Assembly (NCBI RefSeq): GCF_032854445.1
Contig: NC_088303.1
Location: forward strand, 28,811,265-28,875,264
Reading direction: 5' to 3'
DNA: 64,000 nt
Source of the DNA: Liolophura sinensis
Lineage: Eukaryota > Mollusca > Polyplacophora > Chitonida > Chitonidae
This document shows, one piece after another, positions 1 through 64,000 of this stretch; the stretch's first letter is position 1, and each line of letters opens with the position of its first letter. The translations under genes and the position numbers were made by a program. Under the pieces are notes generated by a model. The model made no database searches. It worked only from the letters and a program-made list of their open reading frames with translations, and was not told where the DNA came from.

Positions 1-565
1 AAAACTTCTTTCGTATTTTAGTTTCTTTAATTCTTCTGAATATGATGTTTTCTTCTTGCTCTTGATTCAATGTCAACAGATTTATATTCCAACACTCCTA
101 AAACTTTTCACATAATCCTTTAAATACATTACTGTTGATTAGAGCCGCTTCCCTAGGTCTGACGTGTGTTGTCGATTTATTTCTATAGTAGGGAGCTTCT
201 GAAACAGTAGGGAGCTTCTGAAAGTTTGTCTCCTGTTGACAAGCGCATAAATTTCATTACATCTAGAGATGACAAAGACGATAAGCCAGATGTATTTTTC
301 TTTGTCTCTCGTAACACCGATTTTGCCAATCCTCAGTTTCTCCTTACGACTTCTCGTCATTTTTTAATCATTCAAGTTTCCACTGTACTTTCTCAACCCC
401 ACATTTTCATTTGTTTCCAGGTCTCCAAATATAGCCCATGTGGCCTCAGTGTTTGCAATGTTCATGGTAGTTGTCGATAATCAAACATATATATCTCGAC
501 TGACATAGATAGCTCAGATAGCAACTGTTCATATATCCATACATCCCTGAAATCAGGTTAAGCGT
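1..565. other. Non-coding, nothing recognised
   Basis: A+T-rich; short overlapping open frames on both strands without coding features. Confidence 0.6.
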
Positions 566-575
566 AATTAGACAT

Positions 576-752
576 GTCATGCTGGCTTCCTTTTCGGCCG
601 TACGTGGGAAGGTCTGTCAGCAACATGCGGATGGTCGTGGGTTTCCCCAGGACTCTGCCCGGTTTCCTCCCACCATAATGCTGGCCGCCGTCGTATAAGT
701 GAAATTTTCTTGAGTACGCCGTAAAACACCAATCAAATAAATAAAAAAAATA
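576..752 (+). mobile_element. MetaSINE-like SINE, 5'-truncated, with target duplication
   Basis: The copy starts inside the tRNA-related part (CATGCTGGCTTCC) and runs through the conserved centre (GGTCGTGGGTTTCCCC, CATAATGCTGGCCGCCGTCG) to CAATCAAATAAATAAA. AATTAGACAT flanks it at 566-575 and 753-762. A truncated copy with a target duplication points to LINE-driven target-primed insertion. Confidence 0.85.
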
Positions 753-764
753 AATTAGACATAT

Positions 765-1712
765 GCAGTTATAAGGCATAGTGCTAGAGATTCTGGACGC
801 TGTTCATGTTTACTTACAAAAGAATTATATTCATTGCTAACCTTACGGAAATGTTTAGAATAACGTTTGAAATAACCGTGACCCTCCAGTTTTTGCAGTA
901 ATAAGCCATCTATATATTACTATCCACGTAAGTGAAATTTACAACGTCAAAATTGAAACTATCCAACGTCAAGTCAGGAAACCAGTTTTTGGTCTTTGTA
1001 CAAAAAGCACATATAGGATGTACAATCTGGAGAGCCGGTAACTTCCCTCAAAGCCAAGGAAGGTGGAAATATCGGGTGAGCATAAAAAATGGACCGTATT
1101 TTGATGCTGCATTGCTCCATTGTCCTTTGTTTTTCTTAATATACTGATAAATTTTCAAGGTCATAGCTTGACTAGTCTGTACACAGGGCTAAAATGAAAA
1201 CATAGCCTCAAAAACACCCACATTGTATCACCTGTCAGGTGTCATGAGTAGTGCGCGCACTGCACCTGTGTGCAGGCGTAAATCAAGTGTCGTCTGGAAA
1301 AATTTTCTGGCTCTAGTGTCAGAGAAACTCTTCTGCCAGATAGGCTGAAGTTTTGCTGAATCAAGATAGTTTTCTCTGCGGAGGACAAGGAACCTTTAGA
1401 AGTAAAAAAAGGTAGAACATCGTTTTGAAATGTCCGGAACATGCGTTTTTGACTCTATTTTGATTTGGGTCCCATGAACAGAAATCTTAAAGGATGAAAT
1501 TGAAATTTGGTCTGTATACTTAGGACATAATAGCCTTTGAGTGTGTAAACTTTTAGAAGCTGAGGTAAGAGGGTTTCGCAGAAATTGAGTGTCAAAGTAC
1601 GGCCCATCTATTTATGCCCACCCGATACATCCTGACAGTCCTTTTGCCCTTTGTATTGTTTTAATGTTATTGTGTGTTAAATAGGATGACAACACAGCAT
1701 TTGAGTAATTCT
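765..1712. other. Non-coding, nothing recognised
   Basis: No exon-like open frame with splice sites, and no repeat shared with the rest of the window. Confidence 0.55.
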
Positions 1713-1714
1713 AA

Positions 1715-1925
1715 ACTGGTGACGTCACATGAATTGTAATTCATCACTGCATTCTTTCACTAATTCTGCTAAAGCCATGGTGCTAGGGGGTGTGTAAGTT
1801 GCTACTATTTATGCATTTACATGAACAGATAGAATAAAACCCTGACTAAGGTCAGTTGACAAGAGGTCGTATTTCACCGGTTGCGTGTGACCATATATGC
1901 GTGTAACATATATCTTTGATTTGCA
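1715..1925 (-). repeat. Dispersed ~200-bp repeat, copy 1
   Basis: Contains TTTCACCGGTTGCGTGTGAC, GCCATGGTGCTAGGGGGTGT and CATTTACATGAACAG. Same order, inverted, as the copy at 10985-11175. Confidence 0.7.
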
Positions 1926-2511
1926 AATCTTTCCCACCAACAGTAACTTGGGTCCAGCTGGTTCCTTCCAGCCTTAGCGATGACGTTTTTGTGCGCAAAC
2001 AGGTTACTCATTCATTACACGAGAACAATGGTCAATTTAGAGATGAATTCAAGTTTCTGATACGCAAAGGCGTATGGGGATTTTAATGTATTCCTCATAG
2101 TTAAGTGATGACATACGTACTTTATATTTGATGACTACATATGTATGACGTTGTTGGTATAAAATCAGAGTAAATTAAAGGGAAATATGTATACAGTTTA
2201 GGTATATTTATGTTTTAAGCTGGGTCAGAGGGGGTTATTGTGTGAAATTAAACACTTACTTCAATATTTACATGTATGTGATACTAAGGACGTGGTTATA
2301 AGTTATTCTGTTTTGTGTATCTGGAGAGAGAATTTTACTGGATGGTACGGGATGGCAGAGACCCGTCATACCTGTAGCTTTTCGTCTACTACCTGTGCTA
2401 AAAAAAAGCTCACAGATCTGATTAATCTAAAATCTTATTAACATAATTACCAATAGAAATTATAGTAGCATCATAAGCTGTGATCTAGATTTTATTATAG
2501 AGTTCTTGTGA

Positions 2512-2665
2512 ACAGAAAATGTGGGTGTGTAAACACCTAACTGTTCATGTAAATGGTTAAATAGCAGCAGTATACACGCAACCTAGCACCATGCATAATA
2601 GAAATAAAAAGACATAGAATGTGGTGCAATTGTGAACAAGGTTGCTACAGGTGAATTAAACTTAT
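2512..2665 (+). repeat. Dispersed ~200-bp repeat, copy 2 (partial)
   Basis: AACTGTTCATGTAAATGG, CACGCAACCTAGCACCATGC and GAATTAAACTTATTGAATTT. Confidence 0.55.
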
Positions 2666-2669
2666 TGAA

Positions 2670-3925
2670 TTTGAATGTATACAATCGATAACTTTATATT
2701 AAACATTCAGGGTCGTTTTTTTAATTATTCACACAAAGCAGTGTGGAAAATAATAATGTTTTCAGTATACAGTATTTAAACATTTGTTTTATATCATACA
2801 CATTAGTTAATTTGCCCCGTCACACTTTATGACCAACACACACAAATCCGTGAGTATATTTTGTAATGGGCACGCAGAAGATCTGCTCCATTTCTTTGTA
2901 AATTTATGGTCATCTTCTAGGTTTTATTTCATACGTTTATGACTTAATCGAGTTATTGTTAAGCTTGGAATAAGTGGCAACTCCAAGTAAAATTAGTTCA
3001 TCTTATTTCAGCTAACAAGATGTTCAAAGAGTGTGCATTTTTATTTTGTTAACAGTTTTTGTAGTATGCCTAGTCTGACAATCTGCAAAGTCTAAAAATT
3101 GGCTATATTTGATGATAAAACCTCCTAAACCTGCTTCAATTAATGTTGAAAAACAATATTTTGCTGTCCAAAGTGTACTGTACTCTAACCTTACAGCATT
3201 TTAACAACAAGGTTCTTTTTTTTAAACCCCAGTGTCAAACATAACTGATACATCACTGAAATATATCAACCTTAGACGTGTGTATTTTCTCTTTGATGAC
3301 AATGCAGTCCTATATATTGTGATAATTGTTTTATTTTAACATAAAATGTTATATCTGCTTCTGACTGACGTTGTTCTTTATTCTACCTGAATGAACATAG
3401 TTTTCTGTTCTCTTTTTTTTCATTCTCTTAAGCTTTCATAATTGGTAAAGCTTATATTCCCTTCTGCCAATCAGGAAAGGTTAAATTATTACAACGTATC
3501 ACAATGAGACAGGAGAAAACTGTTTGAAGGTTACTTTGCTGAATGCCAATTGCCTGATATTGCCTTGGAGACATTACTGCGCACATGGTAAGTGCCGAAG
3601 CTCCTAACAAGCCACATGGTGAGAAAAGTGTTTTTGGCGATATGCCTTGGTTGTTACATGACTAAGGGACTATTGTTTTCTGTGATTTTAACATAGTTTC
3701 ACACAAGAAGACTGTAATTTGGCGTGTAATGGTACATCTGATAAACCGTGTGTGGGGGATTATATCAGAGTAGCGACTATTATCTTAAATTTTTATAACA
3801 TACAGAAACCGCTAAAAACCAGACGTTTCTTCAGCTAATATTTACTTCCTTTTTATTAATATGATTCGTGTTTTGCACCGTTGTCAAGAAGAATTCAGTT
3901 ATGTACTGCGGCTGTCAATATGGTG
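2670..3925. other. Non-coding, nothing recognised
   Basis: A+T-rich; no open frame over 60 codons and no internal repeat seen. Confidence 0.6.
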
Positions 3926-3929
3926 TGGG

Positions 3930-4020
3930 GGGTGGGGGTGGGGGGGGAGGGGACCAGACAGAGCCCGGAGGAAACCCACGACCATCCACAAGTCCATGGG
4001 AGACCTTTCCACTCACGATC
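3930..4020 (-). mobile_element. MetaSINE-like fragment
   Basis: Only the middle of the SINE remains (GAGCCCGGAGGAAACCCACG, then ACCATCC). The right side abuts a copy of the dispersed repeat at 4022-4165. Confidence 0.6.
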
Positions 4021-4021
4021 G

Positions 4022-4165
4022 GAGCTGAGGAACCCTGCTAGGGGGCGTGTAATTTGTTATATAAGCATTTACATGGACAGTTTGAAAAAAAGCCTAATTG
4101 AGGTAATCTGCCGCCGTATTTCCCCGGTTGTGTGTGACCATGTGCCAATTATCACAGTCATCTCT
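4022..4165 (-). repeat. Dispersed ~200-bp repeat, copy 3
   Basis: GCTAGGGGGCGTGTAATTTG, CATTTACATGGACAG and TTTCCCCGGTTGTGTGTGAC. Confidence 0.65.
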
Positions 4166-5489
4166 ACTTAACGCAGTATAGAGAGAAAACGCATGTCAAA
4201 GCTTTTGTGCGCTTTCATTGTAATACTAAAGAACATCACAAATTCTACTGCCAATTACAAAACAAAATTGATGCTAGAAAAGCCCATCAATTTAAAAAAA
4301 ACATTAAGATTACATGAGCAGTTATAATTACGTTTCCTTTGTATATCTGTATATCACTCCTTGCAGTTCACTTATCAGTTGACATTAACGTTTCATTTAT
4401 CCTCACTGTTCTCTGCTTACTAATTCCACGCCTCGGCGAACTCAATATTTTCAGCGGATATGTCCTCACATAAGGGAAAACAACGGCTATTATATAATTC
4501 ATAAAATCAAATAATTCCTCACGCTTTGGCAAATACCGGTAACGCCGAGCGCTGATTATCTTCATGCCGGCTGAACACCGGGTTATCAATACACTTAATG
4601 GCGTTTCCATTCCACAATAGTTCCTTTCAACAAAACCATTCGCAGCAATAATATTTGCCAAGTTTATAAAGAGAGATACAGTCGAAAGCTATTAGGTGGA
4701 CGTAATGAAAGGAAGCTGAAGAAAATCAGTCTGTTAATTTTAAGATAACACATCATTTCAGCTATAATAATGTATTCCATGTCGCCCCGTGAAGTTGATT
4801 ACGTTTCAGGTAATCAATATAATAGAAGTAAATATGGAATAATCGAGAGTTTATACCTCGTTAACTTTCAGCAACAGCATTCGTTAAAAGTTCAAAGATA
4901 ATGTCTGTAATTCTATAATGTATTTGTAAAGTTTGGCTTTATGCCAGGAATGCAGATTTGTTTTTTTTTTGCACCAAATCAGTGCTTTTATTTCTCAAGC
5001 GACATGATGCTGGAATTAAGGAAGTGGTGAACAGTTTGCAAACTTTGCAGTACAGCTTTGCACTTGCACCAGATGACTTTAATTTAGATATCAACTTAGA
5101 GACTAAGGAAGTATTATATTTAATGTGTCATAAGGAAGTATTATATTTAATGTCAAGAAAATATTTGCCAACTCATGGTTTCTGCGCAAAACGTATCAGT
5201 TCACGTATTAATGTTTAATTTGACTACATAGAAACACAAGAGAGTTTAGTTAATAATTTACCGGCCAATATAAAGGATGGTAATTTAGTGTTTTTTGTTG
5301 TACAATTATCAGATTTTTATCTCTATTAGCACTTTAATCTAGGCGTCAAAAATTAAGAAATTATCATACAGTTCGTTCACTGCTGGTCATTTTGATGTCC
5401 TCTATAGCTAACCGAACTTTGCCGTGTACTGATCACCCAACAAATAAAACCTAAAAAAATCTAGAATCTAGGCAAGTCAAGCATTTGTA

Positions 5490-5592
5490 TACCGTCCGCA
5501 AACAAAATGGACGTTCCGGGTCAAAAATCGCAGGACCAATTTCCAAAACAACGTTCAACACAAACCATCAAAGAAGTTTCTAAGCGACTGAA
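5490..5592. repeat. Short dispersed repeat (ACGTTCCGGGTCAA family), copy 1
   Basis: CAAAATGGACGTTCCGGGTC, then CCAATTTCCAAAACAACG and CACAAACCATCAAAGAA. Copies at 5975-6070 and 31295-31395. Confidence 0.6.
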
Positions 5593-5974
5593 TTAAGTCA
5601 GAATCCAAATCATATACCACGTTTTTAGTTTAGAGCCTGTCGATAATCAAAACGTCTGTTTTGCGCGTTGATTGCAATTTTGTTCACGTATCCAACGTGA
5701 CGAGCTAATTCAACTCGATCAATATGCAGCCCCTAACACCCAGGTGAACAGAATTATAGACACAGTTGTAAAGCAGAATGCGGGAGATCCTGGACATTCA
5801 AATCATATATACTTACATGAGAACGGTACTCATTGTAAAACTTAAGAAACTTAGAGTAAAAGAGTTTGATGAAATATTCTTGACACATGAGCTTTGTTAA
5901 GGGCCTATAGAAGTAGTCAGTTAATACACATTCATTATTTTAGCAAAGATTCCAGCATTTATGAGTCGAAACAT

Positions 5975-6070
5975 TCTTGTACCAGTCGTTAACCAAACTG
6001 GACGTTCCGGGTCAATTATTCCCAAAACGACGTTTAACACAACCACCAAAGAGCTAAGAATGCACACAAA
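5975..6070. repeat. Short dispersed repeat (ACGTTCCGGGTCAA family), copy 2
   Basis: CGTTAACCAAACTGGACGTT, CCGGGTCAATTATTCC and ACCAAAGAGCTAAGAATGC. Confidence 0.6.
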
Positions 6071-7895
6071 GTAAGAAATTAGAACGGAGCTATGAAATGA
6101 GAAACAGTCAACACAACCTAGAAGCTGTGCTCTAGACGAACGAATGAAATCAAAAAATCCAAAAATCAGAAATCAAAATCGTGTACCGCACTATTTTATA
6201 AATGAATGTTAATCATACAGCATTGTCTCTTTAATCAAGGTTCATTGACAGCCGTCATCAAAGTGTTACTGCAACACATGTATGGCTAACGAACTTCAAA
6301 GTCATAACAAATCACAGTTATCATAAAGAACACCAGAACGTTTACGTCATATATTTCTGCATTAATGTTCTGAGTACGACAATACCAAGCAAATCAGCAG
6401 TTATAGGAAATGTATCATCTAAAATATGACAAAAGAAAAAGCAAGTATATTAGCAGCAAGAGTAACATCAGCTTCTACCCTCATGTTGCTTTGCTCTTGA
6501 GACTGAATGTACTTCTTTGGACTTCACATTACCTGTTTTTGTTTCCAACGAAGTCTTAGTATTGTGAAGATAAAAGCATAAAATAAAAATGTACTGTATA
6601 ATATAAAGATGCTTAGCACAAAATCTTATAGTAGTAAATGCGAAGCGTTTTGTTTCTAAACGGATCAGTTTGAGTGCTATCGCGCACTGCAGAATAACAA
6701 GCTATTTTCACCACGAATGAGTCACGAATTAATACATAATTGTGTAGATATTTGAATAAAAACCTCAATTTTCATTCAGTTATTGAATATATCTTATCTT
6801 TATTAAAGATTTCTTTTTATGTTGAAGTTAGAGTATTGAAAGTATTTTTTCATATTTAATCAAATTTGGAATATCGGATTGTTTTGTCTCCTCATAGCCG
6901 ATGACATTAAGTGTGTCGCCAGCATTATCCGCTGGGTCTCCTCCTTAGTTAGGCTTTTATTCCAACTGTTTCTGTAACACCAACTTGTACACCCCCTCCA
7001 GTATCATCGCTTACACAGTGGTGTTAATTACAGCATGCCAGACGTCTCTGGTCTAGAATTACTTTGGTGAGCGCCATGGAGTTGTTTTTAACCCCAACTA
7101 TTTTGATTAAAGCCATAATGTCAAGATTTATTTGAATCCTTGATTCATTACAAAATCATTAATTATTAAACACTAGACATGATTCTATTTATAAAATGCA
7201 TAGTAAAACGAATATATGAGTAAAATCTATACATGGGTGACTTGTAGAAAAAAAGAGTGACAGGCTCCGCTTCCTCCACTTAAATAATCGACGCCTTATA
7301 AGTCCAAAAGTCACGAGCACAGCACTAATGGAAAAAAATACATTAATAAATATAATGACTCACTCTTTACGGCCATGGGTTAATATACAAATATTTTGTA
7401 AACATCTATTCTTTAAAGAATAGAAACTGGAGAATTCTTGTGAAATTTCACCAAAATAACGTATAAAGAACGCTTTGGGCAGGTTTCTATTGATTAGTAT
7501 CACCAATAACCAATAATTTCTCCAAAGTTTCTCTGAGTGTGTTTATATATTCAAATATATTTTGTTATCTTTCAGCGGATAAATTTCTGAATTAACTTCT
7601 TAATGGGTTCAAAATACGTCTGAATGCATGAGATTTCCAGAAAGGAAGTGTGGTGAGGGTTTCGTTGGAAATGGCTTTTATATGTAAAAGATGTGAAACA
7701 TGTGTCGGCATTACAACACTTATCTGGAAAGGCAAATTCCCCAAACGAAGATTTGGAAACAAGAAGTAGGCTAAATACATGACATGTAGAAGCCTAGTCT
7801 GCCTGAAGGGGAAAAAAAACGCTAAGACCCACCGCAGGCATTTCGAAATAGCTTAATCATGTCAACCTGTTGCCCAACATCTAATTCCACAGACC

Positions 7896-7966
7896 TGCCC
7901 TTATGGCTCAGTTTGTAGAGCGTCCGCTTCCGCGGCGGTAGATCCTGGGTCAATCCTGGATTGGGT
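7896..7966 (+). mobile_element. tRNA-like SINE head
   Basis: TGGCTCAGTTTGTAGAGCGT resembles box A and GGTCAATCC resembles box B. No matching SINE body follows directly. It abuts sequence that is also found beside the inverted copy at 10742-10868. Confidence 0.5.
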
Positions 7967-8090
7967 GATTTGGTGACGAACTTTCTTAGCGGCTAGTAAT
8001 CCATACATTCAAGAATCATCTGGTTTCATGAACATTTTGTTTATTTGAGACCAATTATTAACACCTGTGTAACTTCCATCGGCATTTTAC

Positions 8091-8440
8091 CGCCCCGATA
8101 GCACAGTTGGTAGAGCGTCCGCTGCGGGAGCGGTAGATCAAGGGTCAATCTTGGATCGAGTCACACCTAAGACCGTAAAAGAGGAAAGTGTTGCTTCCTC
8201 GCTCGGCGTTCAGCCCTAAGGGCACAGTGCAACGACTAGTTGACCCGTATCAGTATAATGGCTCGTGTGAGGGACTAACTTGCCTTCGGTAAATCATCTC
8301 AATGAAACAGTACTACACAACAGAGCTGTGCAAATCCTTCCTGCAACAAGGAGGCGCATTGCATGCACTGAGGGGACTCCTTCGTCGACACATATCTGAA
8401 AATTGTTAGTACGACGTTAAGCCCTAGGCACTTACTCACT
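8091..8440 (+). mobile_element. Second tRNA-derived SINE family, copy 1
   Basis: Head: CGCCCCGATAGCACAGTTGG (box A) and AGGGTCAATCTTGGATCG (box B-like). The body includes CTCGCTCGGCGTTCAGCCCT, and the end is ACGACGTTAAGCCC plus a short CACTCACT tail. An inverted copy lies at 10477-10742. Homology extends left to about 7965. Confidence 0.8.
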
Positions 8441-8887
8441 CTATGCCAAGAGCTGACAAGTCACTGAAAGTTATCTCCCTTATAACGAACTACAAACGGT
8501 GAAAGGTCTCGGAGACCTGTCTGGGTTAAAAAATCATCTCTAGAAATGCCTCTCAACTGAGGTGAACAGGGAGCAGCAGTGCCGTTGGTTGATGATATCC
8601 TACGAGCAAAATACATACAATTCTTGGAAGCCAGTCTTTTTATTTTAAACTGTCAATGGGTGATGAAGTAGTTGATATTACAACACAGGACAAGGTTTCA
8701 TTTCCATGTTCTCATTATTATTCGCTGGGCCTTGATGACATCAAGCTACCAAAGGTCCTCTTGGGGAAGTTTGTGACGTCAACTTTTGTTTTACAAACCT
8801 GCCTTCCATCAATATGGCAATACAGCTATACGTCAAGCACACGTCATTATATTCATCAAGTTGTGAAAAAAAATCAATACTTCATTT

Positions 8888-9001
8888 TTAAACAGCATAG
8901 ACTAAATACGAAGAAGCCATCAGATGCTGTGTTGTCACGAATATTGAACAGCCACAAAGAACCCATGCCTCGGGAATGTTTCGCCGACCACCAGATGCCC
9001 A
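8888..9001 (-). CDS. Gene A candidate last exon: possible transmembrane segment 4 and stop
   Basis: On the minus strand a pyrimidine-rich stretch ends in a non-ideal AAG acceptor (about 9004-9002). It is followed in phase 0 by 37 codons and TAA. The peptide starts WASGGRRNIPEAWVLCGCSI and ends SSYLVYAV, an amphipathic-to-hydrophobic stretch of the right size for span 4. The frame agrees with exon 3. Weak points are the AAG acceptor, an 8-kb intron, a 117-codon open frame on the opposite strand, and a dispersed repeat immediately upstream (about 9048-9235). If correct, gene A encodes 353 residues. Confidence 0.35.
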   Translation of the reverse strand, partial: WASGGRRNIPEAWVLCGCSIFVTTQHLMASSYLVYAV

Positions 9002-9047
9002 CTTTATGAAGGTATAAAATATACAAGACAACAGCAGAGACAGCAAA

Positions 9048-9235
9048 ACCAGAGCAGCGAGAACAGTGTGATTGTTGGCAAATAGTGACACGTAACCGGT
9101 GAAATATGGCGTCTTGTCAGTTTACTCCAGGATGTTTTTTTAACTGTTTTTAAATATAATTGCAACTTACACATGCTTTGGTCCATGGCTGAGGCAGAAT
9201 TAGGCAAAGAAAAATCGTTTCCAGTCGCACATGCT
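9048..9235 (+). repeat. Dispersed ~200-bp repeat, copy 4
   Basis: GAACAGTGTGATTGTTGGC, GACACGTAACCGGTGAAATA and GGCTGAGGCAGAATTAGGC. It borders the gene A candidate exon. Confidence 0.65.
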
Positions 9236-9239
9236 CCAA

Positions 9240-10470
9240 AGGACAAGTTTACCTGGTGGTGGAAGTGTTGTTAAAGCGAGCCAAGAGAGTTGTACATGCG
9301 CTCTAAGGAGGATGCACTCGTGTGAGAAACCGACCTGAAGGTTACACATACGCAATTCAGGCAAATGGGCCCAAGATTTGCCCCTGAACTAAAGAGTGAA
9401 GCAGCACTGATGGGTAATACTGCCATACGGACATTTTAGGTTGTTGCTATAAATTTCTGCACTGTTAGTTTGCCCCTAGTTAAAATATATCAGAACTTTA
9501 TCTGTTTTGAATAGAACTGAAAGCTTATTTGTCAGTGTTGATTCCTACCCCGCTGGAGGTTACCGAGGTTACAAAATGCTTTGACTTCACTTCCAGCAAT
9601 CACAGCACAAAAAATGGTGATCATGCTAAGTTGATTTTTTGATATGTTGTAGAGAAAACTGGAAGCTGCCTGTGGTGGTATGGCATTGTACCGTGCGAAA
9701 GTTAAGACATATATCTTTTTGGGATTGAAGTTGACAAATTTACAACATAAATAGTAAGGAAAATCAATGCGCTTGTGTAACTTGAAGAAGCCAGAAGAAA
9801 AGCAATCATAGTTCATGGGCCAAGAGACCGCTATCGGCCGATACGATCAGAGGTCGTCTATGAGATGTTGGACTCCGCTGCGGGGACCAAATTGGGCGTC
9901 GGGTTGCTACCGAGAGACAGTATGACATATTTGTACAATTGGGACACAGATGTGTGAGTAAAACCACTTGCCCCAGGCATTCTATCCAGGTTGTTGTGGA
10001 CTCTATGAGACGTTGCGCGACCTATTTACAAGCCTAAAATTGCAGATGGGAGTCCATACATAGTGCTGGTTAGATTATATCTTACTACTATATTGGATAT
10101 ATCCGTTTGGCGGACTGTGAGCAATCGGGAATTGCTGATTAGAAGAAATATGGTTTAATTTCAGCTTTTATTTTGCTGTTCAATATTACTGATTTCGATA
10201 AGTCGGCCTTAATGTATATATGAATAGCTTAAACATTACATTAAGCGTAAACTACGTGACATTAGATTCCTGAAAAAAATTCGGTCTATAAATATTGTCC
10301 ACTTACTTATTTTCACGGCGTTTAATATCAATTCACAGAATTCTGTTTTCGGTCAGATCTCGTCTAGTTTGCCAACTAAAGAATGATTAAAACAACTTTA
10401 CTTTTGAACATTATTTGAAGGATGCTTTTTCTTGCAATTATTAGATACATATCTAGGAAGAAAAAATGGC
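9240..10470. other. Non-coding, probably gene A intron
   Basis: No exon-like open frame. It would be intronic if the candidate exon at 8888-9001 is real. Confidence 0.5.
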
Positions 10471-10476
10471 GTTGGA

Positions 10477-10742
10477 GCGAGTGAGTGAGTGAGTGAGTGA
10501 ATGGGGTTTAACGTCGTACTTAACAATTTTTCAGTCATATACCGAAGGCAAGTAAGTCCCTCACACGAGCCATTATACTGATACGTGTCAACCAGTCGTT
10601 GCACTATGCCCTTAGGGCTGAACGCCGAGCGAGGAAGCAACACTTTCCTCTTTTACGGTCTTAGGTGTGACTCGACCCAGGATTGACCCTGGATCTACCG
10701 CTCCCGCAGCGGACGCTCTACCAACTGTGCTATCGGGGCGGT
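10477..10742 (-). mobile_element. Second tRNA-derived SINE family, copy 2 (inverted)
   Basis: (GAGT)n tail, GGTTTAACGTCGTACTTAAC, the same body, and a head ending CTATCGGGGCGGT. Flanking sequence to about 10868 (CAGATGATTCTTGAATATAC) is shared with copy 1. Confidence 0.82.
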
Positions 10743-10984
10743 AAAATGCTGATGGAAGTTACACAGGTGTTAATAATTCATCTCCATTAAATAAAATGTA
10801 CATGAAACCAGATGATTCTTGAATATACGGATTACTAACCGCTAAGAAAGTTCGTCACCAAACCACACAAGCAGTGAGAGAGGGTAAGCTTCCAAATTTC
10901 TACAAATCTGTATAATGACTTTGCCAGAAGGGGATAAGATCAGAATATAAAATGAAAGACTACATCATAGATCGTAAAGTATAG

Positions 10985-11175
10985 TGCAGCGACGACAGTG
11001 TGATACTTGACAAATGGCCATACGTAACCGGTGAAGTTTACCTCAGGTAAGGTTTTGTTCTAACTGTTAATGTAAATGCTTCAATTGCAGAGGTTTACAC
11101 GCCCATTACCAGAATTAGGTAAAGAAAATGCAGTGAAGTTAACTGCAATTTATTACACAAAACTGGTCTAAAATT
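10985..11175 (+). repeat. Dispersed ~200-bp repeat, copy 5
   Basis: GCGACGACAGTGTGATACTT, CATACGTAACCGGTGAAG and ACCAGAATTAGGTAAAG. Confidence 0.68.
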
Positions 11176-11324
11176 ATGCACATTTCCTTGGCCCCAGCCT
11201 TTAAAGTTAGTGACTGAAATCCTGGCTATCCGAAATTGTTGAATTTGACCTTAAACAACAATCACATCATGCCAGTCATATGACGACAAGGAGCCATTAA
11301 GTGTGTGTGTGTATATATATATAT

Positions 11325-11641
11325 ACTGTGGCTTCTTGTGGCAGGGCGAGTCTACACCGCCAAAGCTCAGCCGCTACTGACGCATCATGCCGAAGACACC
11401 ATGTAGACATGACAACCCGTCTAGTCACATTATACTACAGGATACCGGGCCAACCATTTCTGTTTCCTTGCTCCAACTTTTCAATGTTGATCGCCAAGCG
11501 AGGCAGCATCAAGTACCATTTCTAAAGACTTTGGAATGACCAGACCTAACCCGGGTTTGACCCAAAGGTCTCCCGACTTCAAAACCCACGACACTCTAGC
11601 CTACATATTATACACTTTTAACCATTAGGCCACCGAAGCGG
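11325..11641 (-). mobile_element. Third tRNA-derived SINE family, copy 1
   Basis: The minus-strand head starts CCGCTTCGGTGGCCTAATGG, tRNA-like. The body contains GGCAGGGCGAGTC and CCGGGCCAACCATTTCTG on the plus strand. It shares order and wording with 29473-29694 and 60998-61300. Confidence 0.72.
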
Positions 11642-12564
11642 TCATCGTATGGCTACGGACATGTTGCTTTATTACCATGGCTCATATCAACTGTTTGTAC
11701 CTCTTTGGGTGCATATAAACTATGTCCCGCGCACTAACATTCTATCTGCCTCTGGAACGGTAAACGGTATTATACTTTGTCCATGCATTTTATGTCTACA
11801 TATTTTGAATAGCGGGCACGACTATCCATATATAGGGGACCTTAAATAGAATCACAGATTCATTTGTAGTTTTTTAGAAGATAAATATGCTTTAGGTCAA
11901 AATAGGATAACAACTTTTTTTCATTTTCAACCAAAGATACAAAATGAATAAACCAGGATGTCAGTTATTATGAAATAAACAACATATTAGCGATGACAAA
12001 CATCAATGTAGCGATGACACTAGGTCAGAAATGGAATCGTCATCACCATATGTCACGTCTACGTTATTATTATTGTTGTTTATCTTTTATTTGTTTTTTT
12101 TTATTTTTGGAGAGAGAGTATATGCTGTAGGGTTTAGCCCGCATATTGGATTGACGACAGGTGGTTATTCCTACCTCGAGCTTATTCTCCGCTTCGGCTA
12201 AAATACAATTTAAATTTCAAAGCAGTCTGAAATATTATCTGTGTTATCTTTTTACATTTTTTTTTATTCAATGCAATTATTTTCATTCGCATAGGGATAT
12301 TTTTACTTTAGGACTAAATTACCATTTAGCCGCACATCTATAGAGGCATGGGACTTAAAGGTCAACTTGAGTATCTGCTTTGTAAAACAGGCCTCACGCA
12401 GAGCTCATGACAACATGGCGGAACAGTTTACATTGGCACTTAGTGAGTCCATTTTCCCGCGCAAGGTATCTCTCGCCCAAGTCATATTGAACATTGGTCC
12501 GTTGGGATATAGGACATTATACCATATGGACATATTTGTCTTGGACAATTCCCTCTTAGGGCAT

Positions 12565-12606
12565 AAGGAATCATATAGATATTTTCCCGTCTGAATATGA
12601 TTCCTT
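12565..12606. repeat. Short perfect hairpin
   Basis: AAGGAATCATAT (12565-12576) and ATATGATTCCTT (12595-12606) are exact reverse complements with an 18-bp loop. Function unknown. Confidence 0.7.
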
Positions 12607-12860
12607 AATATATTTAATATATGTATTCAGGTAATCACTCCATATAAGGCGGGAAAGTAAAGCTCCCCTCGGTGTGCATGGTTATCTTTTCACTTTTTTT
12701 ATTTATAAAGCAATTTGAAGATTTAAACGATTTAGTGGCGCAAATATCGGATACAGCATCAAGACTGAACATGATGAAAGTGTGTTGGAGAGAAAAGGAG
12801 AAACAATTTACTTAGTTAATTTTTTGTTATTGACTCTCAACATGATTTTTCACTTATACA

Positions 12861-12960
12861 GTTTTATGGGTGGAGGAAACCGAGGGGTAAACCACAGACC
12901 TTCGGCAAATTAGTGACAAGCTTTCCCACGTGTGAGATACAGATATACACACCATAAATT
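12861..12960 (-). mobile_element. Fourth SINE-like family, fragment
   Basis: GGAGGAAACCGAGGGGTAAA and CACGTGTGAGATACAGATAT match the family seen at 30488-30845. Confidence 0.5.
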
Positions 12961-13439
12961 GCATGTTGGGATTAACTTTGACAGGGTCCATGCACAGTAT
13001 GAGCGACGATGAAGAAACACTTGCATATCGTGTAAATATATTTATTATAAGGTGTAAATAACTGTATTTACAGCAGTCACTTGAAGACGCATAAAAGACG
13101 TCGTAAATGATAATATTGTTATCACCTTGATATTAGGATGCTATCATTAAGATGTCAGTGGCAGAAATATTCCATTTAAAAATTAGACTTTGATTTAATT
13201 CTGTGTTAGGTAATTTATACAAAGCTTTATCATTCCCACATATATTATGTGAATCTTCAATCCACTCATTAAGTTATCATCAAAAGCAAACTAGCACATA
13301 TACAATATAATATACAAACATGTTAAGCACGAAACGTTGATAGTTGAAGAACATCAACTATGCCGTCACCGTCATGTGTAGACAAGTTCAGTCTAGAACA
13401 CAGCGTGCACGAAGGCCGGTGTCTATGTAAACATGAGGT

Positions 13440-16290
13440 CCAACCATAAGACCAACATGGGTCTAGACAATTTTGACCCCGAGAGAAACCTTGATGTACT
13501 CAGGTATAGCCATAAGGGCGATGTAGTTGTAGATATCTAACCACGGGTCTTAACCACGGGAGCAGCCTGGATATAGTAAAGGGGCAAAGTGGATGTGGAC
13601 AAGTTTAACCACGAGAGCCACCTGAATGTAGTAAAGGGGCAATGTGGATACAGACAAGTTTAACCACGAGAGCAACCTGGATGTAGTAAAGGGACAATGT
13701 GGATGTGGACAAGTTAAACCACGATAGCAACCTGGATGTAGTAAAGGGGCAATTTGGATGCATACAATGTTAACCACGAGAGCAACCTGGACGTAGTAAA
13801 GGGGCAATTTGGATATATACAAGTTTAACCACGAGAGCAACCTGGATGTAGTAAAGGGGCAATTTGGATGCATACAAGTTTAACCACGAGAGCAACCTGG
13901 ACGTAGTAAAGGGACAATGTGGATGTGGACAAGTTAAACCACGAGAGCAACCTGGATGTAGTAAAGGGGCAATTTGGATGCATACAAGTTTAACCACGAG
14001 ATCAACCTGGATGTAGTAAAGGGACAATGTGGATGTGGACAAGTTAAACCACGATAGCAACCTGGATGTAGTAAAGGGGCAATTTGGATGCATACAAGTT
14101 TAACCACGAGAGCAACCTGGATGTAGTAAAGGGACAATGTGGATGTGGACAAGTTAAACCACGATAGCAACCTGGATGTAGCAAAGGGGCAATTTGGATG
14201 CATACAATGTTAACCACGAGAGCAACCTGGATGTAGTAAAGGGGCAATTTGGATACATACAAGTTTAACCACGAGAGCAACCTGGATGTAGTAAAGGGGC
14301 AATTTGGATGCATACAAGTTTAACCACGAGATCAACCTGGACGTAGTAAAGGGGCAATTTGGATACATACAAGTTTAACCACGAGAGCAACCTGGATGTA
14401 GTAAAGGGGCAATTTGGATGCATACAAGTTTAACCACGAGATCAACCTGGACGTAGACAAGTAATCCATAAGGGCTAATGTAAGTGGAGACAAGTTTAAC
14501 CACGAGAGCCACCTGGATGTAGTAAAGGGGCAGTGTGAATGTGGACAAGTTAAACCACGAGAGCAACCTGGGCGACAAGTTTAACCAAGAGAGCAACCTG
14601 GGTATATACCTAGAAGTATCATATAGGCAAGTACAGCCTTAAGGGCGATGCAGAGGTAGACCAGATTAACCACGAGAGCACCCTGGATGTAGTTAAAGGG
14701 TGAAGTAGAAGTAGACAAGTTTAAGAAACCAGGATGTTGGCAAGTAAAGCCATCACATTAAGGTGGATGTATTAAAGCAAGTTCGGCCTTGAAGTTGTCG
14801 CGTGGATGTAGACAAGTACAGCCATGAAGACGAGGGGGATTGAATTACTGTAACCAACGATGAGGTCATCATAGATGTCGGCATGAAAAACAACGGAAAC
14901 ACTACAAATACAAGTATTAAAAAATCACTATGAGGCCAGCGTATATGTAGTAAAATATGGTGAATTGTGTTGTATACAAGTCTTAACGTGGATGTCGACA
15001 GTTATCTAAGCCAGAGTAGCCATAGTATTTGATTCATATACGTAACAGCCTGGATCCCACGATAATTAGCCGTAAGGGCATATTCGATATGGTTAAGTTA
15101 AGCCATAATTACAGCATGGACAACATGGAGTTTAGTCGTAATAACGTTGTGGACACAGGTGGTTTAAGCCATAATTACAGCATGGACAACATGGAGTTTA
15201 GTCGTAATAACGTTGTGGACACAGGTGGTTTAAGCCATAATTACAGCATGGATAACATGGAGTTTAGTCGTAATAGCATTGTGGACACAGGTATGCTAAG
15301 CCATATTTACAGCATGGATAACATGGAGTTTAGTCGTAATAGCATTGTGGACACAGGTATGTTAAGCAATATTTACAGCATGGATAACAGGGAGTTTAGT
15401 CGTAATAACATTGTGGACACGGGTGGGTTAAGCCATAATTACAGCATGGATAACATGGAGTTTAGTCGTAATAGCATTGTGGACACAGGTATGTTAAGCC
15501 ATAATTACAGCATGGATAACATGGAGTTTAGCCGTAATAGCATTGTGGACACAGGTATGCTAAGCCATATTTACAGCATGGGTAACATGGAGTTTAGTCG
15601 TAATAGCATTGTGGACACAGGTATGTTAAGCCATAATTACAGCATGGATAACAGGGAGTTTAGCCGTAATAGCATTGTGGACACAGGTAGGTTAAACCAT
15701 AATTATAGCGTGGAGAGAATGGAGTTTAGCCGTAATAGCATTGTGGACACAGCTAAGTTAAGCCAACACCAAGGATGTTCAACACCATGTCAAGTCGTAA
15801 TGACATCGCGGATGTAGGTGATTTAAGTCATACAGGCAGCGTGGATGTAGGTGAGTTAAGCCATAAAGGCAGCATGGATGTAGGTGAGTTAAGCCAAAAA
15901 AGCAGCGTGGATGTAGGTGAGTTAAGCCATAAAGGCAGCGTGGATGTAGGTGAGTTAGGCCATAAAGGCAGCGTGGATGCAGGTGAGTTAAGCCATAAAG
16001 GCAGCGTGGATGTAAATGAGTTAAGCCATAAAGGCAGCATGGATGTAGGTGAGTTAAGTCAAAAAGGCAGCGTGGATGTAGATGAGTTAAGCCATAAAGA
16101 CAGCGTGGATGTAAGTGAGTTAAGCCATAAAGGCAGCGTGGATGTAGGTGAGTTAAGCCATAAAGACAACGTGGATGTAAGTGAGTTAAGCCATAAAGGC
16201 AGCGTGGATGTAGGCGTTACCGCCTGCAAGTCGAAACATCCTCCAAGTTCTTCGGTTCATGACCACATCAGTAATAGTGGCAAATAATGC
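13440..16290. repeat. Composite satellite of related 55-, 66- and 33-bp units
   Basis: 13540-14620 repeats a 55-bp unit (core ACCACGAGAGCAACCTGGAT); 14620-15030 is degenerate. 15100-15770 repeats 66 bp (core CATAATTACAGCATGGATAA), and 15825-16215 repeats 33 bp (core GCCATAAAGGCAGCGTGGAT). All share a TTAAgCCAtaA...GCnnnnTGGATGTAG-like frame, so one ancestral unit near 33 bp is likely. Open frames of 107 (minus), 262 and 170 (plus) codons come from units without stops. The 262- and 170-codon frames are in different registers, and unit-to-unit changes are not biased to silent sites, so I do not call a gene. Confidence 0.88.
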
Positions 16291-16345
16291 CATGAGACAG
16301 AACATCTAAAAAGGAGAGAAAGAAAAACAAGAATGACTAAAACTG

Positions 16346-16346
16346 G

Positions 16347-16386
<40 letters not shown>

Positions 16387-16399
16387 CGATCGATCGATT
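16346..16399. repeat. (GATT)n/(GATC)n microsatellite
   Basis: Runs of GATT changing to GATC at the right end (GATCGATCGATCGATT). Confidence 0.9.
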
Positions 16400-16497
16400 T
16401 CGGTTGGCGGTTCACGACGAATTTAAAACTGCCATGTTTATGGATGGTGGAAACCAGAGTGCCCAGAGTAAACAGTTGACCAAGTAGGGCAAATCAT

Positions 16498-16698
16498 ATA
16501 TTTTTATTTATTTATTTATTTATTTGATTGTTGTTTTACGTCGTACTCAAGAATATTTCACTTATACGACGGCCAGCCAGCATTATGGTGGGAGGAAACC
16601 GGGCAGAGCCCTGGGGAAACCACGACCATCCGCAGGTTGCTGACAAACCCCATGTACGGCCCCAGAGGAAGCCAGCATAAACTGGACTTAAACTCACG
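16498..16698 (-). mobile_element. MetaSINE-like SINE
   Basis: The (TTTA)n tail at the left is followed by GTTTTACGTCGTACTCAAG and the conserved centre. The tRNA head is truncated after the TGGACTTAAACTCACGACCG box-B region. It sits between the satellite and gene A exon 3. Confidence 0.85.
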
Positions 16699-16950
16699 AC
16701 CGATATTTTTATCAGAGGCAGGGGTAATAAAATGAAATAAGATATGAATGGAAATGTAAATAAACCCATTCGCGTTATGAAAATTGATATATTACAAACG
16801 CCTAATATCATTTCAACTCGAGGAAGGGAATTGTGATATTTTGCATTTATATAAACATTAAATAATTTCACTTAAATGACTAAATACTTCATAAAACAAC
16901 CATTAATGCAGAGAGGTGTTTGCTAAAGAACAAAGGACTTGTTTACTTAC

Positions 16951-17073
16951 AGAGGCAACCATCATCATTGACTTTTCGAACTCGGTCCGATAGTAACGTG
17001 ACGTGGCCACAGACGCTGCCGAAAGACCTGCGCTCAGCAACATCGGAATCATCACAAAATAGGTGACCTGGAT
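16951..17073 (-). CDS. Gene A exon 3: transmembrane segment 3
   Basis: This is a 41-codon exon, phase 0 at both ends. The acceptor is TTCTTTGTTGCAG before ATC and the donor is GCCTCT|GTAAGTAAAC. It encodes IQVTYFVMIPMLLSAGLSAA, a hydrophobic span, followed by SVATSRYYRTEFEKSMMMVAS. Three consecutive phase-0 exons with consensus splice sites make the gene model solid. A fourth span would be expected in a further exon at lower coordinates; see the candidate at 8888-9001. The intervening intron would hold the 33/55/66-bp satellite. Confidence 0.75.
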
Positions 17074-19179
17074 CTGCAACAAAGAAACGTCATCATGATT
17101 TATCATCATGATTTATCATATATCAACGGAGTGAACTTCCACTGTAGGTTTCATTCTTAAACATTGAGATTATTTTGGACCATTCTACATTTTAAAACAC
17201 TTTATGAATCAATTATTGGTACCGCAAATTTTTCACAAATTCTGATAACATGGAAAACTGTTGAAAATTGCATCTCTTTACATGACTCTGGACTTTATTC
17301 CCACCAAATTATCCTTTGATTTTATTTGGATATCTGATGAATATCCCGTGAATAAACAAACAATTTATAAATTAACCCAGTCTTGAAAAGATTTACTTAA
17401 GATTTCCAAACTTTTTAAACCTTGCTTCCTTTATAGTTACATTTCTCTTTACAACAGAAAATTTTCGGATCTCATTCAGTGCAAGCCAGCTTGGAACTTT
17501 TCTAAGACACATTTCTTTGCAAGTTTACCACTGATTTAATCCATATTTTGACATCTGATATAACAGTGAAAACAAAAACGGACATTAAATTAAAACGCGA
17601 AAAAAAGGCACAAATGTAAACCATCAAGAAATTCACACATAACTGGATATTTGAAAACATTAGATATAGTACATTTACATGTACGCACGGACAGACAACT
17701 GTTAAGAGCGTAACCTGTAGAATCCATACTTTCAAGTTCATGCCCTATAGTTGCATGCTGATATATGTTTGTAGATATTTAAATGTGGTCCGAAAAGGCC
17801 ACCATACTTAAATGTGTTTTATGGCGAATCAAAAAACTTTTTTAAAAAAAGAACTAAAAGCGCTTTTGGGGACAGTTTGCCCTGCGCTTGGAAATGTATT
17901 GACTTCGTCGCACTGCGTTTGCTCACTTTAACAGTTCAGTACACAGGCTGCCGATTTACAGTTTCATCAACAAATTTTGGGTGCAAATGTATTTAAACAT
18001 TTAGAGAAATCTCTTTAAGTCCTTGAACATTTCAATTCATACAGCCTTCAACCAAGCGGCGCATGGTATGCGACCTCAGTGGATAAGTAGCCTATATAGT
18101 GAAGTATATACAGACTTGGATATGCAATTTTTAAAGTTTAGTTTGACAACTAAAGCACATCGTCATCCGCACGAACTCAGCTGGAAGAAAACTTGAGGCA
18201 CGTAGGCGTGTGTTCACGGAAGAGTAGCCATGCGCGAGATCTGTCACTCCTTAGCTCGATACAGAATTATACTGGATGTTATAGACTCGTGTATTCCGTC
18301 CCTTATATACACTTCAGAAATAATGCAGTTGTATGTTCCCGCGAGGTCATGCAGAAAGCTCGTCTGGTGTAAAAACAAGGCCGTGACGGCTGAGATGACA
18401 CCAACAGAGCTCTGACATACGTCCACTCGTGACCTCTTGCACTGCATTCCTTAGTACATATAAATGTGCTTGCCCAGTTGGTTACTCTTTTAAGGTGTAC
18501 TGCTGTCAAGAACACATCACTTATACAACGATGTTAAACAAGTAAAGAGACAAAGCAAAGAAAACTAGATCGCTCCTCATTACGGAAAACAAATGTGATT
18601 TGTGATAAACCCAACAGTAGGCCAACGGCTACATAACAGATCGTCCCTTGCACGCGACCAAGTGACCTTAGCGGTTGACCTCTGAAAGATGCCCAACAAA
18701 AATAAATAGGATCGTATGTACATCATAGAGCTGATTTCTCGATGGTGATGGAGTTATCAAATGAGATGCACGTGAGCACGAGTTTATCTCATAGCAGGCA
18801 AACTGAATTTCACGCCACCAACATGTCCACCAAGGTCTTACAAACTTCCACATCAGCAACGGCTTGTCACTTTTATAAACCAGTTGTCGTTACAGTTTTG
18901 AACACAATGACTACACGAGTGTAAATTCAAAGAAACGACGACAGTGTGATAGTTGGTAACAGGTCACATGTAACCTCTGAAATCCGGCCCCTTGTCCATT
19001 CACTTTTGAGCTTTGTTCTAATCGTTCGTGTGAAAGATTGAAAAATAGCGTCTTCCTCACCTGCTAGCACCATGACTTCGGCAGAAATAGGTCAAAAATG
19101 TGCACTGACGTTAATTTAAATTTATTAGACTTTGCTAGTCTAAAATTATTCAACATGCTGTGTTGTGTCTAAGACTTAC
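17074..19179 (-). other. Gene A intron 2
   Basis: 2.1-kb intron. Its right part holds a copy of the dispersed ~200-bp repeat (18925-19150). Open frames near 18230-18515 overlap on both strands and have no coding signs. Confidence 0.65.
18925..19150 (+). repeat. Dispersed ~200-bp repeat, copy 6
   Basis: CGACGACAGTGTGATAGTTG, CACATGTAACCTCTGAAATC and CTAGCACCATGACTTCGGCA. It ends next to gene A exon 2. Confidence 0.68.
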
Positions 19180-19353
19180 CAGCTTCCGCCTACATATCGC
19201 AAGTCTATCAATTTTCCGGTAGATCTGGGCGAGTAGCACGGAACCTGCGATTCCTCCGCATAAAAAGTTAACCACCATGAACCAGACACCGACTGCTGTG
19301 CTCAACCAGGAGTTTGTGAAGAGTGCAGACGTCAAAGCCAGCACACAAAATGT
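19180..19353 (-). CDS. Gene A exon 2: transmembrane segments 1 and 2
   Basis: This is a 58-codon exon, phase 0 at both ends. The acceptor is TTTCTTGCAG before ACA and the donor is CTG|GTAAGT. It encodes the rest of membrane span 1 (TFCVLALTSALF), a short loop, and span 2 (VWFMVVNFLCGGIAGSVLLA). A basic cytoplasmic stretch follows (IYRKIDRL, then CRRKL). The short loop between spans and the positive charge after span 2 fit a protein with both ends in the cytoplasm. The junction to exon 1 joins KLCQM to TFCVL without a frame change. Confidence 0.78.
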
Positions 19354-19590
19354 CTGCAAGAAAAAAGTGTGGTATCAGTATATGCTATAAACCCAACTAT
19401 CAGTCATAAACACGTATTTGATCAATCGTAATCAATTTTGTTGCTAACAGGTCAACCTTAAAATGTCTCAGACATTCATGGTAAGTATTCAGTCTTTCTG
19501 TGACGTCAAGAGATCAGAATTGCTTTCCTCGAGAATGGAATGAAAAGTAACGTTGTCACGATAAATGTTGGTGGGCCATATTCGCTTGGC

Positions 19591-20055
19591 GGGCCAAATA
19601 GATATTCAGTCGCTAATTATTGAGATCAATAAATATTTCCATATCGATAGATATTTACAGATATCGAAAAATAAGTTGGAAATATCGACAATTAGTTTTT
19701 TTCTGTTTGGTTTCAGTTGAAATGACTGTTTCCTTCTCTGCGTTGCTACGAATCCAGAATCTGAGGGGAAAAAACCTGTGTATTTACAATGGCCGAAGTG
19801 GCATGGTCAGCTGTCCAGAAATCAAAGGCAGCGAGTCAGAGGAGTCTCACCGAGGTTGGTTATTTAATGCAGTAGACTGTGCATTATTTTAGACAGATAC
19901 AGTGATTTACTGGTACGTGTTATTGCGATAAGTCGAGGCATTTATGAATATCAAAAATTATAGATTCTATAGCGATAAATCAGTTATTGTTATCGATAAA
20001 TCGTTTATTGATATCGATAATTGAATTATTCATATCGTTAATATTACTTTGGCCC
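19591..20055. mobile_element. Foldback element with GGGCCAAA ends and ATCGATA arms
   Basis: Left end GGGCCAAATAGATATT; the right end reads GGGCCAAAGTAATATT on the other strand. Both arms are A+T-rich with many ATCGATA/TATCGAT words. It is in gene A intron 1 and codes for nothing recognisable. Confidence 0.6.
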
Positions 20056-20214
20056 TTCATGCATTCGTGTTTGATCTTTTCATTCCGTTAGATTGAATAC
20101 GTCATCTACGAATTCGTAAATTATACGAAAACATGACATCAGTGATTTCACTACGGTGACCACATGTAGGTTTGTGTTTAGACTGATTTACTGTTTATTT
20201 ATTTGATATTTAAT

Positions 20215-20255
20215 TTAATGATAAGAGTTTTACGCCGTACTCAATGATTTACTAT
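20215..20255 (-). mobile_element. MetaSINE-like tail fragment
   Basis: Only GTTTTACGCCGTACTCAATG and adjoining A+T-rich tail remain. It lies in gene A intron 1. Confidence 0.4.
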
Positions 20256-21315
20256 GTCTTTGGTATCTGATCCTTTGATCAACATGACAGTTATGAACAA
20301 CAGGTTAGTAAACCTCGTCAGTGCAAAAAAATTCAAACACCTGGAATAATCAGTCAACCACTTGTATAAAATGCATGCAAACGTGCCCATACATTACTCA
20401 TGTCCGTGTGCGAATTATTTCCATAATGTTTTGTTTCTAAATGTACTAGGTACCAACAACATTTTTATCATTTTGTCATTTGTCTCACATAAAAAACACG
20501 TTATTACTGTCATTTATGGCACAAACCAAAGCATGGTGATATATTATTGAGAGAATCGTTTTCAACTTGGATGATTTAAAACCTGAATAATAATTTTAAA
20601 GAATAATAATTTTTTCATACAAGAAAATAATCCTTGACCTAAATAATTCCCTGGTTCAAGTCAAATTTGAATATGAACCTATTCACACTCTGACTATTGT
20701 AACTTAACAAAGGCGCAGAATATATGAAAAACAAATCCTCGTTAATTTTATTTTTTCTTACATTGTAATCAAATCTCATTTGCATATAGAGCGCGTAAAT
20801 GGTCGTTATCTATATTGGGGTTTAAATTTCTGTTGAATTAAATCTCTTCTTTTTTCTAAGGAAACAAACACGACTGACTGCATTTTAAAAACTGTCGTCC
20901 CTTTAAAAATTACCCATGGTTCTTGTAAAAGATCGACTGTACATATTAGCATCCGTATCCGTTTTCAATTCCGTAGAAACATATACTTTCAGTCAGAATT
21001 ATCAACGAAGAATGGATCCAACAATTGCTGTCAAGTTTCGACATAAATTTGAAAAGCTGTATTCGGTGCAAATGACCAAACTTTACCCCTTTTCGTATCC
21101 CATAATGCATAGCGCACACAAAAAATTAAGTAATTATTCTCTCGGTCTGTACATGTCAATAAACAGGAAAGATCTTTGATTACCCGATGGATAGCAGTCA
21201 CTTGTCAGAACTAGCATCTGTAGTATTACCAAACTGCGCAGTCCTAAATAACGATAAAATCGCCACAAGACAAAATTCTAAATTACAAATAACAGTCAGA
21301 TTTCACATAAATTAC

Positions 21316-21966
21316 CATCTGACATAATTTCACAATACACCGAAAACCGCACACTTGTGGAGTGGCTTCGATTTTCACATCTTCCGAGTCCATCGCTGGC
21401 TGTTCTTCGCACAACTTTTTGTTTTCATCCAACACGTTACCAACTTGCACACTATACCCATTTCTAATGTCAGTGTTTTTCATGTTTGTGAGGTTACCAC
21501 AAAACTCAGAAAACCCTTCCAGTTTAAAATAGCCGCAGTCGTCTGCCTGTTCATCGTTTCCATGTGTCCGTGACTTTTTTGTCGTCCTTTCCTGTGTTTG
21601 ATAACCTTGGTAACCCTGGCTGGTGTAATCGACGGAGGATGCTAGACTTTGGTAACCACCATTGGCGCCTGTTTGAACATTCCGTTCTCGAGCCGCCAAC
21701 ATGTCTTTCTCGCAACAGCTTCTCTGGTATCCCACATCGGGCTTGTCAAGGTAAGTTCTGTCCACATCACCATCTGTGTCCACAGCCGTTTCATAACCAT
21801 CCTCTGAATCAGAATTTCCATTCAGCTTTTCGTAGCCATCTTTTTTTGGTTTTCCTCGACGACCATTGCCCATCACCTCAATCTCCGCTTCCTCCAGTAA
21901 TCCGCCATTTTCCTCAGCATAACTGTCACCCAAACGTTTGTAAGCTGTGATGTTTATCGCTTGCAT
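21316..21966 (-). CDS. Gene A exon 1: long Tyr/Gly-rich cytoplasmic tail of a predicted tetraspan membrane protein
   Basis: The exon codes 217 residues from ATG at 21966 (context TTACCATGC, start MQAINITAYKRLG). It ends in phase 0 at a GTAATT donor (21315-21314). The open frame continues about 13 codons upstream, but a pyrimidine-rich stretch ending in TTTCAG lies just before the ATG, so a 5' UTR intron is possible. The tail is hydrophilic, acidic and Tyr-rich: eight Gly-Tyr pairs (Tyr 45, 58, 80, 105, 119, 122, 146, 171) and four YxxL motifs (YKRL 9-12, YEKL 45-48, YQSL 105-108, YFKL 146-149). YxxPhi motifs are known AP-adaptor sorting signals and possible kinase sites; their use here is inference. 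The last residues (CIVKLCQM) begin the first membrane span, completed in the next exon. Family not recognised; a MARVEL-like protein fits the layout. Confidence 0.72.
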
Positions 21967-22844
21967 GGTAAGGACAGATAGACAGTCAACACTGAAACAA
22001 TCCAAGCAGACAGGGAACTTTTCACTGTCCTCAACAAATATCTAAACATGAAGTTCCCTCGAAACCCTGACCATCTGAAGAGGAAATTTACGAAATGAGG
22101 GTATCTGCACCAGAATGTAGTAGCGAAGCTTGTCGTCACGCGTTCTATAGGCTATAACTGCACAAGCTGTCACACCATGTATACGATCAGTCTACTGGCT
22201 CACACTGCCAGTAAACCTCAGATTAAAATCTACCTTCGGCGTTTGTCACACATCTGTGACTTTCTGGGTCACCATGAAAAATGAGATTTACATTATTTTT
22301 TTTTTATTATCAATTGAGAGATGTCTGTTCAACTGTGCTGCACAGAGATTTTAACACTGGAGGAGGTGTCTGTCTAAATTTGTATATGTAGGATCGCAAT
22401 AGCCGTCTTCCGAAAATACAGTCAAAAGTGGTGCTAAAAGATAAGCCCGTGGTCGTTTTCGTCATATCTTCAGGTCACCTTCCCCCTGACTGACTGACGT
22501 ATTTGTTTTAGTGGACCGGACCACTTTCCCAGTCTCGCGCATCCTTCGGGGGAACAAAAATCGGGTTGAGCCTTATAATTATGAATAATACTTCTGTAAA
22601 ATGAGAATTAAATAGAAAAAATTTATAGAGTAATAAACTCACCAAGTATCATTAATTTTTGTTGCTGCTGTTGTTTGTTTTGATTTGTATTGTTTTGTTT
22701 TGTTTCTATTTTAGTACATATTTCGGCTCGACTTGTAATATACTCATCAAATCACCATTCGTTGTAACAAGTGCATATTAGGTAAGCGTAATATGATTAA
22801 ATTGGACGAAGGGCGATTTTAATAAACGAATCTATATGTATTTG
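21967..22844 (-). other. Gene A 5' flank
   Basis: Likely contains the 5' UTR and promoter on the minus strand; no TATA box or other motif could be assigned. Low-complexity T-runs at 22285-22310 and a TTGTTTTG cluster near 22690. Confidence 0.4.
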
Positions 22845-22965
22845 ATCCCTAGGCTCTGCCCGGTTTCCTCCCACCATAATGCTGGCCTTCATCGTATTAG
22901 TAAAATATTCTCGAGTACGACGTAAAACACTATATCAGATCAAACAAATACATAAATGTGTGTAT
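22845..22965 (+). mobile_element. MetaSINE-like SINE, 5'-truncated
   Basis: The copy begins at CCTAGGCTCTGCCCGG and ends GACGTAAAACACTATATCAG plus an A-rich tail. It lies just upstream of gene A's start (gene A is on the opposite strand). Confidence 0.75.
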
Positions 22966-23805
22966 TTCAACGCTTCATCCTTCATGTCACCTTAACCCGT
23001 TGTTCATTTCTGAATGAGGCCTTGATTCGTCACACTAGAGGGCACTGGGTACGCCGAGTTAGGCAGGTAGGCCTATAGTCATCTGTTGCCCTTTCTTTCC
23101 CGCTTCGCTAATTGTCGCCTTGACTATCAGATTTATCTCCCTTATAATGCAATCTCTCCATATAATCGATGGTCATTAAACACCGGTAACATTATCAACA
23201 AAGATTGACACACTATTTACACTGCATACAACTCTCTCTACGCTCATTTTACATCACCATTCAGCATTAGTAAATTTTGTACAGAACAACGACGAGGTCA
23301 AATTAATCATGGTGATGAAACTATATCCTAGTCTGGTAAAGCAAATCAAGGACATCTCCACTGCAAGCAGCACACATAACGCATTTGTCATGCAGCTGAT
23401 AGACAGAAAGACATAGGTTGGTTTTTGTGTCGAAAATGGGCTCCGGATCACGAATGTGGTACTGTATGTACTAAGTAAAAGCTAGTCCGAAATTACCCTG
23501 AAGTTAAGTTTGGCAAACTTTTGTTCAGCCAACGCTGGCCCGAAACCCACATCTGAGCGCGCTCCATTTAAAAACCTGTTGCAATTGCCATGGCACTTTG
23601 TCTAGGCGTTTGAAATAAAGATTACCAAGCATGTCCCCACTGCCTGAAGAGTTGACATCTTTTCGTCTGTCGATTTATCGTAAGCACAAAATTGATACGT
23701 TATTTATTAGGCCGGTTTTGGGCCCTGAGATTATTTGCTACTGCTCAAAGTCGGGTGGCCTACAGAGAGCCTCGACATATTTTACAAAGGCAAGTAACGG
23801 CATCA

Positions 23806-24010
23806 GGGCCTATATTTATCAAGCGACTTAAGACTTCAGTCAATAATTCAAACAGTCATATAACTGAGATATTTTTCTCGAGAAAGCTTGAAATCTGTAC
23901 AATAATTGTTTATTGCAGAACAAGGTGCCAACCACAAGTAGGGTTCTTTCTTGTTCTGAGTTTAGGTTTTAAAACACTTGAAACTTAGATCTTGCCTGAT
24001 AAATACGTCT
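23806..24010. mobile_element. Small MITE-like element, copy 1
   Basis: Left GGGCCTATATTTATCAAGCG; the right end on the other strand is GACGTATTTATCAGGCAAG. The interior AGGTGCCAACCACAAG, then GTTCTTTCTTGTTCTGAG, matches copy 2 (28733-28945) in inverse. Confidence 0.6.
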
Positions 24011-24014
24011 TAAG

Positions 24015-25135
24015 AGGAGCTCTAGCTGGTTTGGGGTCAAAATTAGGCCGAGCAAAAGTTTACCAAACCCATCGTCAGAGCAATGTTGGACTAAGTAAAA
24101 ACCAGTCAGAATAATATCGCAACAATATCCAGGAAATGTATCTCTGGTGTTCACCAACTTGGTTGGATTCTTTAATACCCTAATCGATTGTGAGATTTTA
24201 ACTGTGCACATACAACTGTGTTCAATGGCATGGACATCACACGACAAAACTTCGTCCTTTCAAAAATATCATTTTGTTCAAAAAGCTATTCTCATATATA
24301 AATTTAACATGACACACTAATTTTTGGAGTAGGCCCTATTTCTACACAGAATAAGACTCGAATATTTTTACGCCACATTATAAGCACGTTTATATCTCAG
24401 CTTTAGTGGTTCTCTATTCAGAAAAATTACGTTTGGGAATTGCTGGTATGTATGATGGAGCGATTAAAACTGGAACAGTTATAGTTATAAGAGTTATAGT
24501 ATAAGATATGTAACGTCATATTCCGTCCTGTTGTCAGTTGTGGGCGGTGTGCATAATTTTTAGATAATTTTCAAATCACGTTATTTCTATCAATTTCAAT
24601 TCGGAATAATTCACATATATTAAATTTATTTGTAATGTCATATCAACTGTTTATTCAATATCAGATTTAATGTTATTTTAAAGATTATATCCTTTTCTTA
24701 AACCGTCAGTTATGGGGGCATTGGACAGTCAACCCATCTCCTCTGATATTTCCCTTTATTCGTTTATGTATGGAACACAAATATGCATGTTAAACGGATA
24801 GGAGTTTACATCGGGTGTGTAACGCAACATACCGGCTGGCACGTGTACCTCCCCGAATTTTGTTTTATTTCTGTAAATAAATGGATTTGAACTTGTGTAC
24901 GTGTTAGATTTGTATTTATGATTTATATATTGGAGAAATATCGAAATTTCCTTCAGTGACAAAGTTGCTATTTCACATAGTTTATATACATCACTTTTGT
25001 TGTTGCAAAGCTTTTACATTCCTGCATAGATGTCAAGCACATTTTCGGGACATAACTGGGTACGAAACGCTATTTGGTTCCACAGCAACTACAGTTACGG
25101 CGGTGTTGAACTCTTACACTTTATTACGTTCAACA
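24015..25135. other. Non-coding, nothing recognised
   Basis: A+T-rich, no exon-like frame. Confidence 0.55.
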
Positions 25136-25137
25136 AA

Positions 25138-25345
25138 TATTTATTTATTTTATCGATGTTTTACGCCGTACTCAGAAATAATTCACTTATACGACGGCGG
25201 CCAGCATAATGGTGGATGGAGTAGAACCGGGCAGAGCCCTGGGGCAAACCCACGACCATCCGCATGTTGCTGAGAGACTTTCCCACGTACGGCGGGAGAG
25301 GAAGCCAGCATGAGCTGGACTGCTCCTGGGTCATTGCGCAGGGAG
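25138..25345 (-). mobile_element. MetaSINE-like SINE
   Basis: Tail TTATTTATTTTAT, then GTTTTACGCCGTACTCAG and the conserved centre with a small insertion (GGATGGAGTAGAACC). The head is truncated near GGTCATTGCGCAG. Confidence 0.85.
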
Positions 25346-25823
25346 ACTCCGGTATAAGAAATTTAACATGCAAGTTTTGTCTGCCCAAATAGGATATTCT
25401 ATTTTAATTCAAATTTCGATATTCAAAATATGAAAAATATTATCAAAAAAAAATGACAGATATGCCCCCACTAACTGCTAAAATGTACCCACGATGAAGA
25501 ACCAGCAGAACATCATCCCTAGCAACATGAGCAATAAGAACAATGCCTTCCTCTTACCCTCTCGTCGCCAACAAAGAGACACAGCCGGGACTACCAAACA
25601 TTACCGCTTTCAGATGATCTTAAGGGCATGTAATAACAGGCGATTTAACAAATGCAACAGTTTTGTTTAAAGCCGTTACGACATGAAATGGTTGCGGGCA
25701 CCGTAGCTGACCTTGAACGCATTCTTAATACAGTTTTTAATTTAATTCTTTATTCACGAGAACAAAAAATATGGAAACCAGTTAGTGCCAAAACATTATA
25801 ATATTTTTCACAAATAAATCTCG

Positions 25824-26080
25824 GCTCAGTCGGTTAGCGCGCTAGCGCAGCGTAATGACCCAGGAGTCTCTCACCAATGCGGTCGCTGTGAGTTCAAGTC
25901 CAGCTCATGCTGGCTTCCTCTCAGGCCGTACGTGGGAGGGTCCGTCAGCAACCTGCGGATGGTCGTGGGTTTCCCCCGGGCTCTGCCCGGTTTCCTCCCA
26001 CCATAATGCTGGCCGCCGTCGTATAAGTGAAATATTCTTGAGTACGGCGTAAAACACCAATCAAATAAATAAATAAACAA
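25824..26080 (+). mobile_element. MetaSINE-like SINE, near full length, with perfect target duplication
   Basis: The tRNA-like head has a box A (GGCTCAGTCGGTTAGCGCGC region) and box B (GAGTTCAAGTCC). The centre is complete and the tail is (AAAT)n. ACAAATAAATCTCG is repeated exactly at 25810-25823 and 26081-26094. The perfect 14-bp duplication marks a recent insertion. Confidence 0.92.
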
Positions 26081-26606
26081 ACAAATAAATCTCGCATTTA
26101 GACGAAATTTTCCTTCTACGAGAAGACTACGAAGGCGCAATAAAAATAGAGAAGTCTGAATCAGCAGACAAGGAAATAATATTCCAATCCGTTACAAAAA
26201 TTTACATTCACATTCTTCTAACCTTTTGTTTATTAACGGATCTCCGCAGGGTGAGGAATTGAATGATTAATGACACGTAGGCCACAATACGGAGGTTAAT
26301 TAACGTCAGAAAGCGAAACAATGCATTATTTATTGAGGATGTAATATACAGAAAAGCCAAACCACTTAAATTATGTGAATGTATACAAGTTTTTAGCCAT
26401 CTAGAGGTTTCGGTGTTAGAGGACCCTAATAATAATTTAACTAAATTATTTTATTTAAGCGAATGGTATGTACTTTTGATCTTGTAATATTTACTCCTTC
26501 ATATACTTTACTCCTTCATATACAGGGCACACAGCTTTATATGTTGGCATTCTCGTCAAGTAACATATGCCGGTTCTATAATCTAAATAAGTCTTTGTTA
26601 AAGACC

Positions 26607-27177
26607 TTAAAGGTGGAGCAAACATAAAAATGACATCAAGTTCAGATGAAAGAGTGCAAAAAGTTATTCCTAAATGTGGTCTTCAATATTTTTTCCGATT
26701 TTTCCTTAAGGAGAAAAAGACACTTGAAAATAATTTGTGTATGGTGGGTATTTGGGACCACCTTTTGGTATTTATAGTCTTTGTTTAATGATGTCATAAA
26801 TGATGATGTAACACAGGTTTAATAAGGTTTCAGCTAACAAATGTATTAAACCTCAATTTGGATCATATTTACATTTTTAATATGTTCATAGATATTATCA
26901 TAATTTAGGTTAAATGCATATGTTTCGATATAAACAACAAATTTACATTCAAATAAATTTATTAGACAAGCATCACATCCTTTTTTAGAACATTATTATC
27001 CAACAATGATAAATACCAAAAGCTGGTCCCAAATACCCACAATACAAAAATATTTTCAAATACCCCTTTCTATTGAAAAAAAAAATCCCCAAAAATATTA
27101 AAGACCATATTTGCAAATAAGTTTTGACGCTCTTTCATCTTATTTTGGCATCATTTGTACGTTTTCTTCTCCTTTAA
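26607..27177. mobile_element. Foldback element with ~180-bp inverted arms and TTAA ends
   Basis: Left arm 26607-26790 and right arm 26998-27177 are reverse complements with changes; for example GGTGGGTATTTGGGACCA on the left and TGGTCCCAAATACCCACA on the right. Both ends are TTAAAGG-like next to TTAA, the target of piggyBac-type insertion. There is no transposase frame. Confidence 0.75.
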
Positions 27178-27367
27178 TTAAGTGGAAAAGTTCGTGGAAA
27201 ACCTACAAGCACTAAGTAGTCTCCCTTAGATCTCAAACTCTACTAGATGAATTGGCAATAGCGTTAATGCAACTGTATAAAACTGGGTATTTATTATTAC
27301 ACTGTATCCGTTTCTTGTCACCCAAATAATTGTTATAAAAATAATATTTTGATATCTAGTTTTAGTA

Positions 27368-27500
27368 TCACTGAATTAACTTCGGCTAACTTCCGAACGT
27401 GTGACGTACAGATATGTACGTTATACTGGTGGAAGACAAGAGATCTTCAAGGGACGTCACACTGCGCAAATGGCCACTGCGCAAACGGCCACACGAGAGG
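27368..27500 (-). mobile_element. Fourth SINE-like family, fragment
   Basis: AACGTGTGACGTACAGATAT, TGGTGGAAGACAAGAGATC and CAAACGGCCACACGAG. Confidence 0.55.
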
Positions 27501-28066
27501 TTATCGATAGCTTCCAACCACGTAGATAAATAAATAAACAACATGTCAATGAGGAACGCTTCCTCTCTCAGCACGAACAACAAAAAACCCCGAAAAATAG
27601 TACAAAAGTAGCTAGAACCACCTACTATAAGCACGTAACCATTCACGACAACGGGCGTCATCGCTCAACATTTCCCGCCATAATAAACTGTTTAAACATT
27701 CTCTGCTCTCCAGCGGCGCTGGGCCGTTTTTCTAGCCCTTAAAATCAATGATGTATCCATCGATCCTATGTGGATGTCTTAAGTCTTTTAAAAAGTGTAT
27801 TCGCCTCAAACGAAACTTCCAACACCATGACATACATGTAGCTCAGTATCATGCAAACCACAGAATGTTTACCTGTTTGTAACATGAGGAGTGCACTTAG
27901 AACTTGGGCTCTGTTCAGGCATCATCAACTAAAAAATCTCAAAGATTAGGTCAAACCCTTCGTGACAACTGTAAAAATAATAATTCAACGCCATGCAATC
28001 CGAATTATTAAGGCCACGTTGCGTTCACATTCAAAGTAAGAACAACGTTCGGGTTAAGCCCTGGGG

Positions 28067-28733
28067 CCGGTTTCACAAAAAATACAAGGGTTAACCTTGG
28101 TCTACAACATTTCACAAAGAAAATCGGCTGAAGTTGGTTGCCTTAGATTTTTAAATACATATAACTGCAAATCCATAGTCTGATTTGTTTAACTATATTT
28201 CAATAGGAATATATCATGTTCTTTCGGCACAATAAGGTTTTTGAAAGCTCACACAGTACCAAAAGACAATCGTTTGTTGCTGTTCGGCTTTGTCTTTCTG
28301 TTTGAGACAAAACACTGTGTTTAAAAAAAAAGTAAGAAGAAACTATCGCCACGTTTATTATTTTTACATTGATATTTATTTATTTATATTTTGAAGCTAC
28401 TTTAATGGCTTTAATCATTGATTCAAGCGATCAAATTGCTGGAAGGCATCCACAAAGTCGACTATGGTAAGCCGGCTAAGCATTGGACAGTTTTTTGCGA
28501 AACGGCTGTTGTGAAACGGTTTTTGCGAAACAGCTTAGTTAATATATTTCATACTTAAGGTAGTAAACTAAATAACTTTTAGAAGGCTATGAAAGTTTTG
28601 TGAAACAGGTCGGTGAAACAGTAACTTTCAACGACTACAGAAGGTTTGTAAAACAGCCTGCTTACAGTAGTCAGCCAACTGCCTCTTAACCAACTAACCT
28701 ACCTTAAACGTAGAGGGAAGTTTTGTGAAGCAG
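28067..28733. mobile_element. Possible foldback element with GTTTCACAAAA / TTTTGTGAAAC ends
   Basis: Left GGGGCCGGTTTCACAAAA; on the right several inverted echoes (TTTTGCGAAAC, TTTTGTGAAACAGG, TTTTGTGAAGCAGG). Nested duplications make the outer limit uncertain. Confidence 0.45.
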
Positions 28734-28945
28734 GGTCTATATTTATCAAGCTTAACATAATTTAACTTAAAACTTAAGTCATAAATTAAAAGTGTTCATA
28801 AAGCCAAACTCAAAACAGGAAAGAACTCAAGTTGTGGTTGGTACATTGTTCTACAGTAAAGAACCAGTGTAGACATTTTTCAGTTGGAGCTGTGTTTGAT
28901 TTCTGCACTTAAACCTTCAGACGTTTGATAAATATTGCACCAGGC
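28733..28945. mobile_element. Small MITE-like element, copy 2
   Basis: Left GGGTCTATATTTATCAAGC; the right end on the other strand is GGTGCAATATTTATCAAACG. The interior CTCAAGTTGTGGTTGGTAC is the inverse of copy 1. Confidence 0.6.
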
Positions 28946-29472
28946 CTTTGGCTCGCCGTGCAGATTAGTATTGCCGTATACCTATACCCTTGTTACCATC
29001 CCCTGTTCTAACAACTAAGGTCAATCCGGTCAAGCATCTGAACTGTGTTGATTACTGGCTTTAGCCGGGATTCCACTGGCCTTTGACTATTCAAGTAACA
29101 GGAGCGATTCCGGGTTAGGCTACATCAGCAAAGTTGTCCTCGTTAACGAAATATCACAGAAATAAACGGGAACATTAAACAGCGGATGATATGGACAGGT
29201 TACATGTAGCCAAGGTCAGTCTGGAGCATGCTACAGCATCGCGGAGTTTCATCATTGCAGATCATTTAGCTAGAAAAAAATCTTGGCCTCCTAAATACTT
29301 TCTGTATTTACGATAAAATTACCCAATGAAATAACAAAAGTATTCATATGCCAAAAATCGCAATCCTCACTTTGTGAATCACGTCGAAAAATAAACTCAT
29401 CCCAAATCTTATCTATCAAGGTCAGGTCCGCTGAACAATAGTCAGGTAAGATGATTGTATGTAGCCTATATA

Positions 29473-29694
29473 TGCTTTGGTTTTTACGTCGCACTTTTCA
29501 ATTTTCAGTCATATAAAAACGAGGAGTCAATAGGTGTCTGTACAAATATGTATTCTCTTCTTGCGGCAGGGCGAGTCAAGGCCGCGAAAATGCTGCCGCC
29601 ACTGACGTATCATGCTGACGACACCAGACATGACACATTACCCAGTCACATTATACTGACAACGGGTCAACCAGTTGATTCTTGCTGATCGGTG
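29473..29694 (-). mobile_element. Third tRNA-derived SINE family, copy 2 (partial)
   Basis: TTTTACGTCGCACTTTTCA, GCGGCAGGGCGAGTCAAGGC and CGGGTCAACCAGTTGATTC match copies 1 and 3; the head is missing. Confidence 0.7.
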
Positions 29695-29732
29695 GTAAGT
29701 AGTCCTACCATTTTAAAAATCTTTCGGTATGA

Positions 29733-29734
<2 letters not shown>

Positions 29735-29799
<65 letters not shown>
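29735..29799. repeat. (TA)n microsatellite
   Basis: 65 bp of pure TA. Confidence 0.97.
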
Positions 29800-29802
<3 letters not shown>

Positions 29803-30487
29803 TGTTGGAAAAGCAAGAGGTAAGGGAAGACAACTCGGTTGGGTATAAAGCTGTAAGGTGTGTAGCTACCTTACTTTACACAAAATATTGAATATATTTC
29901 TTGTACCAGCTTGATAGCACACACGTTGTTTAATGTGAATTCAATATCAACATACTGCCTAGATGAACAAAGATTTTGTACTGACAAGCCAGCGGAGGGG
30001 AAACAGTTGGTACACACACATTAAAGTGCCTATAAACTATTGATAAACAATGCCATGTAGCTCAGCTAACGAGACATCACAGTAGTGCAATAAATAATGA
30101 AACATCGCATGAATGGTGACTACTCTGATGAGTTGAACTGAAGATAGCTTACTGACGTTGGACAGGAATGCACGAAGGATTGATTCAGTAACATCGAAAT
30201 AAATAATGAAAGAAGATTCCCGTTGGCGTCAAGTTCTTCCGTTGGATGTGTTGAGAAACCAGATACAGTTAACAGCTTAGCCTAGTAGTAACGGTACACT
30301 CCTATAATTAATCATAAAAAGTCTGGATTAATAAAATATGTGTGTTACATTTAACAAAATAATCTGCTGTAATAGCAGAATACATTCTAGCATCGTTCAG
30401 ACAACAGACTTTCTCTTAAATTTAATAGATTTTTTTAGTGTACAGTGTGTATTTGTACTACCGAAAACATTTTTATAAAGTCACTTA

Positions 30488-30845
30488 TCTTTATTTAAAG
30501 TCATACTCAAGAATTCTTCACGTACACGAGGGCGGTCAGTTTTATTAGATGGAGGAAACCGAAGTGCTGCTGGAAAACCAGCGACCTATGGCATGTTACT
30601 GGCGTGTATCAAACATGTGACGTACAGATACGCACGCCACATACAGGTGGAAGACAAGTGTCCTCCAGCAAAAGTTGGACAGCGCTAACGGCCAAACGTC
30701 AACTACTTATTGTTACCAAGGCCCCACCATTAGTGACAGCACGAAGATCTACAAATTCCCTGTCCAAGGTCGAGTTTGAACCCGCTCCTCATGGGTCATA
30801 GCGACTGAAAGGTAAGGTCCTCTAGCCACTGTATAGGCCTCTCTG
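30488..30845 (-). mobile_element. Fourth SINE-like family, longest copy
   Basis: AAGTCATACTCAAGAATTC, GGAGGAAACCGAAGTGCTGC, ACATGTGACGTACAGATACG and AGTTTGAACCCGCTCCTCAT (box B-like on the minus strand), ending near CTCTAGCCACTGTATAGGCC, which on the minus strand resembles a box A. Confidence 0.65.
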
Positions 30846-31294
30846 AAGATCACATACAGCTCTTCGTGAGTTATTACGTGAATTTGGGGGCATGAGAAGT
30901 TAATTAACGACTTCAGTGGAGTGGAGTAGTGTTGATATAAACGGATGTTTACGTTCATAAACATGCTTTTGAACGTCACTATCTTAACCGCAGGCCTATT
31001 CAGTTAAAGATTTACTACCATGGCGCGTTATCCTTTGACCTATAATAGTATATTATGCATGACAGAGTATGCGAATGGCCCGCAGTGCCGTGACTTGTAT
31101 GTTGGAGTATCCGCCTTCGTCGCCAGGAGAACGGGGTTCAATTCTTAATGCGATCAAGACAAATATTTGTAATGTTGGCACTTTCTCGTTGGAGATTTTT
31201 GTACACATTTCACGCATAACTGTATATGTTCTCACTCGCGCTTGTCGGCTGCTATGAGGCGTGGTTATATGTCAAGGCGTTGTGTCAATATACT

Positions 31295-31395
31295 ATAGTA
31301 TACTAATCGTCAACCATGCCGACGTTCCAGGTCAATAATTACAATACCAAATTCCAAAACAACGGTCAAAACAAACCAAAAACTAAGAATAAACA
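31295..31395. repeat. Short dispersed repeat (ACGTTCCGGGTCAA family), copy 3
   Basis: CGTCAACCATGCCGACGTTC, CAGGTCAATAATTAC and AATTCCAAAACAACGGTC. Confidence 0.6.
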
Positions 31396-31419
31396 TGTAA
31401 GCCTTTATAAGGAAAGAAA

Positions 31420-31600
31420 TGTTAGCCGAGATGGTTGAAACGCTCACTCGCTGAGACCATCAGACCTTTTGCCAATGAGGTCGTGTTCGAATCCAGCCCT
31501 CGCTGTTTGTTTGTCAGGTACTAAGCGAAAGTAGGTTGCTTACTCCGGTGAGAAATTCTGGAGCACGGCATTAAACACCAATTAGTTAAATAAACTAAAA
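31420..31600 (+). mobile_element. Fifth tRNA-derived SINE, class II tRNA-like head
   Basis: TTAGCCGAGATGGTTGAAAC (box A, Ser/Leu-like), GTGTTCGAATCCAGCCC (excellent box B), then ACTCCGGTGAGAAATTCTGG and GGCATTAAACACCAATTAG. Single copy in the window. Confidence 0.7.
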
Positions 31601-31969
31601 TATAAAGACGTTATGGGGGAGTAATGTAAAGAGCAGCAGTCAACAATTTTCATTGATGGCGGAAGGTGGCAAGAAATGTTCTGTAGATGTGCAAGTTTAT
31701 TCAGTGTCCCCATGGAATACCATGCAAATTTTCGTTAATCAGAATTACATATTTGAGTTCCGCTAAGATTGCAGCTATTCATAAATTCAAAAAGGTACTA
31801 TCACTGTACCAAAGCAGTGGTACTGTTTAAACCGCAAGCAAACAAACCATATACGAATCGCCAAGACTCGGGGTTTGTAGCACGCAGCAAAGGGTGCAAA
31901 GGGTAAAAGCGAAATTTTGGCTCCCAGTACAGTTTGATTGAGCATTAGCACATGCTGACATCTAACTTA

Positions 31970-32072
31970 TATTTACTTATTCATTAATTTATTTGATTTT
32001 TGTTTTACACCGTACTCAAGAATATTTCTCTTATACGACGGCATTATGGTGGGAGGAAACCGGACAGAGCCA
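31970..32072 (-). mobile_element. MetaSINE-like fragment
   Basis: Tail and half of the centre (CAAGAATATTTCTCTTATAC, GGTGGGAGGAAACCGGACAG); the head is missing. Confidence 0.75.
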
Positions 32073-32283
32073 TACATTGACTAACTCCTAACCTACACTT
32101 CCTAACATGTATACACGTTATCGGTCAAATTGTTGCTGTGATTAAGAAAGGATAAACATTTACAGACGCACATTAAATATGCTGGCGAAACGAGGATATA
32201 CGGAAGCCTACTACTTAAAAAAATATGTGAACTTACTAATGTCGAAATTTCGATCCAAGTTAGTCGAAATTTCGACGTCCTGT

Positions 32284-32620
32284 CAATGACACACTCTGAT
32301 GACACACGGAGGCATCGCATACAGTAATACGCAAGCCACTTGTGCATAGCCTGCCTCTAATCGCGATACCAGCACAATGACACACTCTGATGACACACGG
32401 GTACATCGTATACCGTAATACGCCAGGCACTTGTGCATAGTCTGCTCCTGATCGCGATACCAGTACAATGACATCAGAAAGTCTAAATTTCGACCTTTTC
32501 TTGAAATTTACTTGAACTTTTTTCACACTCTGATGACACACGGGTACATCGAATATAGTAAAACGTAAGGTGTGTGCGCATAGTTTGCTAGCTCTTAAAC
32601 ACGATAGCAGTGGCATGACA
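32284..32620. repeat. ~91-bp tandem repeat, three units
   Basis: Units start at about 32286, 32377 and 32523 with CACACTCTGATGACACACGG. The third is separated by a 55-bp insert containing CTTGAAATTTACTTGAAC. Confidence 0.8.
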
Positions 32621-32734
32621 TTTAAAGTTAAAATTTCGAGAAAAAAACCGTGACAGTAATGGGCTTTCGTATGGATATACTATTAAACTTAATATTTAAA
32701 TGGTATCATTCCATGGGATTCTCTCGAACTCTTT

Positions 32735-32815
32735 TCGATTTCCACCCACCATAAAGCTGGTTGATGTCGTATTAGTGAAATGTTCTTGAATACTGCGTAA
32801 ATCACCAAAGAAATA
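32735..32815 (+). mobile_element. MetaSINE-like fragment, diverged
   Basis: It keeps TTTCCACCCACCATAAAGCT, then GTGAAATGTTCTTGAATAC. Older than most other copies. Confidence 0.6.
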
Positions 32816-32819
32816 TAAA

Positions 32820-34050
32820 AACATGATTTATAATTAACGATACAGTCGAATTCGCTGAAGAAGAAAATCTTCACATCAGAAACTTTTAAGTATGACTTAT
32901 TGTCCCCGGAGCATGTGAACAGGCAAACTTATTTCAACTTCACATCCGCTCATCAAAAATTACAGAACCACATGAAGTACTAGATTATTTATAATTTAAA
33001 CTTTTGTCGTGAACACCGGATATGGTTATAATAAGTAAGTTAATTTTTTAGTTAACGGCGTGCGGTATTTCATGTTATTTATGGGTGGTGGTTTTACAAT
33101 GACCGTAGGATATGCTTGTGGTTAAAGTATTGAAAAGCTTCTTTAAGCAATTGTAATGAGCGTAAGAATACACCCACACACTCCCAATTATAGAAAACTA
33201 AAGCCTCGGAAATGCCCGTGGTTTTTCTTGTAATGTTACGTTTCTATGGACACAAATGTTGTCTTGACTTGACTTGGACACAGCTTAATTATGCTTTATT
33301 GATATTAATTCATAAATGCACACTGGTATTACACCTTACAGAGCCCCAACACAAAGTTACTTAAGTGCGAAAAATACCTTTGTACCTAAACATAAGTAAA
33401 TAGTATATATATATTTACGGGTAGTCCGGAAATAGAGAGTGTACTACATCGTGTACACCAAAGTCGTACATAATCACACGTCTGGTTGACGCGGCAAGCG
33501 CATGTTATACATGTAGGTAAAATTAAACGTGTATTATCGCATTTACTGAAGTCTTTGAATAAAAACAGCGACCTTTCTAAAATGACCAGTGAAATTTATA
33601 CTCATCAAGTCTCAAATAAGCGCCCAACCCAAAAAGAATTTTTTAAACTATTTTCTTGCATGTTTTGTAGATCACGAGACAATATCCTGAAGTTTGTTCA
33701 AAAGCGGATATGACACATTGCGTTTCGACGCTCTTATTAATATTTCGGACATAAAAACCCTGATTCTTGCGGCGGCGATTAAGTAACCGGAATTTTGTAA
33801 ATCCAGAACGGAAATGATCAGTATCATTTAATCATAACGTAGTGCTCTATGTAAATTGTGAAAATCATGTCAAAATGACACCGTCTGTTGTGTTCACGCG
33901 ATGCCCAAAATAATAAAATTCAATCACCAACTAAAATTGCTCGAGTGCAGGAAACATGGTATTCAAATATTGTGGTGCGAGGAACAAAATGTCCTCTTTG
34001 CAGCAACAAAAAAAAACGCTCTTGTGAACTGAGGTTGAGAGACTGCTGTT
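32820..34050. other. Non-coding, nothing recognised
   Basis: A 75-codon plus frame (33486-33713) is Lys/Ser-rich with no motif and is not called. Confidence 0.5.
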
Positions 34051-34051
34051 T

Positions 34052-34138
34052 TGTATTTTATTTATTCATTGCTATACGCCTTTCTCAAGAATATTTCACT
34101 TCTGGTGGAAGAAAACCAGGTAAAGCCCGGGGAAGCTG
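34052..34138 (-). mobile_element. MetaSINE-like fragment, diverged
   Basis: TTTATTTATTCATTG tail, TCTCAAGAATATTTCACTT and AGCCCGGGGAAG are recognisable. Confidence 0.55.
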
Positions 34139-34934
34139 CTTTGTACACTGAATGGCAGTATATAGCAATTAAGATGGCATACACCATCAGCTTCCAAGTT
34201 TTAACCTATAATACGTTGAGAAGTCGATGTCTTGATGTTCTCCTTAATAGCATCAAGATTCTCATCTTGTTTGTATACGTCGTAACAGACTAAAGGGTAA
34301 TCTTCATAGCCTACAAGACTAGCACGCAGATATAACTCTTTATAGCCTGATGACTTCTAGCTACAACACTTAAAAGCTTGTCACCTTTAGGGTAGAGTTT
34401 CGCATCCTGAAGATTCAGCAGGTAAACTTACAAAGAACCAGCACCCATGAATAATTATGAACAGCCTGAAGTGTCAGTTTCTAGATATAGCACTTAAAAC
34501 CGAGAGGAGTCAGTTTTTGGGCACAAGCTTTCGTACCCATTAGCCTGAAGACTCAGTTTTTATGTACACATGTAAATAATAGCCTTAATTAGAGTCATTA
34601 TTTGGTACATGCAATGTAACTTTTCGTATAGCCCCAACAGTCATGAGCTGTTAATAATAGCTGACAACAGATTGAACAATAAATTTCTAGGAATAAATGC
34701 GACCAACAATTTGAATGGCCATGGTGACTAAGACTGCATAATATGGAGAAGCATTGAAAAGTTTGGTACATGCGCTTTGTTGCTTAGTCGCTCATCTGAT
34801 AAAGAGATGGACGGAGTTCTATAATCTGCCTGGTATGAGTGCATTGTGACGGTGTATATGAGCCGTCATGTCTGGTGTGCATGTAAATGACGATTTAGTG
34901 AGGCAGCACTATGTATAATATCTATTTATTTCAT

Positions 34935-35205
34935 GATTGTCCAAGGTCAAACTCATGATTTTTTCACTTAGGCGATGGTGGTCAGTTTCTAAGGTTGAGG
35001 CACCGGGAGTCCCCGGCCTAAACCAGCGACCTGTGGCAAGTTACTGACGAACTTTCCCAGGTATGAAACTTGTGGAAATGTACACATAATTGGTGAAAGA
35101 CAAATTTTAAGACTGTGCAAACGGCCACACGAGCAAGCCCCTATAAGAAGTGAGAGCGAGTGAATCCACAAAGTTCCTGCCCATGTTCGGGTTGCGCTAT
35201 AATAT
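34935..35205 (-). mobile_element. Fourth SINE-like family, copy
   Basis: CACTTAGGCGATGGTGGTC, CCAGCGACCTGTGGCAAGTT and GCAAACGGCCACACGAGC. Confidence 0.6.
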
Positions 35206-35269
35206 GTAAGAATTAGAACCGAATGGAAGCCGGTTCAGACCATTATCGTACCATCGTACTAATGTTCCC

Positions 35270-35460
35270 TCGCCCGACGAAGGAACGCTGCGATTGAGGA
35301 GATACACGTAGTGCGAAGCGATGCCACAATATAGACACAATATACCAGGCGATGGAACGAAGCGATGGCACGACAGTACGAAGCAATGACACAATATAGC
35401 GTGAAGCGATACAGCGATGGAGCGAAGCGATGACTCAATGTACAAGGCCATGGAACGACG
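35270..35460. repeat. Degenerate short tandem repeat (GCGAAGCGATG)
   Basis: Repeats of GAAGCGATG alternating with ACACAATATA words. Open frames across it are artefacts. Confidence 0.6.
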
Positions 35461-35624
35461 CTAGAATTTTTCACTTACATGAGGATGGTCTCGTTTATGG
35501 GGGTTGCAAACCAATGTGTCCGTAGTAATATGTTCACGCAGCTTGTGTTGATATATAGCCTAGGATTAGCGATTTTTTTTATAACAGTGATTATCAACTT
35601 CACCTTCCTTACCAACCCCCATGC

Positions 35625-36055
35625 GCTCCCACACGTGATCGCTTTCACGGTAGGGAGATCTTTTAATATGAATCTACAAGTTTTCAGATTATTCTGTTTG
35701 ATAAGAGGGTGGAAAAGGCGGAGAGAACTTCTAGTCATAGTGGATGGATGGCTTAATTATATGTTGAAATGTGATTAAAAGCGCCTTTTTCATTGAAGTC
35801 ACAACTGGCTTTGTAGAATTGGCCCTAGTCATTTTCTGCCGGTTATAATTAAGTCATCCATCCATTATACGGCAAAAAATTGTCTATGGTAGGTTTAGGT
35901 GACCATTTTTTGTTTGTGTGTGTGTGTGTGTGTGTTTTTGTTTGTTGTTTTTTTTTGTATTGGACTTCATTTCAACCAGAAAAATCATGTACCTGTAGAT
36001 TCATATTAAAAAGACCTCCCCACCGTGAAAGCATTCACGTGTCATACCGCGTGTT
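35625..36055. mobile_element. Foldback element with long inverted arms
   Basis: Left arm about 35625-35765, right arm about 35846-36055. CTTTCACGGTAGGGAGATCT and TTAATATGAATCTACAAG on the left are inverted on the right (AGACCTCCCCACCGTGAAAG). GTGGATGGATGGCTTAATTA pairs with TAATTAAGTCATCCATCC. A (GT)n run sits in the right arm. Confidence 0.7.
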
Positions 36056-36198
36056 GGTTTGTTGGTTTGTTGACCACCCAAAAATCGGTGTTTCGATAAA
36101 CCAATCGATTAATCAATAAATCAACATAAAAGCATATAATAAGTTATGACCAATGCTCTCGTAGACAAAAATGCAAGCTCCACAAACATTAACTTAAT

Positions 36199-36470
36199 TA
36201 TTAATTTATCTGTTTATTTCATTGGTATTTTACGCCGTACTCAAGAATATTTCACTTATACGACGGCGGCCAGCATTATGGTGGGACGAAACCAGGCAGA
36301 GCCCGGGGAAAACCCACGACCATCTGCAGGTTGTTTTAAGACCTTCCCACGTACTGCCGGAGAGGAAGCCAGCATGAGCTGGACTTGAACTCACAGCGAC
36401 CGCATTGGTGAGATGCTCCTTGGTCATTACGCTGCGCTGGAGCGCTAACCAACTGAGCCACGGAGGCCCC
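36199..36470 (-). mobile_element. MetaSINE-like SINE, full length
   Basis: Complete from the tail to the tRNA-like 5' end (GGGGCCTCCGTGGCTCAGTT on the minus strand), with box A and box B intact. Confidence 0.9.
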
Positions 36471-36474
36471 TGAC

Positions 36475-38575
36475 ATAATTACGTACCGGTACGCAATACA
36501 TTTGACAAGAATGAATTGTGTGTAATGTGTAAACAAGCCGGTATTTCACAAAATATCAATGTAAAACTTTTGAATAAATATCTGGGAGCAAGTTCGTGTT
36601 ACAATCGTGGGAATTTCTCAGAATCAACAGATGAATGACCTAATCTACGACTTGTTCCGGCAATGATCTTTCTCAAGTTTCTTTGAATGCAATGACACAC
36701 TCTAATTTCACCACACATAAGCTGTAATTGACACTACTCGTTTTTATACATACTTTCACACAGCTAAACAGAAGTTATGCAACAAAGACGAGGGAACTAA
36801 TCGTGTCGCCTCGTGATAGGAGCTGGCGAACGCTGTTATTGCCTTCTTTAACGCGTTGCCCCAGGGCGGATATCCAACATACCGACAAACTGAACACCAC
36901 ATAAAGATGTGTAAGCCGTACCTGGCACAGAATCTCCGAGACCACTGAAGGCCGAAGAAGTGAGACAAACTTTACAGCCACAGAGTGCAGAGCGTGACTA
37001 CAGCGGCGTGAATTAAGCCTGATAGAGACTCCGTCATTCCTTCGCTGAAGAGAAGTTGATGGGACGGGACGCTGGCTATCTGTAATCATTTCCACCCACA
37101 CTACCCGGCGTTTGACAAGTCAATCGTGAGTAAAAAAAAAAATGCGAAAAAGGCCGTTACGCCGAAGTATAAATTATGCCACATATCAGCTACCCCTCGC
37201 GCAACTAGAAGGCGTGAAGGAATATTATAGTATCATTGTCGTTCTGTTCAGTTTTACCGATAGATCGTTCCTAATTTTTGCTGAGCGAATTTGGTTTCAT
37301 GTTTATGCCCACGTAGGCAATTTGTAAGTATAATTGCTGACACTCAGCTTTTTTAACTAAACTGATTTTTTCTTTGCCCTCCTTTTTTCCGTATTTTCAC
37401 AAACGGTTGTGAATTTTAGTGGCAGTGTACTGCCTTAATTACTGTGTTTTATGCTATGCTTTATGTTACTATTTTAGAATATAGCCCAAATAATTACGTT
37501 CCACAAAATATCAGTTCGTGTGCAAGTGATACCGTTCAAAATCGGCAGTTCTTAAAATTTATACTGCGGCTTCATAACTTTTTTCAAATTTCAGAATTAT
37601 TTCAATACTATAAATACTAAAGGTACGAAAAGCTTTGATTTAATTATTAATTGGTAAATGGAGGGACTTTGATTTGATTAGCAAATGTGTTTTATTTTTT
37701 GGCCAAAAATCTCTGGCTTCCTTAAATATAGGCCACTCAAACTGCGTCACGGTATCTCTAAGCAGAAGTTGTGGTGTCGTTATTTTCTACAAACACTGTT
37801 GACTTACATAGTTTGATGTAGAAAGCAGATACTAACTAAATCGTGCTGGTGATACGATTCGTAACCTCTGAGATTAAGAATTTTGTTTCGCCTTTTTCGA
37901 GAATTGATCGAATATACATTGAATATATTTCTACACGTGCATTTACATCGAGTACGATTCCCAAAAGTGATTATTTTTCTAAGCTAACAAAAAAAGAATG
38001 ATGCGTGTAAATAGCTGACCCAATTTCTGACAGTTGTATGTTCAACAGTGTACAGTGGATTTGATAAGGTCAAAAGGTTACATTAGGGTTAGGGGTTAGT
38101 TTGTTTTTTATTCCTAAAGATGGAAATAAGTCTAATGATGCGATCCACAGCGTATTCAGGAGACGATATTTCGGCACATAACTCACTGTCTACATATTAC
38201 AATTACACATTAACGAATAAGAAGTGCAAAGCGAATAGATGAGTTGTCAAGTCCGTAAAAACACTCAGAGTCTGGACAATTAAGAAACCTTCGTTTAGAT
38301 TACATTTATTTATCTGAAATTGTGACACTAATTCAATTAACGTTTCAGATATTTGGAAATGTGTATTTAGGCATTGTTTTGATAGACTGAAATTTCATCA
38401 CTTCACTTTTGGGGCCATGCACACGCAGTCAGTTATTTTCACTTGATGTTTTTTGTTATTCAGTCTTTGGAGACATCCAGTCCGTTCTTTTCACCTGACG
38501 TTATTGTGTGTGTGGGTTTTTTTCACTGTATCGTTTATGAAGTTACGACTTTTAATTTGGAATCTGTGCGAAGCA
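36475..38575. other. Non-coding, with one doubtful transporter-like fragment
   Basis: On the minus strand near 36760-36900 a peptide CRYVGYPPWGNALKKAI loosely recalls the Y.GY.xPxW..ALG region near the C-terminus of SLC6 transporters. It is out of context and unsupported. Nothing else seen. Confidence 0.35.
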
Positions 38576-38577
38576 AT

Positions 38578-38822
38578 CCGTGGCTCAGTCGGTTAGCGCG
38601 CTAGCGCAGCGTTCAGAAGCCTCTCTCACCAATGCGGTCGCTGTGAGTTCAAGTCCAGCTCATGCTGCCTTCCTCTCCGGCCGTACGTGGGAAGGTATGG
38701 AGATGGTCGTGGGTTTCTCCTGGGCTCTGCCTGGTTTCCTCCCACCATAATGCAGGTCGTCTTCGTATAAGTGAAATATTTTTGAGTACGGCGTAAAACA
38801 CCAATCAAATAAATAAATAAAT
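38578..38822 (+). mobile_element. MetaSINE-like SINE, near full length
   Basis: It starts CCGTGGCTCAGTCGG, has a small deletion in the head-centre junction (AAGGTATGGAGATGG) and ends in (AAAT)n. Confidence 0.9.
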
Positions 38823-39012
38823 ATTAAAAAAATTCCTTGTTTTCACATGACCTTTTGCACAGTGGTTGGGAAATATTTAATCTTGTGTCATGATGAACAT
38901 TCGTATACCGTTTGTAAATTATGAAGGTGAGTTCCAACTGGATAATCGACCGATATACCTAACACCTGTTTCCAAGGAAGTGTGATATCCAATTCAAATG
39001 ATAAACCCAGGA

Positions 39013-39087
39013 CATTCCGCCGCCGTATAAGTGAAATACTCTTGAGGTCACCAGTCAAATAAATAGATTAGTAAATAAATAAACAGA
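39013..39087 (+). mobile_element. MetaSINE-like 3' fragment
   Basis: CCGCCGCCGTATAAGTGAAA, then a short deletion and CAGTCAAATAAATAG. It lies 90 bp upstream of the gene B start. Confidence 0.65.
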
Positions 39088-39179
39088 TGTTTTGTTCCAT
39101 TTTCGATTACTTAGACAGTTTCAGTGACTAACAGTCAGCCTTTTGTTTCTGTTCACACCAGGCATATTCAGAAAGAGCC

Positions 39180-39292
39180 ATGAATGCTGAGGCAATGTTA
39201 GTTTTCATCGCTGCCTCATTATGTACAGTGATAAGTGCTGCACCTCTCAACGAAAGACAAAACGAAGGTACAGATAACAAAATAAAAATCAA
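39180..39292 (+). CDS. Gene B exon 1: signal peptide of a secreted Cys-rich protein
   Basis: ATG at 39180 (AGAGCCATGA) opens 37 codons plus two bases. The product starts MNAEAMLVFIAASLCTVISA, a clear signal peptide with likely cleavage after ISA, followed by the polar APLNERQNEGTDNKIKI. The exon ends in phase 2 at GTAAGTCG; reading through would hit TAA at once, which favours splicing. A pyrimidine-rich tract ending CACACCAG (about 39160) suggests the ATG lies in a second, partly non-coding exon. An antisense open frame over this stretch has no coding features. Confidence 0.72.
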
Positions 39293-40946
39293 GTAAGTCG
39301 AACAAAGCAAAGTTTTTAATTTGGAATTTTTCTTAGTATTTATGTATGATGAATACTCAACAACCTGTTTTAGCTGCAAGTTGTTGTTGGTGTTACTTCC
39401 TGTTGAAGATGCGTGATGTTTTTCATGTATTTGATGGAGGGCAGTTTCTAAATGCGCATGCGTCGTAGCTTGTGACCGCAGGTTGGCCATTATGTTTTGC
39501 TATTTCTTCGGTATATAAGAGAGAGCTCGTTTGCTTAGATATTAAAGACGCCCAGTTCTATATGCTCTCTGTTTCGGCTGGAGCTGTGTGTGGTGAATTT
39601 TTTCAGTAACTCTAAAATGATTATCGTTTCTAAAGCAAGGGACGTTTTTTTTTTTCAGTCTCCTCCCGCCAACGCCCTCCTCCCCCAACTCAACTGTACA
39701 ATAGCCACTCAGAATGGACAGTGTTACCGTATTAAAACTAAAAATTGATGAAATTAGCTCAATTCGTAGATTTAGTTCATATTACGGTCAACAAACAAAA
39801 TATTCTAGTTATTCTCCTCTTTATATATACCCGTTACATCAGATTTTAAAACTACAGGGATAGGAACGAAGAAACAATTACTCATGATGATGAACATTAT
39901 CTATTTTTTTTTACTGGTAGAAGATTGCTTAAATTAGCTGTGTAGCTCAGTTTTTGTTATGTTTACTTCATTTACGCTATGTAATATTTATGTAATATGC
40001 CCAGCAAAATTACATTTGACACCTGTGGAATTTGACATCACCAGCGTGAGATATTACCGCTAAGCTGATATCATCATATACCCTCTAAAAGAGAATCTTT
40101 CAAGTTTATCCTAATGTTTCTGAGTAATTTTATGGAATAGATTGTCTAACTATAGCATAATGCTATGTTATTCACAAACCAATACCCCGTTACACCCACA
40201 AAATTATTCTATTGGAAGAACAGTTCAATTATGTTACATGAAACACAATAGTTTGTATGAATAACATGATCTATTCTGATATCACTCTAATATTCTGTCA
40301 ATTCAACAGATTAGTTATTAGAGTGTATGAGACGCCAGAGGCGCAAAAGCTGAATATATTGGATCAATGTATTTACAATTACGCGTCAAGGAACCTGCCA
40401 AGCAAGGTTTTCGGCGATAAGGCCATGGGATGGGCTGTAAACAATCGCGAGTCTGGCTCCCTTGGGCGACATCAACAACGTCAACGATAAGGAACATATC
40501 GGTATTAGTTTGAAATTTTACTCAATATATGACTTGCATACGCGGCAATTTTGAATAACTCCAAGGTCAGTGGGACCAGATTGATCACCCATGAAGCGAT
40601 GTTTCTATTAATAGTTGATACTCATGTATTCTTTCTTCTAAAGTATGCGCAACATTTTCAGTTAAACACCAGAAGAATATTATTGACGAATGCTGATTAC
40701 ACAGGCCGGCGCAAGTTCAGCAGTGATAAGGCTACTTGTCAAGTGGTGGCATTGATCCTTTAAAAGCGAGTATAGATATCGTCATTTCAGATATAAATAT
40801 TCGAAAGTTCTTCGCAGTACACAAGAAATCTTTCTTGAAAAAAGAAAAAAAATTCTTTAAGGGAGGAAATACATTTATGGAAGATGCAAAACAAAGTTTT
40901 TTGCGCGAGAGAAAACTTGACAAACGATGCAGATCTGCCACTTTGA

Positions 40947-41471
40947 TTAAAGGAGAAGAAAATTTAAATATCAATGAAATACCATTGAAAAGACTATGCA
41001 GGTTGATAAATCATAAATAAAGTCAGCGAAAAAAACCCGCTGTGGGTGACTCCAATTTTGCCCAAGAACTAGTCTTCTGTGTTAGGAGGAGAATTGTTGT
41101 CGGTAACCGCCGAAGTGAAGTTCGTACATTTCCGGTAGAAATCTTCTTCCCAGAAGGTAGCGAACAGTACAGTTCGTTTTTGCGCTTGACGATCGGGAAA
41201 CCGGAATGTTGGTCGTAGGTTCCGAGTTTACAAGAACAAGTTTTAAAGACTCTCATTGGCTGAGAGGCAACACACCCCCAGCATAAATTACAGGGTGTTA
41301 AAGATGGAGGACGCGATGGATTCAGCGATTTATGCCAGCTTTGCCGTATTCAGGCTTTACGTGTATGGTGAGGACAAATCGCAAAATTATGCAGCAGGCG
41401 CCACTAGATAAGAAAAAAATGTGCTCGTTTCAGCATATAGTGTCATGTTTTTAAGTTCTCTTCTCCTTTAA
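40947..41471. mobile_element. TTAA-flanked MITE-like element
   Basis: Left end TTAAAGGAGAAGAAAATTTA; the right end on the other strand is TTAAAGGAGAAGAGAACTTA. The ends resemble those of 26607-27177 (TTAAAGGWGRAG). It is in gene B intron 1 and has no coding capacity. Confidence 0.6.
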
Positions 41472-41774
41472 CATAATGACTCATGCAATCCAGTTCATGC
41501 GATCGCATAGTCTTGCATTCGTATCATTACAGTTGTAGAAGTGAATGCCACTACTATGTATGGCCTGAAACTCTATTAGCTACGCTTGGGTCATAACCGC
41601 GCAACAAATACACGTACGCTGACACTTATCAGTGAGGACAATTCTCTTCCTAAGGTATATTTCTCTCGCCTGAAAGTGTTTATTCATGTCTCTTCACTTT
41701 CCGAACAAAAGTAATTCCGAGCAGAGATGTGCAGAGTAGTCTGATATTCCAAACCGCCAAAAGTTATGCTTATA

Positions 41775-42045
41775 TTCACTTGTTTATTTAATTTACTGGT
41801 GTTTTAACGCCGTTCTCAGAAATATTAAACTTATACGACGGTGGCCAGCATTATGGTGGAAGGTAATCGGGCCGTGCCTGGAGGAAACCCACGGCCATCC
41901 GCAGGTTGCTGAGAGACCTTCCCACGCACCGCCGGAGAGGCCGACATGAACTGGACTTGAACTCACAGCGACCACATTAGTGAGAGATTCCTTTTTCATT
42001 GCTCGGTGCCTGCGTGCTAAACACCTCGGCCACGGAGGCCCCCTC
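41775..42045 (-). mobile_element. MetaSINE-like SINE, full length, with target duplication
   Basis: Complete copy ending in CCACGGAGGCCCCC on the right. ATGCTTATA flanks it at 41766-41774 and 42046-42054. It sits about 115 bp before gene B exon 2. Confidence 0.9.
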
Positions 42046-42159
42046 ATGCTTATACATCATGCCTGATAATTACAACCGTGTAGCTTGGGGTTTTTCTAAT
42101 GGCCCATTTTCCTAAATTATTAGGCAATACATCTTCACGAGCTGATTTCGTCCTTTCAG

Positions 42160-42278
42160 CCCCCAGCCATGCTTACCCCTGTCTGACCAAGATTTGGTGC
42201 TGTACAAGGAAATAGGATGCTCTGTCAAGTACAGAAACGATGGGTCGAAGTGTGCCGTTGTGGAGTCCTGTCCTGCAG
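42160..42278 (+). CDS. Gene B exon 2: cysteine module 1 (PCL...GC...CAVV..CP)
   Basis: The acceptor TCCTTTCAG is followed by one base completing the codon from exon 1 (AA+C, Asn), then 39 codons and one base before GCAG|GTAAAT. The module reads PQPCLPLSDQDLVLYKEIGC and then SVKYRNDGSKCAVVESCPA. The cysteine spacing and the anchor residues PCL, L, Y, GC, VV and CP recur in exon 4 (49529-49635), which also runs phase 2 to phase 1. The pattern is extracellular and disulphide-rich, close to the CxVV..CP segment seen between von Willebrand factor C repeats. Not assigned to a named protein. Confidence 0.8.
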
Positions 42279-42351
42279 GTAAATATCAGCAAAGTCAATT
42301 TACAGGCAAAGATTTGGACAAATGAAAGAATAGTTTACGGCAAATATTACC

Positions 42352-42510
42352 GATGGCTTCCTCTCCGGTCGTAAGTGGGAAGCTCAGCAACCTGCGGATG
42401 GTCGTGGGTTTCCCCCGGGCTATGTCCGGTTTCCTCCCACCATAATGCTGGCCGCCATCGTATTAATGAAATATTCTTTACGGCGTAAAACACCAATCAA
42501 ATAAATAAAT
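42352..42510 (+). mobile_element. MetaSINE-like SINE, 5'-truncated
   Basis: It begins at GGCTTCCTCTCCGGTCG and ends (AAAT)n; AAATATT occurs on both sides. It is in gene B intron 2, next to the 93-bp array. Confidence 0.82.
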
Positions 42511-44880
42511 ATTGTCGAAGAATGAAACAATCCTGAATAGTTTTAGACAAAAGTTACGGTGAATGAAGCAACATAGTTTTATTGAGATGTTATAGCAGAC
42601 TGAAAGAAAACCCCGCATAGTTTTAAACAAGCGGTATATGGAACTAAGCAAGAACCATAGATACTGTAAAATGACTTGACTTTGTATGAAAGAAGACTTG
42701 ACTTCTACGGGGAAAAAAACATAAAAAAAGCCTTGCAAGGCCAATATTCTATATTAACCTTGTGGGGAGCAAAGCAAGAATTGTGCATAGTGAAAGACAT
42801 TTAAATGGTATGGACGAAAAATGAAGCATCCTTGCATAGAAAATAGTGTAAGACGACCCTTATGGAAGACGAATGAAGTAGTCTTGTATGGACACTTCTG
42901 AACAAACGTTGTAGGAAATGAAGAGTAGAGCCGTGGGTAGTGTAAGACGCCCCTTAAGAAAAAAGAATGAAGTAAGCTGGTATGAACAGTTCTAGACAAA
43001 TGTTGTAGGGAATAAAGCAAGAGCCGTGGGTAGTGTAAGACAACACTTATGGAAGAACTATGAAGTAAGCTTGTATGAACAGTTCTAGACAAATGTTGTA
43101 GGGAATAAAGCAAGAGCCGTGGGTAGTGTAAGACGACACTTATGGAAGAACTATGAAGTAAGCTTGTATGAACAGTTCTAGACAAATGTTGTAGGGAATA
43201 AAGCAAGAACCGTGGGTAGTGTAGGACGACACTTATGGAAGAACTATGAAGTAAGCTTGTATGAACAGTTCTAGACAAATGTTGTAGAAAATAAAGCAAG
43301 AGCCGTGGGTAGTGTAAGACGACACTTATGGAAGAACTATGAAGTAAGCTTGTATGAACAGTTCTAGACAAATGTTGTAGAAAATAAAGCAAGAGCCGTG
43401 GGTAGTGTAAGACGACACTTATGGAAGAACTATGAAGTAAGCTTGTATGAACAGTTCTAGACAAATGTTGTAGGGAATAAAGCAAGAGCCGTGGGTAGTG
43501 TAAGACGACACTTATGGAAGAACTATGAAGTAAGCTGGTATGAACAGTTCTAGACAAATGTTGTAGAAAATAAAGCAAGAGCCGTGGGTAGTGTAAGACG
43601 ACACTTATGGAAGAACTATGAAGTAAGCTGGTATGAACAGTTCTAGACAAATGTTGTAGAAAATAAAGCAAGAGCCGTGGGTAGTGTAAGACGACACTTA
43701 TGGAAGAACTATGAAGTAAGCTTGTATGAACAGTTCTAGACAAATGTTGTAGAAAATAAAGCAAGAGCCGTGGGTAGTGTAAGACGACACTTATGGAAGA
43801 ACTATGAAGTAAGCTTGTATGAACAGTTCTAGACAAATGTTGTAGGGAATAAAGCAAGAACCGTGGGTAGTGTAGGACGACACTTATGGAAGAACTATGA
43901 AGTAAGCTTGTATGAACAGTTCTAGACAAATGTTGTAGGGAATAAAGCAAGAACCGTGGGTAGTGTAAGACGACACTTATGGAAGAACTATGAAGTAAGC
44001 TGGTATGAACAGTTCTAGACAAATGTTGTAGGGAATAAAGCAAGAACCGCAGATAGTGTAAGACCACTCTTATGGAAGAACGATAAAAAAAACCTTGTTT
44101 GGCCAGTATTCTACATTAACCTTCTGAGGAGCAAAGCAAGAAGACATTTAAGTCTGATGGACTAAGAATGAAACATCCTTGCATGGAAAATTTTAGACAA
44201 ATGTTGTAGTGAATTAAGTAAAAACTGTGGATCAATAGTTTTCTATTGCCCTTATGGAAGACGAATAAAGTAACCTTGTATGGACAGTTCTAGACAAACG
44301 TTGTAGGAAATAAAGCAAGAACCCTAAGACGACCCTTATGGAAGACGAATAAAGTAACCTTGTATGGACAGTGCTAGATAAACGTTGTAGGAAATAAAGC
44401 AAGAACCCTAAGACGACCCTTATGGAAGACGAATAAAGTAACCTTGTATGGACAGTGCTAGACAAACGTTGCAGGGAATATAGCAAGAGCCGTGGATAAT
44501 GTAAGACGACCCTTATGGAAGACGAATAAAGTAACCTTGTGTGGACAGCTCTAGACAAACGTTGCAGGAAATAAAGCAAGAACCGTGGACAGTGTAAGAC
44601 GACCCTTATGGAAGACGAATGAAGTAACCTTGTTTGAACAGTTCTAGACACACTTTGCAGGGAATAAAGGCAGAACCGTATATGGACTTTATGGAAGAAT
44701 TAAAGAACCCTAGTTAGTTTTAGAAATTTATTACGGGAAAACATAAGTACCGCGGATAGCTTTAATGAATTAACCCTGGGAAGATTTGGACAAACGTTTT
44801 GCGGAATAAAAGAAGAACCTTGAACAGTGTTAAATAAGTGTCACTGAAAACTTAAAGAACCCTAGCTAGTTTTAAATAAG
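42485..44880. repeat. 93-bp minisatellite in gene B intron 2
   Basis: About 12 near-identical 93-bp units span 42940-44050 (core GAACTATGAAGTAAGCTTGT, then AGTTCTAGACAAATGTTGTA). Diverged units, including shorter 76-bp forms, lie on both sides. Because 93 is a multiple of three, the minus strand stays open for 437 and 139 codons. The frame has no start or splice context and I reject it as a gene. A further block (about 42728-42850 and 44098-44200) is repeated in the same orientation 1.37 kb apart. Confidence 0.93.
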
Positions 44881-45639
44881 CATTATTAATAAGTATCATT
44901 TATAGCTGTTGTTGTTTTTGATCCATGTCTTTGGTATTTTTTACTCTGTAACCCGAGTCAAAAGCATGATTTCAGTGCTCCAGTTCGCCGACCCAGATTA
45001 CTCTGACCGCGATATTTTGCGTAACGTCTCGGTGTAGGACGCAACCTTAATCAGATCAAACATCGTGATAAGACAAGAAAGAAAGAATTGTGTACTGTTG
45101 TCTTTAATAGTTCAGCCGCCCTGTGTCCTCACGTGCCGGCGGGCTGCCTAGTCACATGTATTTTCTACACGTGACCCAACAACTACACATACAATATCTA
45201 CATTCAATGCGTACTTATGGAGGCTCGGATCACCTACATTTGAAGAGGCAAGGTGACCTCGATTTTAACGAATCAAGTTATGCCTGTACCTACACTTAAT
45301 AAGACCCAGCCTTGCTGATGAACACCTTAAGAACTACTGTTCGACCAAGGAAGCCGGATGTTTTCGCTACAAAAAAATAATTTATGTAAAGCTAGAAAGC
45401 TATTTTTCACGACATTCTCTTAGTTTTTGTCAAGGGCTTTATTGACCAGCTACCAAATACTTCCTAACTTCTTGTTTTGACGATAATTAATTTCCATAAA
45501 AGCGCTTGTGACAAATCGTAGTGTATGTCGAGACGAAAATCAAATAGTTTTTAATGAAATTAACAGTCAATTTGAACTACACTTAAAGGGTTTTTTTTGT
45601 CGGACCAGTTTTTGCATAGACTAGTAGATTGTTTCAACG

Positions 45640-46020
45640 ACGATCAAGTAGTTTTAGCCAAATCTTAGGCTTCTACTGATGATTTTAAGAAAATTGATTT
45701 TCAACTTGATTTTAAGAAAATCAAACACTTTCGCAAAACCATTCTGCTGATTTCATGAAAACCAGGCTCTTCTGCAAAACCAGTATAGGCTGATTTCAAT
45801 AAAATCAAGGTGTCCTGTCAAATCAGTAACCTTATTTAAAGAAAATCAAGCACTCTTGTCAACCTAGTCGGCTGATTTCAAGAAAATCAAGCTGTTTTGT
45901 TAAACCAGTACAGGCTGATTTCAAGAAAATCCAGCAGTTTTGCTAAGCCAGTAGGCTGATATCAAGGCAATTCAGCATTTTTTAAAATCAAACCGACACA
46001 TCCAGCACATTTTTTTTCAA
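45640..46020. repeat. ~43-bp degenerate repeat with hairpin core
   Basis: Units read GGCTGATTTCAAGAAAATCA, then AGC..TTTTG..AAACCAGTA. The core TTGATTTTAAGAAAATCAA is a near-perfect palindrome. It is in gene B intron 2. Confidence 0.75.
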
Positions 46021-46851
46021 AGCAGACTGTTTTCATGACAGTAAAACCATTCCAGCCAATCCAATGGTTTGATACTTTTTAAATCAAACAATATTGATTA
46101 AACTAGGTGGCTGTATTACCAGGAACCAAATACTTTTTGTCAAAACTACATGATAGTTTAACGAATGACAAACAATTTTATCGCGTATCCCTTTTCGTAT
46201 CACATGGAAACACTTACCATCACTGGGTGAAAACATTGTTTACCCAAGGCAGAACTGTTTCCACTCAGATGAGAATTGTTTTCATTCAGGTGGATACCAA
46301 AGAGCAAGTTATAAACTTCAAAAAAATATTTAAAAAAAAACATGAAGTGTCGTGTGTATGCCATTGTATACATTTGTGATTTTCTTCACTATTGATGCTA
46401 CATGCCAACTAAGCCTCTAGCCTCTTTTTAATAGCTATTAATTTGTTTCTTCGAGCTGTCTTCGCTTATAATCTCACTGCGACATGATTTCGTATGGACG
46501 GAAATGAAAAGCCGACATGTCAAGGCTGAGGGCTGATACGCTTCGCTGGTCATCACGGCAGACAGCTTCACTCAACGTCTCACGTGTTGATACAGTGAAA
46601 TACCTTTTAAAAGGTTTCCGCAAATGGACGATCCGTGACTTTTTCAGCTTGCATTTAAGATCCTGCATTTTACTTTGACAGAGGTATATGCAGATCTTTC
46701 GGGGACATATTTTTTCCTGTAGGATAGGTCATTACCGCAGGGTATTTGTCGCATAGTAAAGAAAAAATGTTGAGGTATTTGATAACTTTGTGTGGCGGTT
46801 AGGCATTACGTGAAATAAACCATTTTTTACCCATATCCTTGTCTTTAGAAT

Positions 46852-47665
46852 GCCCGTCAGGTCGTTCACCCTTTAAATTCTATTAACCTGAGAGACATTC
46901 ACTGAAGGTAAAGTGTCAACCACCTTGCATCATGAATTGATAAAGAAGATCATTTTTGTGTAACGAAAGTGTTTCTTTCAGAAATTGTCATTAATTGTGT
47001 TTACCATGTAATATCTACAGCCATGCCCGTCAGGTCGTTCACCTACAAGGTACATTGACCGAAAAGGCACTCACCAGATATAATTGTCAATCACCTTGCA
47101 AAATGGACTGATAAAGAAGATCATTTCTGTGTAACGACTGTGTTTCTCACAGTGTATAGTGTAACATTTACACTATTGCCCGTCAGGTCGTTCGCCTTAC
47201 ATCGTTCATCAACCGTAAAGGCATTCGCTGCAGAAGCATCTCAACAACTTTGTATCGTGAATTGATTAAAAAATAATTTCTGTGGTACGAAATGGTACAA
47301 GTTCTCTCATAAATGACGTTAACCAGTGCAGCTTCAGCAGCAGTACACGTCAGGTCGCTTTCCTTACATCGTTCATCAACCGAAAATGCATTAGCTGCAG
47401 ATGAATATCAACATTGTATCGTGAACTGATTAAAAAATTAGTTCTGTTTTATGAAATTTTTTCTAATAAATCCTGTCATAGATGACGTTAACCAATGCAG
47501 CTTCTGTAGCGGTAACCGTCAGGTGGTTCTCCTTCCACCGTACATTACCTGAAAAAATAATTCATTACAGATGAATGTTGACCTCCTAATATCGCGAACT
47601 GATAAAGAAAAAATCGTGTCCTCTCGCACATCGTGTCATAAATGATGTTTGCAAGCGTCCGTTGC
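46852..47665. repeat. Five-copy ~153-173-bp tandem repeat
   Basis: Units start near 46852, 47025, 47178, 47345 and 47515 with CCGTCAGGTCGTTC. Each keeps a GAATTGATAAAGAAGATCATTT-like middle. Diverged, so old. It is in gene B intron 2. Confidence 0.8.
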
Positions 47666-47680
47666 AAATCACCTGGGCCT

Positions 47681-47757
47681 GGTTGTTGAAAACTGGTGTA
47701 AGACTTGATTCCAGATTTAACCTTAAGTCAAGTCTTCAGTTTTGCACTTGGCCCAAA
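47681..47757. repeat. Small inverted repeat with GGGCC ends
   Basis: GGGCCTGGTTGTTGAAAACT, then GTAAGACTTGA, on the left; TCAAGTCTTCAGTTTTGCAC, then TTGGCCC, on the right. A 76-bp hairpin. Confidence 0.55.
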
Positions 47758-47759
47758 TC

Positions 47760-48817
47760 AATTTTGGAATATTATGTTGAATATCAGTTGAAACTGCTGC
47801 TATACCTTGTCTTTGGAGATTTACATTGGGTGCAGAGCTTGGTTAAAAATTTAGTTATAAAATATGACTTAATACCAGTATTAGCTAATACACTTTAGGA
47901 CAAATGGGCCACGGAAAAACTCTTATAAGAAGGTTCTAAAGTACATCTCTCTCCATCACTAAGTACATTATATGCGGGATTTCCACCGTGTTACCGTTAA
48001 TTCTTGTGCAAAGTTGATTAATGAGACATTCGCTTTCAGTGTATTGCCCACCCATTCCCTAGCCCAGCTTTACCGCAACTCCGCCCTCAGGGGCGTATAC
48101 CCAGTTTGTGTACTGAGAAAATGGATCTTATAATAGGATGAAATCTTGCTGATTCTCATATTTGGAGAAAAAATAAAACCAAGAAATAAGGGCGAGATGA
48201 GGTTTGATGTTATTTATAGATAAGCAGACACCCATTAGGCAAATTAGGATAAAATTGGTTAACTTAGAATATAAAAGAAGATAACTGATACCGTGGTAAA
48301 CCGCTTAATCAACGACAGCGATTTGTTCTTTCGGGTTACCCATCCAGTTATAATATTCTGTCGGGCTGCATTTTTTGAAACTGGAGACAAAGTAAAGTGT
48401 ACTGATTAAACCGGTCTCTATCGGTCTCTCATTATAGAGGCATGAGCCCTATGTTGCTTTGTCAAATCAAACTACATTTTTGTTTCAGAAGGTTTTTCTG
48501 GGGGGTTGTCGAAGGTCTTGAGTACGGTGCATGTCCCCGAATAAATAAAAAAACAAGCACAAAATGGCAATAGCTTCGACATCTTGATGTCGTCTTGCAC
48601 TCCGGATACTCGTTAAGTAAATGGCCAATGTTAAAAGATAGGAGGCCCATGTTAAAAGATAGGAGACCATGTTAAAGCATAGGAGGCCGTGTTAAAAGAC
48701 AAGAATTCAAAAATTTAGCAATCGACTCGGTCAAGTGAGCAATTGCTCGATTAACCGAGAGACTAACCGAAAACGCAACTAATAAGGCCATTGATCAAGC
48801 ATACAGTATCTTCACAG
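47760..48817 (+). other. Right end of gene B intron 2
   Basis: No repeat or exon recognised. A second-half cysteine module might be expected somewhere in this intron (42279-48817) but was not found. Confidence 0.45.
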
Positions 48818-49133
48818 ATGCTCCAACATACGAGGCCCGACTCCTACGAGCATGGCTGATGTGGAAGATGTACCCCAACTCATCTGTGCAACCTGGGACC
48901 CCAGGGAACGCCACGGATATTTCCAACGCTTCACGGGCTAGCGACAAGCAAACTGACGAGCCAACTGCTGTCAGCACTATCGCTGCTCAGCTGCCACCGA
49001 TCCAAAGTACGACAACGCCACCTGGCACCCCTTCCACTCAGAGTACGACGACGGTTAGCACCACCACCCCACGGGCTTTGTTTCGTACGACGACAACAAC
49101 ATCCAAACCAGAGGTGCGTCGAGTGACGCCTGG
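48818..49133 (+). CDS. Gene B exon 3: Thr/Pro/Ser-rich linker
   Basis: The exon ends at a perfect donor (CCTGG|GTAAGT) in phase 2, matching exon 4. The start is less certain: TATCTTCACAG gives phase 1, matching exon 2 and adding DAPTYEARLLRAWLMWKMYP before the linker. A later in-frame acceptor (GACCCCAG, about 48904) would remove that stretch. The sure part, from about NATDISNASRAS onward, is rich in Thr, Ser and Pro (STTTPPGTPSTQSTTTVSTT) and has two NxS/T sites, so a mucin-like O-glycosylated spacer between cysteine modules is likely. With the first acceptor the exon has 316 bp and the complete six-exon frame is 972 bp, with no stop before the end. Confidence 0.58.
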
Positions 49134-49194
49134 GTAAGTACACAGTTACGTCAAGTATATGTAATATACGGGATAACAGTATAAAGACTAAAAC

Positions 49195-49255
49195 TCTTTA
49201 TTAGAGTGATGGTTTGCAAATGGTCACAAGCAAGCGGTGAAACCCGGCCTCTCAT
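49195..49255 (+). repeat. Dispersed ~200-bp repeat, fragment
   Basis: GTTTGCAAATGGTCACAAGC, then GCGGTGAAACCCGGCC. Confidence 0.4.
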
Positions 49256-49319
49256 TTTCTTTGGTACTGTTTACATGTTCATTAAGACAGACTTTACCAA
49301 ACATTTTAAATCCAGTGTT

Positions 49320-49482
49320 CACCCTTCTTTCCGGCCGTACATGGGAAGGTGGTTCAGCAACCTGCGGATGGTCGTGGATTTCCCCCGAGCTCTGCCCGGT
49401 TTCCTCCCACCTTATAGCTGGATGCCGTCGCACAAGTGAAATATTCTTGAGTCCGACGTAAAACCTCAATCAAATAATTAAG
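49320..49482 (+). mobile_element. MetaSINE-like SINE, 5'-truncated
   Basis: It begins CTTTCCGGCCGTACATGG and ends CCTCAATCAAATAATTAAG. It is in gene B intron 3, 46 bp before exon 4. Confidence 0.8.
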
Positions 49483-49528
49483 TAAATATTTAACCCTTGG
49501 TGTGTAGGTCAAATTAATTTCTTTCCAG

Positions 49529-49635
49529 CACCCCGTGCCTCAGATATCGCCGAACGGCCCTTGCAGTGTACAGACGAATGGGATGTACTATAATACCGAG
49601 CATTGGATGCACAGTTGTAGCCAATTGCCCCACAG
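49529..49635 (+). CDS. Gene B exon 4: cysteine module 2 (paralogue of exon 2)
   Basis: The acceptor TTCTTTCCAG and donor CACAG|GTACTT give phase 2 at the start and phase 1 at the end. The 35 whole codons read TPCLRYRRTALAVYRRMGCT and then IIPSIGCTVVANCPT. From PCL to GC it aligns without gaps to exon 2 (18 positions, sharing P, C, L, L, Y, G and C), and both end in C-x-VV-xx-CP. Same phase, same length class and same residues show an exon duplication. Confidence 0.8.
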
Positions 49636-49821
49636 GTACTTTAAAAATATTGCTTTGCTTAGTTGCTTTTAAGCGTTTTATTACCCCTCGGGCAAAAATT
49701 GTCATAGTGTTATTGTGATCTGTCAACTTTCTTGTAAACGCTCTATCTCTTGAACGCTTTAAATTAAATTTACCAAATATGTGCCATAGATGAATAAAGC
49801 CATGGAGAAGGACTGTACTGT

Positions 49822-51960
49822 ATCTTGTCACCAGCTGTCCATCATCCTGACTGTACTGTACCTTGTCACCTACTGTCCGTCATTCTGACTGTACCGTACC
49901 TTGTCACCATTTGTCCGTCATCCGGACTGTACTGTACCTTGTCACCTGCTGTCCATCATTCTGACTGTACTGTACCTTGTCACCAATTGTCCGTCATCCT
50001 GACAGTACTATGCCTTGTCACCTACTGTCCATCATGCTGACTGTACTGTACTTTGTCACCAACTGCACGCTATCCTGACTGTACTGTGCCTTGCCTCCAA
50101 TTGTCCGTCATCCTGACTGTATTGTACCTTGTCTCCAATTGTCTGTCTTTGTGACTACTGTACCTTGTCACCAGCTCTCCGTCATCCGGACTGTACTGTA
50201 CCTTGTTACCAGCTGTCCATCATCTTGACAGTACTGTGCCTTGTCACCTACTGTCCGTCATTCTGACTATACTGTTCCTTGTCACCAGCTGCTCGCTATC
50301 CTGACTGTGCTGTGCCTTGTCTCCAGTTGCCCGTCATCCTGATTGTACTGTACCTTGTCACCAACTGTACTGTACCTTGTCATCAACTGTGTACTGTGCC
50401 TTGTCTCCAATTGTCCGTCATACTGACTTTACCGTACCTTGTACGTATACTGTACTGTATCTTGTCACCAGCCGTCCATCATCCTGGCTGTACCATATCT
50501 TGTCACCCACTGTCCGTCATCCTGACAGTACTGTGCCTTGTCACCTACTGTCCGTCATTCTGACTACACTGTTCGTTGTCACCAATTGCTCGCTATCCTG
50601 ACTGTACTGTGCCTTGTCTCCAATTGTCTGTCATCCTGACTGTACTGAACCTTGTCTCCAGTTGTCCGTCATCCTGACTGTACTGTATCTTGTCGCCAAC
50701 TGTCCGTCATCCTAACTGTACCATGCCTTGTCTCCAATTGTCCGTCATTCTGACTTTACCGTACCTTGTACTTATACTGTACTGTATCTTGTCACCAGCC
50801 GTCCATCATCCTGACTGTACCGTACTTTTTCACCTACTGTCCGTCATCCTGACAGTACTGTACCTTGTCACCAACTGTCCATCATCCTGACTGTACTGTG
50901 CCTTGTCTCCAACTGTCCGTCATTCTGACTCTACTGTACCTTGTCCCCAACTGCCCGCTATCCTGACTCTAATGTACCTTATCACTAGCTGTCCGTCATC
51001 CTGACTGTACTGTATCTTGTCGCCAACTGCCCGTCATCGTGACTACTGTACCTTGTTTAAAGTTGTCCGTTATCCCGACTGCGCTGTACCTTGTCACTAG
51101 CTGTCCGTCATCCTGAATGTAATGTACCAAGTCACCAGCTGTCCGTCATGCTGACTGTACTGTACCTTATCACTAACTGTCCATCATCCTGACTCTACTG
51201 CACCTTGTCACCAACTGTTCGTCATTCTGACTGTACTGTACCTTATCACCAGCTGTCTGTCATCCTGACTGCACCGTACCTTGTTACCAACTGTCCGTCA
51301 TTCTGACTGTACTGTACCATGTCACTAACTGCCCGTTATCAGGACTGTACTGTACCTTATCACCAACTGTTCGTCATCCTAACTACCGTACCTTTTCACC
51401 AACTGCCCGCCATCCTGACTGTACTGTGCCTTGTCTCCAATTGCCCGCCATGCTGACAGTACGGTACCTTGTGACCAACTCTCCATCAACCTGACTGTAC
51501 TGTACCTTATCACCAACTGTCCATCATTCTGACTGTATTGTATCCCGTCACTAACTGTGCGTCATCCTCATTGTACTGGACCTTGTCACCAACTGTCTTT
51601 CATCCTCACTGTACTGTACCTTACCACCAACTGTCCATCATTCTGACTGTATTGTACCTTGTCACCAGCTGTCCATCATCCTGACTGTACTGCACCTTGT
51701 CACCAGCTGCCCATCACCTGGACAGTTCTGAACCTTGTCACCAACTGTCCACCATCCTGACTGTACTGTGCGTTGTCACCAACTGTCCGTCATCCTGACA
51801 TTTCTGTACCTTATCACCAACTGTCTGTCGTCGTCACTGTACTGAACATTGTCACCATTTGCCTGTCATCCTCAGTGTGTTTTACTTTAGTGACAAGATA
51901 GTACTTTGTCTCAAAAACCTTTCTGTGCCTTATCACCAAAGGTGAGGTACTTCTGCTTTA
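49822..51960. repeat. 38-bp minisatellite filling gene B intron 4
   Basis: More than 50 diverged copies of a 38-bp unit (TTGTCACCAACTGTCCGTCA, then TCCTGACTGTACTGTACC). The array ends about 30 bp before the exon 5 acceptor. Short open frames through it are artefacts. Confidence 0.93.
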
Positions 51961-51987
51961 CCAATTCTGTTCTGGTGTACTTTTCAG

Positions 51988-52152
51988 ACTGCCAGGATGC
52001 TTCTGGTCAGCATCATCAACTCGGCAGTAGCAGGTGGTTCGAAAATGACCAGATGTGTAGCTGTGATAACATTCGTGCTGTCAGAGCATTTGTTCCCAGA
52101 ACACCGCGCCGGGGAACCCCCTATCCACCATATAAAAACTGCGTCACCTTTG
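51988..52152 (+). CDS. Gene B exon 5: von Willebrand factor C-like half-module
   Basis: The acceptor TACTTTTCAG lies about 40 bp after a 2-kb tandem array. The frame is phase 1 to phase 1; 54 whole codons follow the Asp made with exon 4 (CPT-D-CQD). The sequence starts CQDASGQHHQLGSSRWFEND, then QMCSCDN, and ends YKNCVTF. C, G, W, C-x-C and a later C is the order seen in VWC domains. The donor is TTTG|GTGGGT; the alternative donor four bases later breaks the frame of exon 6. The open frame reads on into the intron to 52217 but is not needed. Confidence 0.75.
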
Positions 52153-52569
52153 GTGGGTACATACAATATGCCATTGATAACCATATTGATCCGCACATTA
52201 TAGTTTTGCATGTTTAATGCATTTCCGCATTCCAACTGGTCTCTGGTTTCGTTGCCATAACTGCTTTTTAAATATTGCTGGATATTAATAAAGTTTTGTG
52301 TGCAAGTTCATTTTTCGTAATCTCGCATCACATTTCAAAACAAGCCTGATCCGTGCATTTGCTTTACATACTTAACGATTCCCTGGATTCTGATTGGTCG
52401 TTGGGTTAAATACTATTTCAGTTTTTTGCAGATCTGCAAAAATATTTTATGCATTTCCTTTTATGGTCACTCAGATTAAGTCTGTAAAACATCTTGTTCC
52501 ATGCCTAATTTTGCCCAATTAACTGTCGGATATAAATTCACTGAATTCTGTTTGCTTGTTTCGATGTAG

Positions 52570-52721
52570 GCTGTTTCGTACCGGAAATGTACGACTACAT
52601 CAAGCCTAATGAGAAGGTAACACGACCTGATGGCGAAAGGTGCGAGTGTAAGGAGGGTATTGACCCGAACGTTCAGGATGACGCCCCGCCCTTCCACCTC
52701 TCCTGTGCGCCAGTGACGTAG
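52570..52721 (+). CDS. Gene B exon 6: second VWC-like half-module and stop
   Basis: The acceptor TTTCGATGTAG gives phase 1. 49 codons and TAG (52719-52721) follow. The sequence starts GCFVPEMYDYIKPNEKVTRP, then DGERCECKEG, and ends FHLSCAPVT. The C-(about 22)-C-x-C-(about 20)-C pattern repeats that of exon 5, and the exon phase is the same, so exons 5 and 6 look like a second duplicated module. The six exons sum to 972 bp, giving 323 residues. No AATAAA is obvious just downstream; ATAAA-like sequences occur near 52935 and 52980. Confidence 0.78.
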
Positions 52722-53119
52722 GGGGCGTTGTGGGAGAGGCAGTGGCGCTGATATGTAGCATGCAGCTGAGAGCATATACCATAACACATTCCATGCCAGA
52801 ATTACACCTACCGGAGAGTTCCAGGAATATGGCCGTTTTTATGGAAGTGGTATAATCGGTGGCTGAATGCAGTGGGGCTAATGCCACTGTTCATATTATG
52901 TTTGAGAGATTCTGGGCGGGAATTTTCGTATATAAATATACATATACACACGTGTGCCGATATCACAAAACATTAGGGATAAAATGAATGCTTTTTCGTA
53001 CACACAGTAAATATTTAATAGTGTGGTTATGTCAAAAAAACATGTAATATGTACAGTGTAATACATGCATTTCATCTAAGGTAGGTAAAAGGATTTGGGA
53101 TATCTCGAGACACACGACG
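52722..53119 (+). other. Gene B 3' UTR or flank
   Basis: Non-coding up to the 73-bp repeat; the polyadenylation site was not located. Confidence 0.4.
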
Positions 53120-53900
53120 TCTTCAGAGAGGCGAGTGAAATGCGTGTGTATTTTTGCTGATATTTTAAGACAAAAACATTCGATGTTCTGGATAGACTGG
53201 TGAATACTGTGTGTGCAGTGCTACTGAAATATCAAATCATTCTGGATTCTATACACATTCGAGATTCCAGACTCTGGTTGGCGAGTGTTGCGTTGGTGTA
53301 CATTGTAGTGTTAATGCTATTTCAAAACATTCAAGATGCGAGATTCTGATCGGCGAATGTTGCGCTTGTGTACAATGTAGCCTTGCTGATATGCGAAAAC
53401 ATTCCTGATGCATTAGTCTGATGGGCGAATGTTGCGTTTGTGTACATCGTAATGTTACTGATTTCTCAAAACATTCGAGATTCTAGCCCCTGATCGGCGA
53501 ATGTTATGCCTGTGTACAATGTAGCGTTGCTGAATTGCAAAACATTCGTGATGCCTTACTCTGATCGGCGAATGTTGTGTTTGTGTACATTGTAGTGTTA
53601 GTGGTCGCTCAAAACATTCGAGATTCTAGCCTCTGGTCGGCGAACGTTGCGCTTGTGTACCTTGTTGCTGATATCTCAAAACATGGCGAGATTCTAGACT
53701 CTGATCGACAAATGTTGCGTTTGTCTACAGTGTAGTGTTGCTGCCAGCTGGAAACGTTCGGGACTATAGACTCTGATTGGCGTATATTGTGGATGTGTAC
53801 AGTATCATGTTGCTGAGATCGATATTCTAGACTCCGAACGGCGAATGTTGAGTTTGTGCACAGTTCTTGATAATGATGTGTGAACGTTGCCAGTGACTAC
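53120..53900. repeat. ~73-bp degenerate tandem repeat downstream of gene B
   Basis: About nine units with GGCGAATGTTGCGTTTGTGT, then CTCAAAACATTCGAGATTCT. It starts 400 bp after the gene B stop. Confidence 0.82.
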
Positions 53901-54359
53901 CATTCACCATAAATCAAAGCGTTCAAACTTCTTGACTTTGAGTGACGAGAAATTTTGCTGATTTCAAGACTCCGTGCATGGAAGTGGACATAGTACACAA
54001 CTTTGCACCCTGAGTACGACTGTTGTGGATGTTTACAGTAACAATGTAAAAACTGTGTTCATTATTGCAAAAGAGACTTCAAAACTCAAAAGATGCTTCA
54101 AAAACTCGTAATCAGACACCGAAAATACTGCATTTCACGTAGAGTTTGGCCTGTAAAAATGCACTTTAGGAAGGAAATCATGGCCGTGAAATGACCTACT
54201 TTTGATTCCAGGACTTAAGTTTTGCTGATAAGAAATTAACGAAACTTCACAAAAACTTCTTAAGTGGCCTTATAATGTGGATGAATCGATCAGAATCCAA
54301 CAAAATGTGTCGCTTGGAAAAAAGCTAGACCAAAGTGTAAATACACTACTCTTTGTGTT

Positions 54360-54560
54360 AGATCTTATATCGGCTATATGCATTGGCAGATGTGACTACA
54401 TATTCATATTTGTTCCATACATTGATACACGTGACTGTTAATATATATCGGGCCCATGTAGGGTCTACCGCTACATTGTACTGTTCATTGATACAAATCT
54501 AGCCCAAATATTGATTCCTGAGACTGTCAATGTACATGTATATCCATTCCAAGTATTGAT

Positions 54561-54630
<70 letters not shown>

Positions 54631-56225
54631 CCATACACCTGACCATATATCAATTCATATGATATAGCCCTACTGATATGCTAACATGGGATTGCTTACA
54701 AATGTCTGGGCCTTACACTGATACATGAAACAGGCTCTTCCGTATACAGACACATTGTAGCTCTAAAATAGAGCTGTACCTACTGCCTCCGTTGAGATTA
54801 CATCTCTTGTAGACTTTCGCGCCATGCTTTTTACAACAGCGACGTCGAACGTGAGGCTCGTGCATTACGTCACCTGATCTGAGATTACTCCTTTCGCCTT
54901 ATGTAAACAACTGCACGCGATGGCGAACGTTCCAAACCGTTGAGCAGTGCGCTATTTATAGGCTTCGTCGGAATTATTGACATCTCCGTCCGTGTTCAAG
55001 CGTGGCAATTTAAATACATTTACACACTTTCCACTTGATTTTGCATAACAGAATTCACAGGGGAAACAACAATAGTTATGGTGAGTTGTCCACTGTGTTC
55101 TCGACTGTCGATCACCCAAGGCATCAGGCTTGACATACAGGACTTTTACAATACCCAGTCGACTAAAGGGCAATGACATCTCTTTTCTCACATGCCGCAC
55201 GAAGGGCAGTGACATGCTTTGCCTTTAATTCTACAGAAACGCCACCGCTGGCCTTGGCATACGAGATTACTGCTTCGAACTCTCTTTTCATGCCGTCTTT
55301 CCTGGGCGCAGTGATGTTGAATAACTTAATATTCATAAGCTAACACGCTAGTAAATTATTTATTTTTATTTTGGATTTTTTTGATTGATTTAGATGCAGG
55401 TTGTTGCTTGATTTAGTAACATTGATACAGATTTACACTCGAGGAATCTGAAAATACTCATTAAATATCTGATGCTCCTCTATCAACAATTATATCCAAA
55501 TTCTGGGGAGAAATCATTGCGCTGATGGCGCCTGTCTATACACGAGCCTTGTCTCCGTACCGTAGGATCACGTAGAAATGCGCGTGATCTCAAATGATTC
55601 TAGGCCTACTGTTCATATATATATTCGGCGACACAAGGATAGCGGGAACGCTGATATATTTGGGCCAAATACGATCCACAGACTGAACATTCCTTATACA
55701 TATACAGATACATTGTGATACACTGTAGGCCTACTGCGCATATATACACTGGGCGACACACGGATACAGGGAGCGCTGATATATAGCTGAGCCTCTCACC
55801 AATGCGGTCGCTGTGAGTTCAAGTCCAGCTCATGCTGGCTTTCTCTCCGGCCGTAAGTGGAAAGGTCTTCCAGCAACCTGCGGATGGTCGTGGGTTTCCC
55901 CCGGGCTATGCCCGATTTCCACCCACCATAATGCTGGCCGCCGTCGTATAAGAAATATTCTTGAGTACGGCGTTAAACACCAATCAAATAAATAAATAAA
56001 TAGACTATGAACAAATATGGATCTACAAATGTCGATACATACCAGGTCCGTATACTTTGGACTGTTGATATATATATATATGGGTCATATTCATACATGG
56101 GAAAGTAACATATCCATGGATTGCTGATACATATCTTGGCCACATATGAATACACGAGACAGTTGACGGATATCTGATGAAACTTTTGTGTGTATTTACA
56201 TGTAGGCCTATGTACTGTACCCTGA
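54360..56225. repeat. Degenerate A+T-rich satellite with a (TA)n core
   Basis: Loose ~45-bp words (TTGATACATATAT, GGCCCATA, ACACGAGACTG) recur. 54564-54627 is pure TA. A ~122-bp duplicate is clear at 55602-55665 and 55724-55787 (GTAGGCCTACTGCGCATATA). A SINE interrupts it at 55789. The 87-codon minus frame at 54952-55215 has no features. Confidence 0.55.
55789..56002 (+). mobile_element. MetaSINE-like SINE, 5'-truncated
   Basis: It starts GAGCCTCTCACCAATGCGG and ends (AAAT)n. It interrupts a degenerate A+T-rich satellite. Confidence 0.88.
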
Positions 56226-57385
56226 TGGTCCGAGCTGGCAGTAGCACCCAGCACCATGTTAGAATTTGTTGATCAAATTAGGGTGTGCTTAAAAGGCCTT
56301 CAAGTTATAAGATAAAAAAATATGAAATGAAAAATGATGGTGTTCAACTTTTCATTTGTGTTATTAGCTTCATCACTGAACATTTACAAATTATGTTTCT
56401 AGAATCCTTTAACGAGTGGCAGGTCGATTTTTGGTATTGATACCGGTGGTTTCTTGATACTATAATGCAGTTTGACTACACAGCTGTGCTACAACTACAT
56501 ACACTTTACAGGTCCACCACCTTTTCATGTACAGTATGTAAGGTCTATTCAGAATTCAGGACTACTCATTGTGCTGTTCAGGTTAAAGGCAAAAAAAAAA
56601 AACAAAAACAAAAAAAAAACCACTAAAACGAAGTATTATCAGATGAAAGACGATTAAAAACTCTCCAGAAAACTGCCGATTTATTTTTCCTCCAGTTGAG
56701 TAAAATGTTTTCTGATTCTACTGTGATCTGTTGGGGCCTAGAGAGTATCAGTGACGTTACAGCCATACTTCTGGCATGAAATATTTCGATCCAATGTCCA
56801 ATCGCTGAATGCGGTCATATTTCTATATGTATGTGCATTTTGATTGATTATATCTGGCTATTTGTCAAGTGTCAAGTGTCAAAAAGCTGTTGTGACATGG
56901 TTAGAAAAGGCTACCATAGAATATAGTTACCAAAGGCAATTTACGAGGTCAAAAATCTAAAAAAAAAAAAAAAAATCGAACTACTTTTATAGACAGTGTT
57001 TATTGGCCTTTCACCTGACGTGTACTTCATGTTAGTGTTTTCTTTACCTTTAACTTATAGTATGCCGTCATTCTGATTTGAACGTGGCGACACTTAAGTT
57101 TTGAAGGTGTTATCACTTCCGGGTGTTTTGGAACATCTCGAAATGCTTGAATGTCTTGCAGCATGGAACTATTTATTATCTGCATGAATGTTAACTTTAT
57201 GCCATGCAAGTGTGTACCTGCATGCATAGACTAGCTCGAAAAAACACTGTTTTGTACAGGACTGCTGACACTAAAGCCATAAAGTAAAAAGCACTGGCGA
57301 AAGGGCGTTATTGTCATGTGTTGTTTTATGTTGTATTGTACCATCTACATAGGGCGTACAAGTCTCAATTCATATCAATTTCTTA
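56226..57385. other. Non-coding, nothing recognised
   Basis: Poly-A runs near 56590-56620 and 56958-56975; no exon-like frame. Confidence 0.55.
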
Positions 57386-57658
57386 GGGGCCTCCGTGGCT
57401 CAGTCGGTTAGCGCGCTAGCGCAGCGTAATGACCCAGGAGCCTCTCACCAATGCGGTCGCTGTGAGTTCAAGTCCAGCTCATGCTGGCTTCCTCTCCGGC
57501 CGTAAGTGGGAAGGTCTGCAGCAACCTGCGGATGGTCGTGGGTTTCCCCCGGGCTCTGCCCGGTTTCCACCCACCATAATGCTGGCCGCCATCGTATAAG
57601 TGAAATATTCTTGAGTACGGCGTAAAACACCAATCAAATAAATAAATAAATAAATAAA
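57386..57658 (+). mobile_element. MetaSINE-like SINE, full length (best reference copy)
   Basis: Complete from GGGGCCTCCGTGGCTCAGTC to CAATCAAATAAATAAATAAA. Box A is TGGCTCAGTCGG and box B is GAGTTCAAGTCC. AATTTCTT occurs on both sides, a probable short target duplication. Confidence 0.93.
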
Positions 57659-57780
57659 TATTAATTTCTTTATAATATCGAAATCTATACATCTTCTGCT
57701 GTACATTTAGTATCAATAGGCATTGCATACAAGTGCATATAAATTCAGATACATTTAGTTATTTTCTTTTTCTTTGATTT

Positions 57781-57921
57781 TTATTTATTTATTTATTTGA
57801 TTGGTGTTTTACAATCAAATGGCCGTCGGTTTCCTCCCATCATAATGCTGACCGACGTCGTATAAGTGATATATTCTTGAGTATGACGTAAAACACCAAT
57901 CCAAATAAAATAAAATAAATG
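57781..57921. mobile_element. Head-to-tail inverted MetaSINE remnant (hairpin)
   Basis: 57781-57812 is a minus-strand SINE tail (TTTATTTGATTGGTGTTTTAC). After eight bases a plus-strand 3' half follows (GGTTTCCTCCCATCATAATG) and ends in the same tail at about 57888-57921. The two tails are inverted and can pair. Confidence 0.75.
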
Positions 57922-58075
57922 AAATACTACCTTCAGTTACGACTTTGCCTTCAAATTTATTACCTCCGCCAATGAGGTTACTTAATGTTTATGCCACAAT
58001 TTGTTTGCCAGAAACGCTGTGTAAGGGTTATTGTGTGCACAGGTTAGCGCTGAGAACAGCACCAATTCAGTAATG

Positions 58076-58301
58076 AGCGTAATGACCCAGAGGCCTCTCA
58101 CCAATGCGGTTACTGTGAGTTCAAGTCCAGCTCATGCTGGCTTCCTCTCCTGCCGTAAGTGGGAAGGTTTTGCAGCAACCTGCGGATGGTCGTGGGTTTC
58201 CCCGGGCTCTGCTCAGTTTCCTCCCACCATAATGCTGGCCGCCGTCGTTTAAGTGAAATATTCTTGAGTACGGCGTAAAACACCAATCAAATAAATAAAT
58301 A
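58076..58301 (+). mobile_element. MetaSINE-like SINE, 5'-truncated, with target duplication
   Basis: It starts AGCGTAATGACCCAGAGGCC. AATTCAGTAATG (58064-58075) and AATTCAATAATG (58302-58313) flank it, 11 of 12 matching. Confidence 0.9.
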
Positions 58302-58602
58302 AATTCAATAATGGTGAAGATCCCGACCAGCAATACGGATCCAGGAATGTTTTTCCAATGACATTGGTCCTTACCATTGACAATTCACTATGAGGGAGGT
58401 TTGCGCTTTCAGAATACCGTTTAGTTATAATACCTCTTTGTCCGGATAGTGATGTCCAGACCTTATGTTAATATCTTTGCCGGATAACATGTTTCAATAA
58501 ATAATGACTTCAGCAAAAAGTACATCTGTTCGACCCGGAGTCGATGTCATGGAATAATGCCGTATCTCTTATATGGCCAAATTCCATTCCAACATTGTAT
58601 AA

Positions 58603-58740
58603 TTCCAGACCTTGTGTGACCAAATTCATGACCTTGAGTGACCAAATTCAAGACCTTGAGTGACCAAATTACAGACCTTGTGTGACATTAATTACAGATA
58701 TGGTGTAGCCAAATTCCAGACCCGGAGTGGGCAAACTCCA
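58603..58740. repeat. 22-bp tandem repeat, six units
   Basis: GACCTTGAGTGACCAAATTC and variants, more diverged to the right. Confidence 0.85.
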
Positions 58741-59199
58741 ATGTATTCTAAATTCTTTCATGTATTATTAGACGTTTTAATTTGGCTTAATGTCACTTTC
58801 AGCAGTATTTCAGTTCTGTCTGTATGGCATGTCTATATCGCTACATTAATGAATCGCCTTGGAGAAGACAATATTCATGACAAAGCTCACATTTAGAGCT
58901 AGCTCCGAGATTGGTTGTCCATGTTCCTAGCTTAGCTATTCCACAGTTGTATTTCTGAAAGCCAAGTTGGGAAGACTAAAACAGATTTCACACCTATGCT
59001 AGAGCACACTGTTACAGGGCCCATGAATATCTGGCCTACCCCCGTATGCCCTTCTACTAAGTACAAGCGAGGCAAAACCCAAGGTTGCTAGGATTGAAGC
59101 ACGAGGGATGACAAGACTTGGAACTGAACTCACGTGTCCGATTTGTTATGAATGACACCCGGAGGGCTGGATATTAGCATGCAGTCTCAAGACCCAAAG

Positions 59200-60016
59200 G
59201 ATAAACTAAATATGCCTTTGTCCTGGCCAATATATTTATGTACACCAATGAAAAGTCTTCAACAGCATTTCTTCATTTTACACTTTTTGTTTGTTCGGTT
59301 TTTAAAGCCACCAGTGTATAAATATTATATGGTATCAGTTTAAAGTACAACAGCATAGGCTGTTTACATATAACACAAATTTATAAAAACATCTTTTAAA
59401 AAAGAAATTAGAAAAAAGTAAGCAGATACAGAGCAATATGGCTATGTAAATATCAGCATGGAATCTTCCTGCAGAGAAGATTACCATATTTAAAACTGCT
59501 GACGTGGCAAATTTGCCGAGCCAGACACCTTCATGCAGGCTGATATATCGGTGAAAAGGGCACTTCTGTTCATAAACAAATGATGGTTTTACATTAAAAT
59601 GTAATTTTGTGACATATAAAAATGACGTGCACTGATTAAGTTCTACAGGTTATGTATACATTATGACAATCTAAACAATTATCCTGTTTATGCAAATGGA
59701 CAGAATGAAAATTCATGTTAAAAACAAGAAGATACAAACCTGACATGACTGGGTTATAAGAAATTCTATAGGTAGATACATAATAGCATCAATATTTGGA
59801 ATACTGAATCTCTTAACGGAACACCAGTCGGCCAACACTGACTCCATGGGGCTGGTATTTATACAAAACTGTCGCAACGCCATGCCTATCGCATTTACGT
59901 CCCAAGATGTCCTGGAAGTTACGAAAGGCGCAATCTGCAACAGTTTGGAAAATCAGGCCTTCCAGGATTTTGCGACTGGAGACAATGGAGTCTCTCCTCA
60001 TGAGTATACATAGACA
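59200..60016 (-). other. Probable ELMO 3' UTR and flank
   Basis: Non-coding sequence directly downstream of the ELMO stop on the minus strand. It holds two open frames of 62 and 75 codons without features. No clear AATAAA was found, so the end is a guess. 58740-59200 to its left shows nothing recognisable. Confidence 0.35.
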
Positions 60017-60169
60017 TCAATACTGATAGACGAAGTTGTAGTTGCTGGGTGGTTTGGGGATGGGAGGTGGGTTGGTAGGGATGGGCACACCCTCTATGTC
60101 CAGAAGACGCAGTTTAATCTCCATCCCTATCAGTGTGTCAAGGTCACTTTTTGTCTGCATACTCGTCAT
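60017..60169 (-). CDS. ELMO: ELMO, last exon: C-terminal helix and proline-rich tail
   Basis: The acceptor TTTTCACCCTGTTAG is followed in phase 0 by 50 codons and TGA (60019-60017). It reads [20 protein letters not shown], then [30 protein letters not shown]. The helix ([14 protein letters not shown]) packs against DOCK, and the PxxP tail (PPPIPKPP) is the known ligand of the DOCK SH3 domain. The final S-N-Y-x-F-V-Y also matches ELMO1, as recalled. The 3' UTR lies below 60017; its end was not located. Confidence 0.93.
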
Positions 60170-60369
60170 CTAACAGGGTGAAAAAACAAAACAAAAGGGA
60201 AAGTCAGCCAAAGGATACATCATAGGATAAAGTATCCACAGAACATACATATACATGTACACAAGCATGCATTCAGCTTCAGTCATTCAGTTATATTATA
60301 GTGACAATATATGTACTATGACTTCTAAACAGTATTACAGTGGTTGAAGTTGAACATCAATCAAAATTG

Positions 60370-60648
60370 GGGGCCCCTGGGGCCGAAAGGGTTAGCACGC
60401 CAGAGCAGCACAATGACCCAGGAGGCTCCCACCAATGCAGTCACTGTGAGTAAAAGTCCAGCTCATGCTGGCTTCCGTTTTGGCCCACCATGGGAAGGCC
60501 TGCCGGCAACATGTGGACAGTGGCTTTTTCCCCTGGCTCTGCCCGGTTTCCCCCCACCATCATGCAGGCAGTTGTCACATAAGTGAGTATGGCATAAAAC
60601 ACCAATGAAATAAATAAGTAAATAAATAAATAAATAAATAAATAAATC
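60370..60648 (+). mobile_element. MetaSINE-like SINE, full length, diverged
   Basis: It starts GGGGCCCCTGGGGCCGAAAG and ends (AAAT)n. ATCAAAATT and ATCAAATTT flank it. It is in the last ELMO intron, facing an inverted copy 75 bp away. Confidence 0.88.
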
Positions 60649-60722
60649 AAATTTCCTAGCACTAGCCAATTCTCTCAGGTTATGAAAGGTTACACCTGAC
60701 AGTAGACTTTTAACCCTATTAT

Positions 60723-60973
60723 TTATTTATTTATTTGAATTATTTTTAGCCATACTCAAGAATACTTCACTTATATGACAGCAGCCAGCATTATGGTGGG
60801 AGGAAATAGGGCAGAGCCCAGGGAAAACCCACAACAATCCACACGTTGCTGGCAGACCTTCCCTCTTACAGCCGGAGAGGAAGCCAGCATGAACTGGACT
60901 TCAACGTACAGCCACTGCATTGGTTAGAGGCTCCTGGCTAGCATGCTAACCAACTGAGCCATGGAGGCCCCTC
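60723..60973 (-). mobile_element. MetaSINE-like SINE, full length, with target duplication
   Basis: Minus-strand copy ending CCATGGAGGCCCCT on the right. ACCCTATTAT flanks it at 60713-60722 and 60974-60983. It is in the last ELMO intron. Confidence 0.9.
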
Positions 60974-60997
60974 ACCCTATTATGAGTCATAATTATT

Positions 60998-61300
60998 TAT
61001 GTAACAATTTTTCAGTCATATCACGACAAGAGGTACATGTACATATACTGTGTATTCTTGTGGCAGGGTGAGACCAAGCCACCACCAAAACCCATGACAC
61101 CGTCATGCCAAAAACACCAGACATAATACATAACAAGTCACCGGGCCAACCAGTCCTGTTTCCTTGCTCTAACCTCTCAGTGCCGAGCGCCAAGCAAGGC
61201 AGCAACAAGCATCATTTTATAGTCTTCTGTATGACCCTACCAGAGTTTGATCTCCTGACTTTGAATTGGCCACTCTAACCATTACAGCCTCACAGATTTG
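60998..61300 (-). mobile_element. Third tRNA-derived SINE family, copy 3
   Basis: AACAATTTTTCAGTCATATC, TGGCAGGGTGAGACCAAGCC and CACCGGGCCAACCAGTCC, ending with a diverged tRNA-like head (CACTCTAACCATTACAGCC). It lies in the last ELMO intron. Confidence 0.72.
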
Positions 61301-61424
61301 TAGAACAGGTACAATGTTATTCTGGATTGTATCTGAAGAGTGACTCTTTAGGCTATTATAATGATTACACAGCCACCTAAAAGCTACCTGTAACTCTTCT
61401 GGCTATACACCTGAGTATACCTAC

Positions 61425-61559
61425 CGGTTTGTTCAGTAAAGCATTCAGCCCGTCAACCCACATATCATATTCATTCTGATTGGACGCCATAAAACACAGG
61501 GCTTCCTGGGAAACAGACGTGTCTGGTATGATAGCAAAGGCTAAAACTGGAGCTGTTTG
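61425..61559 (-). CDS. ELMO: ELMO, penultimate exon: PH domain C-terminal strand and helix
   Basis: This is a 45-codon exon, phase 0 at both ends (acceptor CTCTGTTTCAG, donor AAACCG|GTAGGT). It starts QTAPVLAFAIIPDTSVSQEA and then reads LCFMASNQNEYDMWVDGLNA, LLNKP. The W-x-DGLNALL motif is the C-terminal PH helix of ELMO and is strongly diagnostic. Confidence 0.92.
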
Positions 61560-62021
61560 CTGAAACAGAGCCCAAAGATTTCATCAAAGTCAGAGCTAAA
61601 TTAAAAGCTCAGTCCTAGAAAGGAAAGGATGGATAAACCAAGAGACGAATATACATGGCAACAACAATATGCTTTGCCCACAATGGTTGAGGGGCAGTCT
61701 CCCTTACGATAATGTGTTACAATACACCTTAGATAACTATATCAATATCTTGAGAAAGATCAACAGATCACAAAACATTAAACCCGTGAGATCAATAAAC
61801 CACATAACATAAATCCAACACTGATACATGTAGACACAATGCTAAAGAGAAAATCCCAAATGGGAAATAGAAAAATTTGATTCTTAAACTACAGAGTTGT
61901 CAATACTTGAAAGCAATCAGTGACAGAAAGTAACTATATACATGGTACATGGTAACTGTATTTTGCTCCAAAGTATTCTCGGTGTATTGTTGTGATCAGT
62001 CTAAACAATCAACCTGCTGTC

Positions 62022-62600
62022 AGCCCATGAGGGTGAATACATGATGATAAAACCCAGTCCAAAGGAATAATACATTACAATAAAACCCAGTCTATAAGGA
62101 TGAATACATGACGACAAAACCCAGTTTATAGGGATAAATATATGATGATAAAACGCAGTCTATAAGGATGAATGCATGATGACAAAACCCAGTTTATAGG
62201 GATAAATATATGATGATAAAACCCAGTCTATAAGGATGAATGCATGATGACAAAACCCAGTTTATAGGGATAAATATATGATGATAAAACCCAGTCTATA
62301 AGGGTGAATACATAATTATAAAATCCAGCCTATAAGGGTGAATATATGACGATAAAACCCTGTCTATACGGATGAATACATGAAATCTATAAAGATGAAT
62401 GCATAATGATAAAACCAAGTAAATGTATGAGTGCTTAGGGTTTAACAAACTCATAAAACCCAGTCTGTAAGGATTAATACATGATGATAAAACCCAGTCT
62501 AGAAGGACGAATACATGATGATAAAACCCAGTCTAGAAGGACGAATACACAATGATAAAACCCACTCCAAGTTGATGAATAGATGACAAACCCCACCCAA
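62022..62600. repeat. 34-bp repeat with 68-bp higher-order unit, in an ELMO intron
   Basis: Unit GGATGAATACATGATGATAA, then AACCCAGTCTATAA. At 62103-62295 units alternate between two forms (GATAAATATATGATGATAAA and GATGAATGCATGATGACAAA), giving a 68-bp period. It lies between the ELMO exons at 61425-61559 and 62760-62827. Confidence 0.88.
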
Positions 62601-62759
62601 AGGGATGAATAGGTAATGACAAAATGAAGCCATTAAAGATGCTGAACTTGTCAATAACTGAAAACAATCTTGGAGAGAGGTAAACCGTACACATATGCAT
62701 TTAAAAATACAAGCTATTATTATATGTAAGAACGAATGTAACTATTTTAATAAACTCAC

Positions 62760-62827
62760 CCGCCGTCTTTCCTTGATATGGGGACAATCCCTACCAATAA
62801 GTACATTCCTGATGTCAACAATGTTTA
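62760..62827 (-). CDS. ELMO: ELMO, internal exon: PH domain core
   Basis: The acceptor GTTACATTGCAG gives phase 1 (T+TA, Leu). 22 whole codons follow: NIVDIRNVLIGRDCPHIKER plus RR. The donor is CGG|GTGAGT in phase 0. It corresponds to the ADIKAVVTGKDCPHMKE segment of vertebrate ELMO, as recalled. Exon lengths and phases fit the exons on both sides exactly. Confidence 0.9.
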
Positions 62828-63312
62828 CTGCAATGTAACAAACATATGGTTGTTCACGATACTGATGACATTTTCTGAATTCATTTTTGTTAATATCTCT
62901 GTGCTAAAACAATGCAAGAAAGTTATGAAATATTAGAGAAAAAAAGTAAAATGAAATCTTCTTCACGACAGAGGTTTGTTTACAGTTTCAGAAATTTTTC
63001 ATAGAAATGTGCACTACATTCAGTTTTAGGCCTAGACTGTTTTATATTAAAGCAAGTGTGCAAATGAATATTTTCTTTAATGTTTGTCCTTGTTAAACAA
63101 GTGTAAATTCACAATATAGATGACATCTCCAAGAGCATGAGTGTTGTCTCGTAATCGCCCATATTATACAACAAAATCATATGTAAATAAATTTTACAAA
63201 CCTGACTTACACAGCTGCTTTACAGTCAGAGCTAAAACTACATGTAACTGCATTCGACCATGGAGAGAATTTAATGTGTCCTTCAAACTTTTAACGAGAT
63301 CTAGTTACTCAC

Positions 63313-63414
63313 ATTTATGAGGGAGAGATTCTATAGGTGGATTGGCTGTCTCCTCACAGTCTCCGTAGTGGAACGTCTTCAGATTGGGGGACAGGCGACA
63401 GAACCAGTACTTGT
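63313..63414 (-). CDS. ELMO: ELMO, internal exon: PH domain beta-strands (partial gene)
   Basis: The acceptor TTATTTATGCAG and donor AAAT|GTGAGT give phase 1 at both ends. The 33 codons start KYWFCRLSPNLKTFHYGDCE and end IESLPHK. This is the conserved ELMO pattern (aromatic-C-RLSPN...HYGD.EE) recalled from vertebrate ELMO1 and ELMO2 PH domains. ELMO proteins bind DOCK-family exchange factors to activate Rac in phagocytosis and cell migration, acting at the cell cortex. The upstream exons (RhoG-binding region, armadillo repeats, ELMO domain) are outside the window. Confidence 0.9.
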
Positions 63415-63465
63415 CTGCATAAATAAGGGATATATGTTCATTCATTCTACATCATCGTTAAAAAA

Positions 63466-63712
63466 TTATTTTTATTTATTTTATTTTACTCAAGAATATT
63501 TCACTGATACGATGGCGACCAGCATTACGGTGGGAGGAAACCAGGCAGAGTCCAGGGGGAAACACACTACCATCCGCAGGTTGCTGCAAACTTTCCCACA
63601 TAAGGCTGTAGAGGAAGCCAGCATGAGCTGAACTTGAACTCATAGCGACCACATTTGGTGAGAGGCTTCTGGTTCATTACACTGCGCTAGTGCACCAACA
63701 GAGCCATGGAGT
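63466..63712 (-). mobile_element. MetaSINE-like SINE
   Basis: Tail TTTTATTTATTTTAT, conserved centre, and head to GAGCCATGGAG. It lies about 50 bp upstream of the 63414 ELMO acceptor. Confidence 0.85.
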
Positions 63713-63727
63713 ATTATTTGATTGGTT

Positions 63728-63875
63728 TGAAATACCTTACTCAAGAATGATTCACTTTTACATGGTGGCCAGTTTTGTAAGGTGGTGCAGGAAACCAGAG
63801 TGTTCAGGTGTAAAGCCATACACCTTTGGTAAGTTACTGTTTAATTTTCTTGAGTGTGGCATAGATATGCAACCT
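63728..63875 (-). mobile_element. Fourth SINE-like family, fragment
   Basis: TTACTCAAGAATGATTCACT, AGGAAACCAGAGTGTTCAGG and TTGGTAAGTTACTG. Confidence 0.5.
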
Positions 63876-64000
63876 ATCAAACCTATCTCTTCCATTGGTT
63901 GGGATAGTTATGGTGACCGAATATTCACACTTGCTTTTATTATTATTTCACTGTCTAAGTAATTTGTGTTGATTTAATTTGCCACTGTATATCTATATAT

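Follow-up and report, generated by a model that had tools for sequence, protein, structure and literature searches.

A six-exon gene encodes a putative secreted, cysteine-rich protein

The gene described here, gene B, lies in a 64,000-nucleotide stretch of Liolophura sinensis DNA (the window). Rebuilt from the DNA, it consists of six exons within positions 39180-52721 of the plus strand, separated by five introns that all begin with GT and end with AG. Exit phases are 2, 1, 2, 1 and 1, and the 972-nt coding sequence holds 324 codons (323 residues and a single terminal stop), with no internal stop. This confirms the six-exon structure, as the exons, phases and codon count of the original prediction all proved right.

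Exon 1 (39180..39292) encodes a signal peptide, with a hydrophobic core at approximately residues 6-20 and an ISA|AP-type cleavage site (both putative and judged by eye), followed by a short spacer; it leaves in phase 2 through a GTAAGT donor. Use of a nearer exon 1 donor gave no open chain; the GTAAGT past 39292 gave an open one. Exon 2 (42160..42278; phase 2 in, 1 out) encodes a four-cysteine module, PCL module 1 (residues 38-77), and exon 4 (49529..49635; phase 2 in, 1 out) encodes PCL module 2, also with four cysteines (residues 184-218). Between them, exon 3 (48818..49133; phase 1 in, 2 out) specifies a Thr/Ser/Pro-rich linker with three N-x-S/T motifs, at 98, 108 and 114. Exon 5 (51988..52152; phase 1 at both ends) encodes the PSP94-like finger 1, C220-x21-C242-x-C244-x25-C270, and the last exon, exon 6 (52570..52721), which ends in TAG, encodes finger 2, C275-x22-C298-x-C300-x18-C319, with a predicted fold resembling fibronectin type I (FnI).

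Because the exon borders were picked so as to agree, phase agreement is weak proof of the gene. GC content is 0.51-0.57 in the exons other than exon 1 and 0.35-0.47 in the introns. Exon 1, at 0.37, is without this compositional support, its whole basis being frame and a signal-like peptide; the basis of exon 3 is frame and composition.

Two introns contain tandem arrays: a 93-bp repeat in 19.9 copies (42844..44669) in intron 2 and a 38/76-bp repeat (49811..51872) in intron 4. Further long arrays occur at 13550-14602, 15097-16214, 53255-53801 and 62030-62612, and interspersed element copies with AAATAAATAAATA-like tails were seen by eye at about 38575-38830, 41790-42045, 49330-49490 and elsewhere. 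Rfam and tRNA (ARAGORN) scans of the window found none. When the window and 100 kb on each side (20 stretches of 10 kb) were searched, nothing fell under E 0.3 beyond the exons of gene B and the cross-match of exons 2 and 4. Seven window ORFs submitted to Pfam gave two sub-threshold matches, which were set aside. A 252-aa open frame (21283-22041, minus strand), unmatched in Pfam, ranked first among 479 ORFs by a codon score that was partly trained on this same frame. Downstream neighbors include an exon of the TMEM70/186/223 family (L003:2279-2956, plus) and an SH2-domain exon (L006:3842-4138, minus). Fragments of DDE_3 transposase lie at L010:9305-10000 (minus) and L014:4346-4663 (plus), the latter under the Pfam cut-off.

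The PCL modules are duplicates

The cysteines fall at 42, 58, 69 and 75 in module 1, at 186, 202, 210 and 216 in module 2, and at 220/242/244/270 and 275/298/300/319 in the two finger halves; one more, Cys15, lies in the signal region. Comparison of the exon 2 and exon 4 products (PCL...GC...C.VV..CP) gave a score of 57, where shuffles averaged 19.1 and none of 5000 was as good. Thus, exons 2 and 4 are duplicates, with equal phases (2 in, 1 out). A tandem duplication giving rise to exons 5 and 6 was rejected, as their sequences do not resemble each other (4148 of 5000 shuffles were as good), so that the halves have spacing in common, not wording; a MAFFT alignment of the two exons missed the CxC. 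The paired CxC spacing, a pattern defined after it had been sighted, arose once when the C-terminal region was shuffled 200,000 times and 10 times in as many shuffles of the mature protein. Of the secreted protein of duplicated cysteine modules first proposed, the duplication therefore stands for the PCL pair and fails, by sequence, for the C-terminal halves. Its description as undescribed-looking holds as regards Pfam, both for gene B and for pieces of its relatives. The predicted model of the PCL module has one helix and two strands, at a pLDDT of about 45-50.

Two tandem genes on C11 carry the exon 5-6 pair

We searched the L. sinensis genome (609 Mb, 632 contigs), the sole eukaryotic genome searched, in which the window is C9:28811265-28875264. 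The C-terminal 140 residues of gene B gave eight matches: three exons of gene B itself, two weak exon 6 matches on contig C11 and three others. Loci L024, L025 and L026 were discarded as chance, since they lacked the CxC pair or contained internal stops.

Within 20 kb around the C11 pair lie two complete three-exon genes, in tandem on the minus strand: par1 (C11 12803664-12803730, 12802876-12803028 and 12801696-12801874; 132 aa) and par2 (C11 12799590-12799656, 12797939-12798091 and 12796293-12796465; 130 aa). In each, a signal peptide (by eye) is followed by a phase-1 intron, an exon-5-like module, another phase-1 intron and an exon-6-like last exon. Both carry the same eight cysteines as gene B exons 5-6, which scored 129 against par1 and 128 against par2 (shuffle means 28; 0 of 5000 each). 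Among the relatives described here, both splice sites were checked for these two genes only.

The two copies are recent or partly homogenised, since dS is 0.122 and dN 0.070 over 126 codons and their third exons are identical over 52 codons. Exons 1 and 2 differ at 12 and 17 positions, and the third-exon identity suggests gene conversion or unequal ages.

The two-finger cassette forms a family in this genome

With par1 as query, 17 matches were obtained at E up to 10: par1 and par2 themselves (four rows), C1:88.47 Mb (two), C11:11.82 Mb (two), C6:77.42 Mb (two), C6:40.90-40.92 Mb (two, finger 1 only), C7:55.73 Mb (one, finger 2 only and broken), C11:12.785-12.791 Mb (three, degenerate) and gene B (E 0.74). 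The exon 5-6 pair is thus present at five other loci: par1, par2, C1:88.47 Mb, C11:11.82 Mb and C6:77.42 Mb. These same-genome loci are the strongest proof that gene B is real.

Alignment of the six two-finger members (alignment A4), in which we connected the open frames of the C1, C11:11.82 Mb and C6:77.42 Mb members across their junctions by eye, revealed 16 invariant columns: the eight cysteines, D4, W17, G56, G77, G85, P88, D92 and H98, of which G56 is the junction codon and so was joined by eye in three of the six. The C6:40.90-40.92 Mb loci (L038 and L040) and the C7 locus (L042) were left out because a second finger was not found. Three degenerate-looking loci on C11 (L043, L044 and L047; 12785581-12791629, minus) were also left out; they lack cysteines or have stops or broken frames, as decaying tandem copies would.

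In 7 of the 12 exon-6 rows listed, from five genes including gene B, finger 2 has its acceptor two bases ahead of its Cys codon, in phase 1; the other five rows (L041, L046, L042, L043 and L047) were not read, as the match starts downstream of the first Cys or the frame is interrupted. The C6:77.42 Mb member and gene B have an identical D|C border ahead of finger 1. Together, these results show a same-genome family in which eight cysteines are invariant and the borders lie in phase 1, and gene B has its features: the eight cysteines, D4, W17, the G..P...D...H stretch of finger 2 and the phase-1 border ahead of that finger. Within the 17 loci (about 3.1 kb each), tblastn with the PCL module listed no match at E up to 0.05. 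In prokaryote and viral contigs, pattern searches gave 8 and 1 matches, none of which was confirmed.

A possible kinship of finger 1 with the N-domain of beta-microseminoprotein

In Pfam, gene B matched a single family, PSP94 (PF05825): the C-terminus at E 0.0086, exon 5 at 0.012 and the complete protein at 0.057, with scores of 14.4-17.1 bits, under the curated cut-off of 22. By sequence, PSP94/beta-microseminoprotein (MSMB) is the nearest named family, below its cut-off. BLASTP against human MSMB gave E 8e-4 (30% over 44 residues) in an alignment that begins at MSMB residue 1 and spans the exon 4/5 junction, the end of exon 4 being aligned with the beta-microseminoprotein N-terminus. Shuffles of the C-terminus were as good in 3 of 5000 cases for human MSMB and 12 of 5000 for pig (3 and 4 with cysteines fixed). 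A two-sequence MSMB profile placed the spliced gene B tail above all 6792 ORFs of 264 kb, yet at E 0.052, with the full-length protein fourth (E 0.5). After chicken MSMB3 was added, the exon 5 ORF came first (E 0.11) and the tail was not among the best six rows. Structurally, the exon-5 model matched PDB 3ix0 best.

Comparisons with the relatives were more uneven. Shuffles as good, per 5000, numbered 27 (human), 159 (pig) and 857 (chicken) for par1 and 71, 659 and 817 for par2, the chicken MSMB3 values being at chance level. With hhalign, the three-member family matched MSMB residues 17-44 (P 2.4e-4, probability 43.8) and the six-member family residues 17-45 (P 7.4e-4, probability 25.7). PSP94 gave no match in the Pfam scan of paralog pieces, and the PF05825 profile matched nowhere in the L. 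sinensis genome, but neither did its control. By sequence, the C-terminal half of MSMB was at chance against gene B (4234, 4263 and 1711 of 5000 shuffles as good for human, pig and chicken), and PCL module 1 showed no likeness to MSMB (1679 and 4362 of 5000).

We also compared intron positions. According to a passage of PMC3268785, exon 1 of MSMB-type genes ends with the start codon. The tabled part of PMC2746217 gives 106 bp for exon 2 in all four marmoset genes listed, and a 114-residue precursor is stated there to yield a mature protein of 94. If the marmoset exon sizes hold for the aligned human protein, as we assumed, these figures leave 35 codons and one base after Met, so that MSMB intron 2 interrupts residue 37 in phase 1, directly ahead of mature Cys18. 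Intron 4 of gene B is likewise in phase 1, just ahead of C220, which aligns with Cys18; the corresponding intron of par1 and par2 is in phase 1, one codon further upstream than in gene B and MSMB. This agreement in position and phase adds weight to kinship with MSMB, and a relation of exon 5 to the beta-microseminoprotein N-domain, which is a Greek-key domain, is supported, if weakly.

Gene B could be read as a divergent but true MSMB/PSP94 gene with extra N-terminal exons, encoding a waterborne or seminal signal like the one reported for squid beta-MSP. The Pfam, BLASTP, shuffle, hhalign, 3ix0 and intron results all speak for this, as do passages reporting MSMB-like genes in molluscs (PMC3268785) and citing an effect of squid beta-MSP on mating behavior (PMC9759900). 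We nevertheless consider it unlikely, as the ten-cysteine signature is incomplete (equivalents of C37, C49 and C50 are absent), the MSMB C-terminal domain is unsupported, the Pfam score is under its cut-off and the genome search with PF05825, like its control, matched nowhere.

The fingers in relation to TILa, VWC and fibronectin type I

Another reading traces the fingers to a gel-forming mucin or a zonadhesin-like protein, whose VWF-type E/TILa modules would have broken away to become small genes. The C6:77.42 Mb relative has a weak match to TILa (PF12714; E 0.052), but this is far under the cut-off, and Pfam gave no TILa match for gene B or for the submitted pieces of the four remaining paired relatives, making this reading quite improbable.

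The original prediction had taken the C-x-C and G..W spacing as typical of von Willebrand factor C (VWC) domains and proposed VWC and Pfam profile searches as a check. In Pfam, VWC (PF00093) was unmatched at E up to 10 for gene B, its C-terminus, single exons and pieces of five relatives. A VWC domain has ten cysteines, in subdomains SD1 plus SD2; each gene B finger has four, so that one SD1 cysteine and all of SD2 are missing. That exons 5 and 6 are growth-factor-binding VWC domains of a matrix or BMP-modulating protein is therefore very doubtful. What survives of the VWC reading is a tentatively supported relation to the fold common to VWC SD1 and FnI.

The FnI pattern has four cysteines, C..CxC..C, and occurs in both fingers of gene B and of the five paired relatives; in Pfam, FnI (PF00039) was unmatched at E up to 10 for gene B or pieces of the relatives. 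Since both structure models were single-sequence, with mean pLDDT of 47.2 and 51.3, and Foldseek returned nothing at E <= 0.001, their folds are leads. The model nonetheless lends some weak support to an FnI-like finger fold for exon 6.

Sequence searches of the PDB found no match for the C-terminus, exon 6, the exon 2 module or alignment A4. Exon 5 matched a globulin at E 0.8, judged to be chance, and alignment A2 a chitinase at E 0.42; the matches of par1 to the Pizza6 design (E 4.6e-6, with no single stretch passing alone) and to an enzyme (E 1.5) were judged spurious. A literature search on FnI in molluscs and the VWC fold found no paper.

Discussion

That the open segments line up by chance, or that the gene is dead, is scarcely credible: frame agreement over five junctions is easily obtained by choice, and the 2.8 kb downstream contain a single ATTAAA (55460) and no AATAAA, but exons 2 and 4 are homologous with equal phases, the paralogs share its exon borders and the coding sequence is free of internal stops.

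The reading we favor, with a probability of roughly two in three, is that the product of gene B is a secreted mosaic protein, probably with both O- and N-linked glycans, whose two-finger tail cassette binds an extracellular partner. The tail, a two-exon cassette (exons 5-6), would form two small disulfide-locked beta fingers, the four cysteines of each pairing 1-3 and 2-4 as in FnI and VWC subdomain 1. Small tandem-duplicated genes carry the cassette by itself, preceded by a signal-peptide exon, and it is probably the older unit, to which gene B would have added a mucin-like linker and the four-cysteine exon in two copies. In the resulting head, two four-cysteine modules would surround a mucin-like stalk that keeps the fingers off them. 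By analogy, the protein may serve as a ligand or binding protein outside the cell.

Its partner is harder to name. PSP94 binds the CAP domain of CRISP-type proteins, and a CAP-superfamily partner in reproductive or mucosal fluid would be a first guess by analogy, though an improbable one as it stands. The reproductive part of this guess derives from the squid mating effect cited in a passage of PMC9759900 and the gastropod MSP-like precursor reported in one of PMC10036341. A matrix, shell or mucus role, as originally suggested, is also a candidate, the sole point in its favor being the mucin-like linker.

Beyond gene B, the two-finger genes may constitute an unnamed multigene family of secreted 8-cysteine microproteins that share a finger origin with beta-microseminoprotein and have spread over at least five contigs (C1, C6, C7, C9 and C11) by tandem and dispersed duplication. 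Gene B would then be a fusion that makes the microprotein the tail of a mucin-linked mosaic, and the family members candidate reproductive or chemical-communication ligands; we hold this wider proposal tentatively, at less than even odds. We regard gene B not as a new kind of biology but as the first example of a small gene family that looks undescribed: a defined protein cassette that has no Pfam name and recurs in one genome both alone and fused, a reuse of the beta-microseminoprotein/fibronectin type I kind of finger outside its known settings. As the tie of beta-MSP relatives to squid mating behavior is cited in part of PMC9759900, relatives in other animals are candidates for similar signaling.

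Like MSMB, the cassette is small, secreted and cysteine-rich, with a C-x-D-x2-G-x2-H...W...C-x-C stretch in common and an equal-phase intron directly ahead of the equivalent cysteine. It differs in having eight cysteines in two fingers, where MSMB has ten, in lacking the CC pair and the interdomain cysteine (no equivalents of C37, C49 and C50) and in a second half unrelated by sequence; the PCL modules and linker are extra in gene B. The distance from CxC to the final cysteine (25 and 18 residues) is longer than in typical FnI modules. Finger cysteines occupy the C1, C3, C4 and C5 positions of VWC subdomain 1, whereas C2 and subdomain 2 are missing. In CV2, as given in part of PMC6270503, subdomain 1 pairs C1-C4 and C3-C5 and C2 reaches subdomain 2 (Cys9-31, 29-38 and 26-60); in chicken MSMB3, according to a portion of PMC8167871, C12-C35 and C33-C42 pair and C30 reaches the other domain (C30-C66). 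The gene B fingers hold only the cysteines expected to pair within a finger and lack the one that reaches out, as fits a free-standing FnI-type finger.
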